From positions 124,001 to 188,000 of the forward strand of contig NZ_JAMBPP010000006.1 of assembly GCF_023369855.1 (NCBI RefSeq): 64,000 nt of DNA. Reading direction: 5' to 3'. Below the pieces are notes generated by a model. It did not search any database, was not told the DNA's origin, and was given only the letters and a program-made list of their open reading frames with translations. Below, piece by piece: positions 1 to 64,000 of this stretch. Origin of the DNA: Actinotalea alkalitolerans (lineage in GTDB: Bacteria; Actinomycetota; Actinomycetes; Actinomycetales; Cellulomonadaceae). Positions within the stretch are counted from its first letter, which is position 1, and the number at the start of each line of letters is the position of its first letter. A program made the position numbers and the translations under genes.

Positions 1-2001
1 TGGGCGGTGCCTGTCCCGTGGTGGTGGGCGCTCGCCGGGTGGGTGGTCACGGTGAGCCCCCTGGGGCGGATGGGGGTCACCGCGCTGGGTGCGCGGCTGC
101 TGCTGCTGGGGGTGACCCCGGGCTCGTACCCCCGTGGTGGTGGGGCGCACCTGCGGCTCTGGGCCGCCGAGCAGCTCGCGGCGGGCTTCGGGGCGATCAC
201 CCCGGCCAGTGCACCGTGGGTCGGTCTGTACGCGCGTGCGCTGGGCGTACGGATGGGGCCCGGTGTCGACCTGCACTCGCTGCCGCCGGTCACCGGGATG
301 CTCACGCTGGGCCGCGAGTGCGCGGTCGAGCCCGAGGTCGAGCTGTGCGGGTACTGGGTGGACGGGGACGTCGTCCACCTCGGGCACATCACCGTCGGCG
401 CGCGCGCCACCGTGGGTGCCCGGAGCGTGCTGTACCCCGGGGCGCACGTGGGCCAAGGCACAGACGTCGCGGCGGGATCGGCCGTGCACGGCGCGACGGG
501 AGAGGCGGAGTACTGGACCGGGTCGCCGGCGACCAAGGCCCACGAGGCCCGTCACCCGTGGCCGTCCGACCGTCCGTCGACCTCCGCGAGGTCGGCGGTC
601 TGGGTCGTGGGCTACGCGTCGGTCGGCACGGTGGTCGCCGGCCTGCCGGTGGTCGCCGTGGGCGCCGCGCTGCTGGTCGTGGGAGCGGCCGTGCGGGAGA
701 CGGCGACGCTCACCCAGGCGGTCGGCGCCGCTCTGCTCGTCGCCCCCGCGGCGACCCTGGGCGCCTACGCGCTGTACGCCGTGCTGGTCGTCGGCAGCGT
801 CCGCCTGCTGGGGCGCGGGCTCGAGCCGGGCTACCACCCGGTGCGCTCGCGCGCGGGCCTCCAGGCGTGGTCGGTCCAGCGACTCATGGACGCCGCACGC
901 ACGAGCCTGTTCCCGGTCTACTCCTCGGTGGCGACCTCGTCGTGGCTGCGCCTGCTCGGAGCCGAGGTGGGCCGCGGCACGGAGATCTCGACGGTGATCG
1001 GCCTGCCGAGCATGATGCGGCTCAAGGACGGCGCCTTCCTCGCGGACGACACCATGGTCGCCCCCTACGAGCTGGGCGGCGGCTGGGTCCGGGTGGCCTC
1101 GGCCAAGGTGGGCCGGCGAGCCTTCGTCGGCAACTCCGGCATGACCGCTCCGGGCCGCACGGTGCCCAAGAACGGTCTGGTCGCCGTCCTCTCGGCCACA
1201 CCGCGGCGCACCAGCGCGGGCTCGAGCTACATCGGCAGCCCCCCGGTCCGGCTGCCCCGTGCCGCGGTGCTCGATGACCCGGGCCGCACCTACGACCCGC
1301 CGCGGCGGCTGCGCGTGGCCCGCGGGCTGGTCGAGGTGTGCCGCGTGGTCCCGGCACTCGTCGTCGGTCTGCTCGCGCTCGCGACGCTGCTCACGCTGCA
1401 GGCCGTCGTCGTCGCCGGCGGGTGGGGCCTGGGAGCGGCCTTCGGGGGCGTGGTGCTCCTGGGCACAGGTGTGGTCGCGGCCGGGGTCACGGTGGCCGCG
1501 AAGTGGGCGCTCGTGGGGCGGTTCCGGGTGGGAGATCACCCGCTGTGGAGCCCCGCGGTGTGGCGTGGTGAGCTGGCTGACACCTTCACCGAGATGGTCG
1601 CCGCCCGGTTCTTCGCCGACGTCGTGAGCGGTACTGTCGCGCTGGTGTGGTGGCTTCGGGCGATGGGTGCGCGGATCGGCCGTGGCGTGTGGTGCCAGAC
1701 GTACTGGCTCCCCGAGGCGGACCTGGTCCGGCTCGGCGACGGCGCGAGCGTCGGACCAGGGTGCGTGGTGCAGACCCACCTCTTCCACGACCGCGTGATG
1801 AGCCTGGACACGGTGACGCTCGACGACGGTGCGACCCTCGGGCCGCACGGCGTGATCCTGCCGGCCGCGAGCCTGGGCGCTGGTGCCAGCGTGGGACCGG
1901 CGTCGCTGGTCCTGCGCGGTGAGCGCGTCCCGGCGGGCTCACGGTGGGTCGGCAACCCGATCGCCCCGTGGCCGGTCGCGCCGGACCCGGTGCCGGTGTG
2001 A
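1..2001 (+). CDS. C-terminal portion of a Pls/PosA-type nonribosomal peptide synthetase (5' end outside window)
   Basis: The frame is open from base 1, so this is the 3' part of a longer gene whose adenylation and carrier domains would lie to the left. The 666 visible residues alternate hydrophobic membrane pairs (about 1-50, 195-260, 450-510) with three hexapeptide-repeat, left-handed beta-helix blocks (about 80-165, 315-420, 560-655). This is the layout known for the C-terminal half of epsilon-poly-lysine synthetase and relatives (TIGR02353-type terminal domain), which join amino acids without a thioesterase. The amino acid used cannot be predicted without the adenylation domain. The stop overlaps the aminopeptidase start (GTGA), so the two genes are probably co-translated. 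A carrier-protein-activating transferase lies about 2.1 kb downstream. Confidence 0.82.
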   Translation, partial: WAVPVPWWWALAGWVVTVSPLGRMGVTALGARLLLLGVTPGSYPRGGGAHLRLWAAEQLAAGFGAITPASAPWVGLYARALGVRMGPGVDLHSLPPVTGMLTLGRECAVEPEVELCGYWVDGDVVHLGHITVGARATVGARSVLYPGAHVGQGTDVAAGSAVHGATGEAEYWTGSPATKAHEARHPWPSDRPSTSARSAVWVVGYASVGTVVAGLPVVAVGAALLVVGAAVRETATLTQAVGAALLVAPAATLGAYALYAVLVVGSVRLLGRGLEPGYHPVRSRAGLQAWSVQRLMDAARTSLFPVYSSVATSSWLRLLGAEVGRGTEISTVIGLPSMMRLKDGAFLADDTMVAPYELGGGWVRVASAKVGRRAFVGNSGMTAPGRTVPKNGLVAVLSATPRRTSAGSSYIGSPPVRLPRAAVLDDPGRTYDPPRRLRVARGLVEVCRVVPALVVGLLALATLLTLQAVVVAGGWGLGAAFGGVVLLGTGVVAAGVTVAAKWALVGRFRVGDHPLWSPAVWRGELADTFTEMVAARFFADVVSGTVALVWWLRAMGARIGRGVWCQTYWLPEADLVRLGDGASVGPGCVVQTHLFHDRVMSLDTVTLDDGATLGPHGVILPAASLGAGASVGPASLVLRGERVPAGSRWVGNPIAPWPVAPDPVPV

Positions 2002-3347
2002 CGGCCAGAGACCACCCGGGTGCGGTGGACCCGTACGCGTCGAAGCACGGCAGCGCCTCGATCGCCGTCGAGCACTACGACCTCGACCTGACCTATCGCG
2101 TCCGCACCAACCGCCTCGCGGGGACCGCGACGCTGAGGCTGCTCACCCGGGAGGCCGTCGAGGAGGTCTCGCTCGACCTGGTGGGGCTGAGCGTCGAGAA
2201 GGTCGCCCTGGTCGGTGCCCGGCTGGCCCGCTTCACGCACCGTGGTGGTCGCCTGGTGCTCAGGCTCGCCGAGCGCGTCCCGGCGCGGACCGCGCTGACC
2301 GTCGTCGTGAGCTACGGGGGTACCCCGACCCCGACCCCGAGCCCCTGGGGGCCCGTCGGGTGGGAGGAGCTCACCGACGGCGTGGTGGTCGCGAGCCAGC
2401 CGACCGGCGCTCCGACCTGGTTCCCGTGCAACGACCGGCCCTCGGACAAGGCCACGTACCGGACCTCGCTCACGGTCGACAACCCCTACCGCGTGCTCGC
2501 GCACGGGGTGCTCGTCTCGAGGAAGGGTCGCGCGAGCACGACCACCTGGGTGTACGAGGAACGTCACCCCACGTCGACCTACCTGGCGTCGGTGCAGATC
2601 GGCCGGTACGAGGAGCACGTGCTCGCCGAGGACCCCGTACCTCAGCTCCTGCTGGTCCCGGGGGAGCTGCGGGCACCGGCCCGCGAGCACCTCGACCAGC
2701 ACGGCGACCTCATGTCGCTGTTCACGACCTGCTTCGGGCCGTACCCCTTCGAGACCTACACGCTCGTGGTGACCGGTGACGACCTCGAGATCCCGCTCGA
2801 GGCCCAGGGCCTGTCCATCTTCGGTGCGAACCACCTCTCCTCGGCGACCGGTGAGGAGCGCCTCGTGGCGCACGAGCTGGCGCACCAGTGGTTCGGGAAC
2901 TCCGTCTCGGTCGCGTCCTGGCAGCACATCTGGCTGAGCGAGGGCTTCGCGTGCTACGCCGAGTGGGTCTGGTCCGAGGCGTCCGGTGGTGCGAGTGCTG
3001 AGGCGATGGCGCGGCTGTGGCACGAGCGGCTGTCCACGCTGCCCCAGGACCTCGTCCTGTCGGACCCCGGCTACCCGAACATCTTCGACGACCGGGTGTA
3101 CAAGCGTGGGGCGCTGACCGTCCACGCGTTGCGCGGCGCCCTGGGGGACGAGGTGTTCTTCGGGCTGGTCCGCGCCTGGACGGCGCGCCACGCGGACACG
3201 AGCGTGACGACCGAGGACTTCCGGGCGCACGCCCGCGAGCACGCCGCCGATGCCGGGGGAGCGGTGCTCGAGCGGTCGGTCGAGAAGCTCCTGGACGCCT
3301 GGCTGGTCGACGTCCGCCTGCCACGGCTCTCCGCGGTGCCGGCCTGA
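1998..3347 (+). CDS. M1-family zinc aminopeptidase, short form
   Basis: A 449-residue peptidase of the M1 (gluzincin) family, expected to remove N-terminal residues from peptides in the cytoplasm. The zinc site is intact: HELAH at 292-296 and the third ligand E315, exactly 18 residues after the second His. The usual GXMEN exopeptidase motif upstream is replaced by an LEAQG sequence, and the C-terminal helical domain of full-length M1 enzymes is missing, as in other short actinobacterial members. GTG at 1998 is chosen because it overlaps the synthetase stop as GTGA and because homology begins shortly after. Coupling to a Pls-type synthetase suggests trimming or turnover of its peptide product, which is inference. 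Confidence 0.9.
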   Translation: MTARDHPGAVDPYASKHGSASIAVEHYDLDLTYRVRTNRLAGTATLRLLTREAVEEVSLDLVGLSVEKVALVGARLARFTHRGGRLVLRLAERVPARTALTVVVSYGGTPTPTPSPWGPVGWEELTDGVVVASQPTGAPTWFPCNDRPSDKATYRTSLTVDNPYRVLAHGVLVSRKGRASTTTWVYEERHPTSTYLASVQIGRYEEHVLAEDPVPQLLLVPGELRAPAREHLDQHGDLMSLFTTCFGPYPFETYTLVVTGDDLEIPLEAQGLSIFGANHLSSATGEERLVAHELAHQWFGNSVSVASWQHIWLSEGFACYAEWVWSEASGGASAEAMARLWHERLSTLPQDLVLSDPGYPNIFDDRVYKRGALTVHALRGALGDEVFFGLVRAWTARHADTSVTTEDFRAHAREHAADAGGAVLERSVEKLLDAWLVDVRLPRLSAVPA

Positions 3348-3396
3348 TGTCCCCGTCGGCCGAGCGAGGGGCGCCCCACGATGCCAGGAGGCACCC

Positions 3397-4146
3397 ATGA
3401 AGGTCGTTGCCGTGTACAGCGTGAAGGGCGGGGTCGGGAAGACCTCGGCCGCGGTCAACCTCGCGTGGAGCGCGTCGCAGAAGCACCGCACCCTGCTGTG
3501 GGACCTCGACCCGCAGGGCGGTGCGACCTTCCTGCTGGGCGTCAAGCCGAAGCAGAAGGCGAAGGCTGACGTGCACGCCCTGGTCCGCGGGAAGACCGAT
3601 CTGGCCGACGTCGTGCGGACGACCGACGACAAGCGGCTCGACGTGATCCCTGCCCATGACTCCTACCGGGCGCTCGACGTCGAGCTGGACGGCACCAAGA
3701 GGCCTGAGCGACAGCTCGAGCGGATGCTCGCCTCGCTCGGGAAGCGCCACCAGGTGGTGATCCTCGACTGCCCGCCCGGGATGTCACTGCTCTCCGAGGC
3801 GATCCTGCGGGCGGCCGACGTCGTCGTCGTCCCTCTGGTCCCCTCACCCCTCGCCATGCGCTCACTGGACCAGGTCTGCGGCATGGTCACGGACCTGAAG
3901 AGCCGTCGCCCCACGATCGTGGGGTTCCTGTCGATGGTCGACCGGCGCAAGACGATCCACCGCGACCTGGCCGAGACGTTGCCCCAGGAGTCCAAGCACG
4001 TGATCGACGTGGTGGTCCCTGCCTCCACGCTGGTCGAGCGGATGGGTGTCGAGCGGGCACCGATCGCCACCTTCGCCCCCCGCAGCGTGCCCGCCGTCGC
4101 CTACGGCGATCTGTGGAAGGGCGTCCGTTCAGCGCTGGCTCTCTGA
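3397..4146 (+). CDS. ParA/MinD-like P-loop ATPase
   Basis: A 249-residue SIMIBI-class ATPase. The N-terminus carries a deviant Walker A motif KGGVGKT with the signature lysine of ParA/Soj/MinD proteins, followed by a DLDPQG Walker A' and a later ILDCPPG Walker B region. AGGAGG lies seven bases upstream of ATG 3397. There is no ParB partner or parS-like repeat next to it, so a role in plasmid or chromosome partition is not supported. Orphan ParA proteins often position other cell components. It lies 49 bases after the aminopeptidase and may share its transcript. The 3' end overlaps the convergent transferase gene by 18 bases. Confidence 0.88.
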   Translation: MKVVAVYSVKGGVGKTSAAVNLAWSASQKHRTLLWDLDPQGGATFLLGVKPKQKAKADVHALVRGKTDLADVVRTTDDKRLDVIPAHDSYRALDVELDGTKRPERQLERMLASLGKRHQVVILDCPPGMSLLSEAILRAADVVVVPLVPSPLAMRSLDQVCGMVTDLKSRRPTIVGFLSMVDRRKTIHRDLAETLPQESKHVIDVVVPASTLVERMGVERAPIATFAPRSVPAVAYGDLWKGVRSALAL

Positions 4147-4911
4147 GAGGTCGGTGAGGACGGCGTCGCCGTCGTGCAGCCGGACCGTGAGCCGGTGCGG
4201 TCCTGCTGCCGGGTCGCGGCCGGTGTGCTCGGCCGACCACGGCCCGCCCGGCACCAGGGCGACCGCCCCCGCGAGACCCGGGCCCAGGTCGAGGCCCGCG
4301 AGGAGCGCCCAGGTGCCGTCGGGGGCGAGGGCGGTACGTCGCCCGCGTCGGGAGTGGATCTCCAGGTCCGCGGGGCTGGTCCGCAGCCCGGTGCCGGTCG
4401 CCTTGAGGGCCGCCTCTGCGCTGACCCAGGACGTGGCGAGGGCCCGCGTGCGAGCGCTCGGGCGTCGGCGAGCGTGTGCGGCCAGCGCGCGGCCGGACAG
4501 GGCGACGTCGGCGAGCCGGGCAGCAGAGATGGCGGCGAACGACTCGATGTCGACGCCCACGGCCCCCGCGTCGGTGAGCGCGACGCCGATCCGTGCTCCG
4601 GCCCTCGTGATGCTCGTGAACAGGTCGATGTCCGCTGCGAGCGTGACGGGTCCGTGCGGGCCGCCGCACGCCGAGCAGGCGACGTGCAGCTCGACCGCCC
4701 GGGCCGAGCAGCCCAGACGCTCCCCGAGGACGCCCCGCAGCAGGGCGCGAGCCTGGACGAACCGGGAGCGCTGCTGATCAGGGAGCGTGGCGGCCCGGGC
4801 CTGCTCGGTGGCGTCGAGGTGCGCGAGCCACGGTCCGGTCTCGTCGTCGCGGAGGGCGGCCACCCAGACGTCGACCGTCGACCGCCCCCTGCTCGTCTCA
4901 CGCACCGTCAC
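4129..4911 (-). CDS. Sfp-type 4'-phosphopantetheinyl transferase
   Basis: A 260-residue transferase that moves 4'-phosphopantetheine from coenzyme A to a serine of carrier proteins, converting apo synthetases to holo form. Family marks are the CSACGGPHGP stretch near 79-88, the magnesium-binding GVDIE at 119-123, and the W162...E166-A167...K170 block followed by GTGL. In the last block the usual KEA reads AEA, a variant also known in actinobacterial homologues. The start is GTG at 4911. Its position close to the nonribosomal synthetase suggests that synthetase as the main client, though such enzymes can serve several. It converges on the ParA-like gene. Confidence 0.9.
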   Translation of the reverse strand: MTVRETSRGRSTVDVWVAALRDDETGPWLAHLDATEQARAATLPDQQRSRFVQARALLRGVLGERLGCSARAVELHVACSACGGPHGPVTLAADIDLFTSITRAGARIGVALTDAGAVGVDIESFAAISAARLADVALSGRALAAHARRRPSARTRALATSWVSAEAALKATGTGLRTSPADLEIHSRRGRRTALAPDGTWALLAGLDLGPGLAGAVALVPGGPWSAEHTGRDPAAGPHRLTVRLHDGDAVLTDLSESQR

Positions 4912-4986
4912 ATCCTGCTCCCGCCGGACCCGATGAGCGTGGTCCGGCGCCGGGTCGGGGCACGTGGTCCTGGGCGGCGTCGGCGA

Positions 4987-5253
4987 TCAGGCGGGTACCG
5001 GGGACGGGTCCGGCGCGGGCCCGACGTACCGCAGTCGTCCGCGACGACCGGGCCGTGCGGGGGCGTGGACCGCGTACCCGAAGCTCGGGAGGTCCTCGCC
5101 GTCCAGACCCACGTCGATGACCCCGACGTCGATGCGCTCGCCGCGGTGATGGACGTCGGTCGAGACGAGGATCCGGCGGGCCAGGGGGCCGTCGAGGAAG
5201 ACGTACTGTGCCGCCCGCCCCGAGGGGGCCCGAGCGTGGCTCCGGTCATTCAT
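4987..5253 (-). CDS. hypothetical small protein
   Basis: An 88-residue open frame with actinobacterial codon bias. The central segment (about 18-70) alternates hydrophobic and charged residues like a small beta-rich domain, with an arginine- and proline-rich C-terminus. I do not recognise the family. ATG 5253 is chosen because residues upstream of it in the same frame look like non-coding arginine/proline translation. It sits between the transferase and the SRPBCC gene on the same strand. No signal peptide or membrane segment is visible. Reality of the gene is supported by codon usage only. Confidence 0.5.
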   Translation of the reverse strand: MNDRSHARAPSGRAAQYVFLDGPLARRILVSTDVHHRGERIDVGVIDVGLDGEDLPSFGYAVHAPARPGRRGRLRYVGPAPDPSPVPA

Positions 5254-5350
5254 GCCCCGACGGTAGGCACCCCGTGTGACGGGCGGAGGACCGCAGGGTG
5301 ACCCGTGGGCGTCGCGGCGACGAACGTGTCGCGCGTGCCGGGGAGGCACC

Positions 5351-5950
5351 TCAGTCCGCGGCGCGACGGCGGACCGTGAGCAGCATCCGACGCAGCATCC
5401 AGATGTCGGCCAGCTCGAGCAGGACGGCGAACGCCAGCGAGAAGGGGGTCGGCTGGGGACGGGACCTGATCCGGGTGACCAGGCGGGTCGCCCCGTGACC
5501 GAGCGGTTCGAGCTGCCAGGCCCACGAGGTGCCCGGGCTGCCCCAGACCATCGAGTTCGGGGCGTGCATCGACTGCACCGTGACGCCCTGGGTGCCGTCG
5601 GGGCTCATCGGGACGACGTCACCGACGGTCAGCCCCTGGTGCTCGGGCAGGATGCGGTCGGCGCTCGGCCGGCCCAGGTTGTCCAGCAGGTCGTAGCTGT
5701 ACCAGCCGGCCCTGCCCACGCCGACCTGCACCAGCCACGGCCACACCGCTGCGGGCGGGGCCTGGATGGTGATCGCCCGGGTCGCGTCGAACACGGGCCG
5801 GGCGACCAGCTCGTCGCCCGGCATCGCCGCGGCGACCTCCGCCTGGGTGGCGCCCCAGGTCAGCTGCCACGGCCGCACGACGCGCAGGTACACCGTCGTG
5901 ACCACCGCGAGGACCCCAGACCCGACCCCGAGCCTGGTGCGACCGGACAC
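5351..5950 (-). CDS. SRPBCC (START/Bet v 1-like) domain protein with membrane ends
   Basis: A 199-residue protein with an N-terminal hydrophobic segment (about 5-25), then a helix-grip SRPBCC domain (about 45-175) and a second hydrophobic stretch near 175-190. The part with [23 protein letters not shown] is characteristic of a polyketide-cyclase-like subgroup in actinobacteria that binds hydrophobic ligands. The exact ligand is unknown. GTG 5950 is selected because a perfect AGGAGG stands six bases before it. Longer same-frame starts would add unrelated arginine-rich sequence. It is divergent from the DinB-like gene at 6083. Confidence 0.85.
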
Positions 5951-6082
5951 GGTGAACCTCCTGCGGCTGCTGCGCCCCGCGGGGCCGACCGGTTCGACCC
6001 TAGGCAGGGGCAACGGGTGCGGGCTGGGACCAACGGCGTGCCCCGGCGGTCGACCGCGGCCCACCCCTGGCAGGCTGTCGCC

Positions 6083-6562
6083 ATGATCACCGCACTGCAG
6101 CTGCTGCACGTCTGCGACCGGGCGCTCGACGGGATGTCGGGGATCCTCGAGGAGCTGGGCGACGACCTCGCCAACCGTGCCCCCGACCTGCCGGGCGCCA
6201 ACACGCCGTACGCGATCCTCACCCACTGCCTGGGCGTGATCGACGCGTGGGCGGGTCATCGCGTGGCGGGTCGTGCCCTCGACCGTGACCGGGAGGCGGA
6301 GTTCCGGGCGGCGGGCCCCGTCGCCCCGCTCCTCGTGCGCGTCGCGACCGTGCGTCGCCGTCTGCACCAGGACGCGCTCGCGGCCGACGGCGCGGCACCG
6401 TTGCGCGCGACGACGGGTCACGGCCTGGAGGACGGGATCCGCACCCAGGGGGCCGCGTTGCTCCACGTGCTCGAGGAGCTCGCCCAGCACCACGGTCAGA
6501 TGGAGCTCACGCGCGACTGGCTGCGTTCGTCCCGGTCCCCGCTCACGCCTCGGGACGGATGA
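6083..6562 (+). CDS. DinB-like / DUF664-type four-helix protein
   Basis: A 159-residue helical protein of the DinB/MDMPI-like superfamily. These are four-helix bundles that often carry a three-histidine metal site. Visible candidate histidines are H51 in the ILTHCLG segment and H134-H135 in EELAQHHGQME, which is the usual spacing for this fold. Family members include mycothiol- or bacillithiol-dependent transferases, but most actinobacterial ones have no assigned reaction. ATG 6083 precedes the conserved first helix. The last 20 bases overlap the convergent DeoR regulator, so the two messages end within each other. Confidence 0.78.
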   Translation: MITALQLLHVCDRALDGMSGILEELGDDLANRAPDLPGANTPYAILTHCLGVIDAWAGHRVAGRALDRDREAEFRAAGPVAPLLVRVATVRRRLHQDALAADGAAPLRATTGHGLEDGIRTQGAALLHVLEELAQHHGQMELTRDWLRSSRSPLTPRDG

Positions 6563-7355
6563 TCTCCACGTCTGCGGCGCGCAGCGCCTCGGCGAGCTCA
6601 TCGGGCGGCGGGGAGTCGGTCACGAGGTAGTCCGCGTGCCCTAGCTCGGCGATCTGCGCGAACAGCCGGCGACCGAACTTGGTGGAGTCCGCGAGCACGG
6701 CCACGCGCGAGGACCGGTCCATCATCTCGCGGATCATCGTCGCCTCGCCGAGGTTGCTCGTGGAGTAGCCGGCGTCGGTGTTCACGGCGCCGACACCGAT
6801 GAGCGCCAGGTCGCACCGGATCTCGCGATCGGCGCCGCTCTGCGAGGGGAAGGCGACCGCGCCGACCGTTCCCTGCGCACTGACCCGGACGAGCCCGCCG
6901 AAGACGTACAGGTCGCGGAACGCCAGCGGGTGCAGCTCGGTCGGCAGGCGCAAGGAGTTCGTCGCGATCGTGAGGTCGCGGTGCTCGGAGAGATGGCGGG
7001 CCGCGGCGAGCGTCGTGGTGCCCGCATTGATCATCAGGGTCGCTCCGTCGCGCACGAGCCCCGCGGCGAGCGCACCGATCTGGTCCTTCGCGCTGGTCTG
7101 CAGGCGGAGCCTGACGTCCATGCCGGTGTCCGGCCGGGGAACCGCCTGGGAGCTGATCGCGCCGCCGTGGGTGCGGATGAGGACGCCCTCGGCGTCGAGC
7201 TGGTCGAGATCACGGCGGATGGTGTCCGCTGACACGTCGAACCTCTCGGCCAGGTTCGCGACCGTCACCTGCCCGGTCTCGGCGATGTACGCCGCGAGCT
7301 CGGCCTTGCGGCCCGCGGGCAGGCGTCGCGAGGAGCCGTCGGTCGTGGTGGACAT
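6543..7355 (-). CDS. DeoR-family transcriptional regulator of sugar cluster A
   Basis: A 270-residue regulator with an N-terminal DeoR winged helix (about 10-65, including SADTIRRDLDQLDAEG) and a C-terminal DeoRC sugar-phosphate sensor domain (about 80-250). The sensor contains the NAGTTTLA loop that resembles ribose-5-phosphate isomerase. Such proteins usually repress sugar catabolic operons and release DNA when a phosphorylated sugar accumulates. ATG 7355 is used, since the upstream alternative GTG would add six residues with no better ribosome site. It is transcribed away from the ABC operon starting at 7557, so it is the likely regulator of that operon, with a phosphorylated pathway intermediate as inducer. 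Confidence 0.9.
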   Translation of the reverse strand: MSTTTDGSSRRLPAGRKAELAAYIAETGQVTVANLAERFDVSADTIRRDLDQLDAEGVLIRTHGGAISSQAVPRPDTGMDVRLRLQTSAKDQIGALAAGLVRDGATLMINAGTTTLAAARHLSEHRDLTIATNSLRLPTELHPLAFRDLYVFGGLVRVSAQGTVGAVAFPSQSGADREIRCDLALIGVGAVNTDAGYSTSNLGEATMIREMMDRSSRVAVLADSTKFGRRLFAQIAELGHADYLVTDSPPPDELAEALRAADVEIIRPEA

Positions 7356-7463
7356 GGTGGCAGTCAAGCACACGCCTGCGGGTTTGTGCGAGAACCTGCG
7401 GTCGGTGAGGTCTGGCGCATCCCGCTGCCGGCGGTTCCTGCCGGGCTGGCAGCGAGTTGCTGG

Positions 7464-7507
7464 TTGACATGCCCCTTAGGCGAGGTTTAGGTTGCAAAAA
7501 CACGCAA
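7464..7507 (+). promoter_or_regulatory. sigma-70-type promoter and possible operator for sugar cluster A
   Basis: TTGACA at 7464-7469 and TAGGTT at 7488-7493 are separated by 18 bases, a good actinobacterial housekeeping promoter. An inverted TTGC...GCAA pair (7492-7495 and 7504-7507) follows at the predicted transcription start and is a candidate DeoR contact. GAGGGAGAG ahead of ATG 7557 is the ribosome site. Sequence match only. Confidence 0.55.
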
Positions 7508-7556
7508 GAGGGCGCATCGGAGCGCACGAAGCGGCAGAATTAGTAGAGGGAGAGTC

Positions 7557-8852
7557 ATGAGCAAGGGCGCTTACATGGGACGCTTCATCGCCGTCGCCGG
7601 TGCCGCAGCACTCGTACTCACGGGTTGCGCGGGTGGTGCGCAGGAGACGGGCAGCACGACGGACGGTGGCACGACGACCGAGGGCGAGGTCACGCTCGAG
7701 TTCTCGCAGTGGTGGGAGCCCGAGCTGCCCGCGGGTGCCTTCCGCGCACTGATGGACCAGTTCGAGGCCGAGAACCCCGGGATCACGGTCGAGCTCCTGT
7801 CCGGTCCGTACGCCTCGACCAAGGAGCAGGTGGTAGCGGGCGCCGCAGCCGGCACCATGTCGGACGTCGTCGGGCTCGACGGCGCCTGGGTCAGCGACTT
7901 CGCGCAGCAGGGGGCGATCGCGGATCTCACGGCGGTCATGGCGGACGTCGGCTACGACGACTCCGAGCTTGCCAGCCAGGTGCAGGTCGACGGAGCGACG
8001 TACATGATCCCGGTCGTGAACTTCGTCTACCCGATGTTCACCAACGACGCCCTGCTCGACGCGGCAGGGGTCGCGGCCCCGCCGACCACGCGGTCGGAGT
8101 TCGCCGACGCCGCGGCCGCGATCACCGAGGGCGACGCCTACGGCTGGATCCTCCCGCTCTCGCTCGAGGCACCCAACGGCATCCAGAACGACGTCATGTC
8201 GTGGGTGTGGGCCTCCGGGGGCTCCATGCTGGACGGCGGCCAGCCCGCTCTCGTGGACAACGCCGACGTCAGCAGCGCCACCGAGTTCATCCAAGGGCTC
8301 TGGGACGACGGCGTCATCGCCCCCGGGGCGTTCACGATGAAGGAGCAGGACAAGGTCGAGGAGTTCACCAACGGCCGGGTCGGCATGATGATCGACTCGC
8401 TCGCCCACGTGAACCTCATCCGCGAGTCGAACCCCGACCTGGAGTTCAGCATCTCGGCGATCCCCGCCGACGACGGGTACGACGGTGAGCGCGGGATCCC
8501 CTACGCCTCGTGGGGCATCGGCGTGGCCGAGAACTCCGAGCACAAGGCCGAGGCGTTCAAGCTCGTCGAGTTCCTCATGAGCGAGTCCGTCAACAGCGAG
8601 CTGTCGTCGATCGCCAACGCCTTCCCCGGCAACGTCGGCTCGGTGCCCGACTTCGTCGAGCAGGACGAGGTGTTCGGCACCGCTTTCGAGATCTACCAGT
8701 CCGGCTTCCCGGCCAACGAGTTCACCGGCCTTCCGGTGGCCGAGCAGCTGATGCGCGACTTCGGCGAGGAGTTCCAGCGGTCCCTCGACGGCCAGCAGTC
8801 GATGCAGGACGCGCTCGCGGCCGCGCAGGCCAAGTGGGAACGGGAGTTCTAG
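7557..8852 (+). CDS. ABC sugar importer, extracellular solute-binding lipoprotein (cluster A)
   Basis: A 431-residue lipoprotein of the family 1 solute-binding proteins (MalE/UgpB-like). The signal peptide ends in the lipobox LTGC with the acylated cysteine at 24, followed by a glycine/threonine-rich linker. The mature protein opens with the LEFSQWWEPE strand typical of the class. It captures a sugar outside the membrane and passes it to the two permeases encoded next. The start ATG 7557 has GAGGGAGAG just upstream. The sugar is not evident from this protein. The downstream isomerase, kinase and aldolase point to a hexose or hexose-derived glycoside. Confidence 0.92.
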   Translation: MSKGAYMGRFIAVAGAAALVLTGCAGGAQETGSTTDGGTTTEGEVTLEFSQWWEPELPAGAFRALMDQFEAENPGITVELLSGPYASTKEQVVAGAAAGTMSDVVGLDGAWVSDFAQQGAIADLTAVMADVGYDDSELASQVQVDGATYMIPVVNFVYPMFTNDALLDAAGVAAPPTTRSEFADAAAAITEGDAYGWILPLSLEAPNGIQNDVMSWVWASGGSMLDGGQPALVDNADVSSATEFIQGLWDDGVIAPGAFTMKEQDKVEEFTNGRVGMMIDSLAHVNLIRESNPDLEFSISAIPADDGYDGERGIPYASWGIGVAENSEHKAEAFKLVEFLMSESVNSELSSIANAFPGNVGSVPDFVEQDEVFGTAFEIYQSGFPANEFTGLPVAEQLMRDFGEEFQRSLDGQQSMQDALAAAQAKWEREF

Positions 8853-8874
8853 GCCCCTAGCCCTGAACCCCCTG

Positions 8875-8907
8875 GGGTGGCGCCGGGTACGGAACCCGGC
8901 GCCACCC
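8875..8907 (+). promoter_or_regulatory. intercistronic stem-loop after solute-binding protein gene (cluster A)
   Basis: A perfect 14-base-pair stem (8875-8888 with 8894-8907) closed by the five-base loop ACGGA, lying between the binding-protein stop and the first permease start. There is no T-run after it, so it is more likely an mRNA-stabilising or partly terminating element that keeps binding protein above permease level, as known for malE-malF. Confidence 0.75.
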
Positions 8908-8929
8908 GCCCTCGAAGAGAGAGCCAGCA

Positions 8930-9895
8930 ATGTCCCAGACCACTCGTCCGCCGCGGGACGCACTCGCGGTGCGACCGCCTGCACCCGCCCGTGATGTCGG
9001 TGCCCGAGCGCGCAGCATCTCGCGGCTCAAGCGCCGGCTGACGCCCTACGGCTTCCTCACCCCCACCGGCGTGCTGCTCGTGATCCTGATGATCACGCCG
9101 ATCGTCATGGTGGTCACCTACTCGCTGCTCGACGGCGTGATCACCAACCAGAACCCGGCGTTCGTGGGCTTCGACAACTACGTCGAGGTCCTCACCAACC
9201 CGGTGTTCTTCACCGCGGTGCGCAACACCCTGGTCTTCACCATCTCCTCGGTGGTCGTGCACTTCGCGATCGGCCTCGGGTTCGCGCTGATGTTGAACTC
9301 GCCGCTGCTGGGCAACCGCACCAAAGGCCTGTTCCGGGTGCTGTACATCCTGCCGTGGCTGTTCACCGTGGCGATCGTCGCGGTGCTGTGGCGGCTCCTG
9401 CTCAACCCCAACGGTGTCGTCAACTACCTTCTCGGTGCCTTCGGTGTCACCGACGGTCAGACGGAGTGGCTCGCCAGCACCTCGACCGCGCTCGCCGCGG
9501 TGACGTTCATCAACATCTGGTCCGGCTACCCGTTCTTCATGATCTCGCTGCTCGCGGGGCTCCAAGGGATCCCGCGGGAGCTGTACGAGGCGGCGCGCGT
9601 AGACGGCGCCGGGGCCTGGTCGCAGTTCCTCCACGTCACGATCCCGCAGCTGCGCCCGATCATCATCTCGATGGCGCTCCTGGACTTCATCTGGACGACG
9701 CAGCAGTTCGCGCTCATCTGGATGACGACGGGAGGCGGGCCGATCACCTCGACCGAGATGCTGTCGACCTTCACCTACAAGCTCGCGTTCACCCGCTACG
9801 ACTTCTCGCTCGCCTCGGCCTCGGCCGTACTGGTGCTCCTGATGTCGATGGTGCTCGCGTTCTTCTACGTCCGGCACCAGAAGTCGAGGGACTGA
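8930..9895 (+). CDS. ABC sugar importer permease, MalF/UgpA type (cluster A)
   Basis: A 321-residue inner-membrane permease with a long cytoplasmic N-terminus (about 1-45) and six predicted membrane segments. The EAA coupling loop, ELYEAARVDGAGAW near 217-230, is the contact site for the ATPase. It forms a heterodimer channel with the next gene product. ATG 8930 follows the GAGAGAG ribosome-site region. The stop is one base before the next start, so the two permeases are translationally coupled. No ATPase gene is present in this operon, so a shared MsmK/MalK-type ATPase encoded elsewhere is expected. Confidence 0.92.
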   Translation: MSQTTRPPRDALAVRPPAPARDVGARARSISRLKRRLTPYGFLTPTGVLLVILMITPIVMVVTYSLLDGVITNQNPAFVGFDNYVEVLTNPVFFTAVRNTLVFTISSVVVHFAIGLGFALMLNSPLLGNRTKGLFRVLYILPWLFTVAIVAVLWRLLLNPNGVVNYLLGAFGVTDGQTEWLASTSTALAAVTFINIWSGYPFFMISLLAGLQGIPRELYEAARVDGAGAWSQFLHVTIPQLRPIIISMALLDFIWTTQQFALIWMTTGGGPITSTEMLSTFTYKLAFTRYDFSLASASAVLVLLMSMVLAFFYVRHQKSRD

Positions 9896-9896
9896 C

Positions 9897-10781
9897 ATGA
9901 CCGTTCTGGCTACGCCTGCCGCCGTCTCGGGGCGTCCTGCCCAGCGCACGCCGCCCAAGCACACCGGGAAGAAGGTCGCGCTGGTCGCCGCGCTCGTCCT
10001 GGGCGCGTGCTTCTCGGCCCTGCCCGTGCTGTGGATGCTCTCGAGCTCCTTCAAGCGCAACTCGGAGATCTTCGAGTTCCCGCCTCGGCTGATCACGCCC
10101 GGGTTCTCGTTCGACGCGTACACGACGATCCTCACCGACCCCGTGAAGCTGCGGTTCTTCCTCAACAGCTATGTCGTGGCGCTCTCGGTGACCGTCCTGT
10201 CGCTGGTGGTCGCGGTGCTTGCCGCGTACGCGTTCAGCAGGTACGAGTTCTGGGGCAAGAAGACGATCAACATCGTGGTCGTCACCGTCCAGGCGGTGCC
10301 ACCGATCACGCTGCTGATCCCGTACTTCGGGCTGATGGTCACCCTGCGGCTCTACAACACCTACCAGGGACTGATCCTCACCTACATGGTATTCACATTG
10401 CCTTACGCGATCATCATGATGACGGGCTACTTCAACACCCTTCCCCGCGAGCTCGACGAGGCGGTCAAGGTGGATGGCGCCGGTCCGATGACCGCGCTAT
10501 GGCGGATCCTCATCCCCATCTCGGTGCCCGGCCTCGTCTCGGTCGGTGTCTACACGTTCATGATCGCGTGGAACGAGTTCCTCTTCGCGCTCACCCTCAC
10601 TCGCACGGAAGACATGCGCACGGTGCCCATCGGCATCCAGCTGCTCATGGGCCAGCACTCGTACGAATGGAACGAGATGATGGCGATGAGCATTCTCGGA
10701 TGCATTCCCGTGCTCCTTCTGTTCCTCTTCTTCCAACGCTATTTCATCGGGGGGATGACCGCTGGCGCCGTGAAGCTCTGA
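9897..10781 (+). CDS. ABC sugar importer permease, MalG/UgpE type (cluster A)
   Basis: A 294-residue permease partner of the preceding gene, with six hydrophobic segments and the EAA loop ELDEAVKVDGAGPM around residue 185. The C-terminus FIGGMTAGAVKL is the usual MalG-family ending. ATG 9897 lies directly after the upstream stop and relies on coupling rather than a strong ribosome site. Forty-six bases separate it from the aldolase gene, with AGAAGGAAG as that gene's ribosome site, so the operon continues. Confidence 0.92.
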   Translation: MTVLATPAAVSGRPAQRTPPKHTGKKVALVAALVLGACFSALPVLWMLSSSFKRNSEIFEFPPRLITPGFSFDAYTTILTDPVKLRFFLNSYVVALSVTVLSLVVAVLAAYAFSRYEFWGKKTINIVVVTVQAVPPITLLIPYFGLMVTLRLYNTYQGLILTYMVFTLPYAIIMMTGYFNTLPRELDEAVKVDGAGPMTALWRILIPISVPGLVSVGVYTFMIAWNEFLFALTLTRTEDMRTVPIGIQLLMGQHSYEWNEMMAMSILGCIPVLLLFLFFQRYFIGGMTAGAVKL

Positions 10782-10827
10782 GAACACCGAGACCATTCCT
10801 GAGAACTGACAGAAGGAAGACCTGACC

Positions 10828-11694
10828 ATGTTGATGAACGGTAAGGACCTGCTCGCGGTCGCGAACGAGAACTACTTCGCTATCCCCGCGTTCAACATCA
10901 GCGACTACGCGATGGGCAAGGGCATCTTCGAGATCAGCGAGAAGCTGCGTGCGCCCCTCATGATCGCCATCCACCCGGACGAGGTGGCCCACCTGGGCCG
11001 CGACGTCTTGCCCGCGATCATCCAGCGCGCCCACCGCTCCTCGGTGCCGGTCGCGATCCACTGGGACCACGGCGGCACCTACGAGCAGGTCCTGGAGGCG
11101 ATCCAGTACGGCTTCACCTCCGCGATGATCGACGCGTCGATGCTGCCCTTCGAGCAGAACGTGGCGATCACCGCGCGGGTCGCCGAGACCGGGCGAGCGG
11201 TGGGGGTGTCCGTCGAGGGCGAGCTCGGGACCATCGGCAAGCTCGACGAGCAGGCCGAGGAGGGGGTGGCCGTCTCGGAGATCGCGTTCACCGACCCTCA
11301 GCAGGCCGTCGAGTACGTGACACGCACCGGGATCGACAGCCTCGCCGTCGCGATCGGCACCGCGCACGGCCTGTACCCCAAGCACATGAAGCCCGAGCTG
11401 AAGCTCGACCTGCTCCGGGACATCAAGGCGCTCCTGCCGATCCCCCTGGTGCTGCACGGCGGTTCGGGCAACCCGGACGACGAGATCGGTCAGTCGGTCA
11501 AGCTCGGGATCAACAAGATCAACATCTCGAGCGACATCAAGGTCGCCTACCACGACAAGATGCGGGAGGTCCTTGCCGACACCACCCTGCGCGAGCCGCT
11601 GCTCATCCAGCCCCCGGCCATCGCGGCGATGCAGGAGGTCGCGGCGCACAAGATCCATCTCTTCGACGCCGCCGGCAAGGCCGACCTGTACTGA
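10828..11694 (+). CDS. class II ketose-bisphosphate aldolase (cluster A)
   Basis: A 288-residue zinc-dependent aldolase of the FbaA/GatY/KbaY family, expected to split a ketose 1,6-bisphosphate into dihydroxyacetone phosphate and an aldehyde phosphate. Active-site elements are visible: D80-H81 in HWDHGG, H180 in GTAHG and H210 in LHGGSG form the catalytic Asp and zinc ligands, and NISSDIK is the phosphate-binding segment. Whether it prefers fructose-, tagatose- or another ketose bisphosphate cannot be read from sequence. It follows the permeases and precedes the kinase and isomerase, so isomerase, kinase and aldolase form a logical route for the imported sugar. Confidence 0.92.
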   Translation: MLMNGKDLLAVANENYFAIPAFNISDYAMGKGIFEISEKLRAPLMIAIHPDEVAHLGRDVLPAIIQRAHRSSVPVAIHWDHGGTYEQVLEAIQYGFTSAMIDASMLPFEQNVAITARVAETGRAVGVSVEGELGTIGKLDEQAEEGVAVSEIAFTDPQQAVEYVTRTGIDSLAVAIGTAHGLYPKHMKPELKLDLLRDIKALLPIPLVLHGGSGNPDDEIGQSVKLGINKINISSDIKVAYHDKMREVLADTTLREPLLIQPPAIAAMQEVAAHKIHLFDAAGKADLY

Positions 11695-11737
11695 CGCGGT
11701 CAGATCCGTCGAGATCCACGAGAGGGGCAGCGCGCCG

Positions 11738-12919
11738 ATGAGGTTCGTGCTGGGCATGGGAGGGACGGTCGACTACGAGATCCGGTGGGACCCGTCGGTG
11801 CTCGAGCGGCTCGCCGTCGAGCACGGGGTGGGGCCCGAGGACCTCGACCTGACGACCCCGGTCGGCTCGGTGCGCGACCTCGTGCGCAGCCTGCTGGCCT
11901 TCGTCCGCGACGGTGTCGGGGGAGAGCGGTTCGTCGCCTCCTCCGACATCGTCGAGGAGATGGCAGCCCGCTTCGACAAGGCGGTGACCCTCGGTGGTAC
12001 CTGCGTGCGTGCGGCGATCGCGATGGACGTGCTCGGGGTGCCCAGCACGGTGCACCTCGTCTCGATCGACGAGAACGTCCGCCGGCTGCTCCCTAGGAGG
12101 GTCGACCACATCTCGAGCGCCACGCAGGACTCGCTCGACCCGCACCTGATCGTGCAGTACCCGGCCGGCGCCACGGTGCGGCTGGGCGAGGTCGAGCTCG
12201 TCGCCCCCCGGCCCAACCGGATCATCTACGCCAACGACCCACCGCACCGTGAGCTGCGGATCGCCGACGACCTGCCTGGGGCGCTGCACCGCGCTGACGT
12301 GTTCCTGCTGTCCTCGTTCAACGTGATCCAGGACCCGGCGACGCTCGACGACCGCCTCGCGCGGGTGCGGCAGGCCATGCTCGCGCTGCGGGCCGGCGCC
12401 CTGGTCATGTTCGAGGACGCAGGCTTCCACGTGCCTGCGCTCAGCGTGCGGGTGCGCGACGAGATGGCCGGCGTGGTCGACGTCTACAGCCTCAACGAGG
12501 ACGAGATGCAGGCCTACCTCGGCCACCGGGTCGACCTGCTCGACCCGCTCGAGGTGGCCCGGGCCGTCGGGGAGCTGCGCACGCTGGTGCCCGCACCCAC
12601 GCTCGTGGTGCACACCCAGCACTGGGCGTTGGCGGTCGGGGAGCGCGGCGCGACCCTCGGGCCTGCGCTGCGCGGGGGCATCGTCATGGCGAGCACCCGC
12701 TACCGCTTGGGTGACGGGTTCACCGCTGACGACTACGCGTCGACCGCGGCCCTGCCCCCCGGGGGCCGCGCGGCACGGGTCTGCGCCGAGGTGGCGCGCC
12801 TGCTCGGTGCGGGGGCGACGGTCGTGCCGGCGCTCGACCTGAGCGCCGTGCCCACGCCGACGACGATCGGGTTGGGCGACACCTTCGTCGGCGGCTTCCT
12901 GGCGGCGCTGGACGCATGA
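11738..12919 (+). CDS. ADP-dependent phosphofructokinase/glucokinase-family sugar kinase (cluster A)
   Basis: A 393-residue ribokinase-fold kinase that resembles the ADP-dependent glucokinase/phosphofructokinase family (PF04587) rather than PfkB proper. Supporting marks are the length near 400, the NEDE motif at 253-256 (NXXE-type magnesium site), and the C-terminal GLGDTFVGGF motif with catalytic D381. These kinases use ADP as phosphoryl donor in archaea, and bacterial members are less studied. The donor here is therefore not proven. ATG 11738 has GAGGGG upstream. The 3' end overlaps the isomerase start (ATGA), so the two are coupled. Confidence 0.8.
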   Translation: MRFVLGMGGTVDYEIRWDPSVLERLAVEHGVGPEDLDLTTPVGSVRDLVRSLLAFVRDGVGGERFVASSDIVEEMAARFDKAVTLGGTCVRAAIAMDVLGVPSTVHLVSIDENVRRLLPRRVDHISSATQDSLDPHLIVQYPAGATVRLGEVELVAPRPNRIIYANDPPHRELRIADDLPGALHRADVFLLSSFNVIQDPATLDDRLARVRQAMLALRAGALVMFEDAGFHVPALSVRVRDEMAGVVDVYSLNEDEMQAYLGHRVDLLDPLEVARAVGELRTLVPAPTLVVHTQHWALAVGERGATLGPALRGGIVMASTRYRLGDGFTADDYASTAALPPGGRAARVCAEVARLLGAGATVVPALDLSAVPTPTTIGLGDTFVGGFLAALDA

Positions 12920-13935
12920 GGCCGGTCCTGCTGCCCGCCAACAGTCCCGCTGACCGGTTCTACGCCGGCGGTCGGCAGATCACCCAGTTCCGCGGTGCGG
13001 GTCGGCTGGCGAGCGATGAGCCAGGGGCGAGCCATGAGCCTGAGGACTGGGTGGCGTCGACGACCGCGGTCCACGGCCACTCGCCCACCGGGCTCACGGT
13101 GTTGCCCGATGGTCGACTCCTGCGCGACGCGATCATGGAGGACCCCGTCGCGTGGCTCGGGGCCGAGCACCTCGCTGCTCTCGGCCCCGACCCTGCGCTG
13201 CTGGTCAAGCTCCTCGACGCGGGTCAACGCCTGCCCGTGCACGCCCACCCTGACGTCCCCTTCGCCGTCGAGCACCTGGGTCTCGGCCACGGCAAGACCG
13301 AGGCATGGGTGGTGCTCGAGCCGTCCAGGGTCCACCTGGGGTTCGCACGTGACGTCGGCCTCGACGAGCTCGCCGGGTGGGTACGCACGCAGGACACCGA
13401 CGCGATGCTCGACGCGATGCACGTGCTCGACCTCGCCGCCGGGGACGCCGTGCTCGTCCCGGCCGGTCTCCCGCACGCACTCGGGGAGGGCTCGTTCGTC
13501 GTCGAGCTGCAGGAGCCGACGGACCTGTCGATCCTTCTCGAGTGGTCCGGGTTCGGGATCGACGGCGCCACGGAGGGTCACCTCGGCCTCGGGTTCGACA
13601 TCGCGCTCGGAGCCGTCGACCGTCGCGGCTGGGCCGCCGAGGAGGTTGCTCACCTCCGCGGCGGGACGGCGGGGGACCACGGTGACCTCCTGCCGGACGC
13701 CGCTGCGTTCTTCCGGGTCGAGCGGTGGACCGGCACCCGGACGGGAGGCGGCGGGTTCGCGGTGCTCGTGGTCGTCGCCGGACGAGGGCGGATCGTCACC
13801 GCAGGGACCTCGCACCCCGTGCGCCGTGGGGACACCGTCGTCCTGCCCGCGGCTGCCGGCCCGGTGACCGCCGAGGGCGAGGACCTGCAGGTGCTCGTGT
13901 GCCGCCCACCCTCGGCCCGGACGCCTCGGGTGTGA
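12916..13935 (+). CDS. manA: class I mannose-6-phosphate isomerase homologue (cluster A)
   Basis: A 339-residue cupin-type aldose-ketose isomerase. Zinc-site motifs are present: HAHPD at 109-113, GKTEAW at 126-131 with the metal-binding glutamate, and PAGLPHALG followed by VELQEPTDLS. Family members interconvert mannose-6-phosphate and fructose-6-phosphate. In this operon the substrate could be another hexose phosphate, or the free sugar before kinase action. It overlaps the kinase by four bases and is the last gene of the cluster. The nearby PPOX gene at 14032 is separated by about 96 bases and looks unrelated. Confidence 0.87.
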   Translation: MRPVLLPANSPADRFYAGGRQITQFRGAGRLASDEPGASHEPEDWVASTTAVHGHSPTGLTVLPDGRLLRDAIMEDPVAWLGAEHLAALGPDPALLVKLLDAGQRLPVHAHPDVPFAVEHLGLGHGKTEAWVVLEPSRVHLGFARDVGLDELAGWVRTQDTDAMLDAMHVLDLAAGDAVLVPAGLPHALGEGSFVVELQEPTDLSILLEWSGFGIDGATEGHLGLGFDIALGAVDRRGWAAEEVAHLRGGTAGDHGDLLPDAAAFFRVERWTGTRTGGGGFAVLVVVAGRGRIVTAGTSHPVRRGDTVVLPAAAGPVTAEGEDLQVLVCRPPSARTPRV

Positions 13936-14031
13936 CCGCGAGGCCGACGGGGCTGGTGGCCGGCCGGTCCCGGGAGCACGATGGATCCGCACCATGTCCC
14001 ACTCGAGCCCATCCGGACAGGAGTCGAGCCC

Positions 14032-14496
14032 GTGACCGACCTGCCTGACGGCGCACCTCCTCGCGGCCTGGAGGAGCGGGTGCGGGACGCGCGTGGCCTG
14101 CTCGAGTCCGGCGTCGACCTGTGGGTCGCCACGTCCGGACCTGCAGGGCCTCACCTCGTGCCGCTGTCCTACCTGTGGGACGGCTCGACGCTCCTGCTCG
14201 CGACCGCGCGGACCTCCGCCACGGCGCGGAACGTCCTGGCCGACGGTCGGGTGCGGCTGGCGCTGGGCCGCACCCGCGACGTCGTCATGGTCGACGGCAC
14301 CGCGATCCCGGTCGACCTCGCCGACCTGCCGACGGGCACCGGGGACGCGTTCGCCGCACGCACCGGCTTCGATCCCCGGGAGCTCGGCGGCAGGTATGTC
14401 TACCTCCAGGTGAGACCGCGGCGTCTCCAGGCGTGGCGCGAGGAGAACGAGATCGCGGGGCGCGACGTCATGCGCGACGGCCGCTGGCTCGCGTGA
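14032..14496 (+). CDS. pyridoxamine 5'-phosphate oxidase-fold (PPOX) protein, possibly F420-dependent
   Basis: A 154-residue split-barrel flavin/deazaflavin-binding protein. The segment with VATSGPAGPHLVPLSYLWDG followed by TSATARNV is the typical phosphate-contact region of the class. Actinobacterial relatives often use coenzyme F420 instead of FMN, but which cofactor applies here is not shown. GTG 14032 is chosen because AGGAG stands eight bases before it. An in-frame ATG at 13981 would add 17 residues and has a weaker site. It converges with the YitT gene, leaving about 31 bases with no clear terminator. Confidence 0.78.
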   Translation: MTDLPDGAPPRGLEERVRDARGLLESGVDLWVATSGPAGPHLVPLSYLWDGSTLLLATARTSATARNVLADGRVRLALGRTRDVVMVDGTAIPVDLADLPTGTGDAFAARTGFDPRELGGRYVYLQVRPRRLQAWREENEIAGRDVMRDGRWLA

Positions 14497-14527
14497 GGAC
14501 CTTCGCGGCCCGGTCGACCTCAGCCCC

Positions 14528-15187
14528 TCAGGCGCCGAGGTACCGCCCCGGTCGATGGTTGAGCGCCAGCACGAGGTTGAGCACGACCGCCCCGACCGCC
14601 GAGGCCAGCAGGGTCGCGGGTGGGACCACCGCGACCGAGAGCGCGAGGACCACGGCGTCGCACGCGAGCTGCACGTAGCCGGCCCGCCAGCCGTAGCGCT
14701 CCTGGCAGACCAGGGCCAGGACACCGAAGCCGGCGATGCTGGCCCCGTGCCGGAACAGCACGATGATCCCGACGCCGGCCAGCAGGTTCCCGACCAGGGC
14801 CGCGTACGCGAGCGGGATGTCGGCGATCGCGAGGGCGTGCGGGTGCACCAGGGTCAGTGCGGCGACCAGGGCGACCGCGACGGCGGTGCGGACCGTGAAG
14901 GCCCACCCCCGCTGCACCAGTCCCAGGATCACGAACGGCAGGTTCACGGCCAGGTAGACCACCGCGAAGGGCAAGGGTGTCGCGTGGCTGAGGAGGAGCC
15001 CGAGCCCAGGCGTCCCGCCGGTCACGGCGCCCCCCGACTCCAGCAGGTGCAGGCCCAGGGAGATCAGCAGCGCCCCGGTCAGGAGCGCGAACACGTCCTC
15101 CCGGCGCGTGTGCGGTGCGACGGGCGGTGCTGCCACCGCCGACGGTGCTGCCACGGCGGACGGTGTCGTGGCGGCAGAGGTGCTCAT
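14528..15187 (-). CDS. YitT/YczE-like integral membrane protein
   Basis: A 219-residue membrane protein with an alanine/threonine-rich N-terminus (about 1-28) and five to six hydrophobic segments. Features such as SGGAVTGGTPGLGLLLSH and the late NHRPGRYLGA tail resemble the YitT (DUF161) group of transporter-like proteins, whose cargo is unknown. ATG 15187 marks the start of the alanine-rich leader. Divergent, about 100 bases away, is an AsnC-type regulator, an arrangement that usually signals control of the transporter by that regulator. Confidence 0.78.
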   Translation of the reverse strand: MSTSAATTPSAVAAPSAVAAPPVAPHTRREDVFALLTGALLISLGLHLLESGGAVTGGTPGLGLLLSHATPLPFAVVYLAVNLPFVILGLVQRGWAFTVRTAVAVALVAALTLVHPHALAIADIPLAYAALVGNLLAGVGIIVLFRHGASIAGFGVLALVCQERYGWRAGYVQLACDAVVLALSVAVVPPATLLASAVGAVVLNLVLALNHRPGRYLGA

Positions 15188-15286
15188 GGCGGTCAGCGTC
15201 GCCGAACGAGGGGAGACGGGCAACAGGCGAGGTTCTCGCTGCGCAGGATGCACCCGTAGGCCCCCTGTGGCTGCCATGATGCGCAG

Positions 15287-15781
15287 GTGGACGCCCTCGA
15301 TGCCAGGATCCTGCTCGCCGTCGACGACGACCCGGACGCCTCCAGCCTCGCCCTCGCCCGTGGTCTCGGCATCGCCCGCAACACCCTGCACGCCCGGCTC
15401 CAACGGCTGCGGTCCCAGGGGGCGTTGCGGGAGCCGAGCCGTCGACTCGACCCCGCGGCACTGGGGCGTGCCCTGGTCGCGTTCATCTCCGTCGAGCTCA
15501 GCCAGACCACCGGGCACCGGGCGACCGGTGCGCTGATGGCCGTCCCCGAGGTCGTGGAGATGCACGCCACGACGGGTGACGCGGACCTGCTGCTCAAGGT
15601 CGTGGCGCGCAGCCCCGAGGACCTCCACCGGATCACCGGCCTGCTCGTGGCCGTGCCCGACGTCGTGCGCACCAGCACGACCGTCGCGCTGCGCGAGGAG
15701 ATGCCGCTGCGGCTGCGCGCCCTGCTCGAGGAGCTCGCGGCGCAGGACCCCGCACCCCCGTCGCGGCCACCGCGCACCTGA
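15287..15781 (+). CDS. Lrp/AsnC-family transcriptional regulator
   Basis: A 164-residue regulator with an N-terminal helix-turn-helix (about 1-55, LARGLGIARNTLHARLQRL) and a C-terminal RAM ligand-binding domain (about 65-145, with VVEMHATTGDADLLLKV). Lrp/AsnC proteins form octamers and respond to amino acids or related metabolites. The start is GTG 15287, which begins the first helix. It is divergent from the YitT-like membrane protein, which is its most likely target. The downstream gap of 193 bases leads to a small coiled-coil gene on the same strand. Confidence 0.88.
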   Translation: MDALDARILLAVDDDPDASSLALARGLGIARNTLHARLQRLRSQGALREPSRRLDPAALGRALVAFISVELSQTTGHRATGALMAVPEVVEMHATTGDADLLLKVVARSPEDLHRITGLLVAVPDVVRTSTTVALREEMPLRLRALLEELAAQDPAPPSRPPRT

Positions 15782-15847
15782 CGACGGGCACGTGGTCCGA
15801 TCGGGTGATCTTGGCGGATCCCGTGAGCCCGTCCCGATCGACGGGCC

Positions 15848-15877
15848 TTGGGTCCTCCCGTGCCGTCGGTGTAGAAC
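15848..15877 (+). promoter_or_regulatory. possible promoter for the small coiled-coil gene
   Basis: TTGGGT at 15848-15853 and TAGAAC at 15872-15877 with an 18-base spacer, about 98 bases before ATG 15975. A moderate match to the housekeeping pattern, consistent with independent transcription of the short gene. Confidence 0.35.
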
Positions 15878-15974
15878 GGCTGTCGTCGTCCGTCCGACCC
15901 GTGCCGCGGGTGGGTCGGGCCGCCCCCGGCGCCGAGGTCGTCGCCCCGCACACGGACACGAAGGATGAACGACC

Positions 15975-16235
15975 ATGACGCAGCCCTCGGCGCGACCGGC
16001 ACGGACCGACGTCTACCAGCAGGCCGTCGACGCCGCGACGGCCCACCGCCGTGAGATCGCCCAGAAGATCACCGAGCTCGAGGGTCGGATCGCCGATCTG
16101 CGGGCCCAGGAGGACAACCTGACGACACTGCTCGGTCTGCTCCGCGAGCTCGTCCCCGATGCCCCCGGTCGGTCGGGTCCCTACCTGCCGCCGAAGGACG
16201 AGCTCGACGCGTTCGCCCTTCCGCGCAGGGTCTAG
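15975..16235 (+). CDS. small coiled-coil protein of unknown function
   Basis: An 86-residue protein with a continuous heptad-like helix from about 12 to 55 (HRREIAQKITELEGRIADLR and onward), followed by a proline-rich tail. It looks like a dimeric coiled coil. AAGGA lies nine bases before ATG 15975. No membrane segment or known domain is recognised. It is isolated between a regulator and a convergent methyltransferase, so context gives no functional hint. Codon bias and the clear helix pattern support it being a real gene. Confidence 0.72.
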   Translation: MTQPSARPARTDVYQQAVDAATAHRREIAQKITELEGRIADLRAQEDNLTTLLGLLRELVPDAPGRSGPYLPPKDELDAFALPRRV

Positions 16236-16248
16236 GGCGGCGGTGCTA

Positions 16249-16270
16249 CCGGCCGGGGCGGACCGGCCGG
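16249..16270. terminator. weak bidirectional stem-loop between convergent genes
   Basis: CCGGCC at 16249-16254 can pair with GGCCGG at 16265-16270 across a ten-base loop, in the 37-base gap between two converging genes. There is no T-run, so termination would be weak. The two arms belong to a short direct repeat of ACCGGCCGGGG. Confidence 0.3.
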
Positions 16271-16272
16271 GG

Positions 16273-17061
16273 TCAGTCCGTCGGTGCGAGCAGCCGGGCG
16301 GTCAGGTACGTGGTGCGTCCGGAGTCGAACGCCGCGAAGCCGCGCGAACCCTCGAGCGCGGCGAAGCGTCTCATGAGCGGATGGGCGAGCCGTGGCAGCC
16401 ACGCACCGATGAGCGCTCGTTTGCGGGTGTCGTCGCGTCGCAGTGCGGCGACCACGTGGGCGGTGATGTCGTCGGTGTCCTGCAGCACCAGGCCTGACCC
16501 CTGCAGCTCAGCCATCAGGCGCGGCACGGCGTCGGTCGGCCGGAAGTCGGCGAGCAGGAGCACGCCACCGGGCCGCAGGACGCGCCGCACCTCCGCGAGG
16601 AACGCCGGCACCGAGGGGTAGCAGTGCGACGACTCGACGTTGAGGACGGCGTCGAACGACCCGTCGGGGAACGGCATCGCCTGGGCGTCGCCGTGCTCGT
16701 AGCGCAGACCGGGCACCCCGGGGTCTGTCCGGTGGCGACGGCAGAGCCGCACCGCCGCCGCGGAGAAGTCGAGCCCGACGACCGAGCGCGGCCGATGGTG
16801 GCGGGCGACGTACGAGCTTCCGCCCCCGCGCCCGGAACCGACCTCGAGCACGTCACGGTCCTGCAGGCTCACCCCGCCGATCGTGCGCTCGTACAGGTTG
16901 ATGCACAGCCGGTCGGGCTCGTCGGCGGTGGGCAGGTCGAGGTCGCCGGCGTCGTCCACCGACGGTGCGTACCCGTAGTTCATGAAGGCCCACTCCGGGC
17001 GGGTCACCCGCAGGGCCAGCACCTCGTAGGCGGTGCGCCAACCCAGGTGCCGGGTGCTCAC
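16273..17061 (-). CDS. SAM-dependent methyltransferase (phthiotriol/sugar O-methyltransferase-like)
   Basis: A 262-residue class I methyltransferase. Motif I is EVGSGRGGGSSY (about 73-84), the acidic loop VVGLDFS follows, and GDAQAMPFPDGSFDAV gives motifs II and III. The glycine-rich motif I with GGGSSY and the MNYGY N-terminus match the group containing mycobacterial phthiotriol dimycocerosate and macrolide-sugar O-methyltransferases, so an O-methyl transfer to a lipid or glycoside is plausible but unproven. The start is GTG 17061. A 23-codon reading frame overlaps its start and may couple translation. Confidence 0.82.
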   Translation of the reverse strand: MSTRHLGWRTAYEVLALRVTRPEWAFMNYGYAPSVDDAGDLDLPTADEPDRLCINLYERTIGGVSLQDRDVLEVGSGRGGGSSYVARHHRPRSVVGLDFSAAAVRLCRRHRTDPGVPGLRYEHGDAQAMPFPDGSFDAVLNVESSHCYPSVPAFLAEVRRVLRPGGVLLLADFRPTDAVPRLMAELQGSGLVLQDTDDITAHVVAALRRDDTRKRALIGAWLPRLAHPLMRRFAALEGSRGFAAFDSGRTTYLTARLLAPTD

Positions 17062-17129
17062 GACCGCCCCCGGACGAGCCGGGCGGGCACGGCATCGGCT
17101 TCGAAGGTCGTGTGGTCCACGTCCGTCAT
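17058..17129 (-). CDS. possible 23-residue leader peptide coupled to the methyltransferase
   Basis: A short frame encoding 23 residues, preceded by AGGAGAGG, with its stop overlapping the methyltransferase GTG as GTGA. The methyltransferase itself has no comparable ribosome site, so ribosomes ending here could restart there. No homology is recognised, and it could be fortuitous. Confidence 0.3.
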   Translation of the reverse strand: MTDVDHTTFEADAVPARLVRGRS

Positions 17130-17245
17130 CCTCTCCTGCTGTCCGTCGGGTCCACCACCGCCTGGGTCATGAGGCTCGATCGGGCCGGCGACGCGACCAC
17201 CCCAGGTCGGATGCCGAGGTGGCCGCGCCTCGGCGAGCATGGACC

Positions 17246-18025
17246 GTGCCCTTCACCCTCGCCCACCCTGCGGCCGTGATCCCGTTCCTGCGTGGTCCGC
17301 TGGTGCCTGCTGCGCTCGTGGCCGGCGCGCTCGCCCCCGACGTCCCGTACTTCGTCCCCGTCCCGCGTCACGCGGGTGCCTGGTACGAGCCCTTCGTCAA
17401 CGCCACCCTCACCCACCACTGGCCAGGGATGCTGACGGTCGCGGTACCGACGGCGGCCGTGCTGGTGGTGCTGTGGTGGTTCGCGCGCTCGCCGCTCGCC
17501 GACCTGGTGGTCCGCCGCAGGCCGGACCGCGCACCGGCCGAGCCGCTCGCCGAGGCAGGGCTCGCGCGCGCGTTGCGGGCCGGGGCGTGGATCGTCGTCT
17601 CCCTGGCCATCGGTGTCCTGACCCACGTCGCATGGGACTCGTTCACGCACTGGGACGGCTACGCCGTCGAGAACCTGGCCCTCCTGCAGACCGAGGTCGC
17701 CGGCGTCACGACCGCCCGGATCCTGCAGGACCTGAGCACGCTGGTCGGCGGCGCGATCCTCGTGGTCTGGGGGTGGCGGCGGCTTGCCGCGTGGCGTGCG
17801 AGGGGTGGTCGCCTCGGTGTCACCCGGTCCAGGGCAGGCGTGATCGCGGGTGTGGTCGCCGTCGGGCTGCTGGTCGGGGCGCTGGGGGTGAGGGGCGGGG
17901 TGGTCGACGGCGCACCGCTCGATGCGTTGCTGGTCGAGCTCGTGACGGCCGGCGGTGCGGCGACGGCAGCGGGGGTGCTGGTGTACGCGGCTGCGTGGCA
18001 CCTGGGCGCACGGCGACGAGCCTGA
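17246..18025 (+). CDS. DUF4184-family membrane protein
   Basis: A 259-residue integral membrane protein of the DUF4184 family. It starts with PFTLAHPAAVIPF, the family's diagnostic N-terminus, then shows LAPDVPYFVP and a later HVAWDSFTHWDG segment in which His and Asp could form a metal-dependent, hydrolase-like site. Five to six hydrophobic helices follow. The biochemical role is unknown, though the HAHP/DxxxH pattern resembles the YdjM/MdeB metal-dependent membrane hydrolase group. GTG 17246 places the conserved PFTLAHP right at the start. It converges with the GH15 gene, with only three bases between stops. Confidence 0.82.
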   Translation: MPFTLAHPAAVIPFLRGPLVPAALVAGALAPDVPYFVPVPRHAGAWYEPFVNATLTHHWPGMLTVAVPTAAVLVVLWWFARSPLADLVVRRRPDRAPAEPLAEAGLARALRAGAWIVVSLAIGVLTHVAWDSFTHWDGYAVENLALLQTEVAGVTTARILQDLSTLVGGAILVVWGWRRLAAWRARGGRLGVTRSRAGVIAGVVAVGLLVGALGVRGGVVDGAPLDALLVELVTAGGAATAAGVLVYAAAWHLGARRRA

Positions 18026-18028
18026 CGC

Positions 18029-19906
18029 TCAGCGCTGCGACCGTTCCTGCGCCGCGGCGATCGCGTCCGCCGCGCGGATGAGGCCGATGTGGCTGAAGGC
18101 CTGGGGGAAGTTCCCGATGAGGCGCTCGGCATCGGGGTCGTACTCCTCGCTGAGCAGGCCGACGTCGTTGGCCACGCCGACCAGCCGGTCCATGAGCGCG
18201 CGCGCGTCCTCGAGCCGGCCGCTGCTCGCGTACTGCTCGACCAGCCAGAACGTGCAGATGAGGAAGGGGTGCTCGTCACCCTCGAGCCCGTCGATGCCGG
18301 AGTCGGTGCGGTACCGGCGCACCAGGCCGTGCTCGTCGGCGAGCTCCTGCTCGATGCGCGCCACCGTGCCGAGCATCCGAGGGTCGTCGTAGGCGAGGAA
18401 GCCGGTGTGCGGGAGCTGGAGCAGCGAGGCGTCGGCCTCGGCGTTGTCGTAGGTCTGGGTGAAGCTGTTCACCTCGGTGTCGAAGCCGCGCTCGTCGATC
18501 TCCTGCCGCAGCTGCTCACGCAGCTCGCGCCACCGGTCGACCGGGCCGTCGAGCCCGTGGACCTCGACGGCCCGGATGCCACGGTCGAAGGCCGCCCACA
18601 TCATCGCCCGGCCGTGCGTGAAGTGGTGGGTGTCGCCGCGCATCTCCCAGATGCCGTGGTCCGGGCGGTCGAGGTTGGCCTCGCAGTACTCAAGCAGGCT
18701 CTTCTGCAGACCCCACGAGTACCGGTCCTCCTCGACCCCCGCGTCACGCAGCTGGCACAGGGCGATCATCACCTCGCCCACGACGTCGGCCTGGTACTGG
18801 TCCGCGGCACCGTTGCCGATCCTCACGGGCCGGGAGCCCTCGTACCCGGCCAGGTGGTCCAGCTCGTGCTCGGTGAGCTCACGCTCCCCGCCGACCCCGT
18901 ACATGATCTTGACCTCGTGCGCGTCGCCCGCCACCGCACGCAGCAGCCAGTCGCGCCAGAGCTTGGACCCCTCGGTGAGCCCGTGCGCGACCGCGACCTC
19001 GATCGTCAGCGCGGCGTCACGTAGCCACACGTACCGGTAGTCCCAGTTGCGGCTGCCGCCGATCTCCTCCGGCAGGGACGCCGTGGGGGCGGCGACGATG
19101 CCGCCGGTCTCGGCGTGGGTCAGCGCGCGCAGCACCATGAGGGATCGCAGGACCATCGGGTCGTGCTCGGTGCGCAGGGTCAGCTGCGAGGTCCAGTCGC
19201 CCCAGAACCGCACGGTCTCGGCGAGGGCCTGATCGGCGTCGACGGGATCCGGGGTCGACTCGTAGGACGGGAACCAGGTCAGGTCCCAGTCGAGCACCTC
19301 GCCCTCGGCGAGCCCGAACCTCCCGGTCAGACGGGGGGCACGCGCGCCGGCCCCCTCGTCACCGGCCGGTCGGTATCCCCCGGGCAGAGAAGCGGTGTCG
19401 TGCCTGGCGCCGTTGCCCTCGTCGTCCGTCCCGGACCACCTCAGCAGAGGCCCGCTCACCCTCAGCCCGTCCGGGCCGGCCAGCGACAGCAGCGCAGGCT
19501 CGCCGTTCTCGATGATCCGCACCCACGGGGTCGCGCGGGCGTAGTCGAACCGCAGGCGCAGGTCGTGCTCGACCTGGACCGTCCCCTCGAGGCACTCGAC
19601 GCGCCGGACCAGGTCGGCGCGCGAGGAGCTGGGAGGCAGGAAGTCGGTCACCCGTGCCTTGCCGGTCGGCGTCTGCCACGTCGTCTCCACCACGAAGGTG
19701 TGGGGCAGGTAGCGGCGTTCGACCACCTCGCCGTCGACGGCGGAGAGCTTCCACCGGCCGTCGTCGGGCCCGCCGAGCAGAGCGGTGAACACGGCCGGCG
19801 AGTCGAAGCGGGGCAGGCACAGCCAGTCGATGCTCCCCTCCCGGGACACCAGGGGTCCGGTGTGGAGGTCGGACAGCAGGGCGTAGTCCTCGAGGGGTGT
19901 GCTCAC
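18029..19906 (-). CDS. glycoside hydrolase family 15 protein (glucoamylase/trehalase-like)
   Basis: A 625-residue cytoplasmic protein with an N-terminal beta-sandwich (about 1-240, including LEDYALLSDLHTGPLVSREG and IDWLCLPRFDSPAVF) and a C-terminal (alpha/alpha)6 barrel (about 260-615). In the barrel, GGSRNWDYRYVWLRDAA marks the substrate pocket of GH15. No signal peptide is present, so it should act on intracellular alpha-glucans or trehalose. Actinobacterial homologues of this size have been shown to be trehalases, others glucoamylases, and sequence alone does not decide. ATG 19906 starts the conserved N-terminal motif. The kinase-fold gene upstream lies 36 bases away and may be co-transcribed. 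Confidence 0.9.
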   Translation of the reverse strand: MSTPLEDYALLSDLHTGPLVSREGSIDWLCLPRFDSPAVFTALLGGPDDGRWKLSAVDGEVVERRYLPHTFVVETTWQTPTGKARVTDFLPPSSSRADLVRRVECLEGTVQVEHDLRLRFDYARATPWVRIIENGEPALLSLAGPDGLRVSGPLLRWSGTDDEGNGARHDTASLPGGYRPAGDEGAGARAPRLTGRFGLAEGEVLDWDLTWFPSYESTPDPVDADQALAETVRFWGDWTSQLTLRTEHDPMVLRSLMVLRALTHAETGGIVAAPTASLPEEIGGSRNWDYRYVWLRDAALTIEVAVAHGLTEGSKLWRDWLLRAVAGDAHEVKIMYGVGGERELTEHELDHLAGYEGSRPVRIGNGAADQYQADVVGEVMIALCQLRDAGVEEDRYSWGLQKSLLEYCEANLDRPDHGIWEMRGDTHHFTHGRAMMWAAFDRGIRAVEVHGLDGPVDRWRELREQLRQEIDERGFDTEVNSFTQTYDNAEADASLLQLPHTGFLAYDDPRMLGTVARIEQELADEHGLVRRYRTDSGIDGLEGDEHPFLICTFWLVEQYASSGRLEDARALMDRLVGVANDVGLLSEEYDPDAERLIGNFPQAFSHIGLIRAADAIAAAQERSQR

Positions 19907-19942
19907 CTGACCTTTGTACGTGGTCCGGGCGACTTCCGCAGA

Positions 19943-21061
19943 TCATGGCCCGGTGAACGCCGCGTACGGCGCCGGGGTCGTGGCGGGCGTGCCCCACTCG
20001 TCCTCGGCCCACCCGGCCGCCCGGGCGAACGCCGCGGCGAGGCTCGGTGTGGTGCCCGCCAGGTGCGCCGCCCCCCAGCGCCAGCGGGACGTCAGCAGCT
20101 GACGGAAGGTCGGTGACGGCCGGTCGGAGGGACCGGTGCTCTGGCGGTCGGCGAGAGCGCCCGGGGCCAACCAGGTGGTGGCCGCGAGGATCCAGCCCGC
20201 GCAGGCGAGGTCCACGGCGCGGGACCAGCCGGGCTCGGCGACGACATCGGGGTAGGCGGGGGCCAGCGCGGCGGTGAATCGGGCGAGCATCGCGTCGGTC
20301 AGACCGGCCGGCGGGTCGAAGACGCACCAGCAGGTCGCGAACGGCAGGGCGAGATAGGCGGCGTCCAGGGCGGGGTGGTGGGTGCTGGTGCCCTCGAGGT
20401 CGAGGAAGCGCCAGCCCTCGGAGGTCCGCACCGCGTTGTCGGGGCAGGTGTCCCCGGGGGAGACCGCGAGGGCCCGGCGGGCCGAGTCGCTGCCGCGGAC
20501 GGCGAGGACCTCGCTCAGCGGGACGAGATCCTCGACGAGCGATCGTTCGTCGATCCCCGGGACCAGTGCGCCGAGCCGGGCGAGCCCGTCCCGCACCACC
20601 TGCTCGGCGTCCCACACCTCGATGCCCGCGGCGGCCAGCCGCGACTCGACCTCGGGGACCCGGTCGCGGGCACCTGCCAGGAGCGTGCCGAGGGCCTCGG
20701 CCCAGTCCAGGGCTCCGGCCCACGCCGCCTCGCGGTCCGACCCGAGCAGCAGGTCGGCGAGGGTCGGTCCCGGACCCAGGTCGCTCATCACGAGCACCTC
20801 GTGCGTCGCGTCCACGCCCAGCAGGTCCGGGGTCCGGGTGAGGGTCGTCAGCCCGACGTGCTCGCGCGCGAACCGCTCGCGGCCGTCCGCGTCGGCCTCG
20901 AACCGCTTGACCACGAGCGTCGCACCGTCGGGAGCCGTGCAGCGCAGCACCAGGGAGCGCTGCGCCCCTCCCAGGATGACCGCCCCGCTGAGCGAGGCAC
21001 CCAGTGCGGTGCCCGCGAGGGCGAGGGTCTCGGTGACGTCGAGGGGGGCGGTGTCGGTCAT
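19943..21061 (-). CDS. protein-kinase-like fold phosphotransferase (APH/choline-kinase type) with altered catalytic loop
   Basis: A 372-residue protein with the aminoglycoside phosphotransferase fold. TLVVKRF carries the ATP-binding lysine (K52), MSDLGPGPTLADLL is the hinge, and WRFLDLEG is the metal-binding segment. The catalytic loop reads SPGDTCPDN where most relatives have HGDxxPxN, so the conserved histidine is missing while the catalytic Asp and Asn remain. The substrate is unknown. ATG 21061 is preferred over upstream starts that would add arginine-rich, non-conserved sequence. Its promoter would lie in the 342-base gap shared with divergent cluster B. Confidence 0.75.
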   Translation of the reverse strand: MTDTAPLDVTETLALAGTALGASLSGAVILGGAQRSLVLRCTAPDGATLVVKRFEADADGRERFAREHVGLTTLTRTPDLLGVDATHEVLVMSDLGPGPTLADLLLGSDREAAWAGALDWAEALGTLLAGARDRVPEVESRLAAAGIEVWDAEQVVRDGLARLGALVPGIDERSLVEDLVPLSEVLAVRGSDSARRALAVSPGDTCPDNAVRTSEGWRFLDLEGTSTHHPALDAAYLALPFATCWCVFDPPAGLTDAMLARFTAALAPAYPDVVAEPGWSRAVDLACAGWILAATTWLAPGALADRQSTGPSDRPSPTFRQLLTSRWRWGAAHLAGTTPSLAAAFARAAGWAEDEWGTPATTPAPYAAFTGP

Positions 21062-21192
21062 GACGAGAAGTCTGACTCCCCGACCTGCACGGCGCGGACC
21101 ATCCGGATCTCCCGGAGTCCGTCCTGGAGGGTGCCCGAGGCGTCGGGGAGGGCGCCGTGCGCGGCAGAACGCTCGCGCCAGGTGTTTGGACA

Positions 21193-21220
21193 GATGTGAG
21201 GACTGGCGGTGCGTCACATC
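21193..21220. repeat. inverted repeat GATGTGA...TCACATC
   Basis: Seven-base perfect arms at 21193-21199 and 21214-21220 with a 14-base spacer, inside a wider GGACAG/CTGTCC pair (21188-21193, 21239-21244). The spacer is too long for a CRP site. It could be a hairpin in an upstream transcript or a regulator site for the divergent kinase-fold gene. Confidence 0.4.
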
Positions 21221-21271
21221 TCGCCTCGCTGTCGCGTTCTGTCCAGGTCGAGGCCGATTGTGTTACCCAAC

Positions 21272-21287
21272 TGTGACCTCGGACACA
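21272..21287. promoter_or_regulatory. CRP/GlxR-like activator site upstream of cluster B
   Basis: TGTGA, six bases, then ACACA: nine of ten positions match the CRP-family consensus TGTGA-N6-TCACA. It abuts the proposed -35 element, centred about 45 bases before the likely transcript start, where a CRP activator would act. It suggests carbon-catabolite control of the importer. Confidence 0.5.
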
Positions 21288-21318
21288 TTGTCCTGGGTCC
21301 GAATGTTAACGCTAATAT
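21288..21318 (+). promoter_or_regulatory. promoter with overlapping LacI-type operator, cluster B
   Basis: TTGTCC at 21288-21293 and TAATAT at 21313-21318 (19-base spacer) form a weak promoter in an unusually AT-rich patch. Across the -10 lies TTAACGCTAA (21306-21315), an imperfect palindrome with a central CG of the kind bound by LacI-family repressors. The LacI gene at the end of this operon is the natural candidate to bind it. Confidence 0.45.
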
Positions 21319-21403
21319 TCATCACATGGCTCGCAGTGCGGGCTCGCAGGGAGGCACCCGACGCTGGCGATGACGCCGGTCCAGAACGAGGAGGTTCTTG
21401 GAG

Positions 21404-22399
21404 ATGCGGAAGCAGATCTTGTCCAAGCTGGCACTGGTGGGGGTCATCGCCCTCACCGCAGCCGGATGCTCGTCCGGCGACGGCGACGGCGACGGCGCCA
21501 CGCCCGGCGAAGGTGGTGGTGGCGGCGACGCCATCACGGTGGGCTTCGCCCAGACGGGCTCGGAGAGCGGCTGGCGCAGCGCGAACACCGAGTCCATGAA
21601 GACGGCGTTCTCCGCTGAGAACGGGTTCGACCTGGTGTTCAACGCAGCGGACAACGACCCCGCGGCCCAGATCGCTGCGGTGCGCTCGTTCATCAACCAG
21701 GGCGTCGACGCGATCGTCATCGCGCCGATCGTCGAGGACGGGTGGGACGACGTCCTGCAGGAGGCCAAGGACGCGGACATCCCGGTGATCCTCGAGGACC
21801 GCACGGTCACGGCGTCGGACGACCTCTACGCCAGCTGGGTCGGTCTCGACTTCACCCTCGAGGGCCAGATGGCGGGGGAGTGGGCGGCGGAGACCTTCAC
21901 CGAGCCCACCACGATGGTCGTCCTGGAGGGGACGACGGGCTCGGCCCCGGCGAACAACCGGGCGGACGGCTTCGACGCGGCCATCGAGGGCACGCCGATC
22001 GAGAAGATCGACTCCCAGACGGGCGACTTCACCCGTGACGGCGGCAAGTCGGTTATGGAGGGGTTCCTGCAGAAGTTCGGCGCCGACGGCATCGACCTCG
22101 TCTACGCGCACAACGACGACATGGCCCTCGGTGCCATCGAGGCGATCGAGGCCGCCGGTGCGGAGCCCGGCGTCGACATCAAGATCGTCTCGATCGACGC
22201 GGTGCGGGACGGCATGCAGGCACTGGTCGACGGCAAGATCAACTACATCGTCGAGTGCAACCCGCTGCTCGGCGACAAGGCTGCTGCGCTGGTCAAGGCC
22301 GTGCTCGCCGGTGAGACGGTGGACAAGCGGACCATCGTCGAGGACCAGGCGTTCGACCAGGAGGCCGCGAAGGCCGCCCTGCCGGACCGGACGTACTGA
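21404..22399 (+). CDS. ytfQ: sugar ABC importer, YtfQ-like substrate-binding lipoprotein (cluster B)
   Basis: A 331-residue periplasmic-binding-protein type I (RbsB-fold) lipoprotein. The signal peptide ends TAAGC with lipid-anchored Cys22. The mature N-terminus ITVGFAQTGSESGWRSANTE and the VEDGWDDVLQEAKDADIPV segment closely follow E. coli YtfQ, the galactofuranose-binding protein. A furanose sugar (galactofuranose, or arabinofuranose in some homologues) is therefore the best guess for the ligand. ATG 21404 lies about ten bases after AGGAGG. It is the first gene of the operon and is followed by a strong intercistronic stem-loop. Confidence 0.88.
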   Translation: MRKQILSKLALVGVIALTAAGCSSGDGDGDGATPGEGGGGGDAITVGFAQTGSESGWRSANTESMKTAFSAENGFDLVFNAADNDPAAQIAAVRSFINQGVDAIVIAPIVEDGWDDVLQEAKDADIPVILEDRTVTASDDLYASWVGLDFTLEGQMAGEWAAETFTEPTTMVVLEGTTGSAPANNRADGFDAAIEGTPIEKIDSQTGDFTRDGGKSVMEGFLQKFGADGIDLVYAHNDDMALGAIEAIEAAGAEPGVDIKIVSIDAVRDGMQALVDGKINYIVECNPLLGDKAAALVKAVLAGETVDKRTIVEDQAFDQEAAKAALPDRTY

Positions 22400-22425
22400 G
22401 CCGCACGTCGCGAGACGTAGTCCGC

Positions 22426-22473
22426 GGCGGTGACGACGCCGGGTCCTGGATGGGACCCGACGTCGTCACCGCC
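22426..22473 (+). promoter_or_regulatory. intercistronic stem-loop after ytfQ-like gene
   Basis: Two 21-base arms (22426-22446 and 22453-22473) pair with a single mismatch around a six-base loop, in the 94-base gap before the ATPase. There is no T-run, so a transcript-stabilising or attenuating role that raises binding-protein yield is more likely than full termination. Confidence 0.75.
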
Positions 22474-22493
22474 CGCACCGACGAGGGAGATGC

Positions 22494-24035
22494 ATGACCG
22501 CCATGCCCACCACCGAAGCCACCCCGATCGTCGAGATGCGCGGCATCACCATCCGGTTCCCCGGGGTGCTCGCGCTCGACCACGTTGACTTCCTGCTGCG
22601 CCCCGGCGAGGTCCACTCGCTCATGGGCGAGAACGGGGCCGGCAAGTCCACCCTCATCAAGGCGCTCACCGGGGTCTACGCGGTGGACAGCGGGACGGTC
22701 ACGGTCGCGGGGGCCGAGCGGACGTTCGCGACCACGGCCGAGGCCCAGGCCGCGGGCATCTCGACCGTCTACCAGGAGGTCAACCTCTGTCCCAACCTCA
22801 CCGTCGGTGAGAACGTCATGCTCGGGCACGAGCAGCGCCGCGGCGGCGCGATCGACTGGCGGGGCACCCACGCCGCGGCCGCCCGCCACCTTCAGGGCCT
22901 GAGCCTGGGGATCGACCCACGATCGCTGCTCTCCACCCACTCGATCGCGATCCAGCAGCTCGTCGCGATCAGCCGCGCGATGGTGCTCGAGGCCAAGGTG
23001 CTCATCCTCGACGAGCCGACGTCGAGCCTGGACCGCGACGAGGTCGAGCAGCTGTTCGCAGTGATCCGCGACCTGCGCGACTCCGGGGTCGCGATCCTCT
23101 TCGTCTCCCACTTCCTGGACCAGGTCTACGAGATCTCCGACCGCATCACCGTGCTGCGCAACGGCGCGCTCGTGGGCGAGTACGTCGCTGCGACCCTGCC
23201 GCGTGACGCCCTCGTGACCAAGATGATCGGTCGGGAGCTCGAAGACCTCGACGCGCTGTCCCGGACGGCCCACCGCGCCATCGACCGCTCGGCCGAGCCG
23301 GTCCTGCGTGCCGAGGGTCTGGGCAGGCGCGGTGTTCTCGAACCCGCCGACCTCGAGGTCTACCCCGGCGAGGTCGTGGGGCTCGCCGGGCTGCTCGGCT
23401 CGGGCCGCACCGAGCTCGTGCGGCTGCTGTACGGGGCGGACCGGGCCGACACCGGCCAGGTCAGCGTGCACGGGACGCCCACCAGGATGACCTCCCCGCG
23501 GCACGCGATCGACCATCGCATCTCGTTCTCCTCCGAGGACCGTCGCGGCGAGGGCATCGTGGCGGACCTGACCGTCGCGGAGAACATCGTCCTGGGCATC
23601 CAGGCCCGCAAGGGGTGGACCCGCAAGGTCCGCAGGAGCGAGCAGGACGCCCTGGTCGCCGAGTACATCCAGGCCCTCGGGGTGCGACCGGCCGACCCCG
23701 ACGCCGTCGTGGGGAACCTGTCCGGCGGCAACCAGCAGAAGGTGCTGCTCGCCCGGTGGCTCGCGACCGCACCCGAGCTGCTCGTCCTGGACGAACCGAC
23801 CCGGGGCATCGACGTGGGTGCCAAGGCCGACATCCAGCGCAAGGTCTCCGAGCTCTCCGCACGCGGGCTCGCGGTCATCTTCATCTCCTCCGAGCTCGAG
23901 GAGGTGCTTCGATTGGCGCAGCGGATCGCGGTGCTGCGGGACCGCAGGAAGATCGGCGAGGTCGACTCCTCGGAGGTGGACCTCGACGGGCTCATCGAGT
24001 ACATCGCCAACGAGGGCAAGGGGAGTGCGGCATGA
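22494..24035 (+). CDS. ytfR: sugar ABC importer ATPase, YtfR-like, two nucleotide-binding domains (cluster B)
   Basis: A 513-residue duplicated ATPase of the RbsA/MglA/YtfR class. Domain 1 (about 10-245) has Walker A GENGAGKS, a degenerate signature THSIAIQQLVAI and LILDEPTSSLD. Domain 2 (about 265-505) has the typical degenerate Walker A GLLGSGRTEL, signature LSGGNQQK and LVLDEPTRGID. It powers uptake through the two permeases encoded next. ATG 22494 follows a GAGGGAGAT site. Its stop overlaps the permease start (ATGA). A second ATPase of the same type occurs later in the operon. Confidence 0.92.
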   Translation: MTAMPTTEATPIVEMRGITIRFPGVLALDHVDFLLRPGEVHSLMGENGAGKSTLIKALTGVYAVDSGTVTVAGAERTFATTAEAQAAGISTVYQEVNLCPNLTVGENVMLGHEQRRGGAIDWRGTHAAAARHLQGLSLGIDPRSLLSTHSIAIQQLVAISRAMVLEAKVLILDEPTSSLDRDEVEQLFAVIRDLRDSGVAILFVSHFLDQVYEISDRITVLRNGALVGEYVAATLPRDALVTKMIGRELEDLDALSRTAHRAIDRSAEPVLRAEGLGRRGVLEPADLEVYPGEVVGLAGLLGSGRTELVRLLYGADRADTGQVSVHGTPTRMTSPRHAIDHRISFSSEDRRGEGIVADLTVAENIVLGIQARKGWTRKVRRSEQDALVAEYIQALGVRPADPDAVVGNLSGGNQQKVLLARWLATAPELLVLDEPTRGIDVGAKADIQRKVSELSARGLAVIFISSELEEVLRLAQRIAVLRDRRKIGEVDSSEVDLDGLIEYIANEGKGSAA

Positions 24036-25078
24036 CGCGCATCTGGCGGCACCGGCTCTTCTGGCCCAGTGCGGCCCTGGTCGCGCTGATCACCATCAAC
24101 TCGATCGTGCGGCCGCGGTTCCTCATGATCACGGTGCGTGACGCCGAGCTGTACGGGGCGCTCATCAACATCCTGCGCAACAGCGCCCCGCTCATGCTCG
24201 TGGCGCTGGGCATGACGATCGTCATCGCGACCCGAGGGATCGACCTGTCGGTCGGGGCGATCATGGCGGTGTCCGGCGCCGTCGCGCTGACCGTGATCGA
24301 CGGCTCGAACGACCCGGGCAACGTCGGCACCGTGCTCGTCGCCGTCGGGGTGGCCATCCTGGTCGCCCTGGTGCTGGGAGCGTGGAACGGCTTCCTGGTC
24401 GCGGTGCTGAAGATCCAGCCGATCATCGCGACCCTCGTGCTCATGCTCGCCGGGCGGGGTGTCGCGCTGCTGATCACCGGTGGGTTCATCACGACGGTCA
24501 ACTCCGCGCCGTTCGCCTACATCGCCAGCGGCTACCTCACGGTGCTGCCGTTCGCGTTCTTCATCTCGGTGGCCGCCATCGCAGTGATCGCCGTCGTCGA
24601 ACGGCGCACGGCCCTGGGGGTGCTCACCGAGGCCGTCGGCATCAACCCCGAGGCGAGCCGGCTCGCCGGTGTGCGCTCGCGCGGCATCATCTGGGGTGCC
24701 TACATCGTCAGCGGTGCCTTCGCCGGGGTGGCGGGGATCATCTACGCCTCCAACATCAAGGCCGCTGACGCGAACGCGGCCGGGCTGTTCATCGAGCTGT
24801 ACGCGATCCTCGCGGTGGTACTCGGGGGCACCTCGCTCGCGGGCGGCAAGTTCTCGATCGCCGGCACCGTGATCGGCGTGCTCATCATCCAGACGCTCGA
24901 CTCCACGATCCTGTTCCTCGGCGTCCCCTCGGCACAGAGCCCGGTGGTCTTCGCGCTGGTCGTGGTCGCGGTGGTGACGGTGCAGTCACCGAGGGTGCGC
25001 AGCGCCCTCGGCGCCAGGAGCAGGAAGGCACGGTCGCGCGACATCGCCGACCTGGAACGGACGGAGGTGTCGGCATGA
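24032..25078 (+). CDS. ytfT: sugar ABC importer permease, YtfT-like (cluster B)
   Basis: A 348-residue permease of the RbsC/YtfT family with eight to ten membrane segments. The family hallmark MTIVIATRGIDLSVGAIMAVSG is split across helices near 65-85, and a second conserved part LAVVLGGTSLAGGKFSIAG lies near 250-270. It pairs with the next permease to form the channel. ATG 24032 overlaps the ATPase stop, and its own stop overlaps the following permease start, so ATPase and both permeases form one translationally coupled block. The C-terminal 25 residues are charged and probably cytoplasmic. Confidence 0.92.
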   Translation: MTRIWRHRLFWPSAALVALITINSIVRPRFLMITVRDAELYGALINILRNSAPLMLVALGMTIVIATRGIDLSVGAIMAVSGAVALTVIDGSNDPGNVGTVLVAVGVAILVALVLGAWNGFLVAVLKIQPIIATLVLMLAGRGVALLITGGFITTVNSAPFAYIASGYLTVLPFAFFISVAAIAVIAVVERRTALGVLTEAVGINPEASRLAGVRSRGIIWGAYIVSGAFAGVAGIIYASNIKAADANAAGLFIELYAILAVVLGGTSLAGGKFSIAGTVIGVLIIQTLDSTILFLGVPSAQSPVVFALVVVAVVTVQSPRVRSALGARSRKARSRDIADLERTEVSA

Positions 25079-26103
25079 GTGCGACGGCGACCGCGACCAG
25101 GACGGTGCGCGCGGAGCGTCCCGTCTCCCGGGTCGAGACGTTCATGAGCCGGCACGCCGCGATGACCCCGAGCTTCGCGGCCGTGGTCATCCTCGCGCTG
25201 CTGCTCGTGGGTGCCGAGGCGTTCCTGCGGGGCGACTTCGTCACGGCACGGACCCTGTCCGCGCTGCTGCTCGACAACGCGTACCTGTTGATCCTCGCGG
25301 TCGGCATGACGTTCGTGATCCTCACGGGTGGCATCGACCTCTCGGTCGGCTCGGTGATGGCCTTCACCGGGATCCTGGGCTCGCAGCTGCTCGCCGCCGG
25401 GGTACCGGTGTGGGTCGCCGTCCCGGCGATGCTCGCGGGCGGGTCAGCGATCGGGCTGCTCATCGGTGTGCTCGTGCAGTACTTCAACGTCCAGCCGTTC
25501 ATCGCCTCGCTCGCAGGGCTGTTCCTGGCGCGTGGGCTCGCCTTCGTGGTGAGCCTGTCCTCGATCCGGGTCGAGCAGCCCGCGGTCCTGTGGCTGCAGC
25601 AGAACCGGATCAGGCTCGGTGACTGGTACGTCACGCCCACAGGGATCCTCGCCCTGCTGATCGTCGCCCTGGCGGCGTTCGTCCTGCACCTGACCCGGTT
25701 CGGGCGGACGGTCTACGCGATCGGCGGCAGCGAGCAGTCCGCGCGGCTGATGGGCCTGGGCGTCGCACGGACCAAGGTGACGGTGTACGTCATCAGCGGG
25801 TTCTGCGGGGGCCTGGCCGGTCTGGTGCTCACCGCGTACTCAGGGGCGGGGTACCCGCGCAACGGCATCGGCACCGAGCTGGATGCGATCGCCGCGGTGG
25901 TCATCGGCGGCACGCTGCTGACCGGTGGTCGCGGGTACGTGCTCGGCTCGCTCATCGGGGTGCTCGTCTTCGGCACCATCAAGACGATCATCTCGTTCAT
26001 GGGGGCCGAGCAGTCGTGGATGCAGATCATCGTCGGTGGTCTGCTGCTGCTGTTCATCGTGGTCCAGCGAGTGATCGTCGCCCGCTCGGAGCACCGAAGA
26101 TAG
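25075..26103 (+). CDS. yjfF: sugar ABC importer permease, YjfF-like (cluster B)
   Basis: A 342-residue permease, paralogue of the preceding gene product and similar to E. coli YjfF. It has the same MTFVILTGGIDLSVGSVMAF signature near 80-100 and AVVIGGTLLTGGRGYVLGS near 280. ATG 25075 overlaps the upstream stop (ATGA). A two-permease arrangement is what distinguishes YtfQRT/YjfF transporters from single-permease ribose systems and supports the family assignment. After its stop there are 56 non-coding bases before the second ATPase, containing a possible leaderless promoter. Confidence 0.9.
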   Translation: MSATATATRTVRAERPVSRVETFMSRHAAMTPSFAAVVILALLLVGAEAFLRGDFVTARTLSALLLDNAYLLILAVGMTFVILTGGIDLSVGSVMAFTGILGSQLLAAGVPVWVAVPAMLAGGSAIGLLIGVLVQYFNVQPFIASLAGLFLARGLAFVVSLSSIRVEQPAVLWLQQNRIRLGDWYVTPTGILALLIVALAAFVLHLTRFGRTVYAIGGSEQSARLMGLGVARTKVTVYVISGFCGGLAGLVLTAYSGAGYPRNGIGTELDAIAAVVIGGTLLTGGRGYVLGSLIGVLVFGTIKTIISFMGAEQSWMQIIVGGLLLLFIVVQRVIVARSEHRR

Positions 26104-26147
26104 CCGCCGCGGACAGCGCGATGTCAGCCGTACACCGTGCGGCTCGC

Positions 26148-26160
26148 GATAATGGGGCGA
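26148..26160 (+). promoter_or_regulatory. possible leaderless promoter for the second ATPase
   Basis: GATAAT at 26148-26153 stands exactly six bases before ATG 26160, so transcription would begin on the start codon. No ribosome site precedes the ATG, consistent with a leaderless message. No good -35 box is seen. The ATPase could thus be expressed separately from the upstream importer genes. Confidence 0.4.
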
Positions 26161-27686
26161 TGGACCAGGCCGAGCGGGCGCAGCCGTTGCTCGAGCTGAC
26201 CGGCGCGACGGTGCGCTTCGGTGCCGACGCGGCCCTCGACGACGTCTCCTTCCGGATGTTCCCCGGCGAGGTGCACTCCTTGATGGGGGAGAACGGCGCG
26301 GGGAAGTCCACGCTGATCAAGGCCATCACGGGCGTGCTCGCACTCGATGCGGGCACGCTCGTGCTGGACGGTCAGGAGGTCGAGTTCGCCACCCCGCAGG
26401 ACGCCCAGCGCGCCGGCCTCAGCACGGTCTACCAGGAGATCGAGCTCCTGCCGAACCTGTCGGTCGCCGAGAACATCCTGCTGGGCCGCGAGCCGCGCTC
26501 GCGGGGGGTCGTGAGCCAGCGGATGATGCGGGCGCGAGCCCGGGAGGTCCTCGCCGACCTCGGTCTGGACATCGACCCGGCCTCGGTGCTGGGCACCCAC
26601 TCGGTGGCCGTGCAGCAGCTCGTCGCGATCGCCCGGGCCATCTCGACCGACGTCCGGGTGCTCGTCCTGGACGAGCCGACCTCGAGCCTCGACCTCGACG
26701 AGGTCGCCGAGCTGTTCCGGATCATCCGCGAGCTGCGGGACCGCGGGGTCGCCATCCTGTTCGTCTCGCACTTCCTGGACCAGGTCTACGAGATCTGCGA
26801 CCGCGTGACGGTGCTGCGGGACGGCAAGCTCGTCGGTGAGTACCTGACCCGCCAGCTCCTGCGCATCGACCTCGTGCACAAGATGCTCGGCAGGGACGCC
26901 TCGGACTTCAAGACGCGTCAGCGCACCGCGGTCGACGAGCCGACGGGCCCGGTGTTCCTCAGCGCGCGCGGGCTCGGTTCGGCGCCGGGGATCACCGGGG
27001 CGGACGTCGACCTGGGTGAGGGTGAGGTCGTGGGCGTCGCCGGTCTGCTCGGCTCCGGTCGGACGGCGCTCGCCCGGGCGCTGACCGGCATCTCACGGGT
27101 CGACGCGGGCATCATCCGGATCGAGGGTCAGCCCGTGAGCCTCGACTCGCCCCAGCGAGCCATCTCGCTGGGCGTCGTGTACTCCTCGGAGAACCGCCTC
27201 GCCGAGGGCATCCTGGGTGAGCTGTCCGTGCTGGACAACATCACGCTCGCGGTCCAGGCGCAGCGCGGCATCTTCCGGCGCATCCGGCCCGCGCGCCAGC
27301 GCGAGCTCGCCCAGAGCTGGGTCGAGGCGCTCGGCGTCCGGCCCGCCGACCTCGACCGCCCCGCGGGGACGCTCTCGGGCGGGAACCAGCAGAAGGTGCT
27401 GCTCGCCCGGCTCCTCGCCCTCTCCCCGCGTGTGCTCGTGCTCGACGAGCCGACCCGGGGCATCGACGTCGGGGCGAAGGTCGAGATCCAGAACCTCGTC
27501 GGCGAGCTCGCGGACAACGGGTTGTCGGTGCTGTTCATCTCGGCCGAGCTCGAGGAGGTGCTGCGCGTCGGTGACCGGGTCGCGATCCTGCGTGAGGGGC
27601 GGGTCGTCGAGACCCTCGACTCGACGGACATGACCGTCAACTCCCTGCTGGCGCTCGTCGCGAGCCCTGACGAGCAGGAGGGCTGA
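26160..27686 (+). CDS. second duplicated sugar-importer ATPase (RbsA/YtfR type) in cluster B
   Basis: A 508-residue paralogue of the ATPase at 22494, with the same two-domain design. Domain 1 has GENGAGKS, THSVAVQQLVAI and [11 protein letters not shown]. Domain 2 has GLLGSGRTAL, LSGGNQQK and LVLDEPTRGID. Every motif needed for activity is present, so it is not a decaying copy. No additional permease or binding protein accompanies it. It may replace the first ATPase under other conditions, or serve permeases encoded elsewhere. It is followed two bases later by the LacI regulator, with which it must be co-transcribed. Confidence 0.9.
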   Translation: MDQAERAQPLLELTGATVRFGADAALDDVSFRMFPGEVHSLMGENGAGKSTLIKAITGVLALDAGTLVLDGQEVEFATPQDAQRAGLSTVYQEIELLPNLSVAENILLGREPRSRGVVSQRMMRARAREVLADLGLDIDPASVLGTHSVAVQQLVAIARAISTDVRVLVLDEPTSSLDLDEVAELFRIIRELRDRGVAILFVSHFLDQVYEICDRVTVLRDGKLVGEYLTRQLLRIDLVHKMLGRDASDFKTRQRTAVDEPTGPVFLSARGLGSAPGITGADVDLGEGEVVGVAGLLGSGRTALARALTGISRVDAGIIRIEGQPVSLDSPQRAISLGVVYSSENRLAEGILGELSVLDNITLAVQAQRGIFRRIRPARQRELAQSWVEALGVRPADLDRPAGTLSGGNQQKVLLARLLALSPRVLVLDEPTRGIDVGAKVEIQNLVGELADNGLSVLFISAELEEVLRVGDRVAILREGRVVETLDSTDMTVNSLLALVASPDEQEG

Positions 27687-27688
27687 CC

Positions 27689-28747
27689 ATGACCGACGAC
27701 AAGCCCGCCCGCGCCGCGAACATCTTCGACGTCGCCCGTCTCGCCGGGGTGTCGCACCAGACCGTCTCCCGGGTGATCAACGGGCTGCCGAACGTCCGCC
27801 CCGCGACGCGTGAACGGGTCGAGCACGCGATCGCCCAGCTGCGGTACAGCCCGTCACCGGCGGCCCGCTCCCTGGTCTCGCGGCGCACCCGCACGCTCGG
27901 ACTCATCGCCCCAGCGGTCTCCGACTACGGTCCCACGCGCATCGGGATGCACTTCTCGATGGCTGCGCGCGCCGTCCGCTACAGCGTCGACACGGTCACG
28001 ACCGTCGACGACGACCCGGGCGGGGTGCGGGCCGCGATCGAGGGTCTGCTGCGCCAGCGGGTCGACGGCATCGCGCTGATCGTCATGGACATCGGGGTGC
28101 TCGAGATGGTGCGCGAGCTCGACCTGGCGATCCCCGTGGTCGCCGCGGCGTCCTCGGCGCGCCGCAGCCCCCTGCTGGTCCAGATCGACCAGTACCGGGG
28201 TGCGCGGGCAGCGGTGCGGCACCTCGCCGAGCTCGGTCACACGCGGATCGCCCACATCGCTGGACCCGCCCGTGCCGCCGACGCCGTCGAGCGGGTGCGC
28301 GGCTGGCGCGACGAGCTCGCCGAGCGCGGGCTGCCCGTCGTCGACCTGGCCTACGGTGACTGGACGGCCGAGGCCGGCTACCGGCTCGGCAAGGAGATGG
28401 ACCTCGAGCCCGGGATGGCGGTCTTCGCCTCGAGCGACCTCATGGCCCTGGGAGTGATGTCCGCGCTGCGCGAGCGTTCGCTGAACGTGCCCGGTGACAT
28501 CAGCCTGGTCGGCTTCGACGACATCCCCGAGGCCGCGTTCCTGTACCCGCCGTTGACGACCGTGCGGCAGAACTTCTCGGCCCTGGGTGAGCTCATGGTG
28601 CAGAAGCTGCTCGTGACCCTCGAGGAGGGCCAGGACGAGACGACCGACACCCCGCTCGCCACACGGCTGGTCGTGCGCGACTCGACCCGCGCCCTGGGTG
28701 TCGGGGCGGTCCGACCCGTCGCGTCCGAGCACGCCCGCCCGCTGTAG
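27689..28747 (+). CDS. LacI-family transcriptional regulator (cluster B)
   Basis: A 352-residue repressor. The N-terminal helix-turn-helix IFDVARLAGVSHQTVSRVI is followed by the hinge helix SPSPAARSLVSRRT and a periplasmic-binding-protein-like effector domain (about 65-335), where HLAELGHTRIAHIAGP and ISLVGFDDIPEA are typical. It lies two bases after the second ATPase and is presumably autoregulated with the operon. The TTAACGCTAA element at the cluster promoter is its most likely target. The effector is probably the imported furanose sugar or its phosphate. Confidence 0.92.
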   Translation: MTDDKPARAANIFDVARLAGVSHQTVSRVINGLPNVRPATRERVEHAIAQLRYSPSPAARSLVSRRTRTLGLIAPAVSDYGPTRIGMHFSMAARAVRYSVDTVTTVDDDPGGVRAAIEGLLRQRVDGIALIVMDIGVLEMVRELDLAIPVVAAASSARRSPLLVQIDQYRGARAAVRHLAELGHTRIAHIAGPARAADAVERVRGWRDELAERGLPVVDLAYGDWTAEAGYRLGKEMDLEPGMAVFASSDLMALGVMSALRERSLNVPGDISLVGFDDIPEAAFLYPPLTTVRQNFSALGELMVQKLLVTLEEGQDETTDTPLATRLVVRDSTRALGVGAVRPVASEHARPL

Positions 28748-28816
28748 GGGTGGCTCGTCCGGCAGGTCGCCGACCGGCCGGATGTCGGGTGTGGCAGCCA
28801 TGTGGTCTCCTTCCGG

Positions 28817-29599
28817 TCAGTGGTGGGCGCCGTGCCGGCCGAGGGTGTCCACGGGGGTCGCGCCCGGGCGGGTCCACTGGGGCACGGGACGGGTCGTCTC
28901 GGCCCACAGGGCGTTCCCGTCGGCGTCCGACCGCCAGTACCAGCAGGCGTCGCGGCCCTCGGGCCAGCCGTCGGGAGTCTCCTCCCACGCCTCGCCGCGA
29001 CCCCGGGGAGTCATGTCGAGCAGGCCGAACGACGCGACGGCCGCCTCGACGCCCCGCCCGGTCGTGGCGTACGTGAGGAACGCGCGGTCGCCGTCGCGCA
29101 GGTAGCACGCGAAGGAGCCCATGTCGTCGCCGACCGGCGGCTCCACCCCGCGCACCGAGTACCAGGGCTGGGTGTACCCCATGAACTCCACGAAGGGCGC
29201 CACCTCGTCCCACGGACCCGTGGTGAGGATGGCGAACGAGACGCCGCGGGCGTTGAGGTAGGCGGCGTCCTTGAGGTGCCAGGCGGTGTAGGTGCAGCCC
29301 TCGCACTGCCCCTGGTGCGGCGCGCCGTCGTGCCACATGTGCTTGTAGACCAGGAGCTCGTCGCGACCCTGGAACAGGCTCAGGAACGGGACCGTGCCGT
29401 CAGGTCCCACGACCTCGGTGGTCGCGTCCAGCTCGACCATCGGCAGCCTGCGACGCGCCGCCGCGAGGGCGTCGCCCGCCCGGGTGTGCGCCTTCTCCTG
29501 GACCAGGAGGTCGTCGCGGGCGGCCTGCCAGGTGGCGAGGTCGGCGACGGGCGGGAGGCCGGGCCGTGGGGTGCCGGTCGTGATCGGTGTGGTCGTCAT
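28817..29599 (-). CDS. DUF899-family thioredoxin-like protein
   Basis: A 260-residue cytoplasmic protein of the DUF899 group, which has a thioredoxin-like core. Diagnostic segments are LLVQEKAHTRAGDALAAARR near the N-terminus, the CEGCTYTAWHL motif with a CxxC pair around 105, and DGDRAFLTYATTGRGVE. The reaction is unknown. ATG 29599 is preferred over the in-frame ATG 12 bases upstream because GGAGG sits five bases before it. It is adjacent to and in the same direction as the damaged AraC gene, an association also seen for DUF899 genes elsewhere but not diagnostic. Confidence 0.85.
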   Translation of the reverse strand: MTTTPITTGTPRPGLPPVADLATWQAARDDLLVQEKAHTRAGDALAAARRRLPMVELDATTEVVGPDGTVPFLSLFQGRDELLVYKHMWHDGAPHQGQCEGCTYTAWHLKDAAYLNARGVSFAILTTGPWDEVAPFVEFMGYTQPWYSVRGVEPPVGDDMGSFACYLRDGDRAFLTYATTGRGVEAAVASFGLLDMTPRGRGEAWEETPDGWPEGRDACWYWRSDADGNALWAETTRPVPQWTRPGATPVDTLGRHGAHH

Positions 29600-29679
29600 G
29601 AGTGCCTCCATGGTGCCTGTCGACGGCGGCGCGGTGCGTCGCCCTGGTCACCTGGGCAGACCCGCGGGCCACCCGGATC

Positions 29680-30610
29680 TCATCGGGGTGCGGACCGCAC
29701 CGCGGTGACGTCCACCCGGTGCTCGGCCCGCCAGTCGCGGGGTGAGGTGCCGGTGCTGCGCTTGAACGCGCGGCTGAACGCCTCCTCGGCCTCGTAGCCC
29801 ACCCGGCGACCCACCGCGGCGACGCCGAGGTCGGTGGTCGCGAGCAGGTCCCGCGCCCGGTGGACGCGCCACTGCGCGACGTAGCGCATCGGCGACCGGC
29901 CCAGCACCAGCCGGAACCGTTCGCCGAGTGCGGACCGGGAGACCGAGCCGGTCCGTGCGAGCTCGGCGACCGTCCAGTGATGGCCCGGGTCGTGATGGAT
30001 CGCCGCCAGCGCGGGTGCCAGCACCGGGTCACGCAGTGCCGTCGCCCAACCGGTCCGGGCAGCCGGGGCGGACGCCAGGTGCAGGCGCAGCACCTCGATC
30101 AGGAGCAGCTCGGAGAGCCTGGCGGCGAGCGGGGCGGGGGTCGGCGCGGTGTGCGCGAGCGCGTAGGCGATGTTCGCCCTCACCCACTCCGCGGCGGAGC
30201 ACGGGCATCTCGGTCCACGGGGTCGGTGGGATGAAGCTGGCGATCGGCACGACCTCGGCATCCTGGATCCCACCCATCGTGTGCTCGTCCCCGTAGGGCA
30301 GCACGATGACGTCTCCGGCCCCTGCCCAGTGCCGTTCGCCGTCGGACAGCGCCACCCAGCACGCGCCCGAGGCGACCAGGTGGAAGAGCAGCACGCGCTG
30401 CGAGCCCGGGTGGAGCAGGCTCGCGGTCGCGCGGCCGGGCATCGAGGAGTACGCCCAGCCCTCGTGGTACTCGGCTCGCAGGAAGACGGCGCCCTCGAGG
30501 CGGACCGGGCCGAGGGGCTCGGCGAGCAGGTCGGGGTACTGCGTGGCGCCTTGGTCATGTGCGGCAGCGCTGCGGTCATTCCCGGCGATCACCTCGCCCA
30601 CGAGACTCAT
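29680..30610 (-). pseudogene. AraC-family regulator broken by internal deletion/frameshift
   Basis: Two parts of one AraC regulator lie in different frames. The N-terminal cupin domain runs from ATG 30610 to about 30195 (139 residues, ending PPTPWTEMPVLRR). The C-terminal part, from about 30200 to 29680, begins AEWVRANIAYALAHT and contains the two AraC helix-turn-helix units (WTVAELARTGSVSRSALGER and onward). From family knowledge, roughly 40 residues that normally join these parts (the end of the cupin domain) are absent, and the frame changes at the junction. The product would stop soon after the cupin, or would lack it. A simple base-calling slip would not remove those residues. Confidence 0.75.
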
Positions 30611-30659
30611 CCTGACACACCGTGTCGGAGGTCTGGCGGACCGGGAGAAGGGAACGACG

Positions 30660-30911
30660 ATGCCCCTGTTCATGGATGTTCACACGATCGACGGCGGGGT
30701 CGGCGCGGCCGACGTCGCCACCGCGCACCAGGCCGACCTGCGGGCTCAGGTGCCCCATGAGGTCAGCTATCTGCGCTACTGGGTCGACGAGGCCGAGGGC
30801 AAGATCTTCTGCCTGGTCGACGCCCCCGACGCCGGCGCGGCGGCGACGGTGCACCGCGAGGCGCACGGCCTCGTCGCCGACGAGATCTACCAGGTCACCG
30901 AGGGTTCCTGA
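30660..30911 (+). CDS. DUF4242 (nickel-binding-like) small protein
   Basis: An 83-residue ferredoxin-like-fold protein of the DUF4242 family, starting MPLFMDVHTIDGG and containing YLRYWVDEAEGKIFCLVDAP and HREAHGLVADEIYQV. His8 and the HREAHG histidines are the conserved polar positions, and relatives are annotated nickel-binding without firm proof. ATG 30660 has GAAGGG upstream. It is divergent from the broken AraC gene, which may once have controlled it. The 18-base gap to the next, converging gene leaves no room for a clear terminator. Confidence 0.82.
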   Translation: MPLFMDVHTIDGGVGAADVATAHQADLRAQVPHEVSYLRYWVDEAEGKIFCLVDAPDAGAAATVHREAHGLVADEIYQVTEGS

Positions 30912-30929
30912 CGCCCTTGACGCATCGCG

Positions 30930-32036
30930 TCAGGGGCTCGGTGGGACGACGACGTCGGGTTCCAGCCCGAGGTAGTGCCCGTACCGTTCGGCGGCGGCGT
31001 CGATGGCGGCCCGCTCGCCCGACGTGAGGCGCCGGTAGGGGCGGATGTCGAGCTGGACCCGGGTCCGGTGCAGCGTCCGCCTCATCCCGGCGACGAGCTG
31101 GCCGTCGACCAGCGCCATGCCGATGGCCGCCTCACGGGTGCGCGGCACGATCCCTTCGGCGTCGATCATCCATCGCGAGTCCTGGTACCCGCGGTAGATC
31201 TCGTCGAGGACCTGCAGGAGGTGACCGGCGGGATCGACCGTTCCGACCGGGCGCGGCGTGCCTGCTGCGTGCCAGTAGAGGCGCCCGTCGTGCTCGAACG
31301 ACTCGAGCCGGTGACGTGCGGCCTCGACGCCGAGTCGCGCGTCACCGAGGGTGAGGGTCGCCCAGTAGGCCAGGTCCTTGACCGTCGCCGGCCCGTGGCC
31401 GGTCAGGTAGCGCAGCGCGAGCCGGCCCAGGTGCTCCTCGCGGTCACCGTCGGCGAGCTCGGTGCGGTCGACGACCCGGTCCGCCCACGTGGCGTACGTG
31501 TGCTCGCCGTCCACGGGCCGCCCGCTGCACACGAGCCGGTCCAGCTCGAGGTACGCCATGAGGAGCATGAGGACCTGACCGGTGAGACGGCTCCCGAGGG
31601 CGGGCAGTCGTTCGCGGACTGCCTCAGCCACCTCGGGGCGAGTGAGGTCGGGGGTGGCGGCCAGCGCCTCGAGCACTGCGCCTCCCAGCGCCTCGAGCTC
31701 GCCGGTGCGCAGGCCGACGTCGCTCACCAGCTGCCGCTCGACCAGGCCGCGCACCCGAGGGCCGGTGAGAGCGAGAAGCCAGTCCGCGTCCTCCCGGAGC
31801 ACGTAGTGCCAGGTGGGGCGCAGGACGTGGGTGCGCACCACCGCGCCGGAGGTCAGGAGTGTGGCAAGGTCGTCGGCGTCGGGCACCGCGGTGCGGCTGG
31901 CGACCGCCCACGCCGACTGGCTGGGGTTCTCCGCCTGGACGCACAGGAGTCTCCCCACCGCCTGCGCCGCCGAGTCGGCTCGGGGACCGGACAGGCCCTG
32001 GCTGTGCAGCCGCCACCTCGCGATCTCCGCGTCCAT
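30930..32036 (-). CDS. winged-helix DNA-binding protein (HTH_42/AlkZ-like)
   Basis: A 368-residue protein of the PF06224 family, built of tandem winged helices. Members include the DNA glycosylases AlkZ and YcaQ, which unhook crosslinked or alkylated bases. The early VQAENPSQSAW segment near 34-44 corresponds to the region carrying the QxQ/QxD catalytic motif of AlkZ, but the spacing here is not an exact match, so glycosylase activity is uncertain. ATG 32036 starts the first helix. A second protein of the same family is encoded at 39846, beyond cluster C and on the same strand. The two are distant paralogues, not a duplication. Confidence 0.8.
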   Translation of the reverse strand: MDAEIARWRLHSQGLSGPRADSAAQAVGRLLCVQAENPSQSAWAVASRTAVPDADDLATLLTSGAVVRTHVLRPTWHYVLREDADWLLALTGPRVRGLVERQLVSDVGLRTGELEALGGAVLEALAATPDLTRPEVAEAVRERLPALGSRLTGQVLMLLMAYLELDRLVCSGRPVDGEHTYATWADRVVDRTELADGDREEHLGRLALRYLTGHGPATVKDLAYWATLTLGDARLGVEAARHRLESFEHDGRLYWHAAGTPRPVGTVDPAGHLLQVLDEIYRGYQDSRWMIDAEGIVPRTREAAIGMALVDGQLVAGMRRTLHRTRVQLDIRPYRRLTSGERAAIDAAAERYGHYLGLEPDVVVPPSP

Positions 32037-32133
32037 GTCGGAACGCTAGCGCGGCCCCGGCGGCCCTCGAGGTCGGTGGCCGGGACGGCCGGGGTGCTGG
32101 CACCGGCGGGGTGCACCGGGGGACGATGGCCCC

Positions 32134-32469
32134 GTGGGACACGAACCGACCATCGGGCCGACCGTGGTCCAGGTCAACCTCTTCTGCGAGGACGTTGCCG
32201 GCGCAGCACGGTTCTACGCCGCGCTGGGCCTCCCGCCGGTGTTCGCCGCACCGCAGGAGGGCCCGGCCGAGCACGTCGAGATCGAGGTCGCCGGCACGCG
32301 GATCGGGCTGACCTCCATCTCCGCCGCCCGCAGGATCGCGCACCTCGACGTGGCGGTGCAGACCGCGGCCAGCACCGAGCTGGTGCCGTGCTTCGCCCTG
32401 GTCTCGTGCCGGCAGCTGCCGTCTGCACCTGCCGTCGGGACCGGTGCCCAGCTCGCCGGCTGCCGCTGA
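32134..32469 (+). pseudogene. VOC (glyoxalase/bleomycin-resistance-like) gene truncated at the cluster C border
   Basis: The first 84 residues look like a normal VOC-fold protein: VVQVNLFCEDVAGAARFYAA, then EHVEIEVAGTRIGLTS and HLDVAVQTAASTELV. After about base 32385 the sequence loses all family resemblance and ends after 27 unrelated residues. The second beta-alpha-beta unit, with its metal-binding Glu and the usual DPDGN region, is gone. The LacI gene of cluster C starts 41 bases later. This pattern fits replacement of the gene's 3' end when cluster C was inserted or the region was rearranged. A natural short form cannot be excluded. Confidence 0.65.
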
Positions 32470-32509
32470 CCTCCAACCCAGCCGCTATGTTGCTCGCGGA
32501 GAGGGGACC

Positions 32510-33544
32510 ATGGCTGCGAAGGCGGACACCGGCAAGCCAGCGACGATCTACGACGTCGCGCGGTTCGCGGGCGTGTCGCACCAGACGGTGTCACGGGTGC
32601 TCCGCGGCGTCGGCAGCACGCGTCCCGAGACTCGCGAGCGTGTCCTGGCCGCACTGGAAGCTCTCCACTACCGACCGAACGCTGCGGCGCGTGAGCTGGC
32701 GTGGCCACGGCCGCGGAGGATCGGGGTCGTCGGGTACGAGACCTTCGAGTCGAGCACGAGCAAGGTCCTCAAGGGCGTGAACCGTGTGGCCACCGAGGCT
32801 GGGTACGTGCTCGACATCGTGACCGTCGACCCGCTCGGAGATGTCGACGAGATCGTCCGCCGGCTGAGCGCCATCAACAGCAGTGACGTCGCGGGGCTGC
32901 TGGCGACGTCGCCGACCTCGCGCGTGCGGGAGGCTCTGGAGAGAAGTGTCTTCCGAATGCCGGTCTTCCTCGACGTGAACGGTGAGGTCGACCTGCGACC
33001 GGGTCCGTACCGGGGGACCAGTCGGGCGGCGCAGATCGCGATGCGTCACCTGCTCGAGCTCGGTCACACACGCATCGCCCATGTCGCGGGTCCTACCGGC
33101 TGGGACAGCGCGGCGAACCGTGAGGCGGTGTATCGCACCCTTCTGGAGGAGCACGGTCTCGAGTCGTCGGAGGTCGTGCGGGGTGACTGGTCGGCGGCCT
33201 CCGGTCACCGTGCAGCACGGTTGCTGCCCGGCGACGCCGGGATCACGGCGGTCTTCGTGGCGAACGACCGGATGGCGCTCGGTGTGATCAGAGCCCTGGC
33301 GGAGCGTGGCGTACGGGTGCCCGAGGAGGTCAGCGTCGTGGGGGTCGACGACATCCCGGAGGCGGCGTTCTTCTGCCCTCCCCTCACGACGGTCCACATC
33401 GACTTCGCTGCCGGAGGGGAGGTCGCCGCGCGGAGCTTGATCAGTCTGATCGAGCGCCCCGACGAGCCGCCACCCCTTTACCCCGAGAGCCGGCTCGTCG
33501 AGCGGCAGTCGACGGCCCCACCCGCCCTCGTCGTGCACCCCTAG
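32510..33544 (+). CDS. LacI-family transcriptional regulator (cluster C)
   Basis: A 344-residue LacI repressor with helix-turn-helix IYDVARFAGVSHQTVSRVL, hinge RPNAAARELAWPRP and an effector domain with HLLELGHTRIAHVAGP and VSVVGVDDIPEA. It closely resembles the cluster B regulator in both DNA-reading helix (SHQTVSRV) and effector fold, suggesting common ancestry. ATG 32510 follows GGAGAGGGG. It lies directly upstream of the cluster C operon in the same direction. Two perfect GTTACCGGTAAC palindromes in the intervening 207 bases are its expected binding sites. The inducer should be the unknown substrate of the cluster. Confidence 0.92.
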   Translation: MAAKADTGKPATIYDVARFAGVSHQTVSRVLRGVGSTRPETRERVLAALEALHYRPNAAARELAWPRPRRIGVVGYETFESSTSKVLKGVNRVATEAGYVLDIVTVDPLGDVDEIVRRLSAINSSDVAGLLATSPTSRVREALERSVFRMPVFLDVNGEVDLRPGPYRGTSRAAQIAMRHLLELGHTRIAHVAGPTGWDSAANREAVYRTLLEEHGLESSEVVRGDWSAASGHRAARLLPGDAGITAVFVANDRMALGVIRALAERGVRVPEEVSVVGVDDIPEAAFFCPPLTTVHIDFAAGGEVAARSLISLIERPDEPPPLYPESRLVERQSTAPPALVVHP

Positions 33545-33580
33545 CTCGAGCGGCGGTCCCGGACAAAGCGACGCGGGGCC

Positions 33581-33609
33581 TTGCCATGGCAGGACGCGGC
33601 GGCTAAGTT
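33581..33609 (+). promoter_or_regulatory. promoter of cluster C transport/catabolic operon
   Basis: TTGCCA at 33581-33586 and TAAGTT at 33604-33609 with an ideal 17-base spacer. The first operator palindrome begins inside the -10 box, so a bound repressor would block RNA polymerase directly. Confidence 0.7.
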
Positions 33610-33639
33610 ACCGGTAACAAACCGATTGTTACCGGTAAC
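33607..33639. promoter_or_regulatory. tandem LacI operators GTTACCGGTAAC, 21 bases apart
   Basis: The same perfect 12-base palindrome occurs at 33607-33618 and 33628-33639, with centres separated by 21 bases, two helical turns. One overlaps the -10, the other lies just after the predicted start point. Both would be on the same DNA face, fitting cooperative binding of two LacI dimers from the adjacent gene. Confidence 0.85.
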
Positions 33640-33751
33640 ACTGTTGTTCCGGAACTCTACCCAGGGCCCACCACGCCAGCCCTCGCCGGGAGAGTGCGGC
33701 GCACGAGATCCCGAGTCACCACAGCCCTGCCATGACAAGGAAGTGATGCAG

Positions 33752-35056
33752 ATGCGAATCCACCTGCCACGCACGGCGGCCCTCTTGGTTGCAGGAGCCG
33801 TCACCGCGTCGATGCTCGCCGCGTGTGCCAGCCCCCAGGATGCCGAGGCCGAGTCAGGAGCCCCGGTCGTCCTGAGGTACTGGTCCTGGGCGCCGAACAT
33901 CGGCGCGATCGTCGACGTGTGGAACGAGGCGAACCCCGACATCCAGGTGGAGGTCAACACCTCCACGGGTGCCGCGGACATCGTTGCCAAGCTCTCGGCA
34001 GCCAAGGAGGCGGGAACCCTTCCCGACGTGTCCAACACCACGTACGAGAACCTTCCGAACCTGATCGTGAACGACATCGCGGCGGACATCACCGAGGCGT
34101 TCGAGAGCTATGAGGAGCAGATCGCGCCGGCAGCATGGAACCTCACGACGTTCGACGGGGCGAACTACGCGGTCCCGCAAGGAACGAGCCCGCAGTTCCT
34201 CTTCTACCGGACCGACATCTTCGCCGAGCACGGCCTCGAGGCACCCACGACGTGGGACCAGTACGCCGATGCGGCTCGGGTGATCAACGCAGCCGATCCG
34301 TCCAAGTACCTGGCGACGTTCCCTGCGAACGACGGTCAGCTCTTCGCGGCCCTGAGCCAGCAGGCGGGTGCGCAGTGGTGGTCGCAGTCCGATGGCGGCT
34401 GGACGCTGGACATCGACGGTCCGCAGAGCACGCAGGTGGCCGAGTACTGGCAAGGCCTGGTCGACGAAGGAGTCGTGGCCACCTTCAAGACGTGGACCCC
34501 CGAATGGCAGGCCGCGATCGCCGACGGCACCCTCGCCAGCTGGCTGAGCGCCGTGTGGGCGCCGCCGCTGATCGCGCAGAACGCACCGGGTACCGAAGGG
34601 GACTGGGCGGCCGTGCGCATCCCGCAGTGGACCGAGGGGGCACCGGTCTCAGGCGTCCTCGGGGGCTCGGCGACGGTGGTCACCACCGGGACGCGCTACC
34701 CGGACGAGGCGCGTGAGTTCGCCATCTGGCTCAACAACTCCGAGGATGCGCTCACCGCCTACATCGAGAACGCAAGCATCTGGCCCGCGAACCTTGCCGG
34801 TCGTGAGCTGCCCGGGCTCAAGGGAGCCGCGCCCGCCGTCCTGGGTGACCAGGACGGCTACTACGACCTCGCTGCCGAGATCGACGAGGAGACGGTCGTG
34901 GTGACGTGGGGGCCGAACGTCGCCAACGCGTACAGCGAGTTCAACGACGCCTTCAGCGAAGCCATCACCTCGGGTGGGAGCTTCACCGACGCGCTGGCGC
35001 GAGTCCAGGAGGTCGTGGCCGCCGACATGTCCCGGCAGGGCTACACCCTCGACTAG
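33752..35056 (+). CDS. ABC importer extracellular solute-binding lipoprotein (cluster C)
   Basis: A 434-residue family 1 solute-binding lipoprotein. Its signal peptide ends MLAAC with acylated Cys25. The mature protein begins VVLRYWSWAPNIGAIVDVWNE, the standard first strand and helix of these proteins, and includes tryptophan-rich ligand-pocket sequence around 205-260. ATG 33752 is chosen over ATG 33746 because AAGGAAG then stands at the proper eight-base distance. The substrate is unknown. The downstream lyases suggest a sugar acid or amino sugar rather than a neutral oligosaccharide. A strong stem-loop follows the gene. Confidence 0.92.
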   Translation: MRIHLPRTAALLVAGAVTASMLAACASPQDAEAESGAPVVLRYWSWAPNIGAIVDVWNEANPDIQVEVNTSTGAADIVAKLSAAKEAGTLPDVSNTTYENLPNLIVNDIAADITEAFESYEEQIAPAAWNLTTFDGANYAVPQGTSPQFLFYRTDIFAEHGLEAPTTWDQYADAARVINAADPSKYLATFPANDGQLFAALSQQAGAQWWSQSDGGWTLDIDGPQSTQVAEYWQGLVDEGVVATFKTWTPEWQAAIADGTLASWLSAVWAPPLIAQNAPGTEGDWAAVRIPQWTEGAPVSGVLGGSATVVTTGTRYPDEAREFAIWLNNSEDALTAYIENASIWPANLAGRELPGLKGAAPAVLGDQDGYYDLAAEIDEETVVVTWGPNVANAYSEFNDAFSEAITSGGSFTDALARVQEVVAADMSRQGYTLD

Positions 35057-35063
35057 ACCGACG

Positions 35064-35089
35064 GGGCCCCCGCCGCGTGGCGGGGGCCC
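35064..35089 (+). promoter_or_regulatory. intercistronic stem-loop after cluster C binding-protein gene
   Basis: A perfect 11-base-pair GC stem (35064-35074 with 35079-35089) with a four-base GCGT loop, eight bases after the stop. It occupies the same place as in clusters A, B and D and probably protects the upstream message or reduces read-through into the permeases. Confidence 0.7.
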
Positions 35090-35105
35090 ACAGGGAGATG
35101 ACGAG

Positions 35106-36089
35106 ATGGCCTCACAGATCACCGAACCACACACGACCGACACGTCCCCGTCGTCGACGCTCACCCGAAGCCGCACATCGCACGGTCGCCGCACCTCGCT
35201 CGAGCCGAGACTCGCGCCCTGGCTCTTCGTCGCGCCGGCACTGCTCCTGGCGGCCGGCCTCCTGGCGGCGCCCCTGCTGTACACGCTGTGGCTCAGCTTC
35301 CAGGGGCGTCGCGTGACGGGCTCAGGACTCGGCGTCTCGTCGCAGGTCTTCGTCGGGGTGGAGAACTATGCCCGCACCCTCGCCAGCGGAGCTCTGCTGG
35401 GTGGGATCGGTCGGATGCTCGTGTACGCCCTCATCGCGGTGCCCGTGACGATGCTCCTCGCACTGCTGTTCGCCCTGCTGCTCGACCACGCGTCCACGCG
35501 CTTCGGGCGATTCTCCCGGATCTCGATCTTCGTGCCTTACGCAGTCCCCGGGGTGATCGCCGCACTGATGTGGGGATTCATGTACCTACCAGGCGTCAGC
35601 CCGATCCGCGCCGCCTTCATCGCCCTCGGGATGTCACCTCCTGACCTGATGGGTCAGGGCTCGATCTTCTTCGCGATCGCGAACATCACCATCTGGGGGA
35701 CGGTCGGGTTCAACATGGTGATTCTCTACACCTCCCTTCGTGGTCTCCCGGCGGAGCTCTTCGAGGCGGCACGCATCGACGGCTGCAACGAGCGGCAGCT
35801 CGCCCTCAGGATCAAGCTGCCGCTGATCGTGCCCGGCATCATTCTCACCGGTCTCTTCGCGATCATCGGAGCCCTGCAGGTGTTCAGCGAGCCCAACACC
35901 ATCATGACCTTGACGAACTCGATCGGGTCGGACTGGGTCCCGATGATGCTCGTGTATCGCGACGCATTCGTGACGAACGACCTGTACGGGGCCTCTGCGA
36001 CCGCCGTCGTCATCACCCTGATCACACTGGTCGCGTCACTCGGGATGCTGAAGATCCTGCAGAAGCGAGCCTTCGGTGAGGACTCATGA
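35106..36089 (+). CDS. ABC importer permease, MalF/UgpA type (cluster C)
   Basis: A 327-residue permease with a threonine/serine-rich cytoplasmic N-terminus (1-35), six membrane helices and the EAA loop ELFEAARIDGCNERQLALRI near 215-235. The cysteine replacing the usual alanine or glycine in DGCNE is seen in other members. ATG 35106 follows GGGAG. The stop overlaps the next start (ATGA), so the two permeases are translationally coupled. Confidence 0.92.
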   Translation: MASQITEPHTTDTSPSSTLTRSRTSHGRRTSLEPRLAPWLFVAPALLLAAGLLAAPLLYTLWLSFQGRRVTGSGLGVSSQVFVGVENYARTLASGALLGGIGRMLVYALIAVPVTMLLALLFALLLDHASTRFGRFSRISIFVPYAVPGVIAALMWGFMYLPGVSPIRAAFIALGMSPPDLMGQGSIFFAIANITIWGTVGFNMVILYTSLRGLPAELFEAARIDGCNERQLALRIKLPLIVPGIILTGLFAIIGALQVFSEPNTIMTLTNSIGSDWVPMMLVYRDAFVTNDLYGASATAVVITLITLVASLGMLKILQKRAFGEDS

Positions 36090-36943
36090 GCACCGTTGAG
36101 GCCCGCAGGCGACGTGCCCCCGTCTGGCCCACGCTCGTCCTGCTGGTGGGCGCGGTCTACTGCCTGATACCGGTCTACTGGCTGGTCGCGGCCTCGACCA
36201 AGAGCGCCGGCGAGCTGTACACGACGTTCACCCTCGCCCCCAGCTTCACCGGCGGGCTCGCGGAGAACTTCACCGGTCTCATGGCGTTCAACGACGGCGC
36301 CTTCCTGCGCTGGAGCCTGAACAGCGTCATCTTCTCGGGAGGAGGTGCGCTCCTGGGGACGCTGGTCGCCGCGGGCGCGGGCTACGGGCTCGCCAAGTAC
36401 CGCTTCCGCGGCAAGACGCTGGTGTTCAACTTCCTGCTCATCGGCGTCCTCATCCCCGGGGTGATCCTGGCCATCCCGCAGTACCTGCTCCTGTCGAGGA
36501 TCGGCATCGCCGGTACCTACTGGTCGGTCCTGCTCCCGTGCATGATCAGCCCGTTCTCGATCTACCTCGCACGGATCTATGCCTCGGCTGTCGTGCCCAA
36601 GGAGCTGCTGGAGGCTGGACGGCTGGACGGGGCGAACGAGTGGCGAATCTTCAGGTCCATCGCGATCTTCCCGATGGTCCCCGGGCTCATCACTGTCTTC
36701 CTCCTGCAGTTCGTCGGGATCTGGAACAACTTCCTGCTCCCGTACATCATGCTCAGCCGCACGGAGACCTACCCGCTCACCGTCGGCTTCTTCTCGATGA
36801 TGAACCAAGGAACCGACCAGCCGAACGTCTACAACCTCGTCATCATCGGCTGTCTGCTGGCGATCATCCCGCTGATCCTCTTGTTCCTCTTCCTGCAGCG
36901 CTACTGGCGGCTGGACCTCGTCAGCGGATCGCTGAAGGGCTGA
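36086..36943 (+). CDS. ABC importer permease, MalG/UgpE type (cluster C)
   Basis: A 285-residue permease partner with six hydrophobic segments and the EAA loop ELLEAGRLDGANEWRIFRSI near 173-192, with the EAA sequence read as EAG. The C-terminus YWRLDLVSGSLKG is typical for the family. No ATPase gene is present in the cluster, so a shared carbohydrate-importer ATPase from elsewhere is expected. Only three bases separate its stop from the first lyase gene, placing transport and catabolism on one message. Confidence 0.92.
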   Translation: MSTVEARRRRAPVWPTLVLLVGAVYCLIPVYWLVAASTKSAGELYTTFTLAPSFTGGLAENFTGLMAFNDGAFLRWSLNSVIFSGGGALLGTLVAAGAGYGLAKYRFRGKTLVFNFLLIGVLIPGVILAIPQYLLLSRIGIAGTYWSVLLPCMISPFSIYLARIYASAVVPKELLEAGRLDGANEWRIFRSIAIFPMVPGLITVFLLQFVGIWNNFLLPYIMLSRTETYPLTVGFFSMMNQGTDQPNVYNLVIIGCLLAIIPLILLFLFLQRYWRLDLVSGSLKG

Positions 36944-36946
36944 GCG

Positions 36947-37891
36947 ATGACCGGATCATCAGTGCTCCCCGATGGCGCGTGGCCCGTCATGCTCACCCCC
37001 TTCTGTGAGGATCGTTCGATCGACTGGGACGGTGTCGATGCGTACACCGACTGGCTCATCGAGCTGGGGTCGGCCGGCATCTTCGCGGTCGCACTGTCCA
37101 GCGAGATGTATGAGCTGACCCACGAGGAGCGGGTCGCGCTCGCGGCTCGGGTGGTGGACCGGGCAGCTGGCCGCGTCCCCGTGGTCGCGTCGTCGGTACA
37201 CAGTGGCCTGGTCGAGGACCAGGCGGTCGGCGTCGGGCAGATGGCGGCGACCGGCGTGTCGGCGGTGGTGCTGATCTCCTCGCTCGTCGCGGGGCTCGAC
37301 GAGACCGAGGAGACCTGGCTCGCCAACGTCCGGACGATCGTCGACCTCAGTCCTGGGGTGGACCTGGGGATCTACGAGTGCCCGGTCCCCTACAAGCGCC
37401 TACCGTCCCTCGATGCCGTCCGCTGGATGGCGGCGAGTGGGCGGTTCACCTTCTACAAGGACACCAGCCACACCCTCGAGCTCATGGGCGAGCGGCTGAG
37501 CGTCATGCGCGGTAGCCGGCTCAAGCTGTACAACGCTGCGATCGGGAGTCTCCTGCCTTCCCTCCAGCTGGGGGCATCAGGCCTGTCCGGCTACGCCGCC
37601 AATGTCTATCCCGACCTTGTCTCGTGGTTGTGCCGGCACGCGGCGTCCGGCGACGCCGCAACCGTCGTCGCTCTCCAGCGCCTGCTCACCGTCACGGAGC
37701 ACGCCGTGAACCTCCGCTACCCGTCATCGGCGAAGTACCTCCTCGATGTCGGGTCACGGCTGACCTTCCGACCGATCAGCCGGTGGAAGCCCGAGGTGAT
37801 CGGCGCACACGAAGGCCTCCCGTTGCAGCAGCTGGCGGAGTACATCCGCGACCTCGGCCTTCCCCGTGACGCGCTCGACGCGCGTCGTTGA
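36947..37891 (+). CDS. dihydrodipicolinate synthase/N-acetylneuraminate lyase-family enzyme, copy 1 (cluster C)
   Basis: A 314-residue TIM-barrel class I lyase. The Schiff-base lysine is K171 in TFYKDTS and the catalytic tyrosine Y143 in GIYECP. The GTTGE motif that binds pyruvate's carboxylate in true dihydrodipicolinate synthase reads ALSSEMYELT here, so the enzyme is not expected to make lysine precursors. Likely reactions are retro-aldol cleavage or dehydration of a 2-keto-3-deoxy sugar acid or related compound. It is followed by a paralogue of similar length. It begins three bases after the permease stop with no strong ribosome site, so it depends on coupling. Confidence 0.88.
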   Translation: MTGSSVLPDGAWPVMLTPFCEDRSIDWDGVDAYTDWLIELGSAGIFAVALSSEMYELTHEERVALAARVVDRAAGRVPVVASSVHSGLVEDQAVGVGQMAATGVSAVVLISSLVAGLDETEETWLANVRTIVDLSPGVDLGIYECPVPYKRLPSLDAVRWMAASGRFTFYKDTSHTLELMGERLSVMRGSRLKLYNAAIGSLLPSLQLGASGLSGYAANVYPDLVSWLCRHAASGDAATVVALQRLLTVTEHAVNLRYPSSAKYLLDVGSRLTFRPISRWKPEVIGAHEGLPLQQLAEYIRDLGLPRDALDARR

Positions 37892-37924
37892 CCCACCACC
37901 CGCTCCTTCGACGGAAAGCACAAC

Positions 37925-38851
37925 GTGAAACTCCTGCCCGACGGCGCCTGGCCGGTCATGCTGACTCCCTTCCACGAGGATCTCTCGGTCGACTGGGAAG
38001 CTCTGGACGCGTACACCGACTGGCTCGTGGAGCTCGGTTCAGCCGGGCTGTTCGCCGTCGCGCTCTCGGGAGAGATGTTCGACCTGACCGAGGACGAGCG
38101 ACTGGCGATCGTCCGACGGGTCGTCGACCAGGTCGACGGCCGTGTCCCTGTGGTCGCATCGATCGTCGCGGAGGGCCCGCCGGACTCTCACGCCCGGGCA
38201 GCGTCGCGGCTCGCCGACACCGGCGTCGACGCCGTCGTCCTCATCGCCTCCCTGCTGCTGGCAGAAGACGCCGGCGAAGGAGCCCTGCACACCTCGATCG
38301 AGCACATCCTCGAGGCGAACCCCGGCGTCATGTTCGGCATCTACGAGTGCCCCCTTCCCTACCACCGCATCTTGACGACGGACACCGTCGCCTGGATCGC
38401 ACAGAGCGGCAGGTTCCTGTTCTTCAAGGAGACGAGTCACGACGTCGCCGTCATGGCCGAGAGGGTTCAGGCGAGCTCAGGCACCCCGATGAAGGTGTTC
38501 AACGCGGGGATCGAGAACCTCGTCGAGTCCCTCGCCGTCGGGGTCGCAGGACTGTCGGGCTGGGTGGTCAACGTGTACCCGGACCTCGTCGCCTCCCTGT
38601 GCTCCCTGGCGGGCGGGCTCCACGGCCCGCAGGCGCGCGTGCTCCAGGACGCCCTGGACGGGGCCGAGCGTCAGATGGCAGACACCTATCCGAACTCGGC
38701 CAAGTACCTCGTCGCGCGCCGGTCCGCCGTCCCGATGCTCCCGGTCAGCAGATGGCGCAGCACCGCACTGGACAGTACGGCCCTCGACGCCGTCGCCACG
38801 GCGATGGCCGAGCTCGGCGAGGGCATCCGTAGCGACGAGCAGGTTCGCTGA
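37925..38851 (+). CDS. dihydrodipicolinate synthase/N-acetylneuraminate lyase-family enzyme, copy 2 (cluster C)
   Basis: A 308-residue paralogue of the preceding gene, sharing LPDGAWPVMLTPF, DAYTDWL.ELGSAG and GIYECP blocks. Catalytic Tyr is Y140 and the Schiff-base lysine K168 in FFKETSHD. The pyruvate-loop again deviates (ALSGEMFDLT). The two copies differ throughout, so duplication is old, and both keep catalytic residues. They may act on different substrates in sequence, or form a mixed tetramer, since this family assembles as tetramers. The start is GTG 37925 with GGAAAG upstream. One base separates its stop from the reductase start. Confidence 0.88.
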   Translation: MKLLPDGAWPVMLTPFHEDLSVDWEALDAYTDWLVELGSAGLFAVALSGEMFDLTEDERLAIVRRVVDQVDGRVPVVASIVAEGPPDSHARAASRLADTGVDAVVLIASLLLAEDAGEGALHTSIEHILEANPGVMFGIYECPLPYHRILTTDTVAWIAQSGRFLFFKETSHDVAVMAERVQASSGTPMKVFNAGIENLVESLAVGVAGLSGWVVNVYPDLVASLCSLAGGLHGPQARVLQDALDGAERQMADTYPNSAKYLVARRSAVPMLPVSRWRSTALDSTALDAVATAMAELGEGIRSDEQVR

Positions 38852-38852
38852 C

Positions 38853-39821
38853 GTGCAGTACGCGGCTCTGGGAGCGGCCCGGGTCGAGGTCTCCCGGTTG
38901 TGCCTTGGGACGATGAACCTCGGGAGCCGGGCCACCCCCGAGGAGTCCCACGCCATCCTCGACACAGCCCTCGAGGCAGGCATCAACTACGTGGACACCG
39001 CGAACACCTACGGGAGCCCGGGGCGGCCGGGCATCGCCGAGAGCATCATCGGCGACTGGTTCGCCCGAGGGGGTGATCGTCGCGAGCGCACGGTCCTGGC
39101 CACCAAGCTCTTCGAACCGACCGCGGACTGGCCCAACCACGGCGGCCTCTCGGCCTTGAACATCCGCCGCGCATGCGACGCCTCCTTGTTGCGCCTCCAG
39201 ACCGATCACATCGATGTGCTGCAGATGCACCACATCGATCGAGCAGCGCGATGGGATGAGATCTGGGAGGCCTTCGACGTCCTGCGCCGACAGGGCAAGA
39301 TCATCTACGCGGGGTCGTCGAACTTCGCCGGCTGGAACCTTGCGGTCGCCCAGGGTGCTGCTCGAGACCGCGGGAACCTCGGACTGGTCTCGGAGCAGTC
39401 CGTGTACAACCTCGCGCAACGCACCGTGGAGCTCGAGGTCCTGCCCGCCGCCGAGCATCTCGGGATCGGTGTGGTGGCCTGGAGCCCGTTGGCCGGCGGA
39501 CTGCTCGCCGGGACGCCGACCGGTCACCAGGGACGCCGGACGGATCCGGGCGAGACGGTCAGGCGGGATCAGCACCGCGGGCAGATCGACGCCACGGCGG
39601 ACATCGCCGGTGATCTCGGCACGACCACCGCGCAGCTCGCCCTCGCGTGGCTCCTGACCCGCCCAGCTGTTGTCGCGCCCGTCGTCGGTCCCCGCACGGT
39701 CGAGCAGCTCTGCGGACTGCTCCCCGCGATCGATCTCGTCCTCAGCTCTGACGTCCTCGCCGCGCTGGACCGCGTCTGGCCGGGGCCAGGAGGTCAGGCA
39801 CCGGAAGCCTATGCCTGGTGA
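38853..39821 (+). CDS. aldo/keto reductase (cluster C)
   Basis: A 322-residue NADPH-dependent oxidoreductase with the (beta/alpha)8 fold. The full catalytic tetrad is present: D48, Y53 (in DTANTYG), K85 (in LATKLFEP) and H126 (in LQMHHID). NADP-binding residues lie near the C-terminus in GPRTVEQL. It would reduce a carbonyl of the imported compound or of a lyase product such as an aldehyde. GTG 38853 starts one base after the lyase stop. It is the last gene of the cluster. Twenty-four bases later a gene on the other strand ends, so transcription must stop within or beyond that short gap. Confidence 0.9.
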   Translation: MQYAALGAARVEVSRLCLGTMNLGSRATPEESHAILDTALEAGINYVDTANTYGSPGRPGIAESIIGDWFARGGDRRERTVLATKLFEPTADWPNHGGLSALNIRRACDASLLRLQTDHIDVLQMHHIDRAARWDEIWEAFDVLRRQGKIIYAGSSNFAGWNLAVAQGAARDRGNLGLVSEQSVYNLAQRTVELEVLPAAEHLGIGVVAWSPLAGGLLAGTPTGHQGRRTDPGETVRRDQHRGQIDATADIAGDLGTTTAQLALAWLLTRPAVVAPVVGPRTVEQLCGLLPAIDLVLSSDVLAALDRVWPGPGGQAPEAYAW

Positions 39822-39845
39822 TCCGCACCCGACCCCCTCATGGGC

Positions 39846-40865
39846 TCAGCCCTCCCACCGGACCGAGACGGGCGCTCTCAGCCCGGGCAGGGGCATCGAC
39901 GTCGCCTCGCGCTCGACCGCCTCCCTCTCCGCAGAGGGCAGGGGTCGCCAGAGCCGCACCGTCACCTTCTCGTCGGCGCGGCGCCAGGTGCCGACGACCT
40001 CACCGCCGACGAGGACGGCGCCTGGCCAGACCCGCGTCGTCCACAGCTCGGCGCGCCGGGCGGCATCCGGGACCACCAGCCCACGGTCGGTGCCGTGGAA
40101 CAGGGTGAAGGTGTCCCCGCTGGGGAGCAGTCGGATGGACGACGTCGGACGGGGCGGTTGGTGCAGGTCCGCGCCGTCGTCGGCGAGGACCCACGCATCG
40201 CCCACGTCCGTGCGCACCGCGACCAGCTCGGGCAGCAGCGCCTCGAAGGCCGGACCGGCCGACCGGGGGCGCAGTCCCGCCCATGCTCCGAACCCCTCGG
40301 CCGTCCCCGGTCCGAGCACGCGCAGGTACCTGCGGGCGAGCTCCAGCCGTGCCCCGACCGCATCGACGTCGGGTGCCGGGACGGTGCGCACGGTCGGTTG
40401 GCGTGCCCCGTCCCACCGGATCAGCACGCGTCCGGTGGTCGCCGCGTAGCGGAGCTGGTTCGGGTGCTCGCCGAGCGCCCGACCCGCCTCGCCGATCGGC
40501 AGCTCCCGTCCGTCGAGCAGGACGTCCAGGCGCTCGGCGAGGTCGGCCGCGAACCGCCGGCGGGAGTCGTCCGCGAGCGCCCTGCCGAGCGTGAAGACGG
40601 GACGGTCCTGCGCGGGGACGACGTACGTGCTGAACCGCGGACCCCAGACCTGCACCAGTGCGGGGTCGTCCAGGGCCGTGCTCGATGTGTCCGCGACCCT
40701 CGCGTGCAGCTGCAGCAGCGCGGCGCGCGGCACGCTGTCCGTCAGCCCTGCCCACGCCGCGCGGCGCACCGACGCCTCACCCGGCGGCAGGCGTGCGTCG
40801 AGCGCACCGACACGGCGACGGAACGCGAGCACCTGATCACGGCTCACCCGTGAGGGTTCGGTCAT
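39846..40865 (-). CDS. winged-helix DNA-binding protein (HTH_42 family)
   Basis: A 339-residue PF06224-type protein with repeated winged-helix units. RVSRDQVLAFRRRVGAL at the start and LPSGDTFTLFHGTDRGLVV in the last third are family marks, and the C-terminal WPGAVLVGGEVVGTWRR strand pair is typical. Its substrate or DNA target is unknown. ATG 40865 shares its A with the TGA stop of the upstream hydrolase gene (TGATG), so the two are translated together. It is on the same strand as the other family member at 30930, flanking cluster C on the right as that gene does on the left. Confidence 0.8.
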   Translation of the reverse strand: MTEPSRVSRDQVLAFRRRVGALDARLPPGEASVRRAAWAGLTDSVPRAALLQLHARVADTSSTALDDPALVQVWGPRFSTYVVPAQDRPVFTLGRALADDSRRRFAADLAERLDVLLDGRELPIGEAGRALGEHPNQLRYAATTGRVLIRWDGARQPTVRTVPAPDVDAVGARLELARRYLRVLGPGTAEGFGAWAGLRPRSAGPAFEALLPELVAVRTDVGDAWVLADDGADLHQPPRPTSSIRLLPSGDTFTLFHGTDRGLVVPDAARRAELWTTRVWPGAVLVGGEVVGTWRRADEKVTVRLWRPLPSAEREAVEREATSMPLPGLRAPVSVRWEG

Positions 40866-41503
40866 CACGGCTCCAGACGGCGCCCGTCGGGCGCACCGGC
40901 GTGCGGGCTGAGCCACGCGCGGACCGCGGGGCGCAGGAGGTCCAGGCCCTTGCGCAGCGAGTGGTCCCCGGGCACGACGACGACCTGGCGGTCCGGGCCG
41001 GCCTCGGGCATCCCGAAGGGGTCGGTCGCGCCCTGGATGACGAGCACCGGCACCCCGGCGCCGTCGAGCTCGGGCTGGCGTGACGGGGCGTCGGCCCGTC
41101 CCGGTGGGCGCGTCGGGAAGGCCAGGCACAGCACGGCAGCGGCGCCTGTGGTGACCGCTGTGCGGCAGGCCACGCGTGCGCCGGCCGAGCGGCCACCGGC
41201 CACCAGGGGCAACCCGTCGAGGGGTCCTGCTGCGAGCTGGGCGACCAGCTCGACCCAGGCCTCGTCGAGCACCGGCGCTCGCGGTCCGACGCGCTTGCCG
41301 GCCACCCGGTACGGCTGCTCCACGAGCACGACGACGGCGCCCAGTGCAGTCGCCTCCTGCGTCACCGCGACGAGGTCGGGTGCGTCGACCCCGCCGCCGG
41401 CCCCGTGACCCAGGACCACCGCGAGGCGCGCTGCACCGGTGGGCCGGTGCAGGTGGGCCCGCGCGGTCCCGTGGCTGGTCCTGAGGTCGAGCGTCGAGGC
41501 CAT
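40865..41503 (-). CDS. alpha/beta hydrolase, KANL3/Tex30-like
   Basis: A 212-residue single-domain alpha/beta hydrolase. LGHGAGGG is the oxyanion region, GGRSAGARVA carries the nucleophile serine (elbow G-R-S-A-G), and VIQGATDPFG plus GDHSLRKG supply the expected acid and histidine. The GGRSAGARVACR form is typical of the KANL3/Tex30 subgroup common in actinobacteria, with no known substrate. The start is ATG 41503. It is coupled through TGATG to the winged-helix gene, which suggests a joint but unidentified function. Confidence 0.85.
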   Translation of the reverse strand: MASTLDLRTSHGTARAHLHRPTGAARLAVVLGHGAGGGVDAPDLVAVTQEATALGAVVVLVEQPYRVAGKRVGPRAPVLDEAWVELVAQLAAGPLDGLPLVAGGRSAGARVACRTAVTTGAAAVLCLAFPTRPPGRADAPSRQPELDGAGVPVLVIQGATDPFGMPEAGPDRQVVVVPGDHSLRKGLDLLRPAVRAWLSPHAGAPDGRRLEP

Positions 41504-41559
41504 CCCGTCACGCTAGCCGCGGGTCGGCGCGCGCGAGGTGCCGCTGGCCACGTTCCCGT

Positions 41560-41905
41560 CTACACCGGGGACGGACCGCTGCCCTCGCGCGGACGGGTCG
41601 CCTCGTCGAGCATGCGCTCGAGCGGGGCGTAGTGAGCCGTGACCGCGTCGCGGAAGGCCTTTGCGTCGCCGGCCTCGGCGGCCCGCAGCAGGGCAGCGTG
41701 CGCCTGGGCGGTCTCCTCGATGTCCGAGGGCGCCGAGAGCCCGAGGGTGGGCAGCACGGCCGAGTGCACGTCCCAGAACGCCCCGACGAGCTGGCCGACG
41801 AGCGAGTTGTCGATCCCGGCGAGGAGCTCGGTGTGGAACTCGCGGTCCTGGTGCTCGAAGGTCTCGCCGCGGCTCGCGCAGGCCAGCATCTCCTCGACGA
41901 GGGCA
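41560..41905 (-). pseudogene. 3' remnant of a GntR/FadR-family regulator (FCD domain only)
   Basis: On the minus strand, about 110 residues from LVEEMLACASRGETFEHQDR to the C-terminus match the second half of an FCD ligand-binding domain, including HTELLAGIDNSLVGQLVGAFWDVH and AHYAPLERMLDEA. The DNA-binding domain and the first half of the sensor domain are absent: upstream of about 41905 the frame runs into the antisense of a second GntR gene. The remnant aligns well with the equivalent part of that neighbour, so the two were paralogues. It has no credible start and is not expected to be functional. Confidence 0.75.
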
Positions 41906-42580
41906 GCGATCAAGGAGCTCATCCTCACCAACGGGATGCGACCGGGCGACCTGCTGCCGACCGAGACCGAGCTGTGCCGGCTCCTGGAGGTCTCACGATC
42001 GAGCCTGCGCGAGGCGGTGCGGACGCTGGCCACCCTGGGCATCGTGGAGGTCCGCCACGGGCACGGCACCTACGTGGGGGCGATGTCGCTCGACTCCCTG
42101 GTCGAGGTGCTCGTCTTCCGTGGGGCGCTCCAGCCGGGCGACGACCTGCGTGCGCTCCGCGAGATCATCGAGATCCGCCAGGCCCTGGACCTCGCGATGG
42201 CCGACCGCATCGCGGCCGCCGTGGTCGGCACCGCCAACCCGGACCTGTGGCGCCTGGTCCAGGAGATGACGCGGCTCAGCGGGGACGGGCGGACCTTCGC
42301 CCAGCAGGACAGGGTCTTCCACACCGCGCTCCTGGGCCGGATCGACAACTCGATCGTCGGCCCGCTCGTCGGGGCGTTCTGGGACGTGCACACCGCGGTG
42401 ATGCCGCGTCTGGGCGTCTCGCTGCCCACCGACCTCCAGCAGACGGCCTGCGCCCACGAGGACATGCTGCGCGCGGCCGAGCGCGGCGACGCCGCGGGCT
42501 TCCGCGTCGCCGTCGCCGAGCACTACGCCCCGCTGATCCGCTCGCTCGAGCAGAACGTCCGGGCGGGTCAGGTGTCCTGA
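41831..42580 (+). CDS. GntR/FadR-family regulator with damaged or chimeric 5' end
   Basis: From about 41903 the plus strand encodes a GntR winged helix (AAIKELILTNGMRPGDLLPT, then LLEVSRSSLREAVRTL and VRHGHGTYVG) and a complete FCD sensor domain to 42580. The usual first 10-15 residues before AIKELIL are missing, and the upstream sequence is the reverse complement of another GntR remnant. The nearest usable start in frame is GTG 41831 with AGGAG four bases before it, which would add 24 antisense-derived residues. An internal ATG at 41936 would remove part of the DNA-binding domain. It could still be functional as a chimera, which cannot be decided here. Confidence 0.6.
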   Translation: MWNSRSWCSKVSPRLAQASISSTRAAIKELILTNGMRPGDLLPTETELCRLLEVSRSSLREAVRTLATLGIVEVRHGHGTYVGAMSLDSLVEVLVFRGALQPGDDLRALREIIEIRQALDLAMADRIAAAVVGTANPDLWRLVQEMTRLSGDGRTFAQQDRVFHTALLGRIDNSIVGPLVGAFWDVHTAVMPRLGVSLPTDLQQTACAHEDMLRAAERGDAAGFRVAVAEHYAPLIRSLEQNVRAGQVS

Positions 42581-42591
42581 CCGCAGCGGCC

Positions 42592-43524
42592 TCAGGCCAC
42601 CACCACGCCCCGCTCCTCCGGGCCGTCGTCACCGTCCTGCCGCGACGCGAGCGCGGCCCTCACGGCAGCGACCCGGCGCGCCGCGTGCGGCTGGCCGAGC
42701 GTGATCCCGACGAGGACGACCGCCATCCCGGCCCCCTGCAGCAGGCTGAGCCTCTCGGCGGCCAGGAGCGTGCCGAGCAGGACGCCCGTGACGGGGTTCA
42801 GCAGCCCGATGAGGCCCACGGTGCCGGCGTCGAGGTGGGCGAGGCCGGTGAACCACGCCCAGTAGGCGAGGGCGGTCGCGACGAGGGTCAGGAAGGCGAA
42901 GCCGCCGACCTGGACGAGGTCGAGGGCGGGTGGTGCGCCCTCGACGGCGATCGCGACGGGCAGGACCAGGAGTCCGCCGGCGATGAGCTGCCACGAGGCC
43001 AGGGGGAGGGGGCTGACCTCGCCGGCCCAGCGCTTGGACAGGACGAAGCCCACCGAGGACATGGTCATCGCCGCCAGCGATGCGACCACCCCGCCCGGTG
43101 AGATGCCGTCGACGCCGGTGAGCAGCATCGCGCAGACCCCGAGGAAGCCGAGCGCGGCGCCGGCCACCGCCAGGCCGCGCGGTCGTTCGGAGAGCAACGG
43201 CCAGGCCAGGAGCATCATCACCGCAGGGGCGAAGGCCATCAGCATCGAGGCGATGCTCGAGGGCAGCAGCTGGGCTGCGAGGTAGACCAGCACGAAGAAG
43301 GCCCCGATGTTGAGCGTCCCGAGCAGGGGTGCCCGCCACCACCAGGCGCCGCGGGGCAGTGTCCGGGTGATCAGGAGGAGGACGAGCCCGGCGGGCAGGG
43401 CGCGGATCGCGGCCCCCCACAGTGCACTGTCGGCCGGGAGGAGCTGGCGGGTCACGAGGTAGCTCGCACCCCAGGTGATCGGTGCGATGGCGGTGATCAG
43501 CGCCCAGCGAATATTGCCTTCCAT
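42592..43524 (-). CDS. EamA-family (DMT) exporter
   Basis: A 310-residue protein with ten predicted membrane helices in two EamA repeats (about 8-140 and 155-290), beginning IRWALITAIAPITWGASYLV. Members of the drug/metabolite transporter superfamily export amino acids, purines or other metabolites, and the cargo here is unknown. A short charged tail (about 285-310) follows. The promoter has TTGACC (43555-43560, complement) and TAGTTT (43532-43537, complement) 17 bases apart and predicts a start point on or next to ATG 43524, so the message is probably leaderless. It is divergent from a MarR regulator that shares two operator palindromes with it. Confidence 0.9.
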   Translation of the reverse strand: MEGNIRWALITAIAPITWGASYLVTRQLLPADSALWGAAIRALPAGLVLLLITRTLPRGAWWWRAPLLGTLNIGAFFVLVYLAAQLLPSSIASMLMAFAPAVMMLLAWPLLSERPRGLAVAGAALGFLGVCAMLLTGVDGISPGGVVASLAAMTMSSVGFVLSKRWAGEVSPLPLASWQLIAGGLLVLPVAIAVEGAPPALDLVQVGGFAFLTLVATALAYWAWFTGLAHLDAGTVGLIGLLNPVTGVLLGTLLAAERLSLLQGAGMAVVLVGITLGQPHAARRVAAVRAALASRQDGDDGPEERGVVVA

Positions 43525-43550
43525 GGAAGACAAACTAACTTCCGCGGAAG
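43518..43550. promoter_or_regulatory. tandem MarR operators CTTCC-N2-GGAAG, 21 bases apart, in a divergent promoter
   Basis: CTTCCATGGAAG (43518-43529) and CTTCCGCGGAAG (43539-43550) are perfect 12-base palindromes differing only in the central dinucleotide, with centres 21 bases apart. One covers the EamA start codon and transcript start, the other fills the EamA -35/-10 spacer and abuts a TATGGT -10 box for the MarR gene. This layout predicts repression of both genes. Confidence 0.85.
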
Positions 43551-43563
43551 GTATGGTCAAGGG

Positions 43564-44058
43564 GTGACGACCGACGACCACGTGGCCCGCATCCAGCAGG
43601 CCTGGCAGCGAGAGCGGCCCGACCTCGACGTCAGCCCGCAGGGCATCTTCGGCCGCCTGCACCGCCTGGCGGCCGTCCTGCGCGAGGAGCTGGTCGCGGT
43701 GTACGCCGAGCACGGCCTCGGGGAGGGCGAGTTCGACGTCCTGGCGACCCTGCGCCGCGCCGGTGCACCCTTCGAGCGGGCGCCCGGTGAGCTCGCCGAG
43801 CACACCATGGTGACGACCGGCGCGATGACCAAGCGCGTCGACCGTCTGGTCGAGGCCGGCCTGGTCACCCGGCGACGCAGCGACGTCGACGGCCGCGGGC
43901 GGGTGGTGGCCCTGACCCCCCAGGGCCTGGAGCTGATCGACCGGGCCATGACGGCCCACATGGCCAACGAGCACCGTCTTCTCGCACCCCTGACCGCCCA
44001 CGAGCAGCAGCAGCTCGAGGAGCTCCTGACGAGGTGGATCGCCGCCCACGGGGGCTGA
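43564..44058 (+). CDS. MarR-family transcriptional regulator
   Basis: A 164-residue winged-helix regulator with LGEGEFDVLATLRRAG, then LAEHTMVTTGAMTKRVDRLVEAG as the recognition region and RRRSDVDGRGRVVALTPQG as the wing. Dimer helices lie at both ends. The start is GTG 43564. The -10 TATGGT (43552-43557) is six bases before it and no ribosome site is seen, so it is probably leaderless. It is divergent from the EamA exporter and very likely represses it and itself through the tandem palindromes. The inducing ligand should be a small compound exported by EamA. Confidence 0.9.
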   Translation: MTTDDHVARIQQAWQRERPDLDVSPQGIFGRLHRLAAVLREELVAVYAEHGLGEGEFDVLATLRRAGAPFERAPGELAEHTMVTTGAMTKRVDRLVEAGLVTRRRSDVDGRGRVVALTPQGLELIDRAMTAHMANEHRLLAPLTAHEQQQLEELLTRWIAAHGG

Positions 44059-44073
44059 GGGCGACGCCGACGC

Positions 44074-44102
44074 TTGACGACGCCGGTCCGTGTGCCTACT
44101 GT
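44074..44102 (+). promoter_or_regulatory. promoter of LacI-led fructan cluster D
   Basis: TTGACG at 44074-44079 and TACTGT at 44097-44102 with a 17-base spacer, a strong housekeeping match. A GTGTC/GACAC inverted pair (44101-44114) overlaps the start point, followed by the palindromic ATACGTAT at 44118-44125. Confidence 0.65.
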
Positions 44103-44114
44103 GTCCCGAGACAC

Positions 44115-44126
44115 GTTATACGTATG
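44115..44126. promoter_or_regulatory. candidate operator GTTATACGTAT for the cluster D LacI
   Basis: An AT-rich near-palindrome centred on CG (eight-base core ATACGTAT) lies just after the predicted start point and before ATG 44145. The ten-base string GTTATACGTA occurs again at 45331-45340 inside the first permease gene. Autoregulation by the adjacent LacI protein is likely. Confidence 0.5.
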
Positions 44127-44144
44127 ACGCGATCGGAGTCGAGG

Positions 44145-45185
44145 ATGACTGCCAGGAGGACACCCACCATGTGGGACGTCGCCCGTGTGGCTGGCGTCTC
44201 ACAGGCGACGGTGTCCCTCGTCTTGAACGGAGCAGGCACTCCCCGGGTCTCGGCGGCTACGCAGCAACGCGTCCGAGAGGCCGTCCGGGAGCTCGGGTAT
44301 CGGACCAACGCGACGGCCAAGGCGCTCCGCGAGCGGGTGGCCGAGCTCATCGGCTTCATCGGTGACGAGGTCGCCTCGGCTCCGTTCGCCGGAGAGATGG
44401 TCGAGGGCGCGCAGGAGCGTGCTTGGCAGGACGGTCAGCTCATGGTGGTCGTCAACACCAACGGTCGGGCGGAGATCGAGTCGAGCGCGGTCGAGCAGAT
44501 GCTCTCGCACCAGGTGCGCCGTTTCGTCTATGCCTCGATGTACAACCGCCCTGTCACGATCCCCGAGGGTCTGCGCGGGTACGAGGTCGTCATCATCAAC
44601 GCCATCGACCCCTCCGGCTCGACGTGGTCCGTCTCCCCTGACGAGGCGACCGGCGGGCGGGAGGCGACGGAGCACCTGCTCGCCGCGGGTCACCGTCGGA
44701 TCGGGATGATCGACATCGAGACCCTCGAGTCGGGGCTCCCTGCCGCCGTCGGCCGGTATCAGGGGTACGTGGAGGCGATCGAGGCGGTCGGCCTGCGCGT
44801 GGACCCCTCGCAGGTGCGCTTCGGCGGCGGCGGGCCGGAGCACGGCTACATCCACGCCCTCTCGCTGCTGGACGGCCCCGAGCCGCCGACGGCGATCTTC
44901 TGCGCCAACGACCGTACGGCCTGGGGTGCCTACCAGGCCCTCCAGGAACGCGGGCTGAGGATCCCCGACGACATCTCGATCGCCGGGTTCGACAACCAGG
45001 AGACCCTGGCGCCGTGGCTGCGTCCGGCTCTGACGACCATGAACCTGCCGTTCCGAGAGATGGGGTGGGCGGCTGCCGACCTCCTCCTCACGGGAGGTGC
45101 GCGAAACGGAGGATCGACGATGATGCGCCTTCATTGCGACCTGGTCTCTCGGGACTCGGTCGCCCCCCCGAGGGGCGGTGCCTGA
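44145..45185 (+). CDS. LacI-family transcriptional regulator (cluster D)
   Basis: A 346-residue LacI regulator. The helix-turn-helix is MWDVARVAGVSQATVSLVL, the hinge NATAKALRERVA, and the effector domain has HLLAAGHRRIGMIDIE and ISIAGFDNQETLAPWLRPAL. ATG 44145 is preferred to ATG 44124 because GGAG stands six bases before it. The stop overlaps the first permease start (TGATG), so unlike most such regulators it is the first gene of the operon it probably controls, giving simple negative feedback. Downstream GH32-type enzymes suggest a fructose-containing effector. Confidence 0.9.
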   Translation: MTARRTPTMWDVARVAGVSQATVSLVLNGAGTPRVSAATQQRVREAVRELGYRTNATAKALRERVAELIGFIGDEVASAPFAGEMVEGAQERAWQDGQLMVVVNTNGRAEIESSAVEQMLSHQVRRFVYASMYNRPVTIPEGLRGYEVVIINAIDPSGSTWSVSPDEATGGREATEHLLAAGHRRIGMIDIETLESGLPAAVGRYQGYVEAIEAVGLRVDPSQVRFGGGGPEHGYIHALSLLDGPEPPTAIFCANDRTAWGAYQALQERGLRIPDDISIAGFDNQETLAPWLRPALTTMNLPFREMGWAAADLLLTGGARNGGSTMMRLHCDLVSRDSVAPPRGGA

Positions 45186-46198
45186 TGGCCGGCCCGATCG
45201 ACCTGGACCGGCGGGTGCCCCCCGCCGCGGTGGCTCTCCCGGGCGGAGGGCAGGGCGACCCGGTCGTCTCGCGACCGCGACCCGGGCCCCGGCCGCGCCA
45301 GCGCTTGCGAAGGGTTCTGCGAGCCTGGCAGTTATACGTACTACTGCTCCCCGCGCTGCTGCACTTCGCGATCTTCAAGTTCTGGCCGATGTACGGCGTG
45401 CAGATCGCCTTCCGGAACTTCAACCCGGTTGACGGCTTCCTGGGAAGCCCGTGGGTCGGCACCGCACACCTCGAGCGGTTCTTCAGCTCGTTCCAGTTCG
45501 AGATGCTCATCCAGAACACCCTGCAGCTGGCGGTGGTCAACCTCGCGGTGATGTTCCCCGTGCCGATCATCCTGGCGCTGCTGGTCAACCAGCTCACCTA
45601 CGGTCGCTTCCGGCAGTTCGCGCAGACCGTGCTCTACGCGCCGGCCTTCATCTCGACGGTGATCGTCGTGGGGATGATCTACGTGCTGCTCTCGCCGCGC
45701 TCCGGCCTGGTCAACCACCTCATCACCCTCGGCGGCGGTGCCCCGATCTTCTTCATGGCCGAGCCCGAGTGGTTCCGCCCGATCTACGTGGGCTCCAGCG
45801 TGTGGCAGGAGGCCGGGTTCTCGATGATCATCTACCTGGCCGCTCTGGCGGGCATCGACCCGGCGCTGCACGAGGCCGCCAGGATCGACGGAGCCAGTGC
45901 TCTGCAGCGCATCCGGCACATCGATCTCCCCGGGATCGCGCCGGTGATCTCGATCCTCTTCATCCTGGCGGTCGGGAACCTGTTGAACATCGGTTTCGAG
46001 AAAGCGCTCCTCCTGCAGACCCCGCTCAATGCGTCGGAGTCGCAGATCATTCAGACCTACGTCTATCAGGCCGGTCTGCAGGAGGCGCAGTTCAGCTATT
46101 CCACGGCGATCGGCCTTTTCAACTCGGTCTTGAACCTCGCGCTGCTGCTGACGTTCAACTGGGTGGCCAAGCGCTTCAAGCAAGCAACCCTGATCTGA
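45185..46198 (+). CDS. ABC importer permease, LplB type (cluster D)
   Basis: A 337-residue permease of the LplB/YteP branch, which works with large solute-binding proteins for oligosaccharides. Marks are LLPALLHFAIFKFWPMYGVQIAFRNF split over helix 1 and the following loop, and the EAA loop ALHEAARIDGASALQRIRHI near 230-250. ATG 45185 overlaps the regulator stop. The stretch CAG TTA TAC GTA CTA CTG near 45329-45346 uses several codons that are rare in this genome, including TTA and CTA, which suggests the DNA there has a second role. Confidence 0.92.
   Translation: MAGPIDLDRRVPPAAVALPGGGQGDPVVSRPRPGPRPRQRLRRVLRAWQLYVLLLPALLHFAIFKFWPMYGVQIAFRNFNPVDGFLGSPWVGTAHLERFFSSFQFEMLIQNTLQLAVVNLAVMFPVPIILALLVNQLTYGRFRQFAQTVLYAPAFISTVIVVGMIYVLLSPRSGLVNHLITLGGGAPIFFMAEPEWFRPIYVGSSVWQEAGFSMIIYLAALAGIDPALHEAARIDGASALQRIRHIDLPGIAPVISILFILAVGNLLNIGFEKALLLQTPLNASESQIIQTYVYQAGLQEAQFSYSTAIGLFNSVLNLALLLTFNWVAKRFKQATLI
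45331..45340. promoter_or_regulatory. possible intragenic operator GTTATACGTA
   Basis: An exact ten-base copy of the element at 44115-44124, inside the permease coding sequence and using rare TTA and GTA codons. In such GC-rich DNA a chance repeat of this AT-rich string is unlikely. A downstream auxiliary operator allowing looping by LacI tetramers is one explanation. Confidence 0.35.
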
Positions 46199-46208
46199 GG
46201 TGCTTCCC

Positions 46209-47153
46209 ATGTCCAGAACATCTACGGAGAGTCCTCGCAGTGCGCCTTCCGCAGGGCGGCGGCCGCTCTCCAACCGCATCCCCGACTCCACCTTCAGCCT
46301 CTCGTCGGTGGTTCTCCTCTCGGCGGCCTGCCTGGCGATCATCTATCCGCTGTACTTCATCCTGATCGCATCGGTCAGCGACCCTGCTGCCGTGGCAGGT
46401 GGGCGGGTCTGGCTCCGCCCAGAGGGGCTGACCTTCGACGGCTACGCCCGCATCATGAGCGACCCGGCGATCTGGCAGGGCTTCGGCAACTCGGTGCTCT
46501 ACACGGCGGTGGGCACCGCGATCAGCGTGGCGATCATCGTCGCCGGCGGCTACGCGCTCTCGCGGAAGGACCTGCCGGCCCGACGGACGATCACGTTCCT
46601 GCTGGTCATCACCCTCTTCTTCGACGGTGGGATGATCCCCCGCTACCTCGTGGTCCAGGAGCTCGGCCTCCTGAACACGATGTGGGCGGTGGTGCTGCCC
46701 GGAGCGGTCGGCGTCTGGAACCTCATCATCGCCAAGTCCTTCTTCCAGGTGACCATGCCGGACGAGCTGAGGGAGGCCGCGCAGCTGGACGGGGCGAGCG
46801 ACTTCCGGTTCTTCTTCACCGTCGCCGTGCCGCTCGCCAAGTCGCTCATCGTCCTCATGACGATGATCCACATGGTCGCCAACTGGAATGCGTTCTTCGA
46901 CGCGCTGATCTACCTGAACGACGCGAGCAAGTACCCGCTGCAGCTCGTGCTGCGGAACATCCTCATCCAGTCCGACATCTCTTCCACCGGGGCGATGTCC
47001 GGGGATCTCGCCTCCTATGCGGAGACTGCACGCGTCGCCGAGCTGGTCAAGTACGGGATGATCGTCTTCTCGACCTTCCCCATCCTCGCCGCCGTCCCCT
47101 TCCTGCAGAAGCACTTCACGAAGGGGGCGATGCTCGGCGCCGTGAAGAACTGA
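46209..47153 (+). CDS. ABC importer permease, LplC/YtcP type (cluster D)
   Basis: A 314-residue permease of the LplC branch, partner of the preceding gene. It contains FFDGGMIPRYLVVQELGLLNTMW, a branch-specific external loop and helix, and the EAA loop ELREAAQLDGASDFRFFFTV near 195-214. The end FTKGAMLGAVKN is typical. ATG 46209 has GAGG eight bases before it, whereas the alternative GTG 46200 has none. As in the other clusters the ATPase is not encoded locally. The 83-base gap to the next gene carries a GAAAGG ribosome site but no hairpin. Confidence 0.92.
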   Translation: MSRTSTESPRSAPSAGRRPLSNRIPDSTFSLSSVVLLSAACLAIIYPLYFILIASVSDPAAVAGGRVWLRPEGLTFDGYARIMSDPAIWQGFGNSVLYTAVGTAISVAIIVAGGYALSRKDLPARRTITFLLVITLFFDGGMIPRYLVVQELGLLNTMWAVVLPGAVGVWNLIIAKSFFQVTMPDELREAAQLDGASDFRFFFTVAVPLAKSLIVLMTMIHMVANWNAFFDALIYLNDASKYPLQLVLRNILIQSDISSTGAMSGDLASYAETARVAELVKYGMIVFSTFPILAAVPFLQKHFTKGAMLGAVKN

Positions 47154-47236
47154 GCTCCCTTTTCCCCGGCTCTCCCCTGACGCACACCCATCGACGCGCG
47201 CACACCGACGTGACGCGTACCTAGAAAGGCACAGAC

Positions 47237-48844
47237 ATGACTCTCCGACACCAAGGCACCGCGCTCGCGGGTGCCGTCGTGGCAGGACTCGTCCTGAGCG
47301 CCTGCTCCGGCGGAGCCTCGGACGGCAGCGGCGAGAGCCGCTCGAGCGAGGTCGGCTTCCAGGAGGAAGGGCTCCCGATCGTCACCGACGGCGTGACGAT
47401 GACCTTCTCCGGCCAGAAGTCCTCTCTCGCGCCCGAGTTCTCCTCCATGGAGCTCGTGCAGCAGTGGCAGGAGGACACCAACGTCACCATCAACTGGGAG
47501 AACCTGCCGGACAGCGTCTACCAGGAGCGCAAGAACCTCATCCTTGCCAGCGGTGACCTGCCGGACGCGTTCTACAACACCGGTTTCAGCCCCGCCGACA
47601 TCTCCACGTACGGGAGCAACGGCACGCTGATCCCGCTCGAGGGGCTCATCGAGCAGTACGCACCCAACCTGCAGGCGGTCTTCGAGAAGCGGCCCGAGAT
47701 CCGCGCGGCAGTGACCTCGTCCGACGGCCACATCTACACCCTGCCCGCCGCCGAGGAGCTCGGCATCGGGGCCGTGCCGTTCTTCCTGTCGATCAACAAG
47801 ACGTGGCTCGACCAGCTCGGCCTGGGCGTCCCGGAGACGATCGAGGAGTACGAGGCGGCGCTCGAGGCCTTCGCCTCGCAGGACATGAACGGGAACGGGC
47901 GCAACGACGAGATCCCGCTGAGCTTCATCAACGCCTGGTGGTGCGCCGACGCCGGAGACCTGATGGCGGCGTTGGGCGGGATGCCGGACAACCTGGACCA
48001 CCGGATCGTGCGCGACGGCCAGGTCATCTACACCGCTGCCCAGCCGGAGTACCGCGACGCGGTGAGCCGGCTGCACGACTGGTACGACCGCGGTCTGATC
48101 GACCAGGAGGCGCTGACCCAGGACGACAAGACCTACCTCGCCAAGGGCAAGGCCCCTGACCCCGTCCTGGGCTCCTACATCTGGTGGGAGAGCGAGGAGG
48201 TCGTCGGTCCCGACCGCGCTGACGACTACGTGCTCGTCCCCGCCCTCTCGGGGGTGAACGGGCGTCTCGTCGGGCACGCCAACGGCAGCGACTTCGGCGC
48301 CGGGGCCTTCGCGATCACCCGCGCCAACCAGTACCCCGAGGTGGCGATGCGATGGGTCGACCGCCTCTACGATCCCGTGATGTCGGCCCAGGTCGCCTGG
48401 GGCCCGATCGGGGTCACTCAGGAGGAGGACGCGAACGGCGTCCTGGTCCAGATGGAGCTCCCCGAGGGAGTGTCCGCCGGTGAGCTGCGGCAGAAGGTCG
48501 CACCGGGCGGCGTGCACGTGACGCTGCGTGAGGACTTCGAGACCGTCGTCGCCCCGGAGCCGCGCGCCGCGCAGCGGGTGGCGGACCTCGAGGAGAAGTA
48601 CCTGCCCTGGGCCGAGCCCGAGTGGTACCCCAACGTCCCCTTCTCTGACGAGGAGATCCAGGAGATCAACTCGATCGAGACGGAGATCAAGACCTTCGTC
48701 GACACCCGCCGGGCGAACTGGATCGCCGGCGGTGGCGTCGAGGACGACTGGGACGCGTACGTCGCCCAGCTCGAGCAGCTCGGGCTGGACCGCATGGTCG
48801 AGCTCTACCAGCAGGCCTACGACCGGTACCTCGAGAACCTCTGA
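47237..48844 (+). CDS. ABC importer LplA-type large solute-binding lipoprotein (cluster D)
   Basis: A 535-residue lipoprotein of the LplA class, longer than MalE-type proteins. The signal peptide ends LSAC with acylated Cys23. Conserved features include VQQWQEDTNVTINWENLPDSVYQE split near the N-terminus, DMNGNGRNDEIPL (a calcium-binding DxNGNGxxDE loop, about 215-227) and WPE/AEPEWYP segments later. It should bind an oligosaccharide delivered to the LplB/LplC permeases. The gene follows the permeases rather than preceding them, the usual order for this branch. A strong stem-loop follows it. Confidence 0.92.
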   Translation: MTLRHQGTALAGAVVAGLVLSACSGGASDGSGESRSSEVGFQEEGLPIVTDGVTMTFSGQKSSLAPEFSSMELVQQWQEDTNVTINWENLPDSVYQERKNLILASGDLPDAFYNTGFSPADISTYGSNGTLIPLEGLIEQYAPNLQAVFEKRPEIRAAVTSSDGHIYTLPAAEELGIGAVPFFLSINKTWLDQLGLGVPETIEEYEAALEAFASQDMNGNGRNDEIPLSFINAWWCADAGDLMAALGGMPDNLDHRIVRDGQVIYTAAQPEYRDAVSRLHDWYDRGLIDQEALTQDDKTYLAKGKAPDPVLGSYIWWESEEVVGPDRADDYVLVPALSGVNGRLVGHANGSDFGAGAFAITRANQYPEVAMRWVDRLYDPVMSAQVAWGPIGVTQEEDANGVLVQMELPEGVSAGELRQKVAPGGVHVTLREDFETVVAPEPRAAQRVADLEEKYLPWAEPEWYPNVPFSDEEIQEINSIETEIKTFVDTRRANWIAGGGVEDDWDAYVAQLEQLGLDRMVELYQQAYDRYLENL

Positions 48845-48868
48845 CGACCGGGGCCGATCGGGCCCGAC

Positions 48869-48902
48869 GGGGGTCGCCGCACCGCATGGTGCGGCGACCC
48901 CC
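48869..48902 (+). promoter_or_regulatory. intercistronic stem-loop after cluster D binding-protein gene
   Basis: A perfect 15-base-pair stem (48869-48883 with 48888-48902) and a four-base GCAT loop, between the binding-protein stop and the first glycosidase. No T-run follows. It is equivalent in position to the stem-loops of clusters A, B and C and may lower expression of the downstream enzymes relative to the lipoprotein. Confidence 0.75.
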
Positions 48903-48936
48903 GGCCAACGACCGCACACCTCGACAAGGACACGCC

Positions 48937-49932
48937 ATGCTCACTCTCGACTCCCACTGGACGTGGGACTTCTGGACCGCCCAGGACGGCGACCAGTACC
49001 ACCTCTTCTTCCTCAAGGCCCCCAAGAGCCTCGGCGACCCCGAGCGACGGCATGAGAACGCCCGAGTCGGTCACGCGGTGAGCACGGACCTGCGCTCGTG
49101 GGAGGTCCTGCCCGACGCGCTGGGCCCTGGACCGGCTGGCGCGTGGGACGACCTCGCGACCTGGACGGGTTCCGTGCTGCGGGCCGACGGCCGCTGGTGG
49201 ATGTTCTACACCGGCATCAACGCGCGGGAGCGGGGCGCGCACCAGCGCATCGGTCTGGCCGTGAGCGACGACCTGAGCACCTGGACGAAGGAGGAGCAGC
49301 CGGTCCTCGTCCTGGACGTCACGCACTACGAGGGTGGCGTCGAGGGGTGGCCCTTCGTGGACTGGCGCGACCCGTGGGTCTACTGGTCGACCGCACACGG
49401 CGAGTACCGCATGCTCTTCACGGCCCGCGCGCCGGGCGGTGCGGTCGACGAGCGTGGGGTGATCGGGCAGGCCCGGTCGCAGGACCTGCTCATCTGGCAG
49501 GCCCTGGAACCCGCGGTCGCCCCGCGCGAGTTCGCCCACCTCGAGGTGCCGCAGCTGTTCGAGGCGGAGGGTCGCTGGTACCTCTCCTACTCGGTCTACG
49601 CACACGCGCACAGCGCTTCTCGCCGCGAGATGACGCCGGCCGAGACCGGCACGCACTACTTCGTGGCGGATGCCGAGGCGGGTCCCTACGTCTCGCCCGG
49701 GGACTCGTTCTTCTGCGGCGACCCGGTCGGCGAGCTCTATGCCGGCCGGTTCGAGCGGGACCCCGACGGTGCCCTGGTCTTCCTCGCCTTCCTGCAGGCC
49801 TCCGGTGGCGAGACGTTCCTCGGCGGCCTCTCGGACCCCATGCCGGTGCGGGTCGAGCCGGACGGTCGCCTCGTGCTCGAGCGTGAGCCGTCCCGGCTCG
49901 TCACGGTCGCGGGCTCGGGAGGATCCCGGTGA
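48937..49932 (+). CDS. clan-J glycosidase, GH32/GH68-like five-bladed propeller (cluster D)
   Basis: A 331-residue single-domain beta-propeller hydrolase without signal peptide, so intracellular. The candidate nucleophile is D11 in HWTWDFW, the transition-state stabiliser D145 in WRDPWVY, and the acid/base E203 in HLEVPQLF, the three-acid layout of GH32/GH68 fructosyl hydrolases. It lacks the C-terminal beta-sandwich found in most GH32 enzymes. It probably cleaves beta-fructosides or short fructo-oligosaccharides brought in by the importer. ATG 48937 is followed at once by the first blade. It overlaps the next gene by four bases. Confidence 0.82.
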   Translation: MLTLDSHWTWDFWTAQDGDQYHLFFLKAPKSLGDPERRHENARVGHAVSTDLRSWEVLPDALGPGPAGAWDDLATWTGSVLRADGRWWMFYTGINARERGAHQRIGLAVSDDLSTWTKEEQPVLVLDVTHYEGGVEGWPFVDWRDPWVYWSTAHGEYRMLFTARAPGGAVDERGVIGQARSQDLLIWQALEPAVAPREFAHLEVPQLFEAEGRWYLSYSVYAHAHSASRREMTPAETGTHYFVADAEAGPYVSPGDSFFCGDPVGELYAGRFERDPDGALVFLAFLQASGGETFLGGLSDPMPVRVEPDGRLVLEREPSRLVTVAGSGGSR

Positions 49933-52142
49933 GCGCAAGCCCCGACGTGGTCCCCTCGAGGCACCGGTGCACGACGTCTGCGTCCGAGTCGCCAGTGCTG
50001 CCGACAGGCGTGCTGCGGCTGGGCGGCGGCACCGTGCCGGACCCTGTCGTCCTGGACCTGCCCGACCGGGTGGTGGCCACGGCATGGGTCGCGCCGGCCG
50101 CTCACGGTGCTGGTGGTCCCGGGCGGTTGCAGGGGGTGCTCGCCGGGGTGCCGACCGAGGCCCCGGTGCCTGGTGGCCGCGGCACCTGGACCCTGGGGCT
50201 GGACCGCGGCGGACATCCGGTCCTGCGGTGGGAGCCGTGCGGTGACGCCCACCTCGACGGTGCTCGGCCGGGCGACCGCACCGACCGCACCCTCGACGTC
50301 GTCGCCCCGAGCCCGGTCCCAAGGCTCGGCTGGACGCACCTGGAGGCCCGCGTCGGCCCTGCCGACATGGAGCTGCTGGTCGATGGTTCGACCGTGGGCC
50401 GGGCGACGCTGCCTGAGAGCGACGGTACGGGCGGCGCGACGACCGTGCACATCGGCAGCATCGCCGACGCCTGGGTGGAACGGTCCATCCGTTTCGGCTT
50501 CTTCACCGGTCTGCTCGCCGAGGTCGAGGTCCGAGGTGGCACCACCAGCGCGCCTGCGACGCGTGGGACGCGGCCGACGGCACCTGCTGCTGACCCGGCG
50601 GAGGAGTGGCGGACGGACCAGGAGGTGTTCGCCGCGGATCGCGACCGGCCACGGTTCCACTTCGCCCCCCCGGCCCAGTGGATGAACGAGCCGCACGGCA
50701 TCCTGCACCACGGAGGGAGTCACCACCTCTACTACCAGCGCAACGAGCTCGGCCCGTTCTGGGGAGCGCTCACCTGGGGGCACGCGGTCAGCGACGACCT
50801 CGTGCACTGGACGGACCTGGGGTCGTGCCTGGTGCCGGCGGACGTCCCATGGGCTCCGGAGGGTGTGTGGTCGGGGTGCTCGACGACCGACGGCGACGGC
50901 GTGCCCCTCCTCTTCTTCACCGCCGGTGACGACCGTGACGATCCCAACCAGCGCACCGGGTGGGCCCGCCCAGCTGACCCGACGGACCCGGACCTGCGGG
51001 ACTGGGTACCCGGACCAGGTCCGGTGACCACCCTGCACGACGCGCTGCCGCGTCTGCGGGCAGCGGGTCTCGAGCCACTCCCCGGCGAGTTCCGGGACCC
51101 TTTCATCTGGCAGGACGGTGACAGCTGGTTCCAGGTCGTCGGCGGGGGCATCGAGGGGCGTGGAGGCACCGCCTACCTGTTCCGCACCTCCTCGCCGACC
51201 GACGGTGCGTGGGAGTTCTGCGGGCCGCTGATGGTCGGTGACCACGCGGCGCGACCGGAGACCGGTGTGGCCTGGGAGCTGCCGGTGCTGCTCCCGGTCG
51301 GCTGCGACGGCGACGGGCGTCGCAAGCACGCGCTCTTCGTGACGCCGTGGTGGCCGACGCCGTGCGAGCACTCCCTCCTCTACGAGTGGTACTGGGTGGG
51401 GGAGTGGGATGCTTCGACGGCGACGTGGAGCCCGGACCACGAGGAGCCGCGCCTGCTGGACCTCGGCGGCTTCTTCACCGGGGTGACCGGCTCGGTCACC
51501 CCGGACGGACGGACGCTCCTGTGGACCGTCACCCAGGACCTCCTGTCGGAGGACGAGCACATCCGGCGTGGGTGGGCACAGAACGCGGGTGTACCGATGG
51601 AGATCCGCTACGTGGACGGTGACCTTCGGGTCGCTCCGGTCCGCGAGCTCACGGCCCTGCGGGAGCCCGCGGCGGTGCGACGGGGCGCCGACGACCTCAG
51701 CCAGGTCCGCACCGTCGCGGTGGACGCCGGGCCCATGCTCGATCTCGAGGTGGTGGCGGACGTGCCGGTGGGCGGGGTGATCCAGGTGGACCTGCGCGTC
51801 GACGAGCAGGGTGCTGCGGCCGTCCGGCTCGTGGTCGAGCGGACGGGTGAGGGAGTCGGCCGGATCACCGTGGTGCGTCAGGGGGCGACCGAGCCTCACC
51901 GGGTGCTGCGTTCGGGAGAGGTGATCCTTCCTCCCGCGCAGGACGTGCGGCTCCAGGTGCTCGTCGACCACTCGATGGTCGAGGCGTTCGTGCAGGGCCG
52001 TCGTAGTGTGACGACCCGTGCGTGGGCCGGTCCTCAGGAGCGCGACCTCGGGGCGGTGGCCGTCGAGGGTGGGGCGCAGCTGAAGCGCACGACGGTCTGG
52101 CCGATGCGACCCGCGGTTGTGCAGGAGCGCCGAGGAGCGTGA
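49929..52142 (+). CDS. GH32 fructosidase with N-terminal lectin-like domain and WMNEPHG motif (cluster D)
   Basis: A 737-residue intracellular GH32 enzyme. Residues 1-200 form a LamG/concanavalin-like domain, followed by the catalytic propeller (about 235-560) and a C-terminal beta-sandwich (about 585-735). The catalytic set is E254 in WMNEPHG, D390 in EFRDP and E450 in WELPVL. In most GH32 enzymes the first motif is WMNDPNG, so the nucleophile here is glutamate where aspartate is usual. This variant is found in a levan/fructan-acting subgroup of Firmicutes and actinobacteria. GTG 49929 overlaps the upstream stop. It acts with the preceding glycosidase on fructans. No terminator is seen in the next 200 bases. 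Confidence 0.85.
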   Translation: MSASPDVVPSRHRCTTSASESPVLPTGVLRLGGGTVPDPVVLDLPDRVVATAWVAPAAHGAGGPGRLQGVLAGVPTEAPVPGGRGTWTLGLDRGGHPVLRWEPCGDAHLDGARPGDRTDRTLDVVAPSPVPRLGWTHLEARVGPADMELLVDGSTVGRATLPESDGTGGATTVHIGSIADAWVERSIRFGFFTGLLAEVEVRGGTTSAPATRGTRPTAPAADPAEEWRTDQEVFAADRDRPRFHFAPPAQWMNEPHGILHHGGSHHLYYQRNELGPFWGALTWGHAVSDDLVHWTDLGSCLVPADVPWAPEGVWSGCSTTDGDGVPLLFFTAGDDRDDPNQRTGWARPADPTDPDLRDWVPGPGPVTTLHDALPRLRAAGLEPLPGEFRDPFIWQDGDSWFQVVGGGIEGRGGTAYLFRTSSPTDGAWEFCGPLMVGDHAARPETGVAWELPVLLPVGCDGDGRRKHALFVTPWWPTPCEHSLLYEWYWVGEWDASTATWSPDHEEPRLLDLGGFFTGVTGSVTPDGRTLLWTVTQDLLSEDEHIRRGWAQNAGVPMEIRYVDGDLRVAPVRELTALREPAAVRRGADDLSQVRTVAVDAGPMLDLEVVADVPVGGVIQVDLRVDEQGAAAVRLVVERTGEGVGRITVVRQGATEPHRVLRSGEVILPPAQDVRLQVLVDHSMVEAFVQGRRSVTTRAWAGPQERDLGAVAVEGGAQLKRTTVWPMRPAVVQERRGA

Positions 52143-52345
52143 CAGGGGCCGTCGAGGAGTCGTCGGAGAAGGCGTGCCGATCGTGATGATCGCCTCGTCG
52201 GGGAGCTCCGCGGTGCAGGCCAGACGGAAGACTCCGTGGTGGTGGACCGTCACCTGAGGAAGTGCACCGCCTGCACGCGCAGAGGTACCGGGTTAGCGTC
52301 GAGGCATCAACCGTTCCTGCTCGGTGCAGGGGCCGAGGAGGGCGG

Positions 52346-53731
52346 GTGCCGGACGCAGGACGCCGCGACCGACCCGAGGGCCTCGGGTCGCCCCTGGGTC
52401 GGCTGCGACAGCTCGCCGAGGACACACCCGCGCACCGCGACCGCTACGTCGACCTCCTGCGCGCGGTCGCGATCCTCACCGTCGTCGTGGGCCACTGGGT
52501 GACCAGCGCGGTCACGGTCACCGACGGTCGGCTCGGCGGTGTGAACGCCCTCTACGTGGTGCCGTGGGCGCAGTGGGCGACCTGGCTGTTCCAGGTGATG
52601 CCCGTGTTCTTCCTGGTCGGCGGGTACGCCAACACCGCCTCGCTCGACGAGCACCGTCGCTCGGGTGGTACCGCGACCGCCTGGGTGCAGTCCCGGGCCC
52701 TGCGGCTGCTCCGCCCGACGGCGGTCTTCGTCGTCGTGCTCGTCGTCGGCTACGCGGCGGCGCTCGCGCTGGGGGCCGACGCCCGGGTCGCCCGGACCTC
52801 CGTGTGGCTGGCCGGGATCGCGCTGTGGTTCCTCGTGGTGTACCTGGCGGTCGTCGCCCTCGCGCCTACGTGCATCGACTGGCAGCGGAGGTGGGGCGCG
52901 GGTGCGATCCTCACCCTGGTGGCCCTGGTCGCAGCCGGGGACGTCGCGCGGGTGGTGACCGGGTCCGACGTGCCTGCCACCGGGAGCTACGTGGTGGGGT
53001 GGCTGGCGGTGCACCAGCTCGGCGTCGCGTGGCGTGACGGGGTGCTCACCCGCACACGCCGGCCGGCCTCCGTGCTCGCCGGCGGGGGCCTGGGCACGGC
53101 CGCGGTCCTCGTCGCGTGGGGTCCCTACGGCGTCACGATGGTCGGGGCGGCCCCGCCACCCGACCTGGGCAACGCCGACCCGCCCACGCTCGCGCTGCTC
53201 GCCCTCGCCGCGTCCCAGACCGGGGTCGTGCTGCTGCTGAGCCCCGTCATCACGCCCTGGCTCGAGCGGCTTCGGGTGTGGATGGTGGTGGTGGCCCTCA
53301 ACGCCGTCATCCTGACCATCTTCCTGTGGCACATGGTGCCCGTGGTGATCGCCGGCGTGACCCTCATGGGCAGCGGCCTGTTCCCGCAGCCCGAGGTGGG
53401 CTCGGGGGAGTGGTTCGCCCTGCGGGTCCCGTGGCTGCTCGTGCTCGCCGTGCTGCTGACCCTGCTCGTCGCGGTGCTCGCCCGGTTCGAGACCTCGACC
53501 GGCCGACGGCGCGAGGGGACTGCGCACCCCGTGGCGGTCGGCGCCGGGGTCGTCGCGTGCGTCGCCGCGCTCGCGGGCCTCGGCGTCACCGGCACCGAAG
53601 GGGTGCTCCCCCCGGTCGCCGGGCTGCCCGTGGGCGAGCTGGTGCTCTTCGGGACAGGGTTGACCGTCCTGGCACGGGCGGACGGGTCGCGCCCCTGGCC
53701 GAGGCGCGACCCGTCCCGCCGAGGCGGATGA
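52346..53731 (+). CDS. acyltransferase 3 family membrane protein
   Basis: A 461-residue protein with ten or more membrane helices of the acyltransferase 3 family, which O-acylates sugars and other extracytoplasmic molecules. The family's first helix RYVDLLRAVAILTVVVGHW contains the catalytic-region histidine. The central MPVFFLVGGYAN segment and the SRALRLLRP loop with its conserved arginines are also typical. GTG 52346 is selected because AGGAGG stands four bases before it, while upstream in-frame starts give arginine-rich sequence. The acceptor is unknown. It lies about 200 bases after cluster D and converges with the ABC exporter genes. Confidence 0.82.
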   Translation: MPDAGRRDRPEGLGSPLGRLRQLAEDTPAHRDRYVDLLRAVAILTVVVGHWVTSAVTVTDGRLGGVNALYVVPWAQWATWLFQVMPVFFLVGGYANTASLDEHRRSGGTATAWVQSRALRLLRPTAVFVVVLVVGYAAALALGADARVARTSVWLAGIALWFLVVYLAVVALAPTCIDWQRRWGAGAILTLVALVAAGDVARVVTGSDVPATGSYVVGWLAVHQLGVAWRDGVLTRTRRPASVLAGGGLGTAAVLVAWGPYGVTMVGAAPPPDLGNADPPTLALLALAASQTGVVLLLSPVITPWLERLRVWMVVVALNAVILTIFLWHMVPVVIAGVTLMGSGLFPQPEVGSGEWFALRVPWLLVLAVLLTLLVAVLARFETSTGRRREGTAHPVAVGAGVVACVAALAGLGVTGTEGVLPPVAGLPVGELVLFGTGLTVLARADGSRPWPRRDPSRRGG

Positions 53732-53747
53732 CCGGACCCGCGGGTCC

Positions 53748-55424
53748 TCACACCACCGGCAGGTCCCGGCGTCGGAAGCCCACGAAGGCCAGCAGCCACA
53801 GCACCGCGGCGAGCGCCGTCAGCGCGAGCAACGGGCCCGCGGTCACGGCCTCGACGGGGACGCGCGGCACGGCGTCGAACGGGTCGAGCGCCGTGACCGC
53901 CGCGGGCAGGTCGAGCAGCGGGCCGAACACGCCGACGACGAACCCGAACGCGAGCAGCGCCCACGGCAGGGGTGCGGCGACCCGCGGGAGCCAGGCGTAC
54001 AGCGCCGCGGTCAGGCCGAGGTACACGCCGAGCGCCGGCAGGTACGCGGCCGCGGCCTGCAGGTACGTGCCGAGGTCGGGGTCGGTGATGCCGACGAGCA
54101 CTGCACCGAGCCAGAGCGTCACCCCGGTCGTGGCAGCGAGCACCAGCGTCCCGAGCGCCGCGACCCCCAGCTGGGCCGCGAACCAGCGGGTCCGCGAGAC
54201 CGGCAGGCCGAGCATCGGCTCGAGCCGGCCGGCGGACTCCTCACCGCGTGCCCGCAGCACCGCCGCGATGCCGTAGCCCGCCGCGAGGAGCATGCCGAAG
54301 ACCACCATGACGGAGATGAAGCCACCCAGCAGCTGGCCCCGCCCGCCGAACATCTCGAGCACCTCGGGACTGGTCGCCGACAGCTCCTCGAACATGTCCT
54401 CGAGGCCCTCGATGTAGGTGCCGGTCGCGGTCCACATCAGTCCCAGCCCCGCGGTCCACCACATCAGGGCGACCCGCTGCTGGCGCCAGGCGAGCGCGAA
54501 GGGGGAGCGCAGCCCGGGAGCGGCGTCAGCCCGCCCCGCGCGGGCCGCGACCAGCCCGGCCCCGAGGTCGCGACGCGAGGCCAGGACCACGCCGACCGCG
54601 AGCAGCAGCACGACGAGCACCACGTGCAGCAGCAGCGGCCACCACCGCAGGTCCACGAAGGCGCGCATCTGCTGCGCCCAGCCGATGGGTGAGGTCCAGG
54701 ACAGCCACGAGCCGTGGGTCTGCTGCATGTCACCGAACGCACGGGCCATGTACACGACGCCGAGCACCGCGATGCCCAGGCCGGTCGCGCCACGGGCGTG
54801 CTCGGTGACCTGCGCGACGACGATGCCGATCGCGGCGAACACCACGCCCAGCAGAGTGATGGCGGCTCCGACAGCGAGGGAGTCAGCGACCGCCAGCCCT
54901 CCGCCGATCATGACCAGCGCGCTGAGCAGCCCGATCACGACGTCGGCGATCAGCACGGCGAGGAAGGCTGCCGCGCCCTGGGCGTGCCGGCCGACGACCC
55001 CGGCGCGCACCAGCTCGGCGCGGCCTGACTCCTCCTCGGCGCGGGTGTTCCGGACGATCTGCATCACGTTGAAGATCGCGAGGGTGATCGCGACCCACCC
55101 GATGAGCTCGTTGGAGAGCATCGCGCCGACCGTGTAGTCCTCCAGGCCGTAGCCGGGCCCCGCCATCATCGTGCTGACGGGCGTGTCCATGACGGCTGCG
55201 CGCGACTGCCGCTCCTCGAAGGTCGTGTACAGGGCCGTGAGGGCGCCCACGAAGTAGACGTGGAGCAGCACGACCGACCCGGTCCACACCGAGAGCCGGA
55301 CCCGATCACGGCGCAGCACGAAGCGCAGCAGGTGACCGGTACCGGTCAGGTCCACCGTCGCGTCGCGTCGGGAACCGGGTCCCGACGGTGCGGTGCGTGG
55401 ACGCGGGAGCGTCGTGGTGCTCAT
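53748..55424 (-). CDS. ABC exporter membrane component (two fused ABC-2-like halves)
   Basis: A 558-residue integral membrane protein with about twelve hydrophobic segments, arranged as two similar six-helix halves (about 30-290 and 315-555). It represents two ABC-2-type halves in a single chain. This type partners with a DrrA-like ATPase to export drugs or lipids. ATG 55424 overlaps the upstream ATPase stop (ATGA). The cargo is not predictable. A TetR regulator upstream probably controls expression, so a toxic or xenobiotic compound is the likely inducer. Confidence 0.87.
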
Positions 55425-56383
55425 CGCGCACCTGCCGCTGCGGGGTTGTCGGCTCGCGTCGTCGGTGCCTCGCCGTAGTGGCGCATGAAGAGCTCCTCGA
55501 GGGAGGGCGGCATGGCCGTGAAGCTGTGCACACCCAGGGAGCCAAGCTCCCGCAGGACGGCGGACATGCTGGCGTTGTCGACGTCGAACCGGACCCGCGT
55601 CCCCTGACCGTTGCGCTCGGCGACGACGTCGTGCACTCCGGGGAGACCGGCGATCGGGCTCGGGTCGCCGGCCACGACGGCGTTGACGGTCGAGCGGGTG
55701 AGGTGGCGCAGCTCCTCGAGCGTGCCGGACTCGACCGCACGGCCCGCCCGGATGATCGTCACGGTGTCGCAGACCTTCTCGACCTCGTGCAGGATGTGGC
55801 TGCTCAGCAGCACCGAGCGGCCCTGCGCCTTGACCTCCCGCAGGTACTCGGTGAAGACCGCCTCCATCAGGGGGTCCAGGCCCGAGGTCGGCTCGTCCAG
55901 GACGAGGAGCTCGACGTCGGAGGCGAGGGCCGCGACCAGCGCGACCTTCTGCCGGTTGCCCTTGGAGTAGGTGCGCGACTTCTTCGTGGGGTCGAGCTCG
56001 AAGCGCTCGAGCAGCTCGGCCTTGCGCCTCGGGTCGACGGGCCCGCGCAGGCGGGTCAGCAGGTCGATCGCCTCGCCGCCCGTGAGGTTGGGCCACAGGC
56101 TCACGTCGCCGGGTACGTAGGCGAGCCGGCGGTGCAGGGCGACGGCGTCGGCCCAGGGGTCACCGCCGAGCAGGCGCGCGCTGCCGGCGTCCGCGCGCAG
56201 CAGGCCGAGCAGCACACGGATGGTGGTGGACTTCCCTGCGCCGTTGGGGCCGAGGAACCCGGCGACCTCTCCGGGGGCGACCGTCAGGTCGAGGCCGTCC
56301 AGGGCGTTGACGCTGCCGAAGGCCTTGTGCAGGTCGTGGATCTCGATGGCGGGCGCGGGCGCGCCCGAGGTGCTCGTGGTCAT
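55421..56383 (-). CDS. ABC exporter ATPase, DrrA-like
   Basis: A 320-residue ABC ATPase with Walker A GPNGAGKS (about 44-51), a YSKGNRQK signature variant (usual LSGGQ), Walker [13 protein letters not shown] and switch histidine in SSHILHEVE. The YSKGNRQ form is characteristic of DrrA-like exporters in actinobacteria. The C-terminal 80 residues form the accessory domain of this class. ATG 56383 has GAGGGAAG upstream. The gene lies 59 bases after the TetR regulator on the same strand and overlaps the membrane component, forming a regulator-ATPase-permease operon. Confidence 0.92.
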
Positions 56384-56442
56384 GACTTCCCTCGTTCGGG
56401 ACGGAGTCTGGTTCGGGTGCCCGGGAGGTCCCGGGGCGAGGT

Positions 56443-57126
56443 CTAGCCGGCGGTTCTCTCCTCGCGGGCCGCCGGGGGGTCGCCGACATAGCTGAGGTAC
56501 TCGTCGAGCATCCGGCGGGTGGTGAGCACGCCCTCGGTGTACATCTCGAGGGCCGGAAGGGTGATCGCGTCGAAGTGACGGCGCATCAGGGCGGCGAGGT
56601 CCGAGGGGTCCTCGGGCGGGTCGAGCGTGATCGAGAGCAGTCCCGACCCGAGCGAGGACAGCACGAGGTAGCGGGCCCGCGCACGCTCGTCGCGGCTGGG
56701 CACGATCACCCCGGCCGCGACGCCGTCGGCCATGTACTCGACCGCGTCGTCGACCATGTGGTCCACGAAAGACCGGGCCAGGGGGCCACCGTGCTGGAGC
56801 GAGCGGAGCACGTAGGCGAAGATCGGCGCGAACTGCTCGGCCGTGGCGAAGTACTCCAGGAACCGGCCACCCGTGGACTCGACGAGGTTCTCGTACTTGG
56901 CGTGCTTGATCTCCTCGAGGATGTGCGTGTCGCACGCCTGACGAAGCTTCTCCTTGGTCCCGAAGTGGTGGATGACGAGCCCGGCGCTGACCCCGGCGTC
57001 GGCCGCGATGACGCGCAGGGACGTCCCGAACCCCTCACGCCCGAAGCGCAGGACGGCGGCGTCACGGATCCGGGCGCGCGTGGTGAGGTCCTCGGGCTCG
57101 GCGCCGCGCGATCGGGTTGAACGCAT
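56443..57126 (-). CDS. TetR-family regulator of the ABC exporter
   Basis: A 227-residue TetR regulator with an N-terminal helix-turn-helix (about 18-65: [17 protein letters not shown], then [21 protein letters not shown]) and a helical ligand domain. ATG 57126 is chosen because the -10 box TAGAAT (complement of 57134-57139) stands seven bases before it, giving a leaderless start. TTGAGC (complement of 57158-57163) is the matching -35, 18 bases further. It is the first gene of the regulator-ATPase-permease operon. No perfect operator palindrome is seen, only an ACGCGT-centred weak one between the promoter boxes. Confidence 0.9.
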
Positions 57127-57191
57127 GGTCAGCATTCTATACACGCGTTCAGCGCTGGCTCAAGGGGTGGTGCCGGGACGTCGTCCCGCGC

Positions 57192-57221
57192 TTGAGGTGG
57201 GGGAGCTCGGCATCGTAAGTA
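57192..57221 (+). promoter_or_regulatory. probable promoter of cluster E
   Basis: TTGAGG at 57192-57197 and TAAGTA at 57216-57221 with an 18-base spacer. The operator palindrome begins at the next base, placing it on the transcript start, an ideal position for a repressor. An alternative is TTGACC at 57240 with a poor -10. Confidence 0.4.
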
Positions 57222-57241
57222 AAACGTTATCGATATCGTTT
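57222..57241. promoter_or_regulatory. 20-base LacI-type operator palindrome, cluster E
   Basis: An AT-rich palindrome with arms AAACG...CGTTT around a central ATCGAT; 18 of 20 positions obey two-fold symmetry. It is typical of LacI-family operators but differs from those of clusters B, C and D. No regulator gene is linked within the window. It may be encoded beyond the right edge, after the GH43 gene. Confidence 0.75.
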
Positions 57242-57310
57242 GACCTGACCGCTTCCTCCCTGCCAGAGTCACTCCTACGACCCCCGGTCAATGATGACGA
57301 GGAGTGCCTC

Positions 57311-57403
57311 ATGACGAACTGCCCGCCCCACCGACGGGGCGGGAGCACCACCGATGGACCGCCCGGCAGCAAGGTCCCGTGCCACGGGATGCGCTGCGCC
57401 TGA
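57311..57403 (+). CDS. possible 30-residue leader peptide upstream of cluster E
   Basis: A short frame with an ideal AGGAG ribosome site six bases before its ATG, encoding 30 residues with three cysteines. It contains an eight-base-pair hairpin (57322-57329 with 57336-57343) and ends 76 bases before the binding-protein start. It could be a translated leader affecting downstream expression, but no homologue is known to me. Confidence 0.35.
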   Translation: MTNCPPHRRGGSTTDGPPGSKVPCHGMRCA

Positions 57404-57479
57404 CTCCGGTTCCGGTCCTGACCGCCCCTCACCGGGCGACCGTTCCCCTCCATGTAGCTCAACGAAGAGGACAGATCAC

Positions 57480-58793
57480 ATGAAGACAAGGAAGCTCCTG
57501 GCGGTCTCGACCGTCGTGCTGATGGGCGCCGTTGGGCTCACCGCCTGCGGTGGCGACGACAACGGCGGCAGCAGCGGCGGCACCGACGGCGCAGGCTCCG
57601 GGAACGCCTCGGTCGAGCTGATGATGTGGCACAACTCCACCACCGGCCCCGGCAAGGCGTTCTGGGACGAGACGGCCGCCCAGTTTATGGAGGCCAACGA
57701 GAACGTCACGGTGACCATCCAGACCATCCAGAACGAGGACATGGATGGCAAGCTCCAGACCGCGCTCAACTCGGGTGACGCGCCGGACGTCTTCATGGCG
57801 CGTGGTGGCGGCAAGCTCGCCGACATCGTCGAGGCGGGTCAGGTGATGGACATCACCGACCTGATCGCCGACGACGTGCGCCCGGCGATCGAGGGCACGC
57901 TCAACGCGTTCAGCATCGACGGCAAGGTCTACGGCATGCCGACCTCCGTGCTCCCCGGCGGCATCTACTACAACAAGACCATGTTCGAGGAGGCCGGCAT
58001 CGAGGGCACCCCCGAGACCATGGCCGAGCTCGACGAGGCCGTCGAGAAGCTCAAGGGCATCGGCGTCGAGCCGATCGCGCTCGGTGGCAAGGCGGCCTGG
58101 CCGGCGGCCCACTGGTACTACTTCCTCGCACTGCGTCACTGCTCGCAGGACGTCATGACCGAGGCTGCGGCCTCGATGTCGTTCGACGACGCGTGCTGGA
58201 CCGATGCGGCCCAGGAGCTCGCCGACTTCGCCGAGACCGAGCCGTTCAACTCGGGCTACCTCACCACCGAGGCTCAGGGCAGCGCCGCCTCGTCGGCCGG
58301 CATGATCGCCAACGACCAGGCCGCCATGGAGCTCATGGGTGCCTGGAACCCGGGCGTCATCGCCGACCTCACGCCGGACAAGCAGCCGAAGGCTGACCTC
58401 GGCTGGTTTGCCTTCCCGGCCGTCGACGGCGGTGCCGGTGACCCCACCGCGATGATGGGTGGCGTCGACGGGTACGCATGCCACGTCGACTCTCCGGTCG
58501 AGTGCGCGGACTTCCTCAACTTCTTCATGTCGCAGGAGCGTCAGGAGGCGTACGCCGAGGCGTTCGTCACGCTGCCCGCGAGCCAGGAAGCTCAGGGCGT
58601 CGTCACCGACCCGGCCCTGCTCGACGTCCTCGCGGCCTACAACGGGGCCGCGTATGTGCAGGTCTGGCTCGACACGCTGTTCGGCCAGAACGTGGGCAAC
58701 GCCCTGAACGCCGGTGTCGTCGAGATGCTCGCGGGCAACGGCACCCCTGAGGGTGTCATCAAGGCAGTCAACGACGCAGCCGCCAAGGAGTAG
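57480..58793 (+). CDS. ABC importer extracellular solute-binding lipoprotein (cluster E)
   Basis: A 437-residue family 1 solute-binding lipoprotein. The signal peptide ends LTAC with acylated Cys23 and is followed by a glycine/serine/aspartate-rich linker. The mature domain starts VELMMWHNSTTGPGKAFWDE, close to the xylobiose/cello-oligosaccharide-binding proteins of actinobacteria (BxlE-like). ATG 57480 has AAGAGGA upstream. AAGGAG at the stop codon is the ribosome site for the permease eight bases on, so no stem-loop separates them, unlike in the other clusters. Downstream GH3 and GH43 genes support a xylo- or arabino-oligosaccharide ligand. Confidence 0.9.
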   Translation: MKTRKLLAVSTVVLMGAVGLTACGGDDNGGSSGGTDGAGSGNASVELMMWHNSTTGPGKAFWDETAAQFMEANENVTVTIQTIQNEDMDGKLQTALNSGDAPDVFMARGGGKLADIVEAGQVMDITDLIADDVRPAIEGTLNAFSIDGKVYGMPTSVLPGGIYYNKTMFEEAGIEGTPETMAELDEAVEKLKGIGVEPIALGGKAAWPAAHWYYFLALRHCSQDVMTEAAASMSFDDACWTDAAQELADFAETEPFNSGYLTTEAQGSAASSAGMIANDQAAMELMGAWNPGVIADLTPDKQPKADLGWFAFPAVDGGAGDPTAMMGGVDGYACHVDSPVECADFLNFFMSQERQEAYAEAFVTLPASQEAQGVVTDPALLDVLAAYNGAAYVQVWLDTLFGQNVGNALNAGVVEMLAGNGTPEGVIKAVNDAAAKE

Positions 58794-58801
58794 TCGGACC
58801 C

Positions 58802-59824
58802 ATGAGTGACTCCCTGGGCGAGAACACGCTCACGACGACGTCGCCCGAGGGTCCCTCGAGGACCGGGGACGGTGCCACCACGGCATCGTCCCCGGTCCGC
58901 CGGACTCGCCGCCGCGGCCCGGACTGGGTCAAGCGTGGCGAGATCGCCCTGCTCACGGGCCCCGCCGTCATCATCTTCGTCACCTTCGTCATCTTCCCGG
59001 TGGTCATGGCGGCGTACTACGGGTTCTTCCGGTGGAAGGGCTTCGGTCCGCCGACCGACTTCGTCGGCCTGGACAACTACCTCGCGATCTTCAGGGACAC
59101 CACGTTCCACGACGCGCTCATGCACAACGGCTTCATCCTTGTCATGTCGCTCGTCCTGCAGGGGCCCGCGGCCATCGCGATCGCGCTCCTGCTCAACCAG
59201 AGGATGCGCGGCCGCTCCCTCGTCCGGGTGCTCATCTTCGTGCCGTACGTCGTGTCGGAGGTCATCGTCGGGACCGGTTGGTCCCTGATGCTCCGCTCGG
59301 GGGGCGCGTTCGACGCCATCCTCGAACGGATCGGTCTCGGCGGCCTGTCGGTGGACTGGCTCGCCGATCCGGACTTCGCCATCTGGACCCTCATGATGAT
59401 CATCACCTGGAAGTACATCGGGTTCGCGGTCATCCTGATCCTTGCCGGCCTCCAGAGCATCCCTTCGGAGCTGTTCGAGGCCGCGGCCATCGACGGTGCC
59501 TCCTACTGGCAGATGCAACGCCGGATCACCCTGCCGCTGCTTGGTCCGACCATCAGGATCTGGGCATTCCTGTCGATCATCGGCTCGCTCCAGCTCTTCG
59601 ACCTCGTCTACATCATCTGGGGTCAGTACGTCTCCGCGACCGCGGGTACGTCGACGATGGCGACCTACATGGTCCTCAACGGGCGGCTCGCCGGGAACTA
59701 CGGCTTCGGCAACGCCGTCGCCGTCGTCCTGTTCCTCATCTCCCTGGTCATCGCCCTCATCTACCAGCGCTACGTCCTCCGTCGTGACACCGAGGGCGCC
59801 ATCACGGAAGGGAAGAAGCGATGA
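58802..59824 (+). CDS. ABC importer permease, BxlF/MalF type (cluster E)
   Basis: A 340-residue permease with a long cytoplasmic N-terminus (1-45, rich in Ser, Thr and Arg), six membrane helices and the EAA loop ELFEAAAIDGASYWQMQRRI near 222-241. The LIFVPYVVSEVIVGTGW segment is typical of the xylobiose/cellobiose-type permeases. ATG 58802 uses AAGGAG located at the upstream stop. It overlaps the next permease by four bases. Confidence 0.92.
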   Translation: MSDSLGENTLTTTSPEGPSRTGDGATTASSPVRRTRRRGPDWVKRGEIALLTGPAVIIFVTFVIFPVVMAAYYGFFRWKGFGPPTDFVGLDNYLAIFRDTTFHDALMHNGFILVMSLVLQGPAAIAIALLLNQRMRGRSLVRVLIFVPYVVSEVIVGTGWSLMLRSGGAFDAILERIGLGGLSVDWLADPDFAIWTLMMIITWKYIGFAVILILAGLQSIPSELFEAAAIDGASYWQMQRRITLPLLGPTIRIWAFLSIIGSLQLFDLVYIIWGQYVSATAGTSTMATYMVLNGRLAGNYGFGNAVAVVLFLISLVIALIYQRYVLRRDTEGAITEGKKR

Positions 59825-60711
59825 GCGCGAGCGCAGTCGCCGCACCGCCGCTCCCGGCGGACCGCCCGTCGCGCAGGAAGCGTGACGGTGCCCGGCTCGG
59901 CCGCAGCGGGCCGATGACGTACGTCATCGCGTTCTTCTTCGTCGGACTCTGCATCGGCCCGGTCGGCTACATCATCCTGGGCGGATTCCGGGACAACTCG
60001 CAGATCATCAGGAGCCCCGCCGGGCTCCCCGACCCGTGGAACATCGGGAACTACAGCAGCGTGCTGCAGAGCGAGATCTTCTGGCGGCAGATGTCGAACT
60101 CGGCGATCAGCGCGGTCTTCACGACCCTCGGCGTCGTCGTCCTCGGCGTCATGGCGAGCTACGTGCTCGCCCGGTACGACTTCCGGGGGCGGACGGCCCT
60201 GTACTCGCTGTTCGCGGCAGGGCTCATGTTCCCCATGACGGTCGCCATCACGCCGCTGTACATCCTCATCCGGGAGCTCGGGCTGATGAACAGCCTCGCC
60301 GGCATCATCCTTCCGCAGATCGCCTTCGCGCTGCCGGTGACGATCATCATCCTCGTGCCGTTCCTTCGGGCGATCCCCAAGGAGCTCGAGGAGGCCGCCG
60401 CGATCGACGGCGCGGGCCGGCTCGGGTTCTTCTTCCGGATGGTCGTCCCGCTGTCCCTGCCCGGTGTCATCACCGTGGGGATCCTCGCGTTCATCGCGAG
60501 CTGGAACAGCTACATGCTCCCGCTCTTCATCCTCAACAACGAGATGTCGTACACGCTGCCGCTCGGTGTCCAGGCGTTCGCCGCGCAGTACTCGGTGGAC
60601 ACGGCGCGGGTGCTCGCCTTCACCTCGCTGTCGATGATCCCGGCACTGATCTTCTTCTCGCTGTTCGAGCGGCGGATCGTCGGCGGACTCACCGGCGCCG
60701 TCAAGGGCTGA
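59821..60711 (+). CDS. ABC importer permease, BxlG/MalG type (cluster E)
   Basis: A 296-residue permease with six membrane helices, EAA loop ELEEAAAIDGAGRLGFFFRM near 191-210 and the C-terminus RRIVGGLTGAVKG. ATG 59821 overlaps the upstream stop. It completes the importer. As no ATPase is encoded here, a shared MsmK-type ATPase should energise it. The 52-base gap that follows has GGAGAAGG as ribosome site for the GH3 gene, so transport and hydrolysis are on one transcript. Confidence 0.92.
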   Translation: MSASAVAAPPLPADRPSRRKRDGARLGRSGPMTYVIAFFFVGLCIGPVGYIILGGFRDNSQIIRSPAGLPDPWNIGNYSSVLQSEIFWRQMSNSAISAVFTTLGVVVLGVMASYVLARYDFRGRTALYSLFAAGLMFPMTVAITPLYILIRELGLMNSLAGIILPQIAFALPVTIIILVPFLRAIPKELEEAAAIDGAGRLGFFFRMVVPLSLPGVITVGILAFIASWNSYMLPLFILNNEMSYTLPLGVQAFAAQYSVDTARVLAFTSLSMIPALIFFSLFERRIVGGLTGAVKG

Positions 60712-60763
60712 GTGCCCCACCACCGGACGGAACCCTGTTCACAACCCTGAGGAGAAGGACCCT

Positions 60764-63208
60764 GTGTCCGACGTCGTACGTACTCAGCACGCCCTGAAGG
60801 CCTCGCCCGTCGTGTCCGATCGTGTGCGTGCCCTGCACGCCCGGATGACGCTCGAGGAGAAGGTGGCGCAGATCGTGGGCTACTGGCTCGACCAGAACGG
60901 CACGGTCGCGCCGATGCAGTCCGAGATGGCCGCCGGCCAGAAGCCCTCGGGCGCGCTCGCCGAGGTCACCCGGAACGGCATCGGGCACTACACCAGGGTC
61001 TACGGCACCCGCCCGGTCGAGCCGGCCGAGCGCGCTGCCTGGCTGTGGGACGAGCAGCGCCGGCTCAAGCGCGAGACGAGGCTGGGCATCCCGGCCCTGG
61101 TCCACGACGAGTGCCTCACCGGGCTCGCCGCGTGGAAGGCAGCGACCTTCCCCACGCCGCTCGCGTGGGGTGCGTCCTTCGACCCCGAGCTCGTGCACGA
61201 GGTCGGGCTCGCGATCGGCGACTCGATGAGGAGCCTGGGCATCCACCAGGGGCTGGCGCCCGTGCTCGACGTCGTGCGCGACGCCCGCTGGGGCCGGGTG
61301 GACGAGTGCATCGGGGAGGACCCGTACCTCGTCGGGACCGTCGGCACCGCCTACGTGCGCGGCCTGCAGGAGGGCGGCGTCCACGCCACCCTCAAGCACT
61401 TCGTGGGGTACTCGGGCTCCCGCGCGGGTCGCAACCACGCGCCGGTGGGTGCCGGGCCGCGCGAGCTCGCCGACGTCTACCTTCCGCCGTTCGAGATGGC
61501 GGTACGCGACGGCGGCGCGCGGTCGGTGATGAACAGCTACGCCGACGTCGACGGCCTCCCGATCGCGTCGAGCGTCGAGCACCTGACCGACCTGCTCCGT
61601 GAGCAGTGGGGGTTCGACGGCGTGGTGGTCGCCGACTACTTCGCGGTCGCCTTCCTCGAGGTCATGCACGGCGTCGCGGCCGACCGCGGTCACGCGGCCG
61701 CCCTCGCGCTCGAGGCCGGGATCGACGTCGAGCTGCCCACGGGCGACGCCTACCTGCAGCCGTTGATCGACCGGGTGCGCGCGGGCGATCTCGACGAGGC
61801 GTTCGTGGACCGCGCGGTGCTGCGCGCGCTGGCGCAGAAGGAGGAGCTGGGCCTGCTCGAGCCCGGGGCCTTCGAGGACGAACCCCCGACGGTGATCGAC
61901 CTCGACTCCCCGCGGCACCGTGACCTGGCCCGTCGGCTCGCCGAGGAGTCGGTGGTGCTGCTGTCCAACGACGGTGTGCTGCCGCTGTCCGGCGGGGTGT
62001 CCGCGCCGGCGCGGGTGGCTGTGGTCGGACCCAACGCCGACCGCGCCGAGGCGCTCATGGGCTGCTACTCGTTCGTCAACCACGTGCTCGCCCATCACCC
62101 CGACCACGCGATGGGGATCGAGGTGCCGACGATCCTCGAGGCCCTCGGCACGGCCTTCGACGCGGGAGCGGCTCCGCGGCCGGAGATCGTCTTCGCCGAG
62201 GGCTGCACGGTCCAGGACGAGAGCACCGACGGCTTCGCCGAGGCGCGGGCCGCGGTCGAGAGCGCCGACGTGGCCGTCGTCGTGGTGGGCGACCAGGCCG
62301 GGCTGTTCGGTCGGGGCACGGTGGGTGAGGGCAACGACTCCGAGTCGCTCGAGCTCCCGGGTGTCCAGCGTCGGTTCGTCGAGACGATGCTGGCGACCGG
62401 GACCCCCGTGGTCCTGGTTCTCGTGACGGGTCGTCCCTACGCGATCGGCTGGGCGCTCGAGGCCGAGCAGGGTCCGGTGCCGGGCGCCGTGCTCCAGGCG
62501 TTCTTCCCGGGCGAGTGCGGGGGCACGGCGATCGCCGACGTCCTCACCGGCCGGGTCAACCCGTCCGGCAGGCTCCCGGTGTCGATCCCGCGCTCGGCCG
62601 GTGCCCAGCCCTACTCCTACCTGCACCCCGTGCTGGGTGGGCCCTCGGACGTCACCTCGACCGACTCGACCCCCCCGCGCCCCTTCGGCTTCGGCCTGTC
62701 CTACACGTCGTTCGCCTACAGCGACCTCGTGGTCGACCCGGAGGTGGCCTCGTTCGGCACCTTCACGGCCGCGGTCACGGTGACCAACACGGGCCCGCTG
62801 GCCGGGGTCGACGTCGTCCAGCTCTACGGGCGTGACGTGCTGGGCAGCATCCCGCGCCCGGTGGTGCAGCTGCTGGGCTACGGGCGGGTCGAGCTCGCCC
62901 CGGGGGAGTCCCGCAGGGTCGTGTTCTCGGTCCCGGCCGCACGCCTCGCGTTCTCCGACCGCCGGATGGTGCGGATCGTCGAGCCCGGACCGGTCGAGGT
63001 CTGGGTCGGCTCGCACGCCGCCGCCTCGGGCGAGGGTGCCGCTCCCGCGGCGATCACCGGAGGGGCGATCCCTGCCGGTGCGTCCGGTGAGCGGCGAGGT
63101 GTGCCCGGCTCGGCGACCGAGCGTGCGGTCGTGGCCGTCACGGGCGACGTGCACGAGGTCACCGGGGCTGACGCCCGCGTCGTGGAGGTCAAGGTGGTGG
63201 ACGCGTGA
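60764..63208 (+). CDS. GH3 beta-glucosidase/beta-xylosidase (cluster E)
   Basis: An 814-residue family 3 glycoside hydrolase without signal peptide. It has an N-terminal (beta/alpha)8 domain (about 15-340), an alpha/beta sandwich (about 385-610) and a C-terminal fibronectin-III-like domain (about 645-750). The nucleophile is D291 in VVADYFAV, where SDW is the more common form. KHFVGY and the RNHAP loop bind the sugar. It removes terminal beta-linked glucose or xylose from imported oligosaccharides. GTG 60764 has GGAGAAGG upstream. A roughly 50-residue Ala/Gly/Val-rich tail follows the last domain. Its stop overlaps the GH43 start (GTGA). Confidence 0.9.
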   Translation: MSDVVRTQHALKASPVVSDRVRALHARMTLEEKVAQIVGYWLDQNGTVAPMQSEMAAGQKPSGALAEVTRNGIGHYTRVYGTRPVEPAERAAWLWDEQRRLKRETRLGIPALVHDECLTGLAAWKAATFPTPLAWGASFDPELVHEVGLAIGDSMRSLGIHQGLAPVLDVVRDARWGRVDECIGEDPYLVGTVGTAYVRGLQEGGVHATLKHFVGYSGSRAGRNHAPVGAGPRELADVYLPPFEMAVRDGGARSVMNSYADVDGLPIASSVEHLTDLLREQWGFDGVVVADYFAVAFLEVMHGVAADRGHAAALALEAGIDVELPTGDAYLQPLIDRVRAGDLDEAFVDRAVLRALAQKEELGLLEPGAFEDEPPTVIDLDSPRHRDLARRLAEESVVLLSNDGVLPLSGGVSAPARVAVVGPNADRAEALMGCYSFVNHVLAHHPDHAMGIEVPTILEALGTAFDAGAAPRPEIVFAEGCTVQDESTDGFAEARAAVESADVAVVVVGDQAGLFGRGTVGEGNDSESLELPGVQRRFVETMLATGTPVVLVLVTGRPYAIGWALEAEQGPVPGAVLQAFFPGECGGTAIADVLTGRVNPSGRLPVSIPRSAGAQPYSYLHPVLGGPSDVTSTDSTPPRPFGFGLSYTSFAYSDLVVDPEVASFGTFTAAVTVTNTGPLAGVDVVQLYGRDVLGSIPRPVVQLLGYGRVELAPGESRRVVFSVPAARLAFSDRRMVRIVEPGPVEVWVGSHAAASGEGAAPAAITGGAIPAGASGERRGVPGSATERAVVAVTGDVHEVTGADARVVEVKVVDA

Positions 63209-64000
63209 GCACGGTGGGCAACCCCTTGCTCCCGGGTTGCTACCCCGACCCCTCGATCTGCCGGGTCGGTGAGCACTACTACCTCGTGACGTCGACCTTC
63301 GAGTACTTCCCGGGCCTGCCCGTGTTCCGCAGCAGCGACCTGGTGAGCTGGGAGCAGATCGGTCACGTGGTCGATCGGCCCGGCCAGCTCGAGCTCGACG
63401 GCGTCGCGTCCTCAGGTGGTCTCTACGCGCCGACCCTGCGGCACCACGAGGGGGTGTTCTGGCTGGTCTGCACCCTCGTCGACCATCGTGAGGGCACGCG
63501 CAGCGGCAACTTCGTGATGACCGCGACGGACCCGTCCGGGCCGTGGTCGGACCCCGTCTGGCTCGGCGTGGACGGCATCGACCCGTCGATCTTCTTCGAC
63601 GACGACGGGCGCGTGTGGCTGCACGGCACCCGACTGGTCGAGGAGCCCGAGTGGTACCACCAGACCGAGGTGTGGGTGCGCGAGCTCGACCCGCAGGCGA
63701 TGAGGCTCGTGGGACCCGAGCACGTCGTGTGGAACGGCGCGCTGCGTGACGTGGTGTGGGCCGAGGCGCCGCACCTGTACAAGGTCGACGGCACCTACTA
63801 CCTCCTCGCGGCCGAGGGCGGCACCGAGTTCCACCACGCGGTCTCGGTCGCCCGGGCGGACTCGGTCACCGGACCGTACGTGGGCAGCAGGGGCAACCCC
63901 GTGCTCACCCACCGCCACCTCGGCCGTGGCAGCGAGATCGTCGGCGTCGGTCACGCCGACCTCGTCCAGGCCCCGGACGGCAGCTGGTGGGCCGTCCTGC
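63205..64000 (+). CDS. GH43 beta-xylosidase/alpha-arabinofuranosidase, 3' end beyond window (cluster E)
   Basis: The first 265 residues of a family 43 glycosidase, open to the last base. All three catalytic acids of the five-bladed propeller are visible: D15 in YPDPSIC (base), D126 in GIDPSIFFDDDG (pKa modulator) and E187 in WAEAPHLY (acid). The N-terminus NPLLPGCYPDPSICRVGEHY and TSTFEYFPGLPVF match the beta-xylosidase subgroup (GH43 subfamily 11-like, about 500 residues), so about half is missing. There is no signal peptide, consistent with intracellular cleavage of imported xylo-oligosaccharides. GTG 63205 overlaps the GH3 stop. Confidence 0.92.
   Translation, partial: MSTVGNPLLPGCYPDPSICRVGEHYYLVTSTFEYFPGLPVFRSSDLVSWEQIGHVVDRPGQLELDGVASSGGLYAPTLRHHEGVFWLVCTLVDHREGTRSGNFVMTATDPSGPWSDPVWLGVDGIDPSIFFDDDGRVWLHGTRLVEEPEWYHQTEVWVRELDPQAMRLVGPEHVVWNGALRDVVWAEAPHLYKVDGTYYLLAAEGGTEFHHAVSVARADSVTGPYVGSRGNPVLTHRHLGRGSEIVGVGHADLVQAPDGSWWAVL

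Follow-up and report, generated by a model that had tools for sequence, protein, structure and literature searches.

The window analysed here (the whole stretch of DNA, 64,000 nucleotides) contains a cluster of seven genes, cluster C, which is very probably a locally regulated catabolic operon joining an importer to two paralogous lyases, DH1 and DH2, and to an aldo/keto reductase (AKR). DH1 and DH2 are predicted with good confidence, from their sequences, to be Schiff-base enzymes, and the operon probably serves to take up and use a sugar-like acid as a nutrient. The reaction may be the retro-aldol cleavage of an ulosonic-type acid, a reading that we advance tentatively.

Organization and conservation of the operon

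The features of the cluster are listed in Table 1; gene calls and Pfam matches agree with the gene set and order that had been predicted for it. The gaps that follow LacI, the binding protein (SBP), permease A, permease B, DH1 and DH2 measure 201, 49, -4, 3, 33 and 1 bases, the negative value being an overlap of 4 bases between the end of permease A and the start of permease B. Kinase, isomerase, glycosidase and ABC ATPase genes are absent among the seven genes of the operon.

Table 1. Genes and operator-like elements of cluster C (32510-39821), in window positions.
Feature	Position	Strand	Evidence and remarks
LacI-family regulator	32510-33544	+	Pfam LacI 6e-17, Peripla_BP_3 1.5e-38
Operator-like palindrome, copy 1, GTTACCGGTAAC	33607-33618	no strand	sequence
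Operator-like palindrome, copy 2	33628-33639	no strand	sequence; 21 bp after copy 1
Lipoprotein SBP, CUT1-type importer	33746-35056	+	lipobox Cys27
ABC permease A, UgpA/MalF-like	35106-36089	+	BPD_transp_1 6e-10; NCBIfam UgpA below cut-off
ABC permease B, UgpE/MalG-like	36086-36943	+	BPD_transp_1 6e-16
DH1, DHDPS-fold class I lyase	36947-37891	+	PF00701 4.6e-17
DH2, DH1-paralogous lyase	37925-38851	+	PF00701 2.5e-20; GTG start
Aldo/keto reductase, AKR12D-like	38853-39821	+	Aldo_ket_red 1.3e-61; GTG start

The original prediction was to be given up if this gene order were kept in no relative. The same core order recurs in 12 further genomes, and for this reason the cluster is not a chance assembly; LacI-SBP-permease-permease-lyase is kept in 13/13 CUT1-linked loci (one of them split over two contigs; L030, L047 and L051 are excluded from the count). 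The lyase is the sole enzyme common to all 13. Within the order the lyase is rare (6/297 sampled genomes). The lyase clade, which is recognized by the signature S-x-E, YECPxP, Lys and YPxxAK, has members in Actinomycetes, in Proteobacteria, in Bacteroidota and in a haloarchaeon, including many plasmids, whose lyases were taken at their annotated coordinates.

The lack of kinase, isomerase and glycosidase, which had been seen as a hallmark of the system, is not supported as one: neighbours of the relatives include DUF4862 TIM-barrel proteins, a Zn-alcohol dehydrogenase (Zn-ADH) and an FAH-family protein, and loci of the wider clade carry PfkB or FGGY kinases, a weakly FucI-like protein (below the Pfam cut-off) and an annotated GH78. 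At 6/15 plasmid loci the lyase of the wider clade lies near TRAP, TTT, SLC13 or SSS transporters, which are mostly acid carriers; elsewhere CUT1 or MFS carriers are found, and the contexts also include FAH, shikimate-dehydrogenase-like and D-2-hydroxyacid dehydrogenase proteins. Since these contexts are very mixed, the function may differ between branches.

The twin lyases

DH1 and DH2 are 50.5% identical over 277 residues, and the DH2-type lyases form one group with 100/100 support in the tree (C35_own, another PF00701 gene of the same genome, was in the alignment and was left out of the tree). Their motifs are ALSSEM, YECPVPYKR, KDTSH and YPSSAK in DH1, and ALSGEM, YECPLPYHR, KETSH and YPNSAK in DH2. 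The catalytic residues that had been named, Y143/K171 in DH1 and Y140/K168 in DH2, are confirmed in the translations, and so are the loops ALSSE and ALSGE, which stand in place of the GTTGE with both Thr by which dihydrodipicolinate synthase (DHDPS) is recognized. The accompanying claim that the pyruvate loop is lost holds only in part: its first Thr is gone, the position being L, Q or R when aligned to DHDPS and N-acetylneuraminate lyase (NAL), whereas the second Thr is replaced by a Ser that never varies, and the loop keeps its Glu. In fact the catalytic Lys and Tyr and the loop Ser and Glu are invariant in 19/19 clade members aligned.

The PF00701 scores (62.1 and 72.8 bits, against a gathering threshold of 22.1), the catalytic Tyr and Lys and the TIM-barrel fold of the DH1 model place the lyases in the DHDPS/NAL superfamily. 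The AlphaFold2 model of DH1 (pLDDT 82.7), the one lyase whose fold was compared through a structure model, matches DHDPS and NAL entries in Foldseek with TM 0.78-0.85. The two proteins fall below the cut-offs of the equivalogs for DHDPS (TIGR00674, 49.1 and 61.9 bits vs 206.15), nanA (TIGR00683, 17.7 and 27 bits vs 382; NF003164, 22.5 and 40.7 bits vs 281) and KdgD (TIGR03249, 27.4 and 48.1 bits vs 373.95). A profile search of PDB sequences gave 113 matches at 1e-8, the best of them reaching just 1.2e-30. The idea that the lyase had been solved under another name was rejected, the best 60 of the 113 matches being, by their names, only of DHDPS, NAL, YagE and KDA-dehydratase types. No clade member was found in PDB sequences or over an NCBIfam cut-off, an orthology check which upholds the view that the lyases do not match a characterised enzyme, and a literature search found no description of the lyase clade or of the operon.

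Their low similarity to each characterised family tested might suggest a regulatory or otherwise non-catalytic role for DH1 and DH2 as DHDPS-like proteins; we give this hardly any credence, as the catalytic Tyr and Lys are kept in every one of the 19 members and the lyase is the one enzyme present at each of the 13 loci.

The regulator and its putative operator

LacI has the recognition helix AGVSHQTVSRVL and is 44-64% identical to the LacI in the same position in relatives. In 12/13 loci the interval from lacI to the SBP gene contains a palindrome, TTACCGGTAA; the genome of cluster C (4.37 Mb) has two copies only, both at the cluster, and scanning it for an expansion of the regulon gave no target besides cluster C. 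The lacI gene and the conserved palindrome, a candidate operator, support the predicted control of a single catabolic operon by LacI, as far as can be judged from sequence. A terminator-like score over 33607-33639 comes from the two palindromes.

One relative, G083, has two extra perfect copies of the palindrome, both upstream of arabinose-type genes: one precedes a run of Aldolase_II, FGGY, AraA and aldose epimerase genes (araDBA-galM by content), the other a GH42 and arabinofuranosidase-type pair. These copies would suit an alternative in which the lyases act as 2-keto-3-deoxy-arabonate-type dehydratases in an oxidative, non-phosphorylating pentose route leading to a keto-semialdehyde, with the AKR or Zn-ADH as sugar dehydrogenase; PDB matches to L-2-keto-3-deoxyarabonate dehydratase (3fkk/7c0c) and an alpha/beta hydrolase at L048, which could be a lactonase, point the same way. 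We consider this alternative unlikely, however, since the 3fkk/7c0c match covers the first 80-94 residues only and no sugar-acid dehydratase or semialdehyde dehydrogenase occurs among the scanned neighbours (a subset of all). Moreover, the ara locus of G083 has its own LacI, 37% identical and with a similar recognition helix, so that a palindrome common to the two loci may reflect no more than kinship of their repressors. AraA is present in 11/11 genomes searched and therefore does not discriminate among them.

Importer, reductase and DUF4862

The SBP gave no Pfam match at 0.001; it matches carbohydrate SBPs in the PDB and, below cut-off, NCBIfam models, the best PDB relatives being the galacto-N-biose/lacto-N-biose SBP 2z8d (2e-40) and related SBPs, and it is 60-73% identical to its counterparts (9 relatives aligned). 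Together with the two MalF/MalG-type permeases it makes up a CUT1 ABC importer. Because no ATPase gene is present in the operon, the importer would depend on a shared ATPase from another locus; actinomycetes habitually use a shared MsiK-type ATPase encoded in this way.

The AKR matches AKRtyl (8xr2/8jwk) at 6e-109, residues 1-322 on 1-331, and it ends in ...AYAW, with a terminal Trp like W331 of AKRtyl; this similarity over the full length and the C-terminal Trp suggest that it belongs to AKR12D. An AKR is present at 9/13 CUT1-linked loci, and the reductase of relatives can be another AKR or a Zn-ADH, or none is found. At L028 and L029 the AKR lies on the opposite strand beyond lacI, adjoining a second LacI gene, and may belong to a neighbouring system; at L028 a Zn-ADH comes after the lyase. 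The lyase ends its strand run at L013, L014/L025 and L024, where no AKR was found, so that the compound brought in by the importer may itself be the substrate of the lyase.

DUF4862 is present in 10/13 lyase genomes (it is missing from G083, G810 and G803) and lies away from the lyase in 7 of these 10. Within the order it occurs in 50/297 genomes, that is in 5/6 lyase genomes vs 45/291 others, with a p of 0.0006 that takes the DUF4862 and lyase searches of 297 genomes as one same sample and in which three of the six lyase genomes are one genus and so not independent. The DUF4862 gene precedes lacI, with its own palindrome, in G720, and adjoins the lyase in G761 and G813. This enrichment and these positions, as well as the carbohydrate-type SBP and the loss of the first loop Thr, are consistent with a different scheme, in which the lyases split an unphosphorylated ketose without carboxylate, a new reaction, once a TIM-barrel protein, for instance DUF4862, has isomerised the sugar. 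This scheme is rather improbable: the loop Ser and Glu are invariant, to our knowledge every characterised member of the superfamily acts on a 2-keto acid, and in the remaining lyase genomes DUF4862 is found away from the lyase, the four such neighbourhoods read (L104-L107) giving no tie to the lyase system. DUF4862 was also rejected as an obligatory partner, on its spread in the order and its frequent distance from the lyase, and is kept as a lead; as an anomerase of nan operons it received no support from the scanned neighbours in L104-L107. A literature search on DUF4862 found nothing.

Proposed function

The reading that we prefer, although with less than even confidence, is that of a substrate-induced operon in which an unphosphorylated 2-keto acid is imported and split by retro-aldol cleavage, the aldehyde then being reduced. 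LacI would occupy the two operators that separate lacI from the SBP gene and be released by the substrate or an intermediate, while the SBP and the two permeases would import an unphosphorylated sugar-like compound. Lys171 of DH1 and Lys168 of DH2 would form a Schiff base with the keto group of this compound, which would be cleaved by retro-aldol or possibly dehydrated instead; the substrate would most likely be an ulosonic-type 2-keto acid, from which pyruvate and an aldehyde would arise, and the AKR would reduce the aldehyde with NADPH. The unphosphorylated route through lyase and then reductase, as originally predicted, seems to us a reasonable one.

In some loci this importer is accompanied by just one of the two lyase types, be it that of DH1 or that of DH2, an argument for the lyases working side by side; they probably differ in stereo- or substrate preference and do not catalyse successive steps. 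In favour of the preferred reading speak the conserved core and palindrome, the invariant catalytic and loop residues, the superposition of the DH1 model on NAL and DHDPS, the AKR or Zn-ADH at many of the loci, the loci at which the lyase ends its strand run and, in the wider clade, the TRAP, TTT, SLC13 or SSS transporters at plasmid loci and a YhcH-family gene beside the lyase on two plasmids of a distant branch. Against an ulosonic-type acid speak the nearest solved relatives of the SBP, named for neutral sugars and not for acids, the absence from the lyases of the first loop Thr and of the Asp/Glu that follows YNGY in NanA, residues with functional roles, and the mixed gene contexts of the wider clade.

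The sequence signature, together with the conserved palindrome, now defines the lyase clade. Its annotated records, as far as examined here, say only 'dihydrodipicolinate synthase family protein', and its substrate, once known, would put a name to one catabolic step in every carrier; at the minimal loci, composed of importer and lyase, the first step lends itself to a direct test.

Comparison with known systems

NanA shares with the lyases the Schiff-base Lys and Tyr, the fold (TM 0.82-0.85 for the DH1 model against NAL) and a KxTS stretch like that of DH1, and its operons, like cluster C, combine a lyase with an importer and a regulator. A YhcH-family gene adjoins two distant relatives of the lyases (2/15 plasmid loci), and YhcH is reported as an anomerase from which NanA receives sialic acid in its open form (PMC8141875). 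In two Proteobacterial loci, BNR_2 neighbours are annotated as exo-alpha-sialidase. These likenesses would fit an operon for Neu5Ac with divergent N-acetylneuraminate lyases, which we nevertheless judge very improbable. NanA and the lyases are about 18-20% identical in the fold match, the loop is STGE in NanA and LSSE/LSGE in the lyases, and the Asp/Glu after YNGY is missing; the nanA equivalog scores are those given above, a PDB search at 0.01 gave no relative for the BNR protein of Martelella and, unlike nan operons, the seven genes of 32510-39821 include no nanE, nanK, nagA or nagB. Membership of a sialic acid operon was rejected on the equivalog scores and the missing nan and nag genes.

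DapA proteins share PF00701 and the fold and are the best PDB sequence matches of the lyases. The lyases, however, have neither the first loop Thr nor the GR after YxVP, and the same genome carries, apart from them, a typical DapA-like gene (L001, PF00701 6e-71). L-2-keto-3-deoxyarabonate dehydratase and the KDG aldolase YagE are DHDPS-fold enzymes of sugar-acid breakdown with sequence matches to the lyases, but the match to the former is partial and YagE has a different loop and no YECP motif. The galacto-N-biose/lacto-N-biose binding protein 2z8d resembles the SBP over residues 53-336 only, and cluster C, unlike its system, has no glycosidase or phosphorylase. Finally, AKRtyl, of subfamily AKR12D, resembles the AKR of the operon in its full-length match and C-terminal Trp; AKRtyl is reported as a reductase of tylosin and of a broad range of aldehydes, whereas the AKR described here belongs to a catabolic operon.

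Organisation and conservation of the locus

Cluster C is a genuine and conserved operon that has a LacI and a palindrome of its own and encodes lyases of an uncharacterised clade. Its seven genes, encoding LacI, a solute-binding protein (SBP), two permeases, the tandem lyases DH1 and DH2 of the dihydrodipicolinate synthase (DHDPS) fold and an aldo/keto reductase (AKR), lie exactly where the original prediction had placed them and are tightly packed from SBP to AKR, with intergenic gaps of 49, -4, 3, 33 and 1 bases; no ABC ATPase gene is found among the seven. Their families are supported by Pfam and NCBIfam, except for the SBP, which is assigned solely by NCBIfam (below the cut-off) and PDB matches. 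The closest solved relatives of the SBP are of the galacto-N-biose/lacto-N-biose type, which points to a probable carbohydrate ligand, the identity of the sugar not being specified by these relatives.

Within the order, 6 of 297 genomes have a DH1 match (1e-20), as do 2 of 22 in another family (1e-40); DH2 is matched in 6 of 394 genomes of the class (1e-20), 6 of 299 genomes of one family (1e-40) and 1 of 296 genomes of the phylum (1e-25), the window's own; the order, class, family and phylum samples overlap, and few candidates per genome were scored in those of 297, 394, 299 and 296 genomes. A separate genome scan gave four loci, two of them with the same DNA as two other genomes in the set. 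The set linked to a carbohydrate importer of type CUT1 comprises 13 genomes: the window, L012, L015, L013 (= L023), L014 (= L025), L024, L026, L027, L028, L029, L048 plus L087 (a single genome in which the locus is split across two contig ends), L049 and L050. The conserved neighbourhood for which a search had been proposed is present in all 13 as a core made up of LacI, the importer proteins (SBP and two permeases) and one or more lyases, and the SBPs of nine relatives are 60-73% identical to that of the window. Outside this count are L051, whose lyase lies near SBP_bac_5 and Dpp-type permeases (Pfam), L047, where a different transporter is judged by gene sizes alone, and L030 (28% match).

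The lyase and reductase part is variable. Two lyases occur in four of the 13 loci (window, L012, L015, L048), a DH1-type lyase without DH2 in eight and a DH2-type without DH1 in one (L027). Since each type can accompany the same importer without the other, the two lyases appear to work in parallel, the DH2 side resting on that single locus. An AKR is present at nine of 13 loci: the window type (60-66% identity in four relatives) in the window, L012, L015, L026 (upstream of lacI) and L027, and another kind (30-32%) after the lyase in L048 and L049 and on the opposite strand in L028 and L029, where it is flanked by lacI and another LacI gene and perhaps belongs to the neighbouring locus. None was found at L013, L014/L025, L024 and L050. 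Additional genes are a Zn-ADH directly after the lyase in L028 (in L029 a gene of equal size stands at this position), an FAH-family protein after the AKR in L027, an alpha/beta hydrolase at L048 and a DUF4862 protein at L049, L050 and L087. The opposite-strand gene after the lyase of L024 is an Mfd-type helicase, and L013 and L025 have a gene there that resembles it in size. In Microbacterium yannicii (L012) two caspase-domain (Peptidase_C14) genes directly follow the operon. A separate DUF4862 gene in the lyase genome G013 adjoins a FadR/NanR-like regulator (below the cut-off) and another DHDPS-family gene.

A palindrome at the locus and elsewhere

Twelve of the 13 loci, all but L026, carry the palindrome TTACCGGTAA in the stretch from lacI to the SBP gene; in L013 it is within the longest SBP frame, yet ahead of the likely ATG start. 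The window carries two perfect GTTACCGGTAAC 12-mers, and doubling with 20-21 bp spacing is shared by L027 and L087, while L012 and L015 have an extra copy before lacI. In the window's genome the 10-mer is found at these two places only (reversed control, 1), and of the 11 lyase genomes searched for the 12-mer, 8 contain it. Genome G083 has two further perfect 12-mers, one before an araDBA-galM-like run and one before a GH42/arabinofuranosidase-type pair, each near another LacI (37% and 30% identical). They speak against a purely local regulon and would reflect either a shared operator or related repressors. This link to arabinose genes is in keeping with the alternative that the lyases may be keto-deoxy-pentonate dehydratases, which is retained as a rival reading. 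The single 10-mers of G119 and G810, both away from the lyase, likewise speak against a purely local regulon, and in G720 a site lies ahead of a DUF4862-lacI pair.

Elsewhere in the window lies an ABC importer of the ribose type, with two permeases and with ATPases encoded by two separate genes. The LacI that follows it is 39% identical to the cluster C regulator and shares its recognition helix. Near a sugar ABC importer, one protein has an ADP-specific phosphofructokinase/glucokinase region (PF04587, 7e-22, above the cut-off); kinases of this type are unusual in bacteria.

Residues, fold and phylogeny of the lyases

DH1 and DH2 are 50.5% identical across 277 residues, and both retain the catalytic Tyr and Lys, as originally stated. 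In alignment with DHDPS and N-acetylneuraminate lyase (NAL), ALSSE or ALSGE stands at the position of GTTGE/GSTGE. The loss of this loop, also claimed, holds for the first Thr alone: in all 19 clade sequences of alignment A2 the Glu is kept and the second Thr is Ser. The second Thr of the DHDPS loop is a carboxylate ligand, so the lyases may still bind a 2-keto acid. Invariant in A2 (19 sequences, DH1 numbering) are T17-P18, S51, E53, Y143-E-C-P-x-P148, K171, Y258-P and A262-K263, and R151 is present in at least 90%; YECPxP is mostly followed by [YF][KHR]R, with HHA in one DH2 (L048). An AlphaFold2 model of DH1, built from 8 aligned sequences, has pLDDT 82.7 and pTM 0.85, and the 50 Foldseek matches listed are DHDPS and NAL entries only (E 3.5e-17 to 8.2e-16; TM by query 0.78-0.85; identity 17-22%). 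No solved structure of a clade member is among the sequence-profile matches listed.

In a midpoint-rooted tree of 37 rows with long outgroup branches, from which C35_own, another PF00701 gene of the window's genome, was left out, a branch with 100/99 support separates the clade from NanA, YagE, the genome's DapA and C58b, a signature-less DHDPS-family gene next to the clade lyase in A. fabrum pAt; support is 100/100 for the DH2 type and just 46/69 for the DH1 type. On plasmids, tblastn gave 48 records with DH2 (1e-10), every one below 60% identity, and 48 with a Martelella relative (1e-20). Fifteen neighbourhoods were examined, and CUT1, lyase and an AKR of any kind recur together outside Actinomycetes. 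The BNR_2 proteins adjoining the lyase in Klebsiella and Martelella are annotated as exo-alpha-sialidase; that of Martelella has no PDB relative at 0.01.

Positions of features, and contexts of clade lyases on plasmids
Feature	Position	Content	Basis
Cluster C	window 32510-39821
Palindromes	window 33607-33618, 33628-33639	21 bp apart
G083 12-mers	L085:8000, L086:7974
Ribose-type importer	window 21404-28747	ATPases 22503-24035, 26160-27686
PF04587 protein	window 11738-12919
Peptidase_C14 genes	L012:13324-16677
DUF4862 gene region, G013	L105:8546-11391
Rhizobium		CUT1, AKR, TIM-barrel, shikimate-dehydrogenase-like, 2-keto-4-pentenoate hydratase	annotation
Agrobacterium plasmid		similar to Rhizobium	annotation
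Two other Agrobacterium plasmids		ribokinase, FAH-type, AKR	annotation; Pfam for one
C58		CUT1, D-2-hydroxyacid-type dehydrogenase	annotation
Salmonella, Pantoea		PfkB kinase, YhcH-family gene	annotation
E. coli plasmid		kinase, TTT	annotation
Burkholderia		ribokinase, MFS	annotation
Klebsiella	L033:8922-9965 (BNR_2)	FGGY kinase, weakly FucI-like protein (below Pfam cut-off), BNR_2	annotation/Pfam
Martelella	L034:8999-10072 (BNR_2)	BNR_2, TTT	annotation/Pfam
Haladaptatus		CUT1, GH78, Gfo/Idh, TIM-barrel	annotation; Pfam for TIM-barrel
Spirosoma		SSS symporter	annotation
Azospirillum		TRAP, ribokinase	annotation
Peteryoungia		TRAP	annotation

Proposed function and comparison with known systems

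The most economical reading of these sequences is that the substrate would be imported, a 2-keto sugar acid cleaved through a Schiff base and the aldehyde product reduced. This reading is favoured by the superfamily chemistry together with the Ser and Glu kept in the loop, the TRAP/TTT/SLC13/SSS transporters at 6 of 15 plasmid loci, the YhcH-family neighbours at 2 of 15 and the recurrence of oxidoreductases; according to PMC8141875, YhcH provides the aldolase with sialic acid and KDN in their open form. The reading is weakened because the SBP is sugar-type, the first loop Thr is lost and contexts are mixed. The loss of the NanA tail residues in the clade lyases also counts against it.

The window's AKR matches AKRtyl (8xr2/8jwk) at 6e-109. 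PMC10923870 presents AKRtyl as the enzyme on which AKR12D was founded; it uses NADPH to reduce tylosin as well as many aldehydes, and a C-terminal Trp331 is named. A C-terminal Trp also ends the window's AKR. The arrangement of an importer with a class I lyase is already known in kind, and cluster C is no new kind of system.
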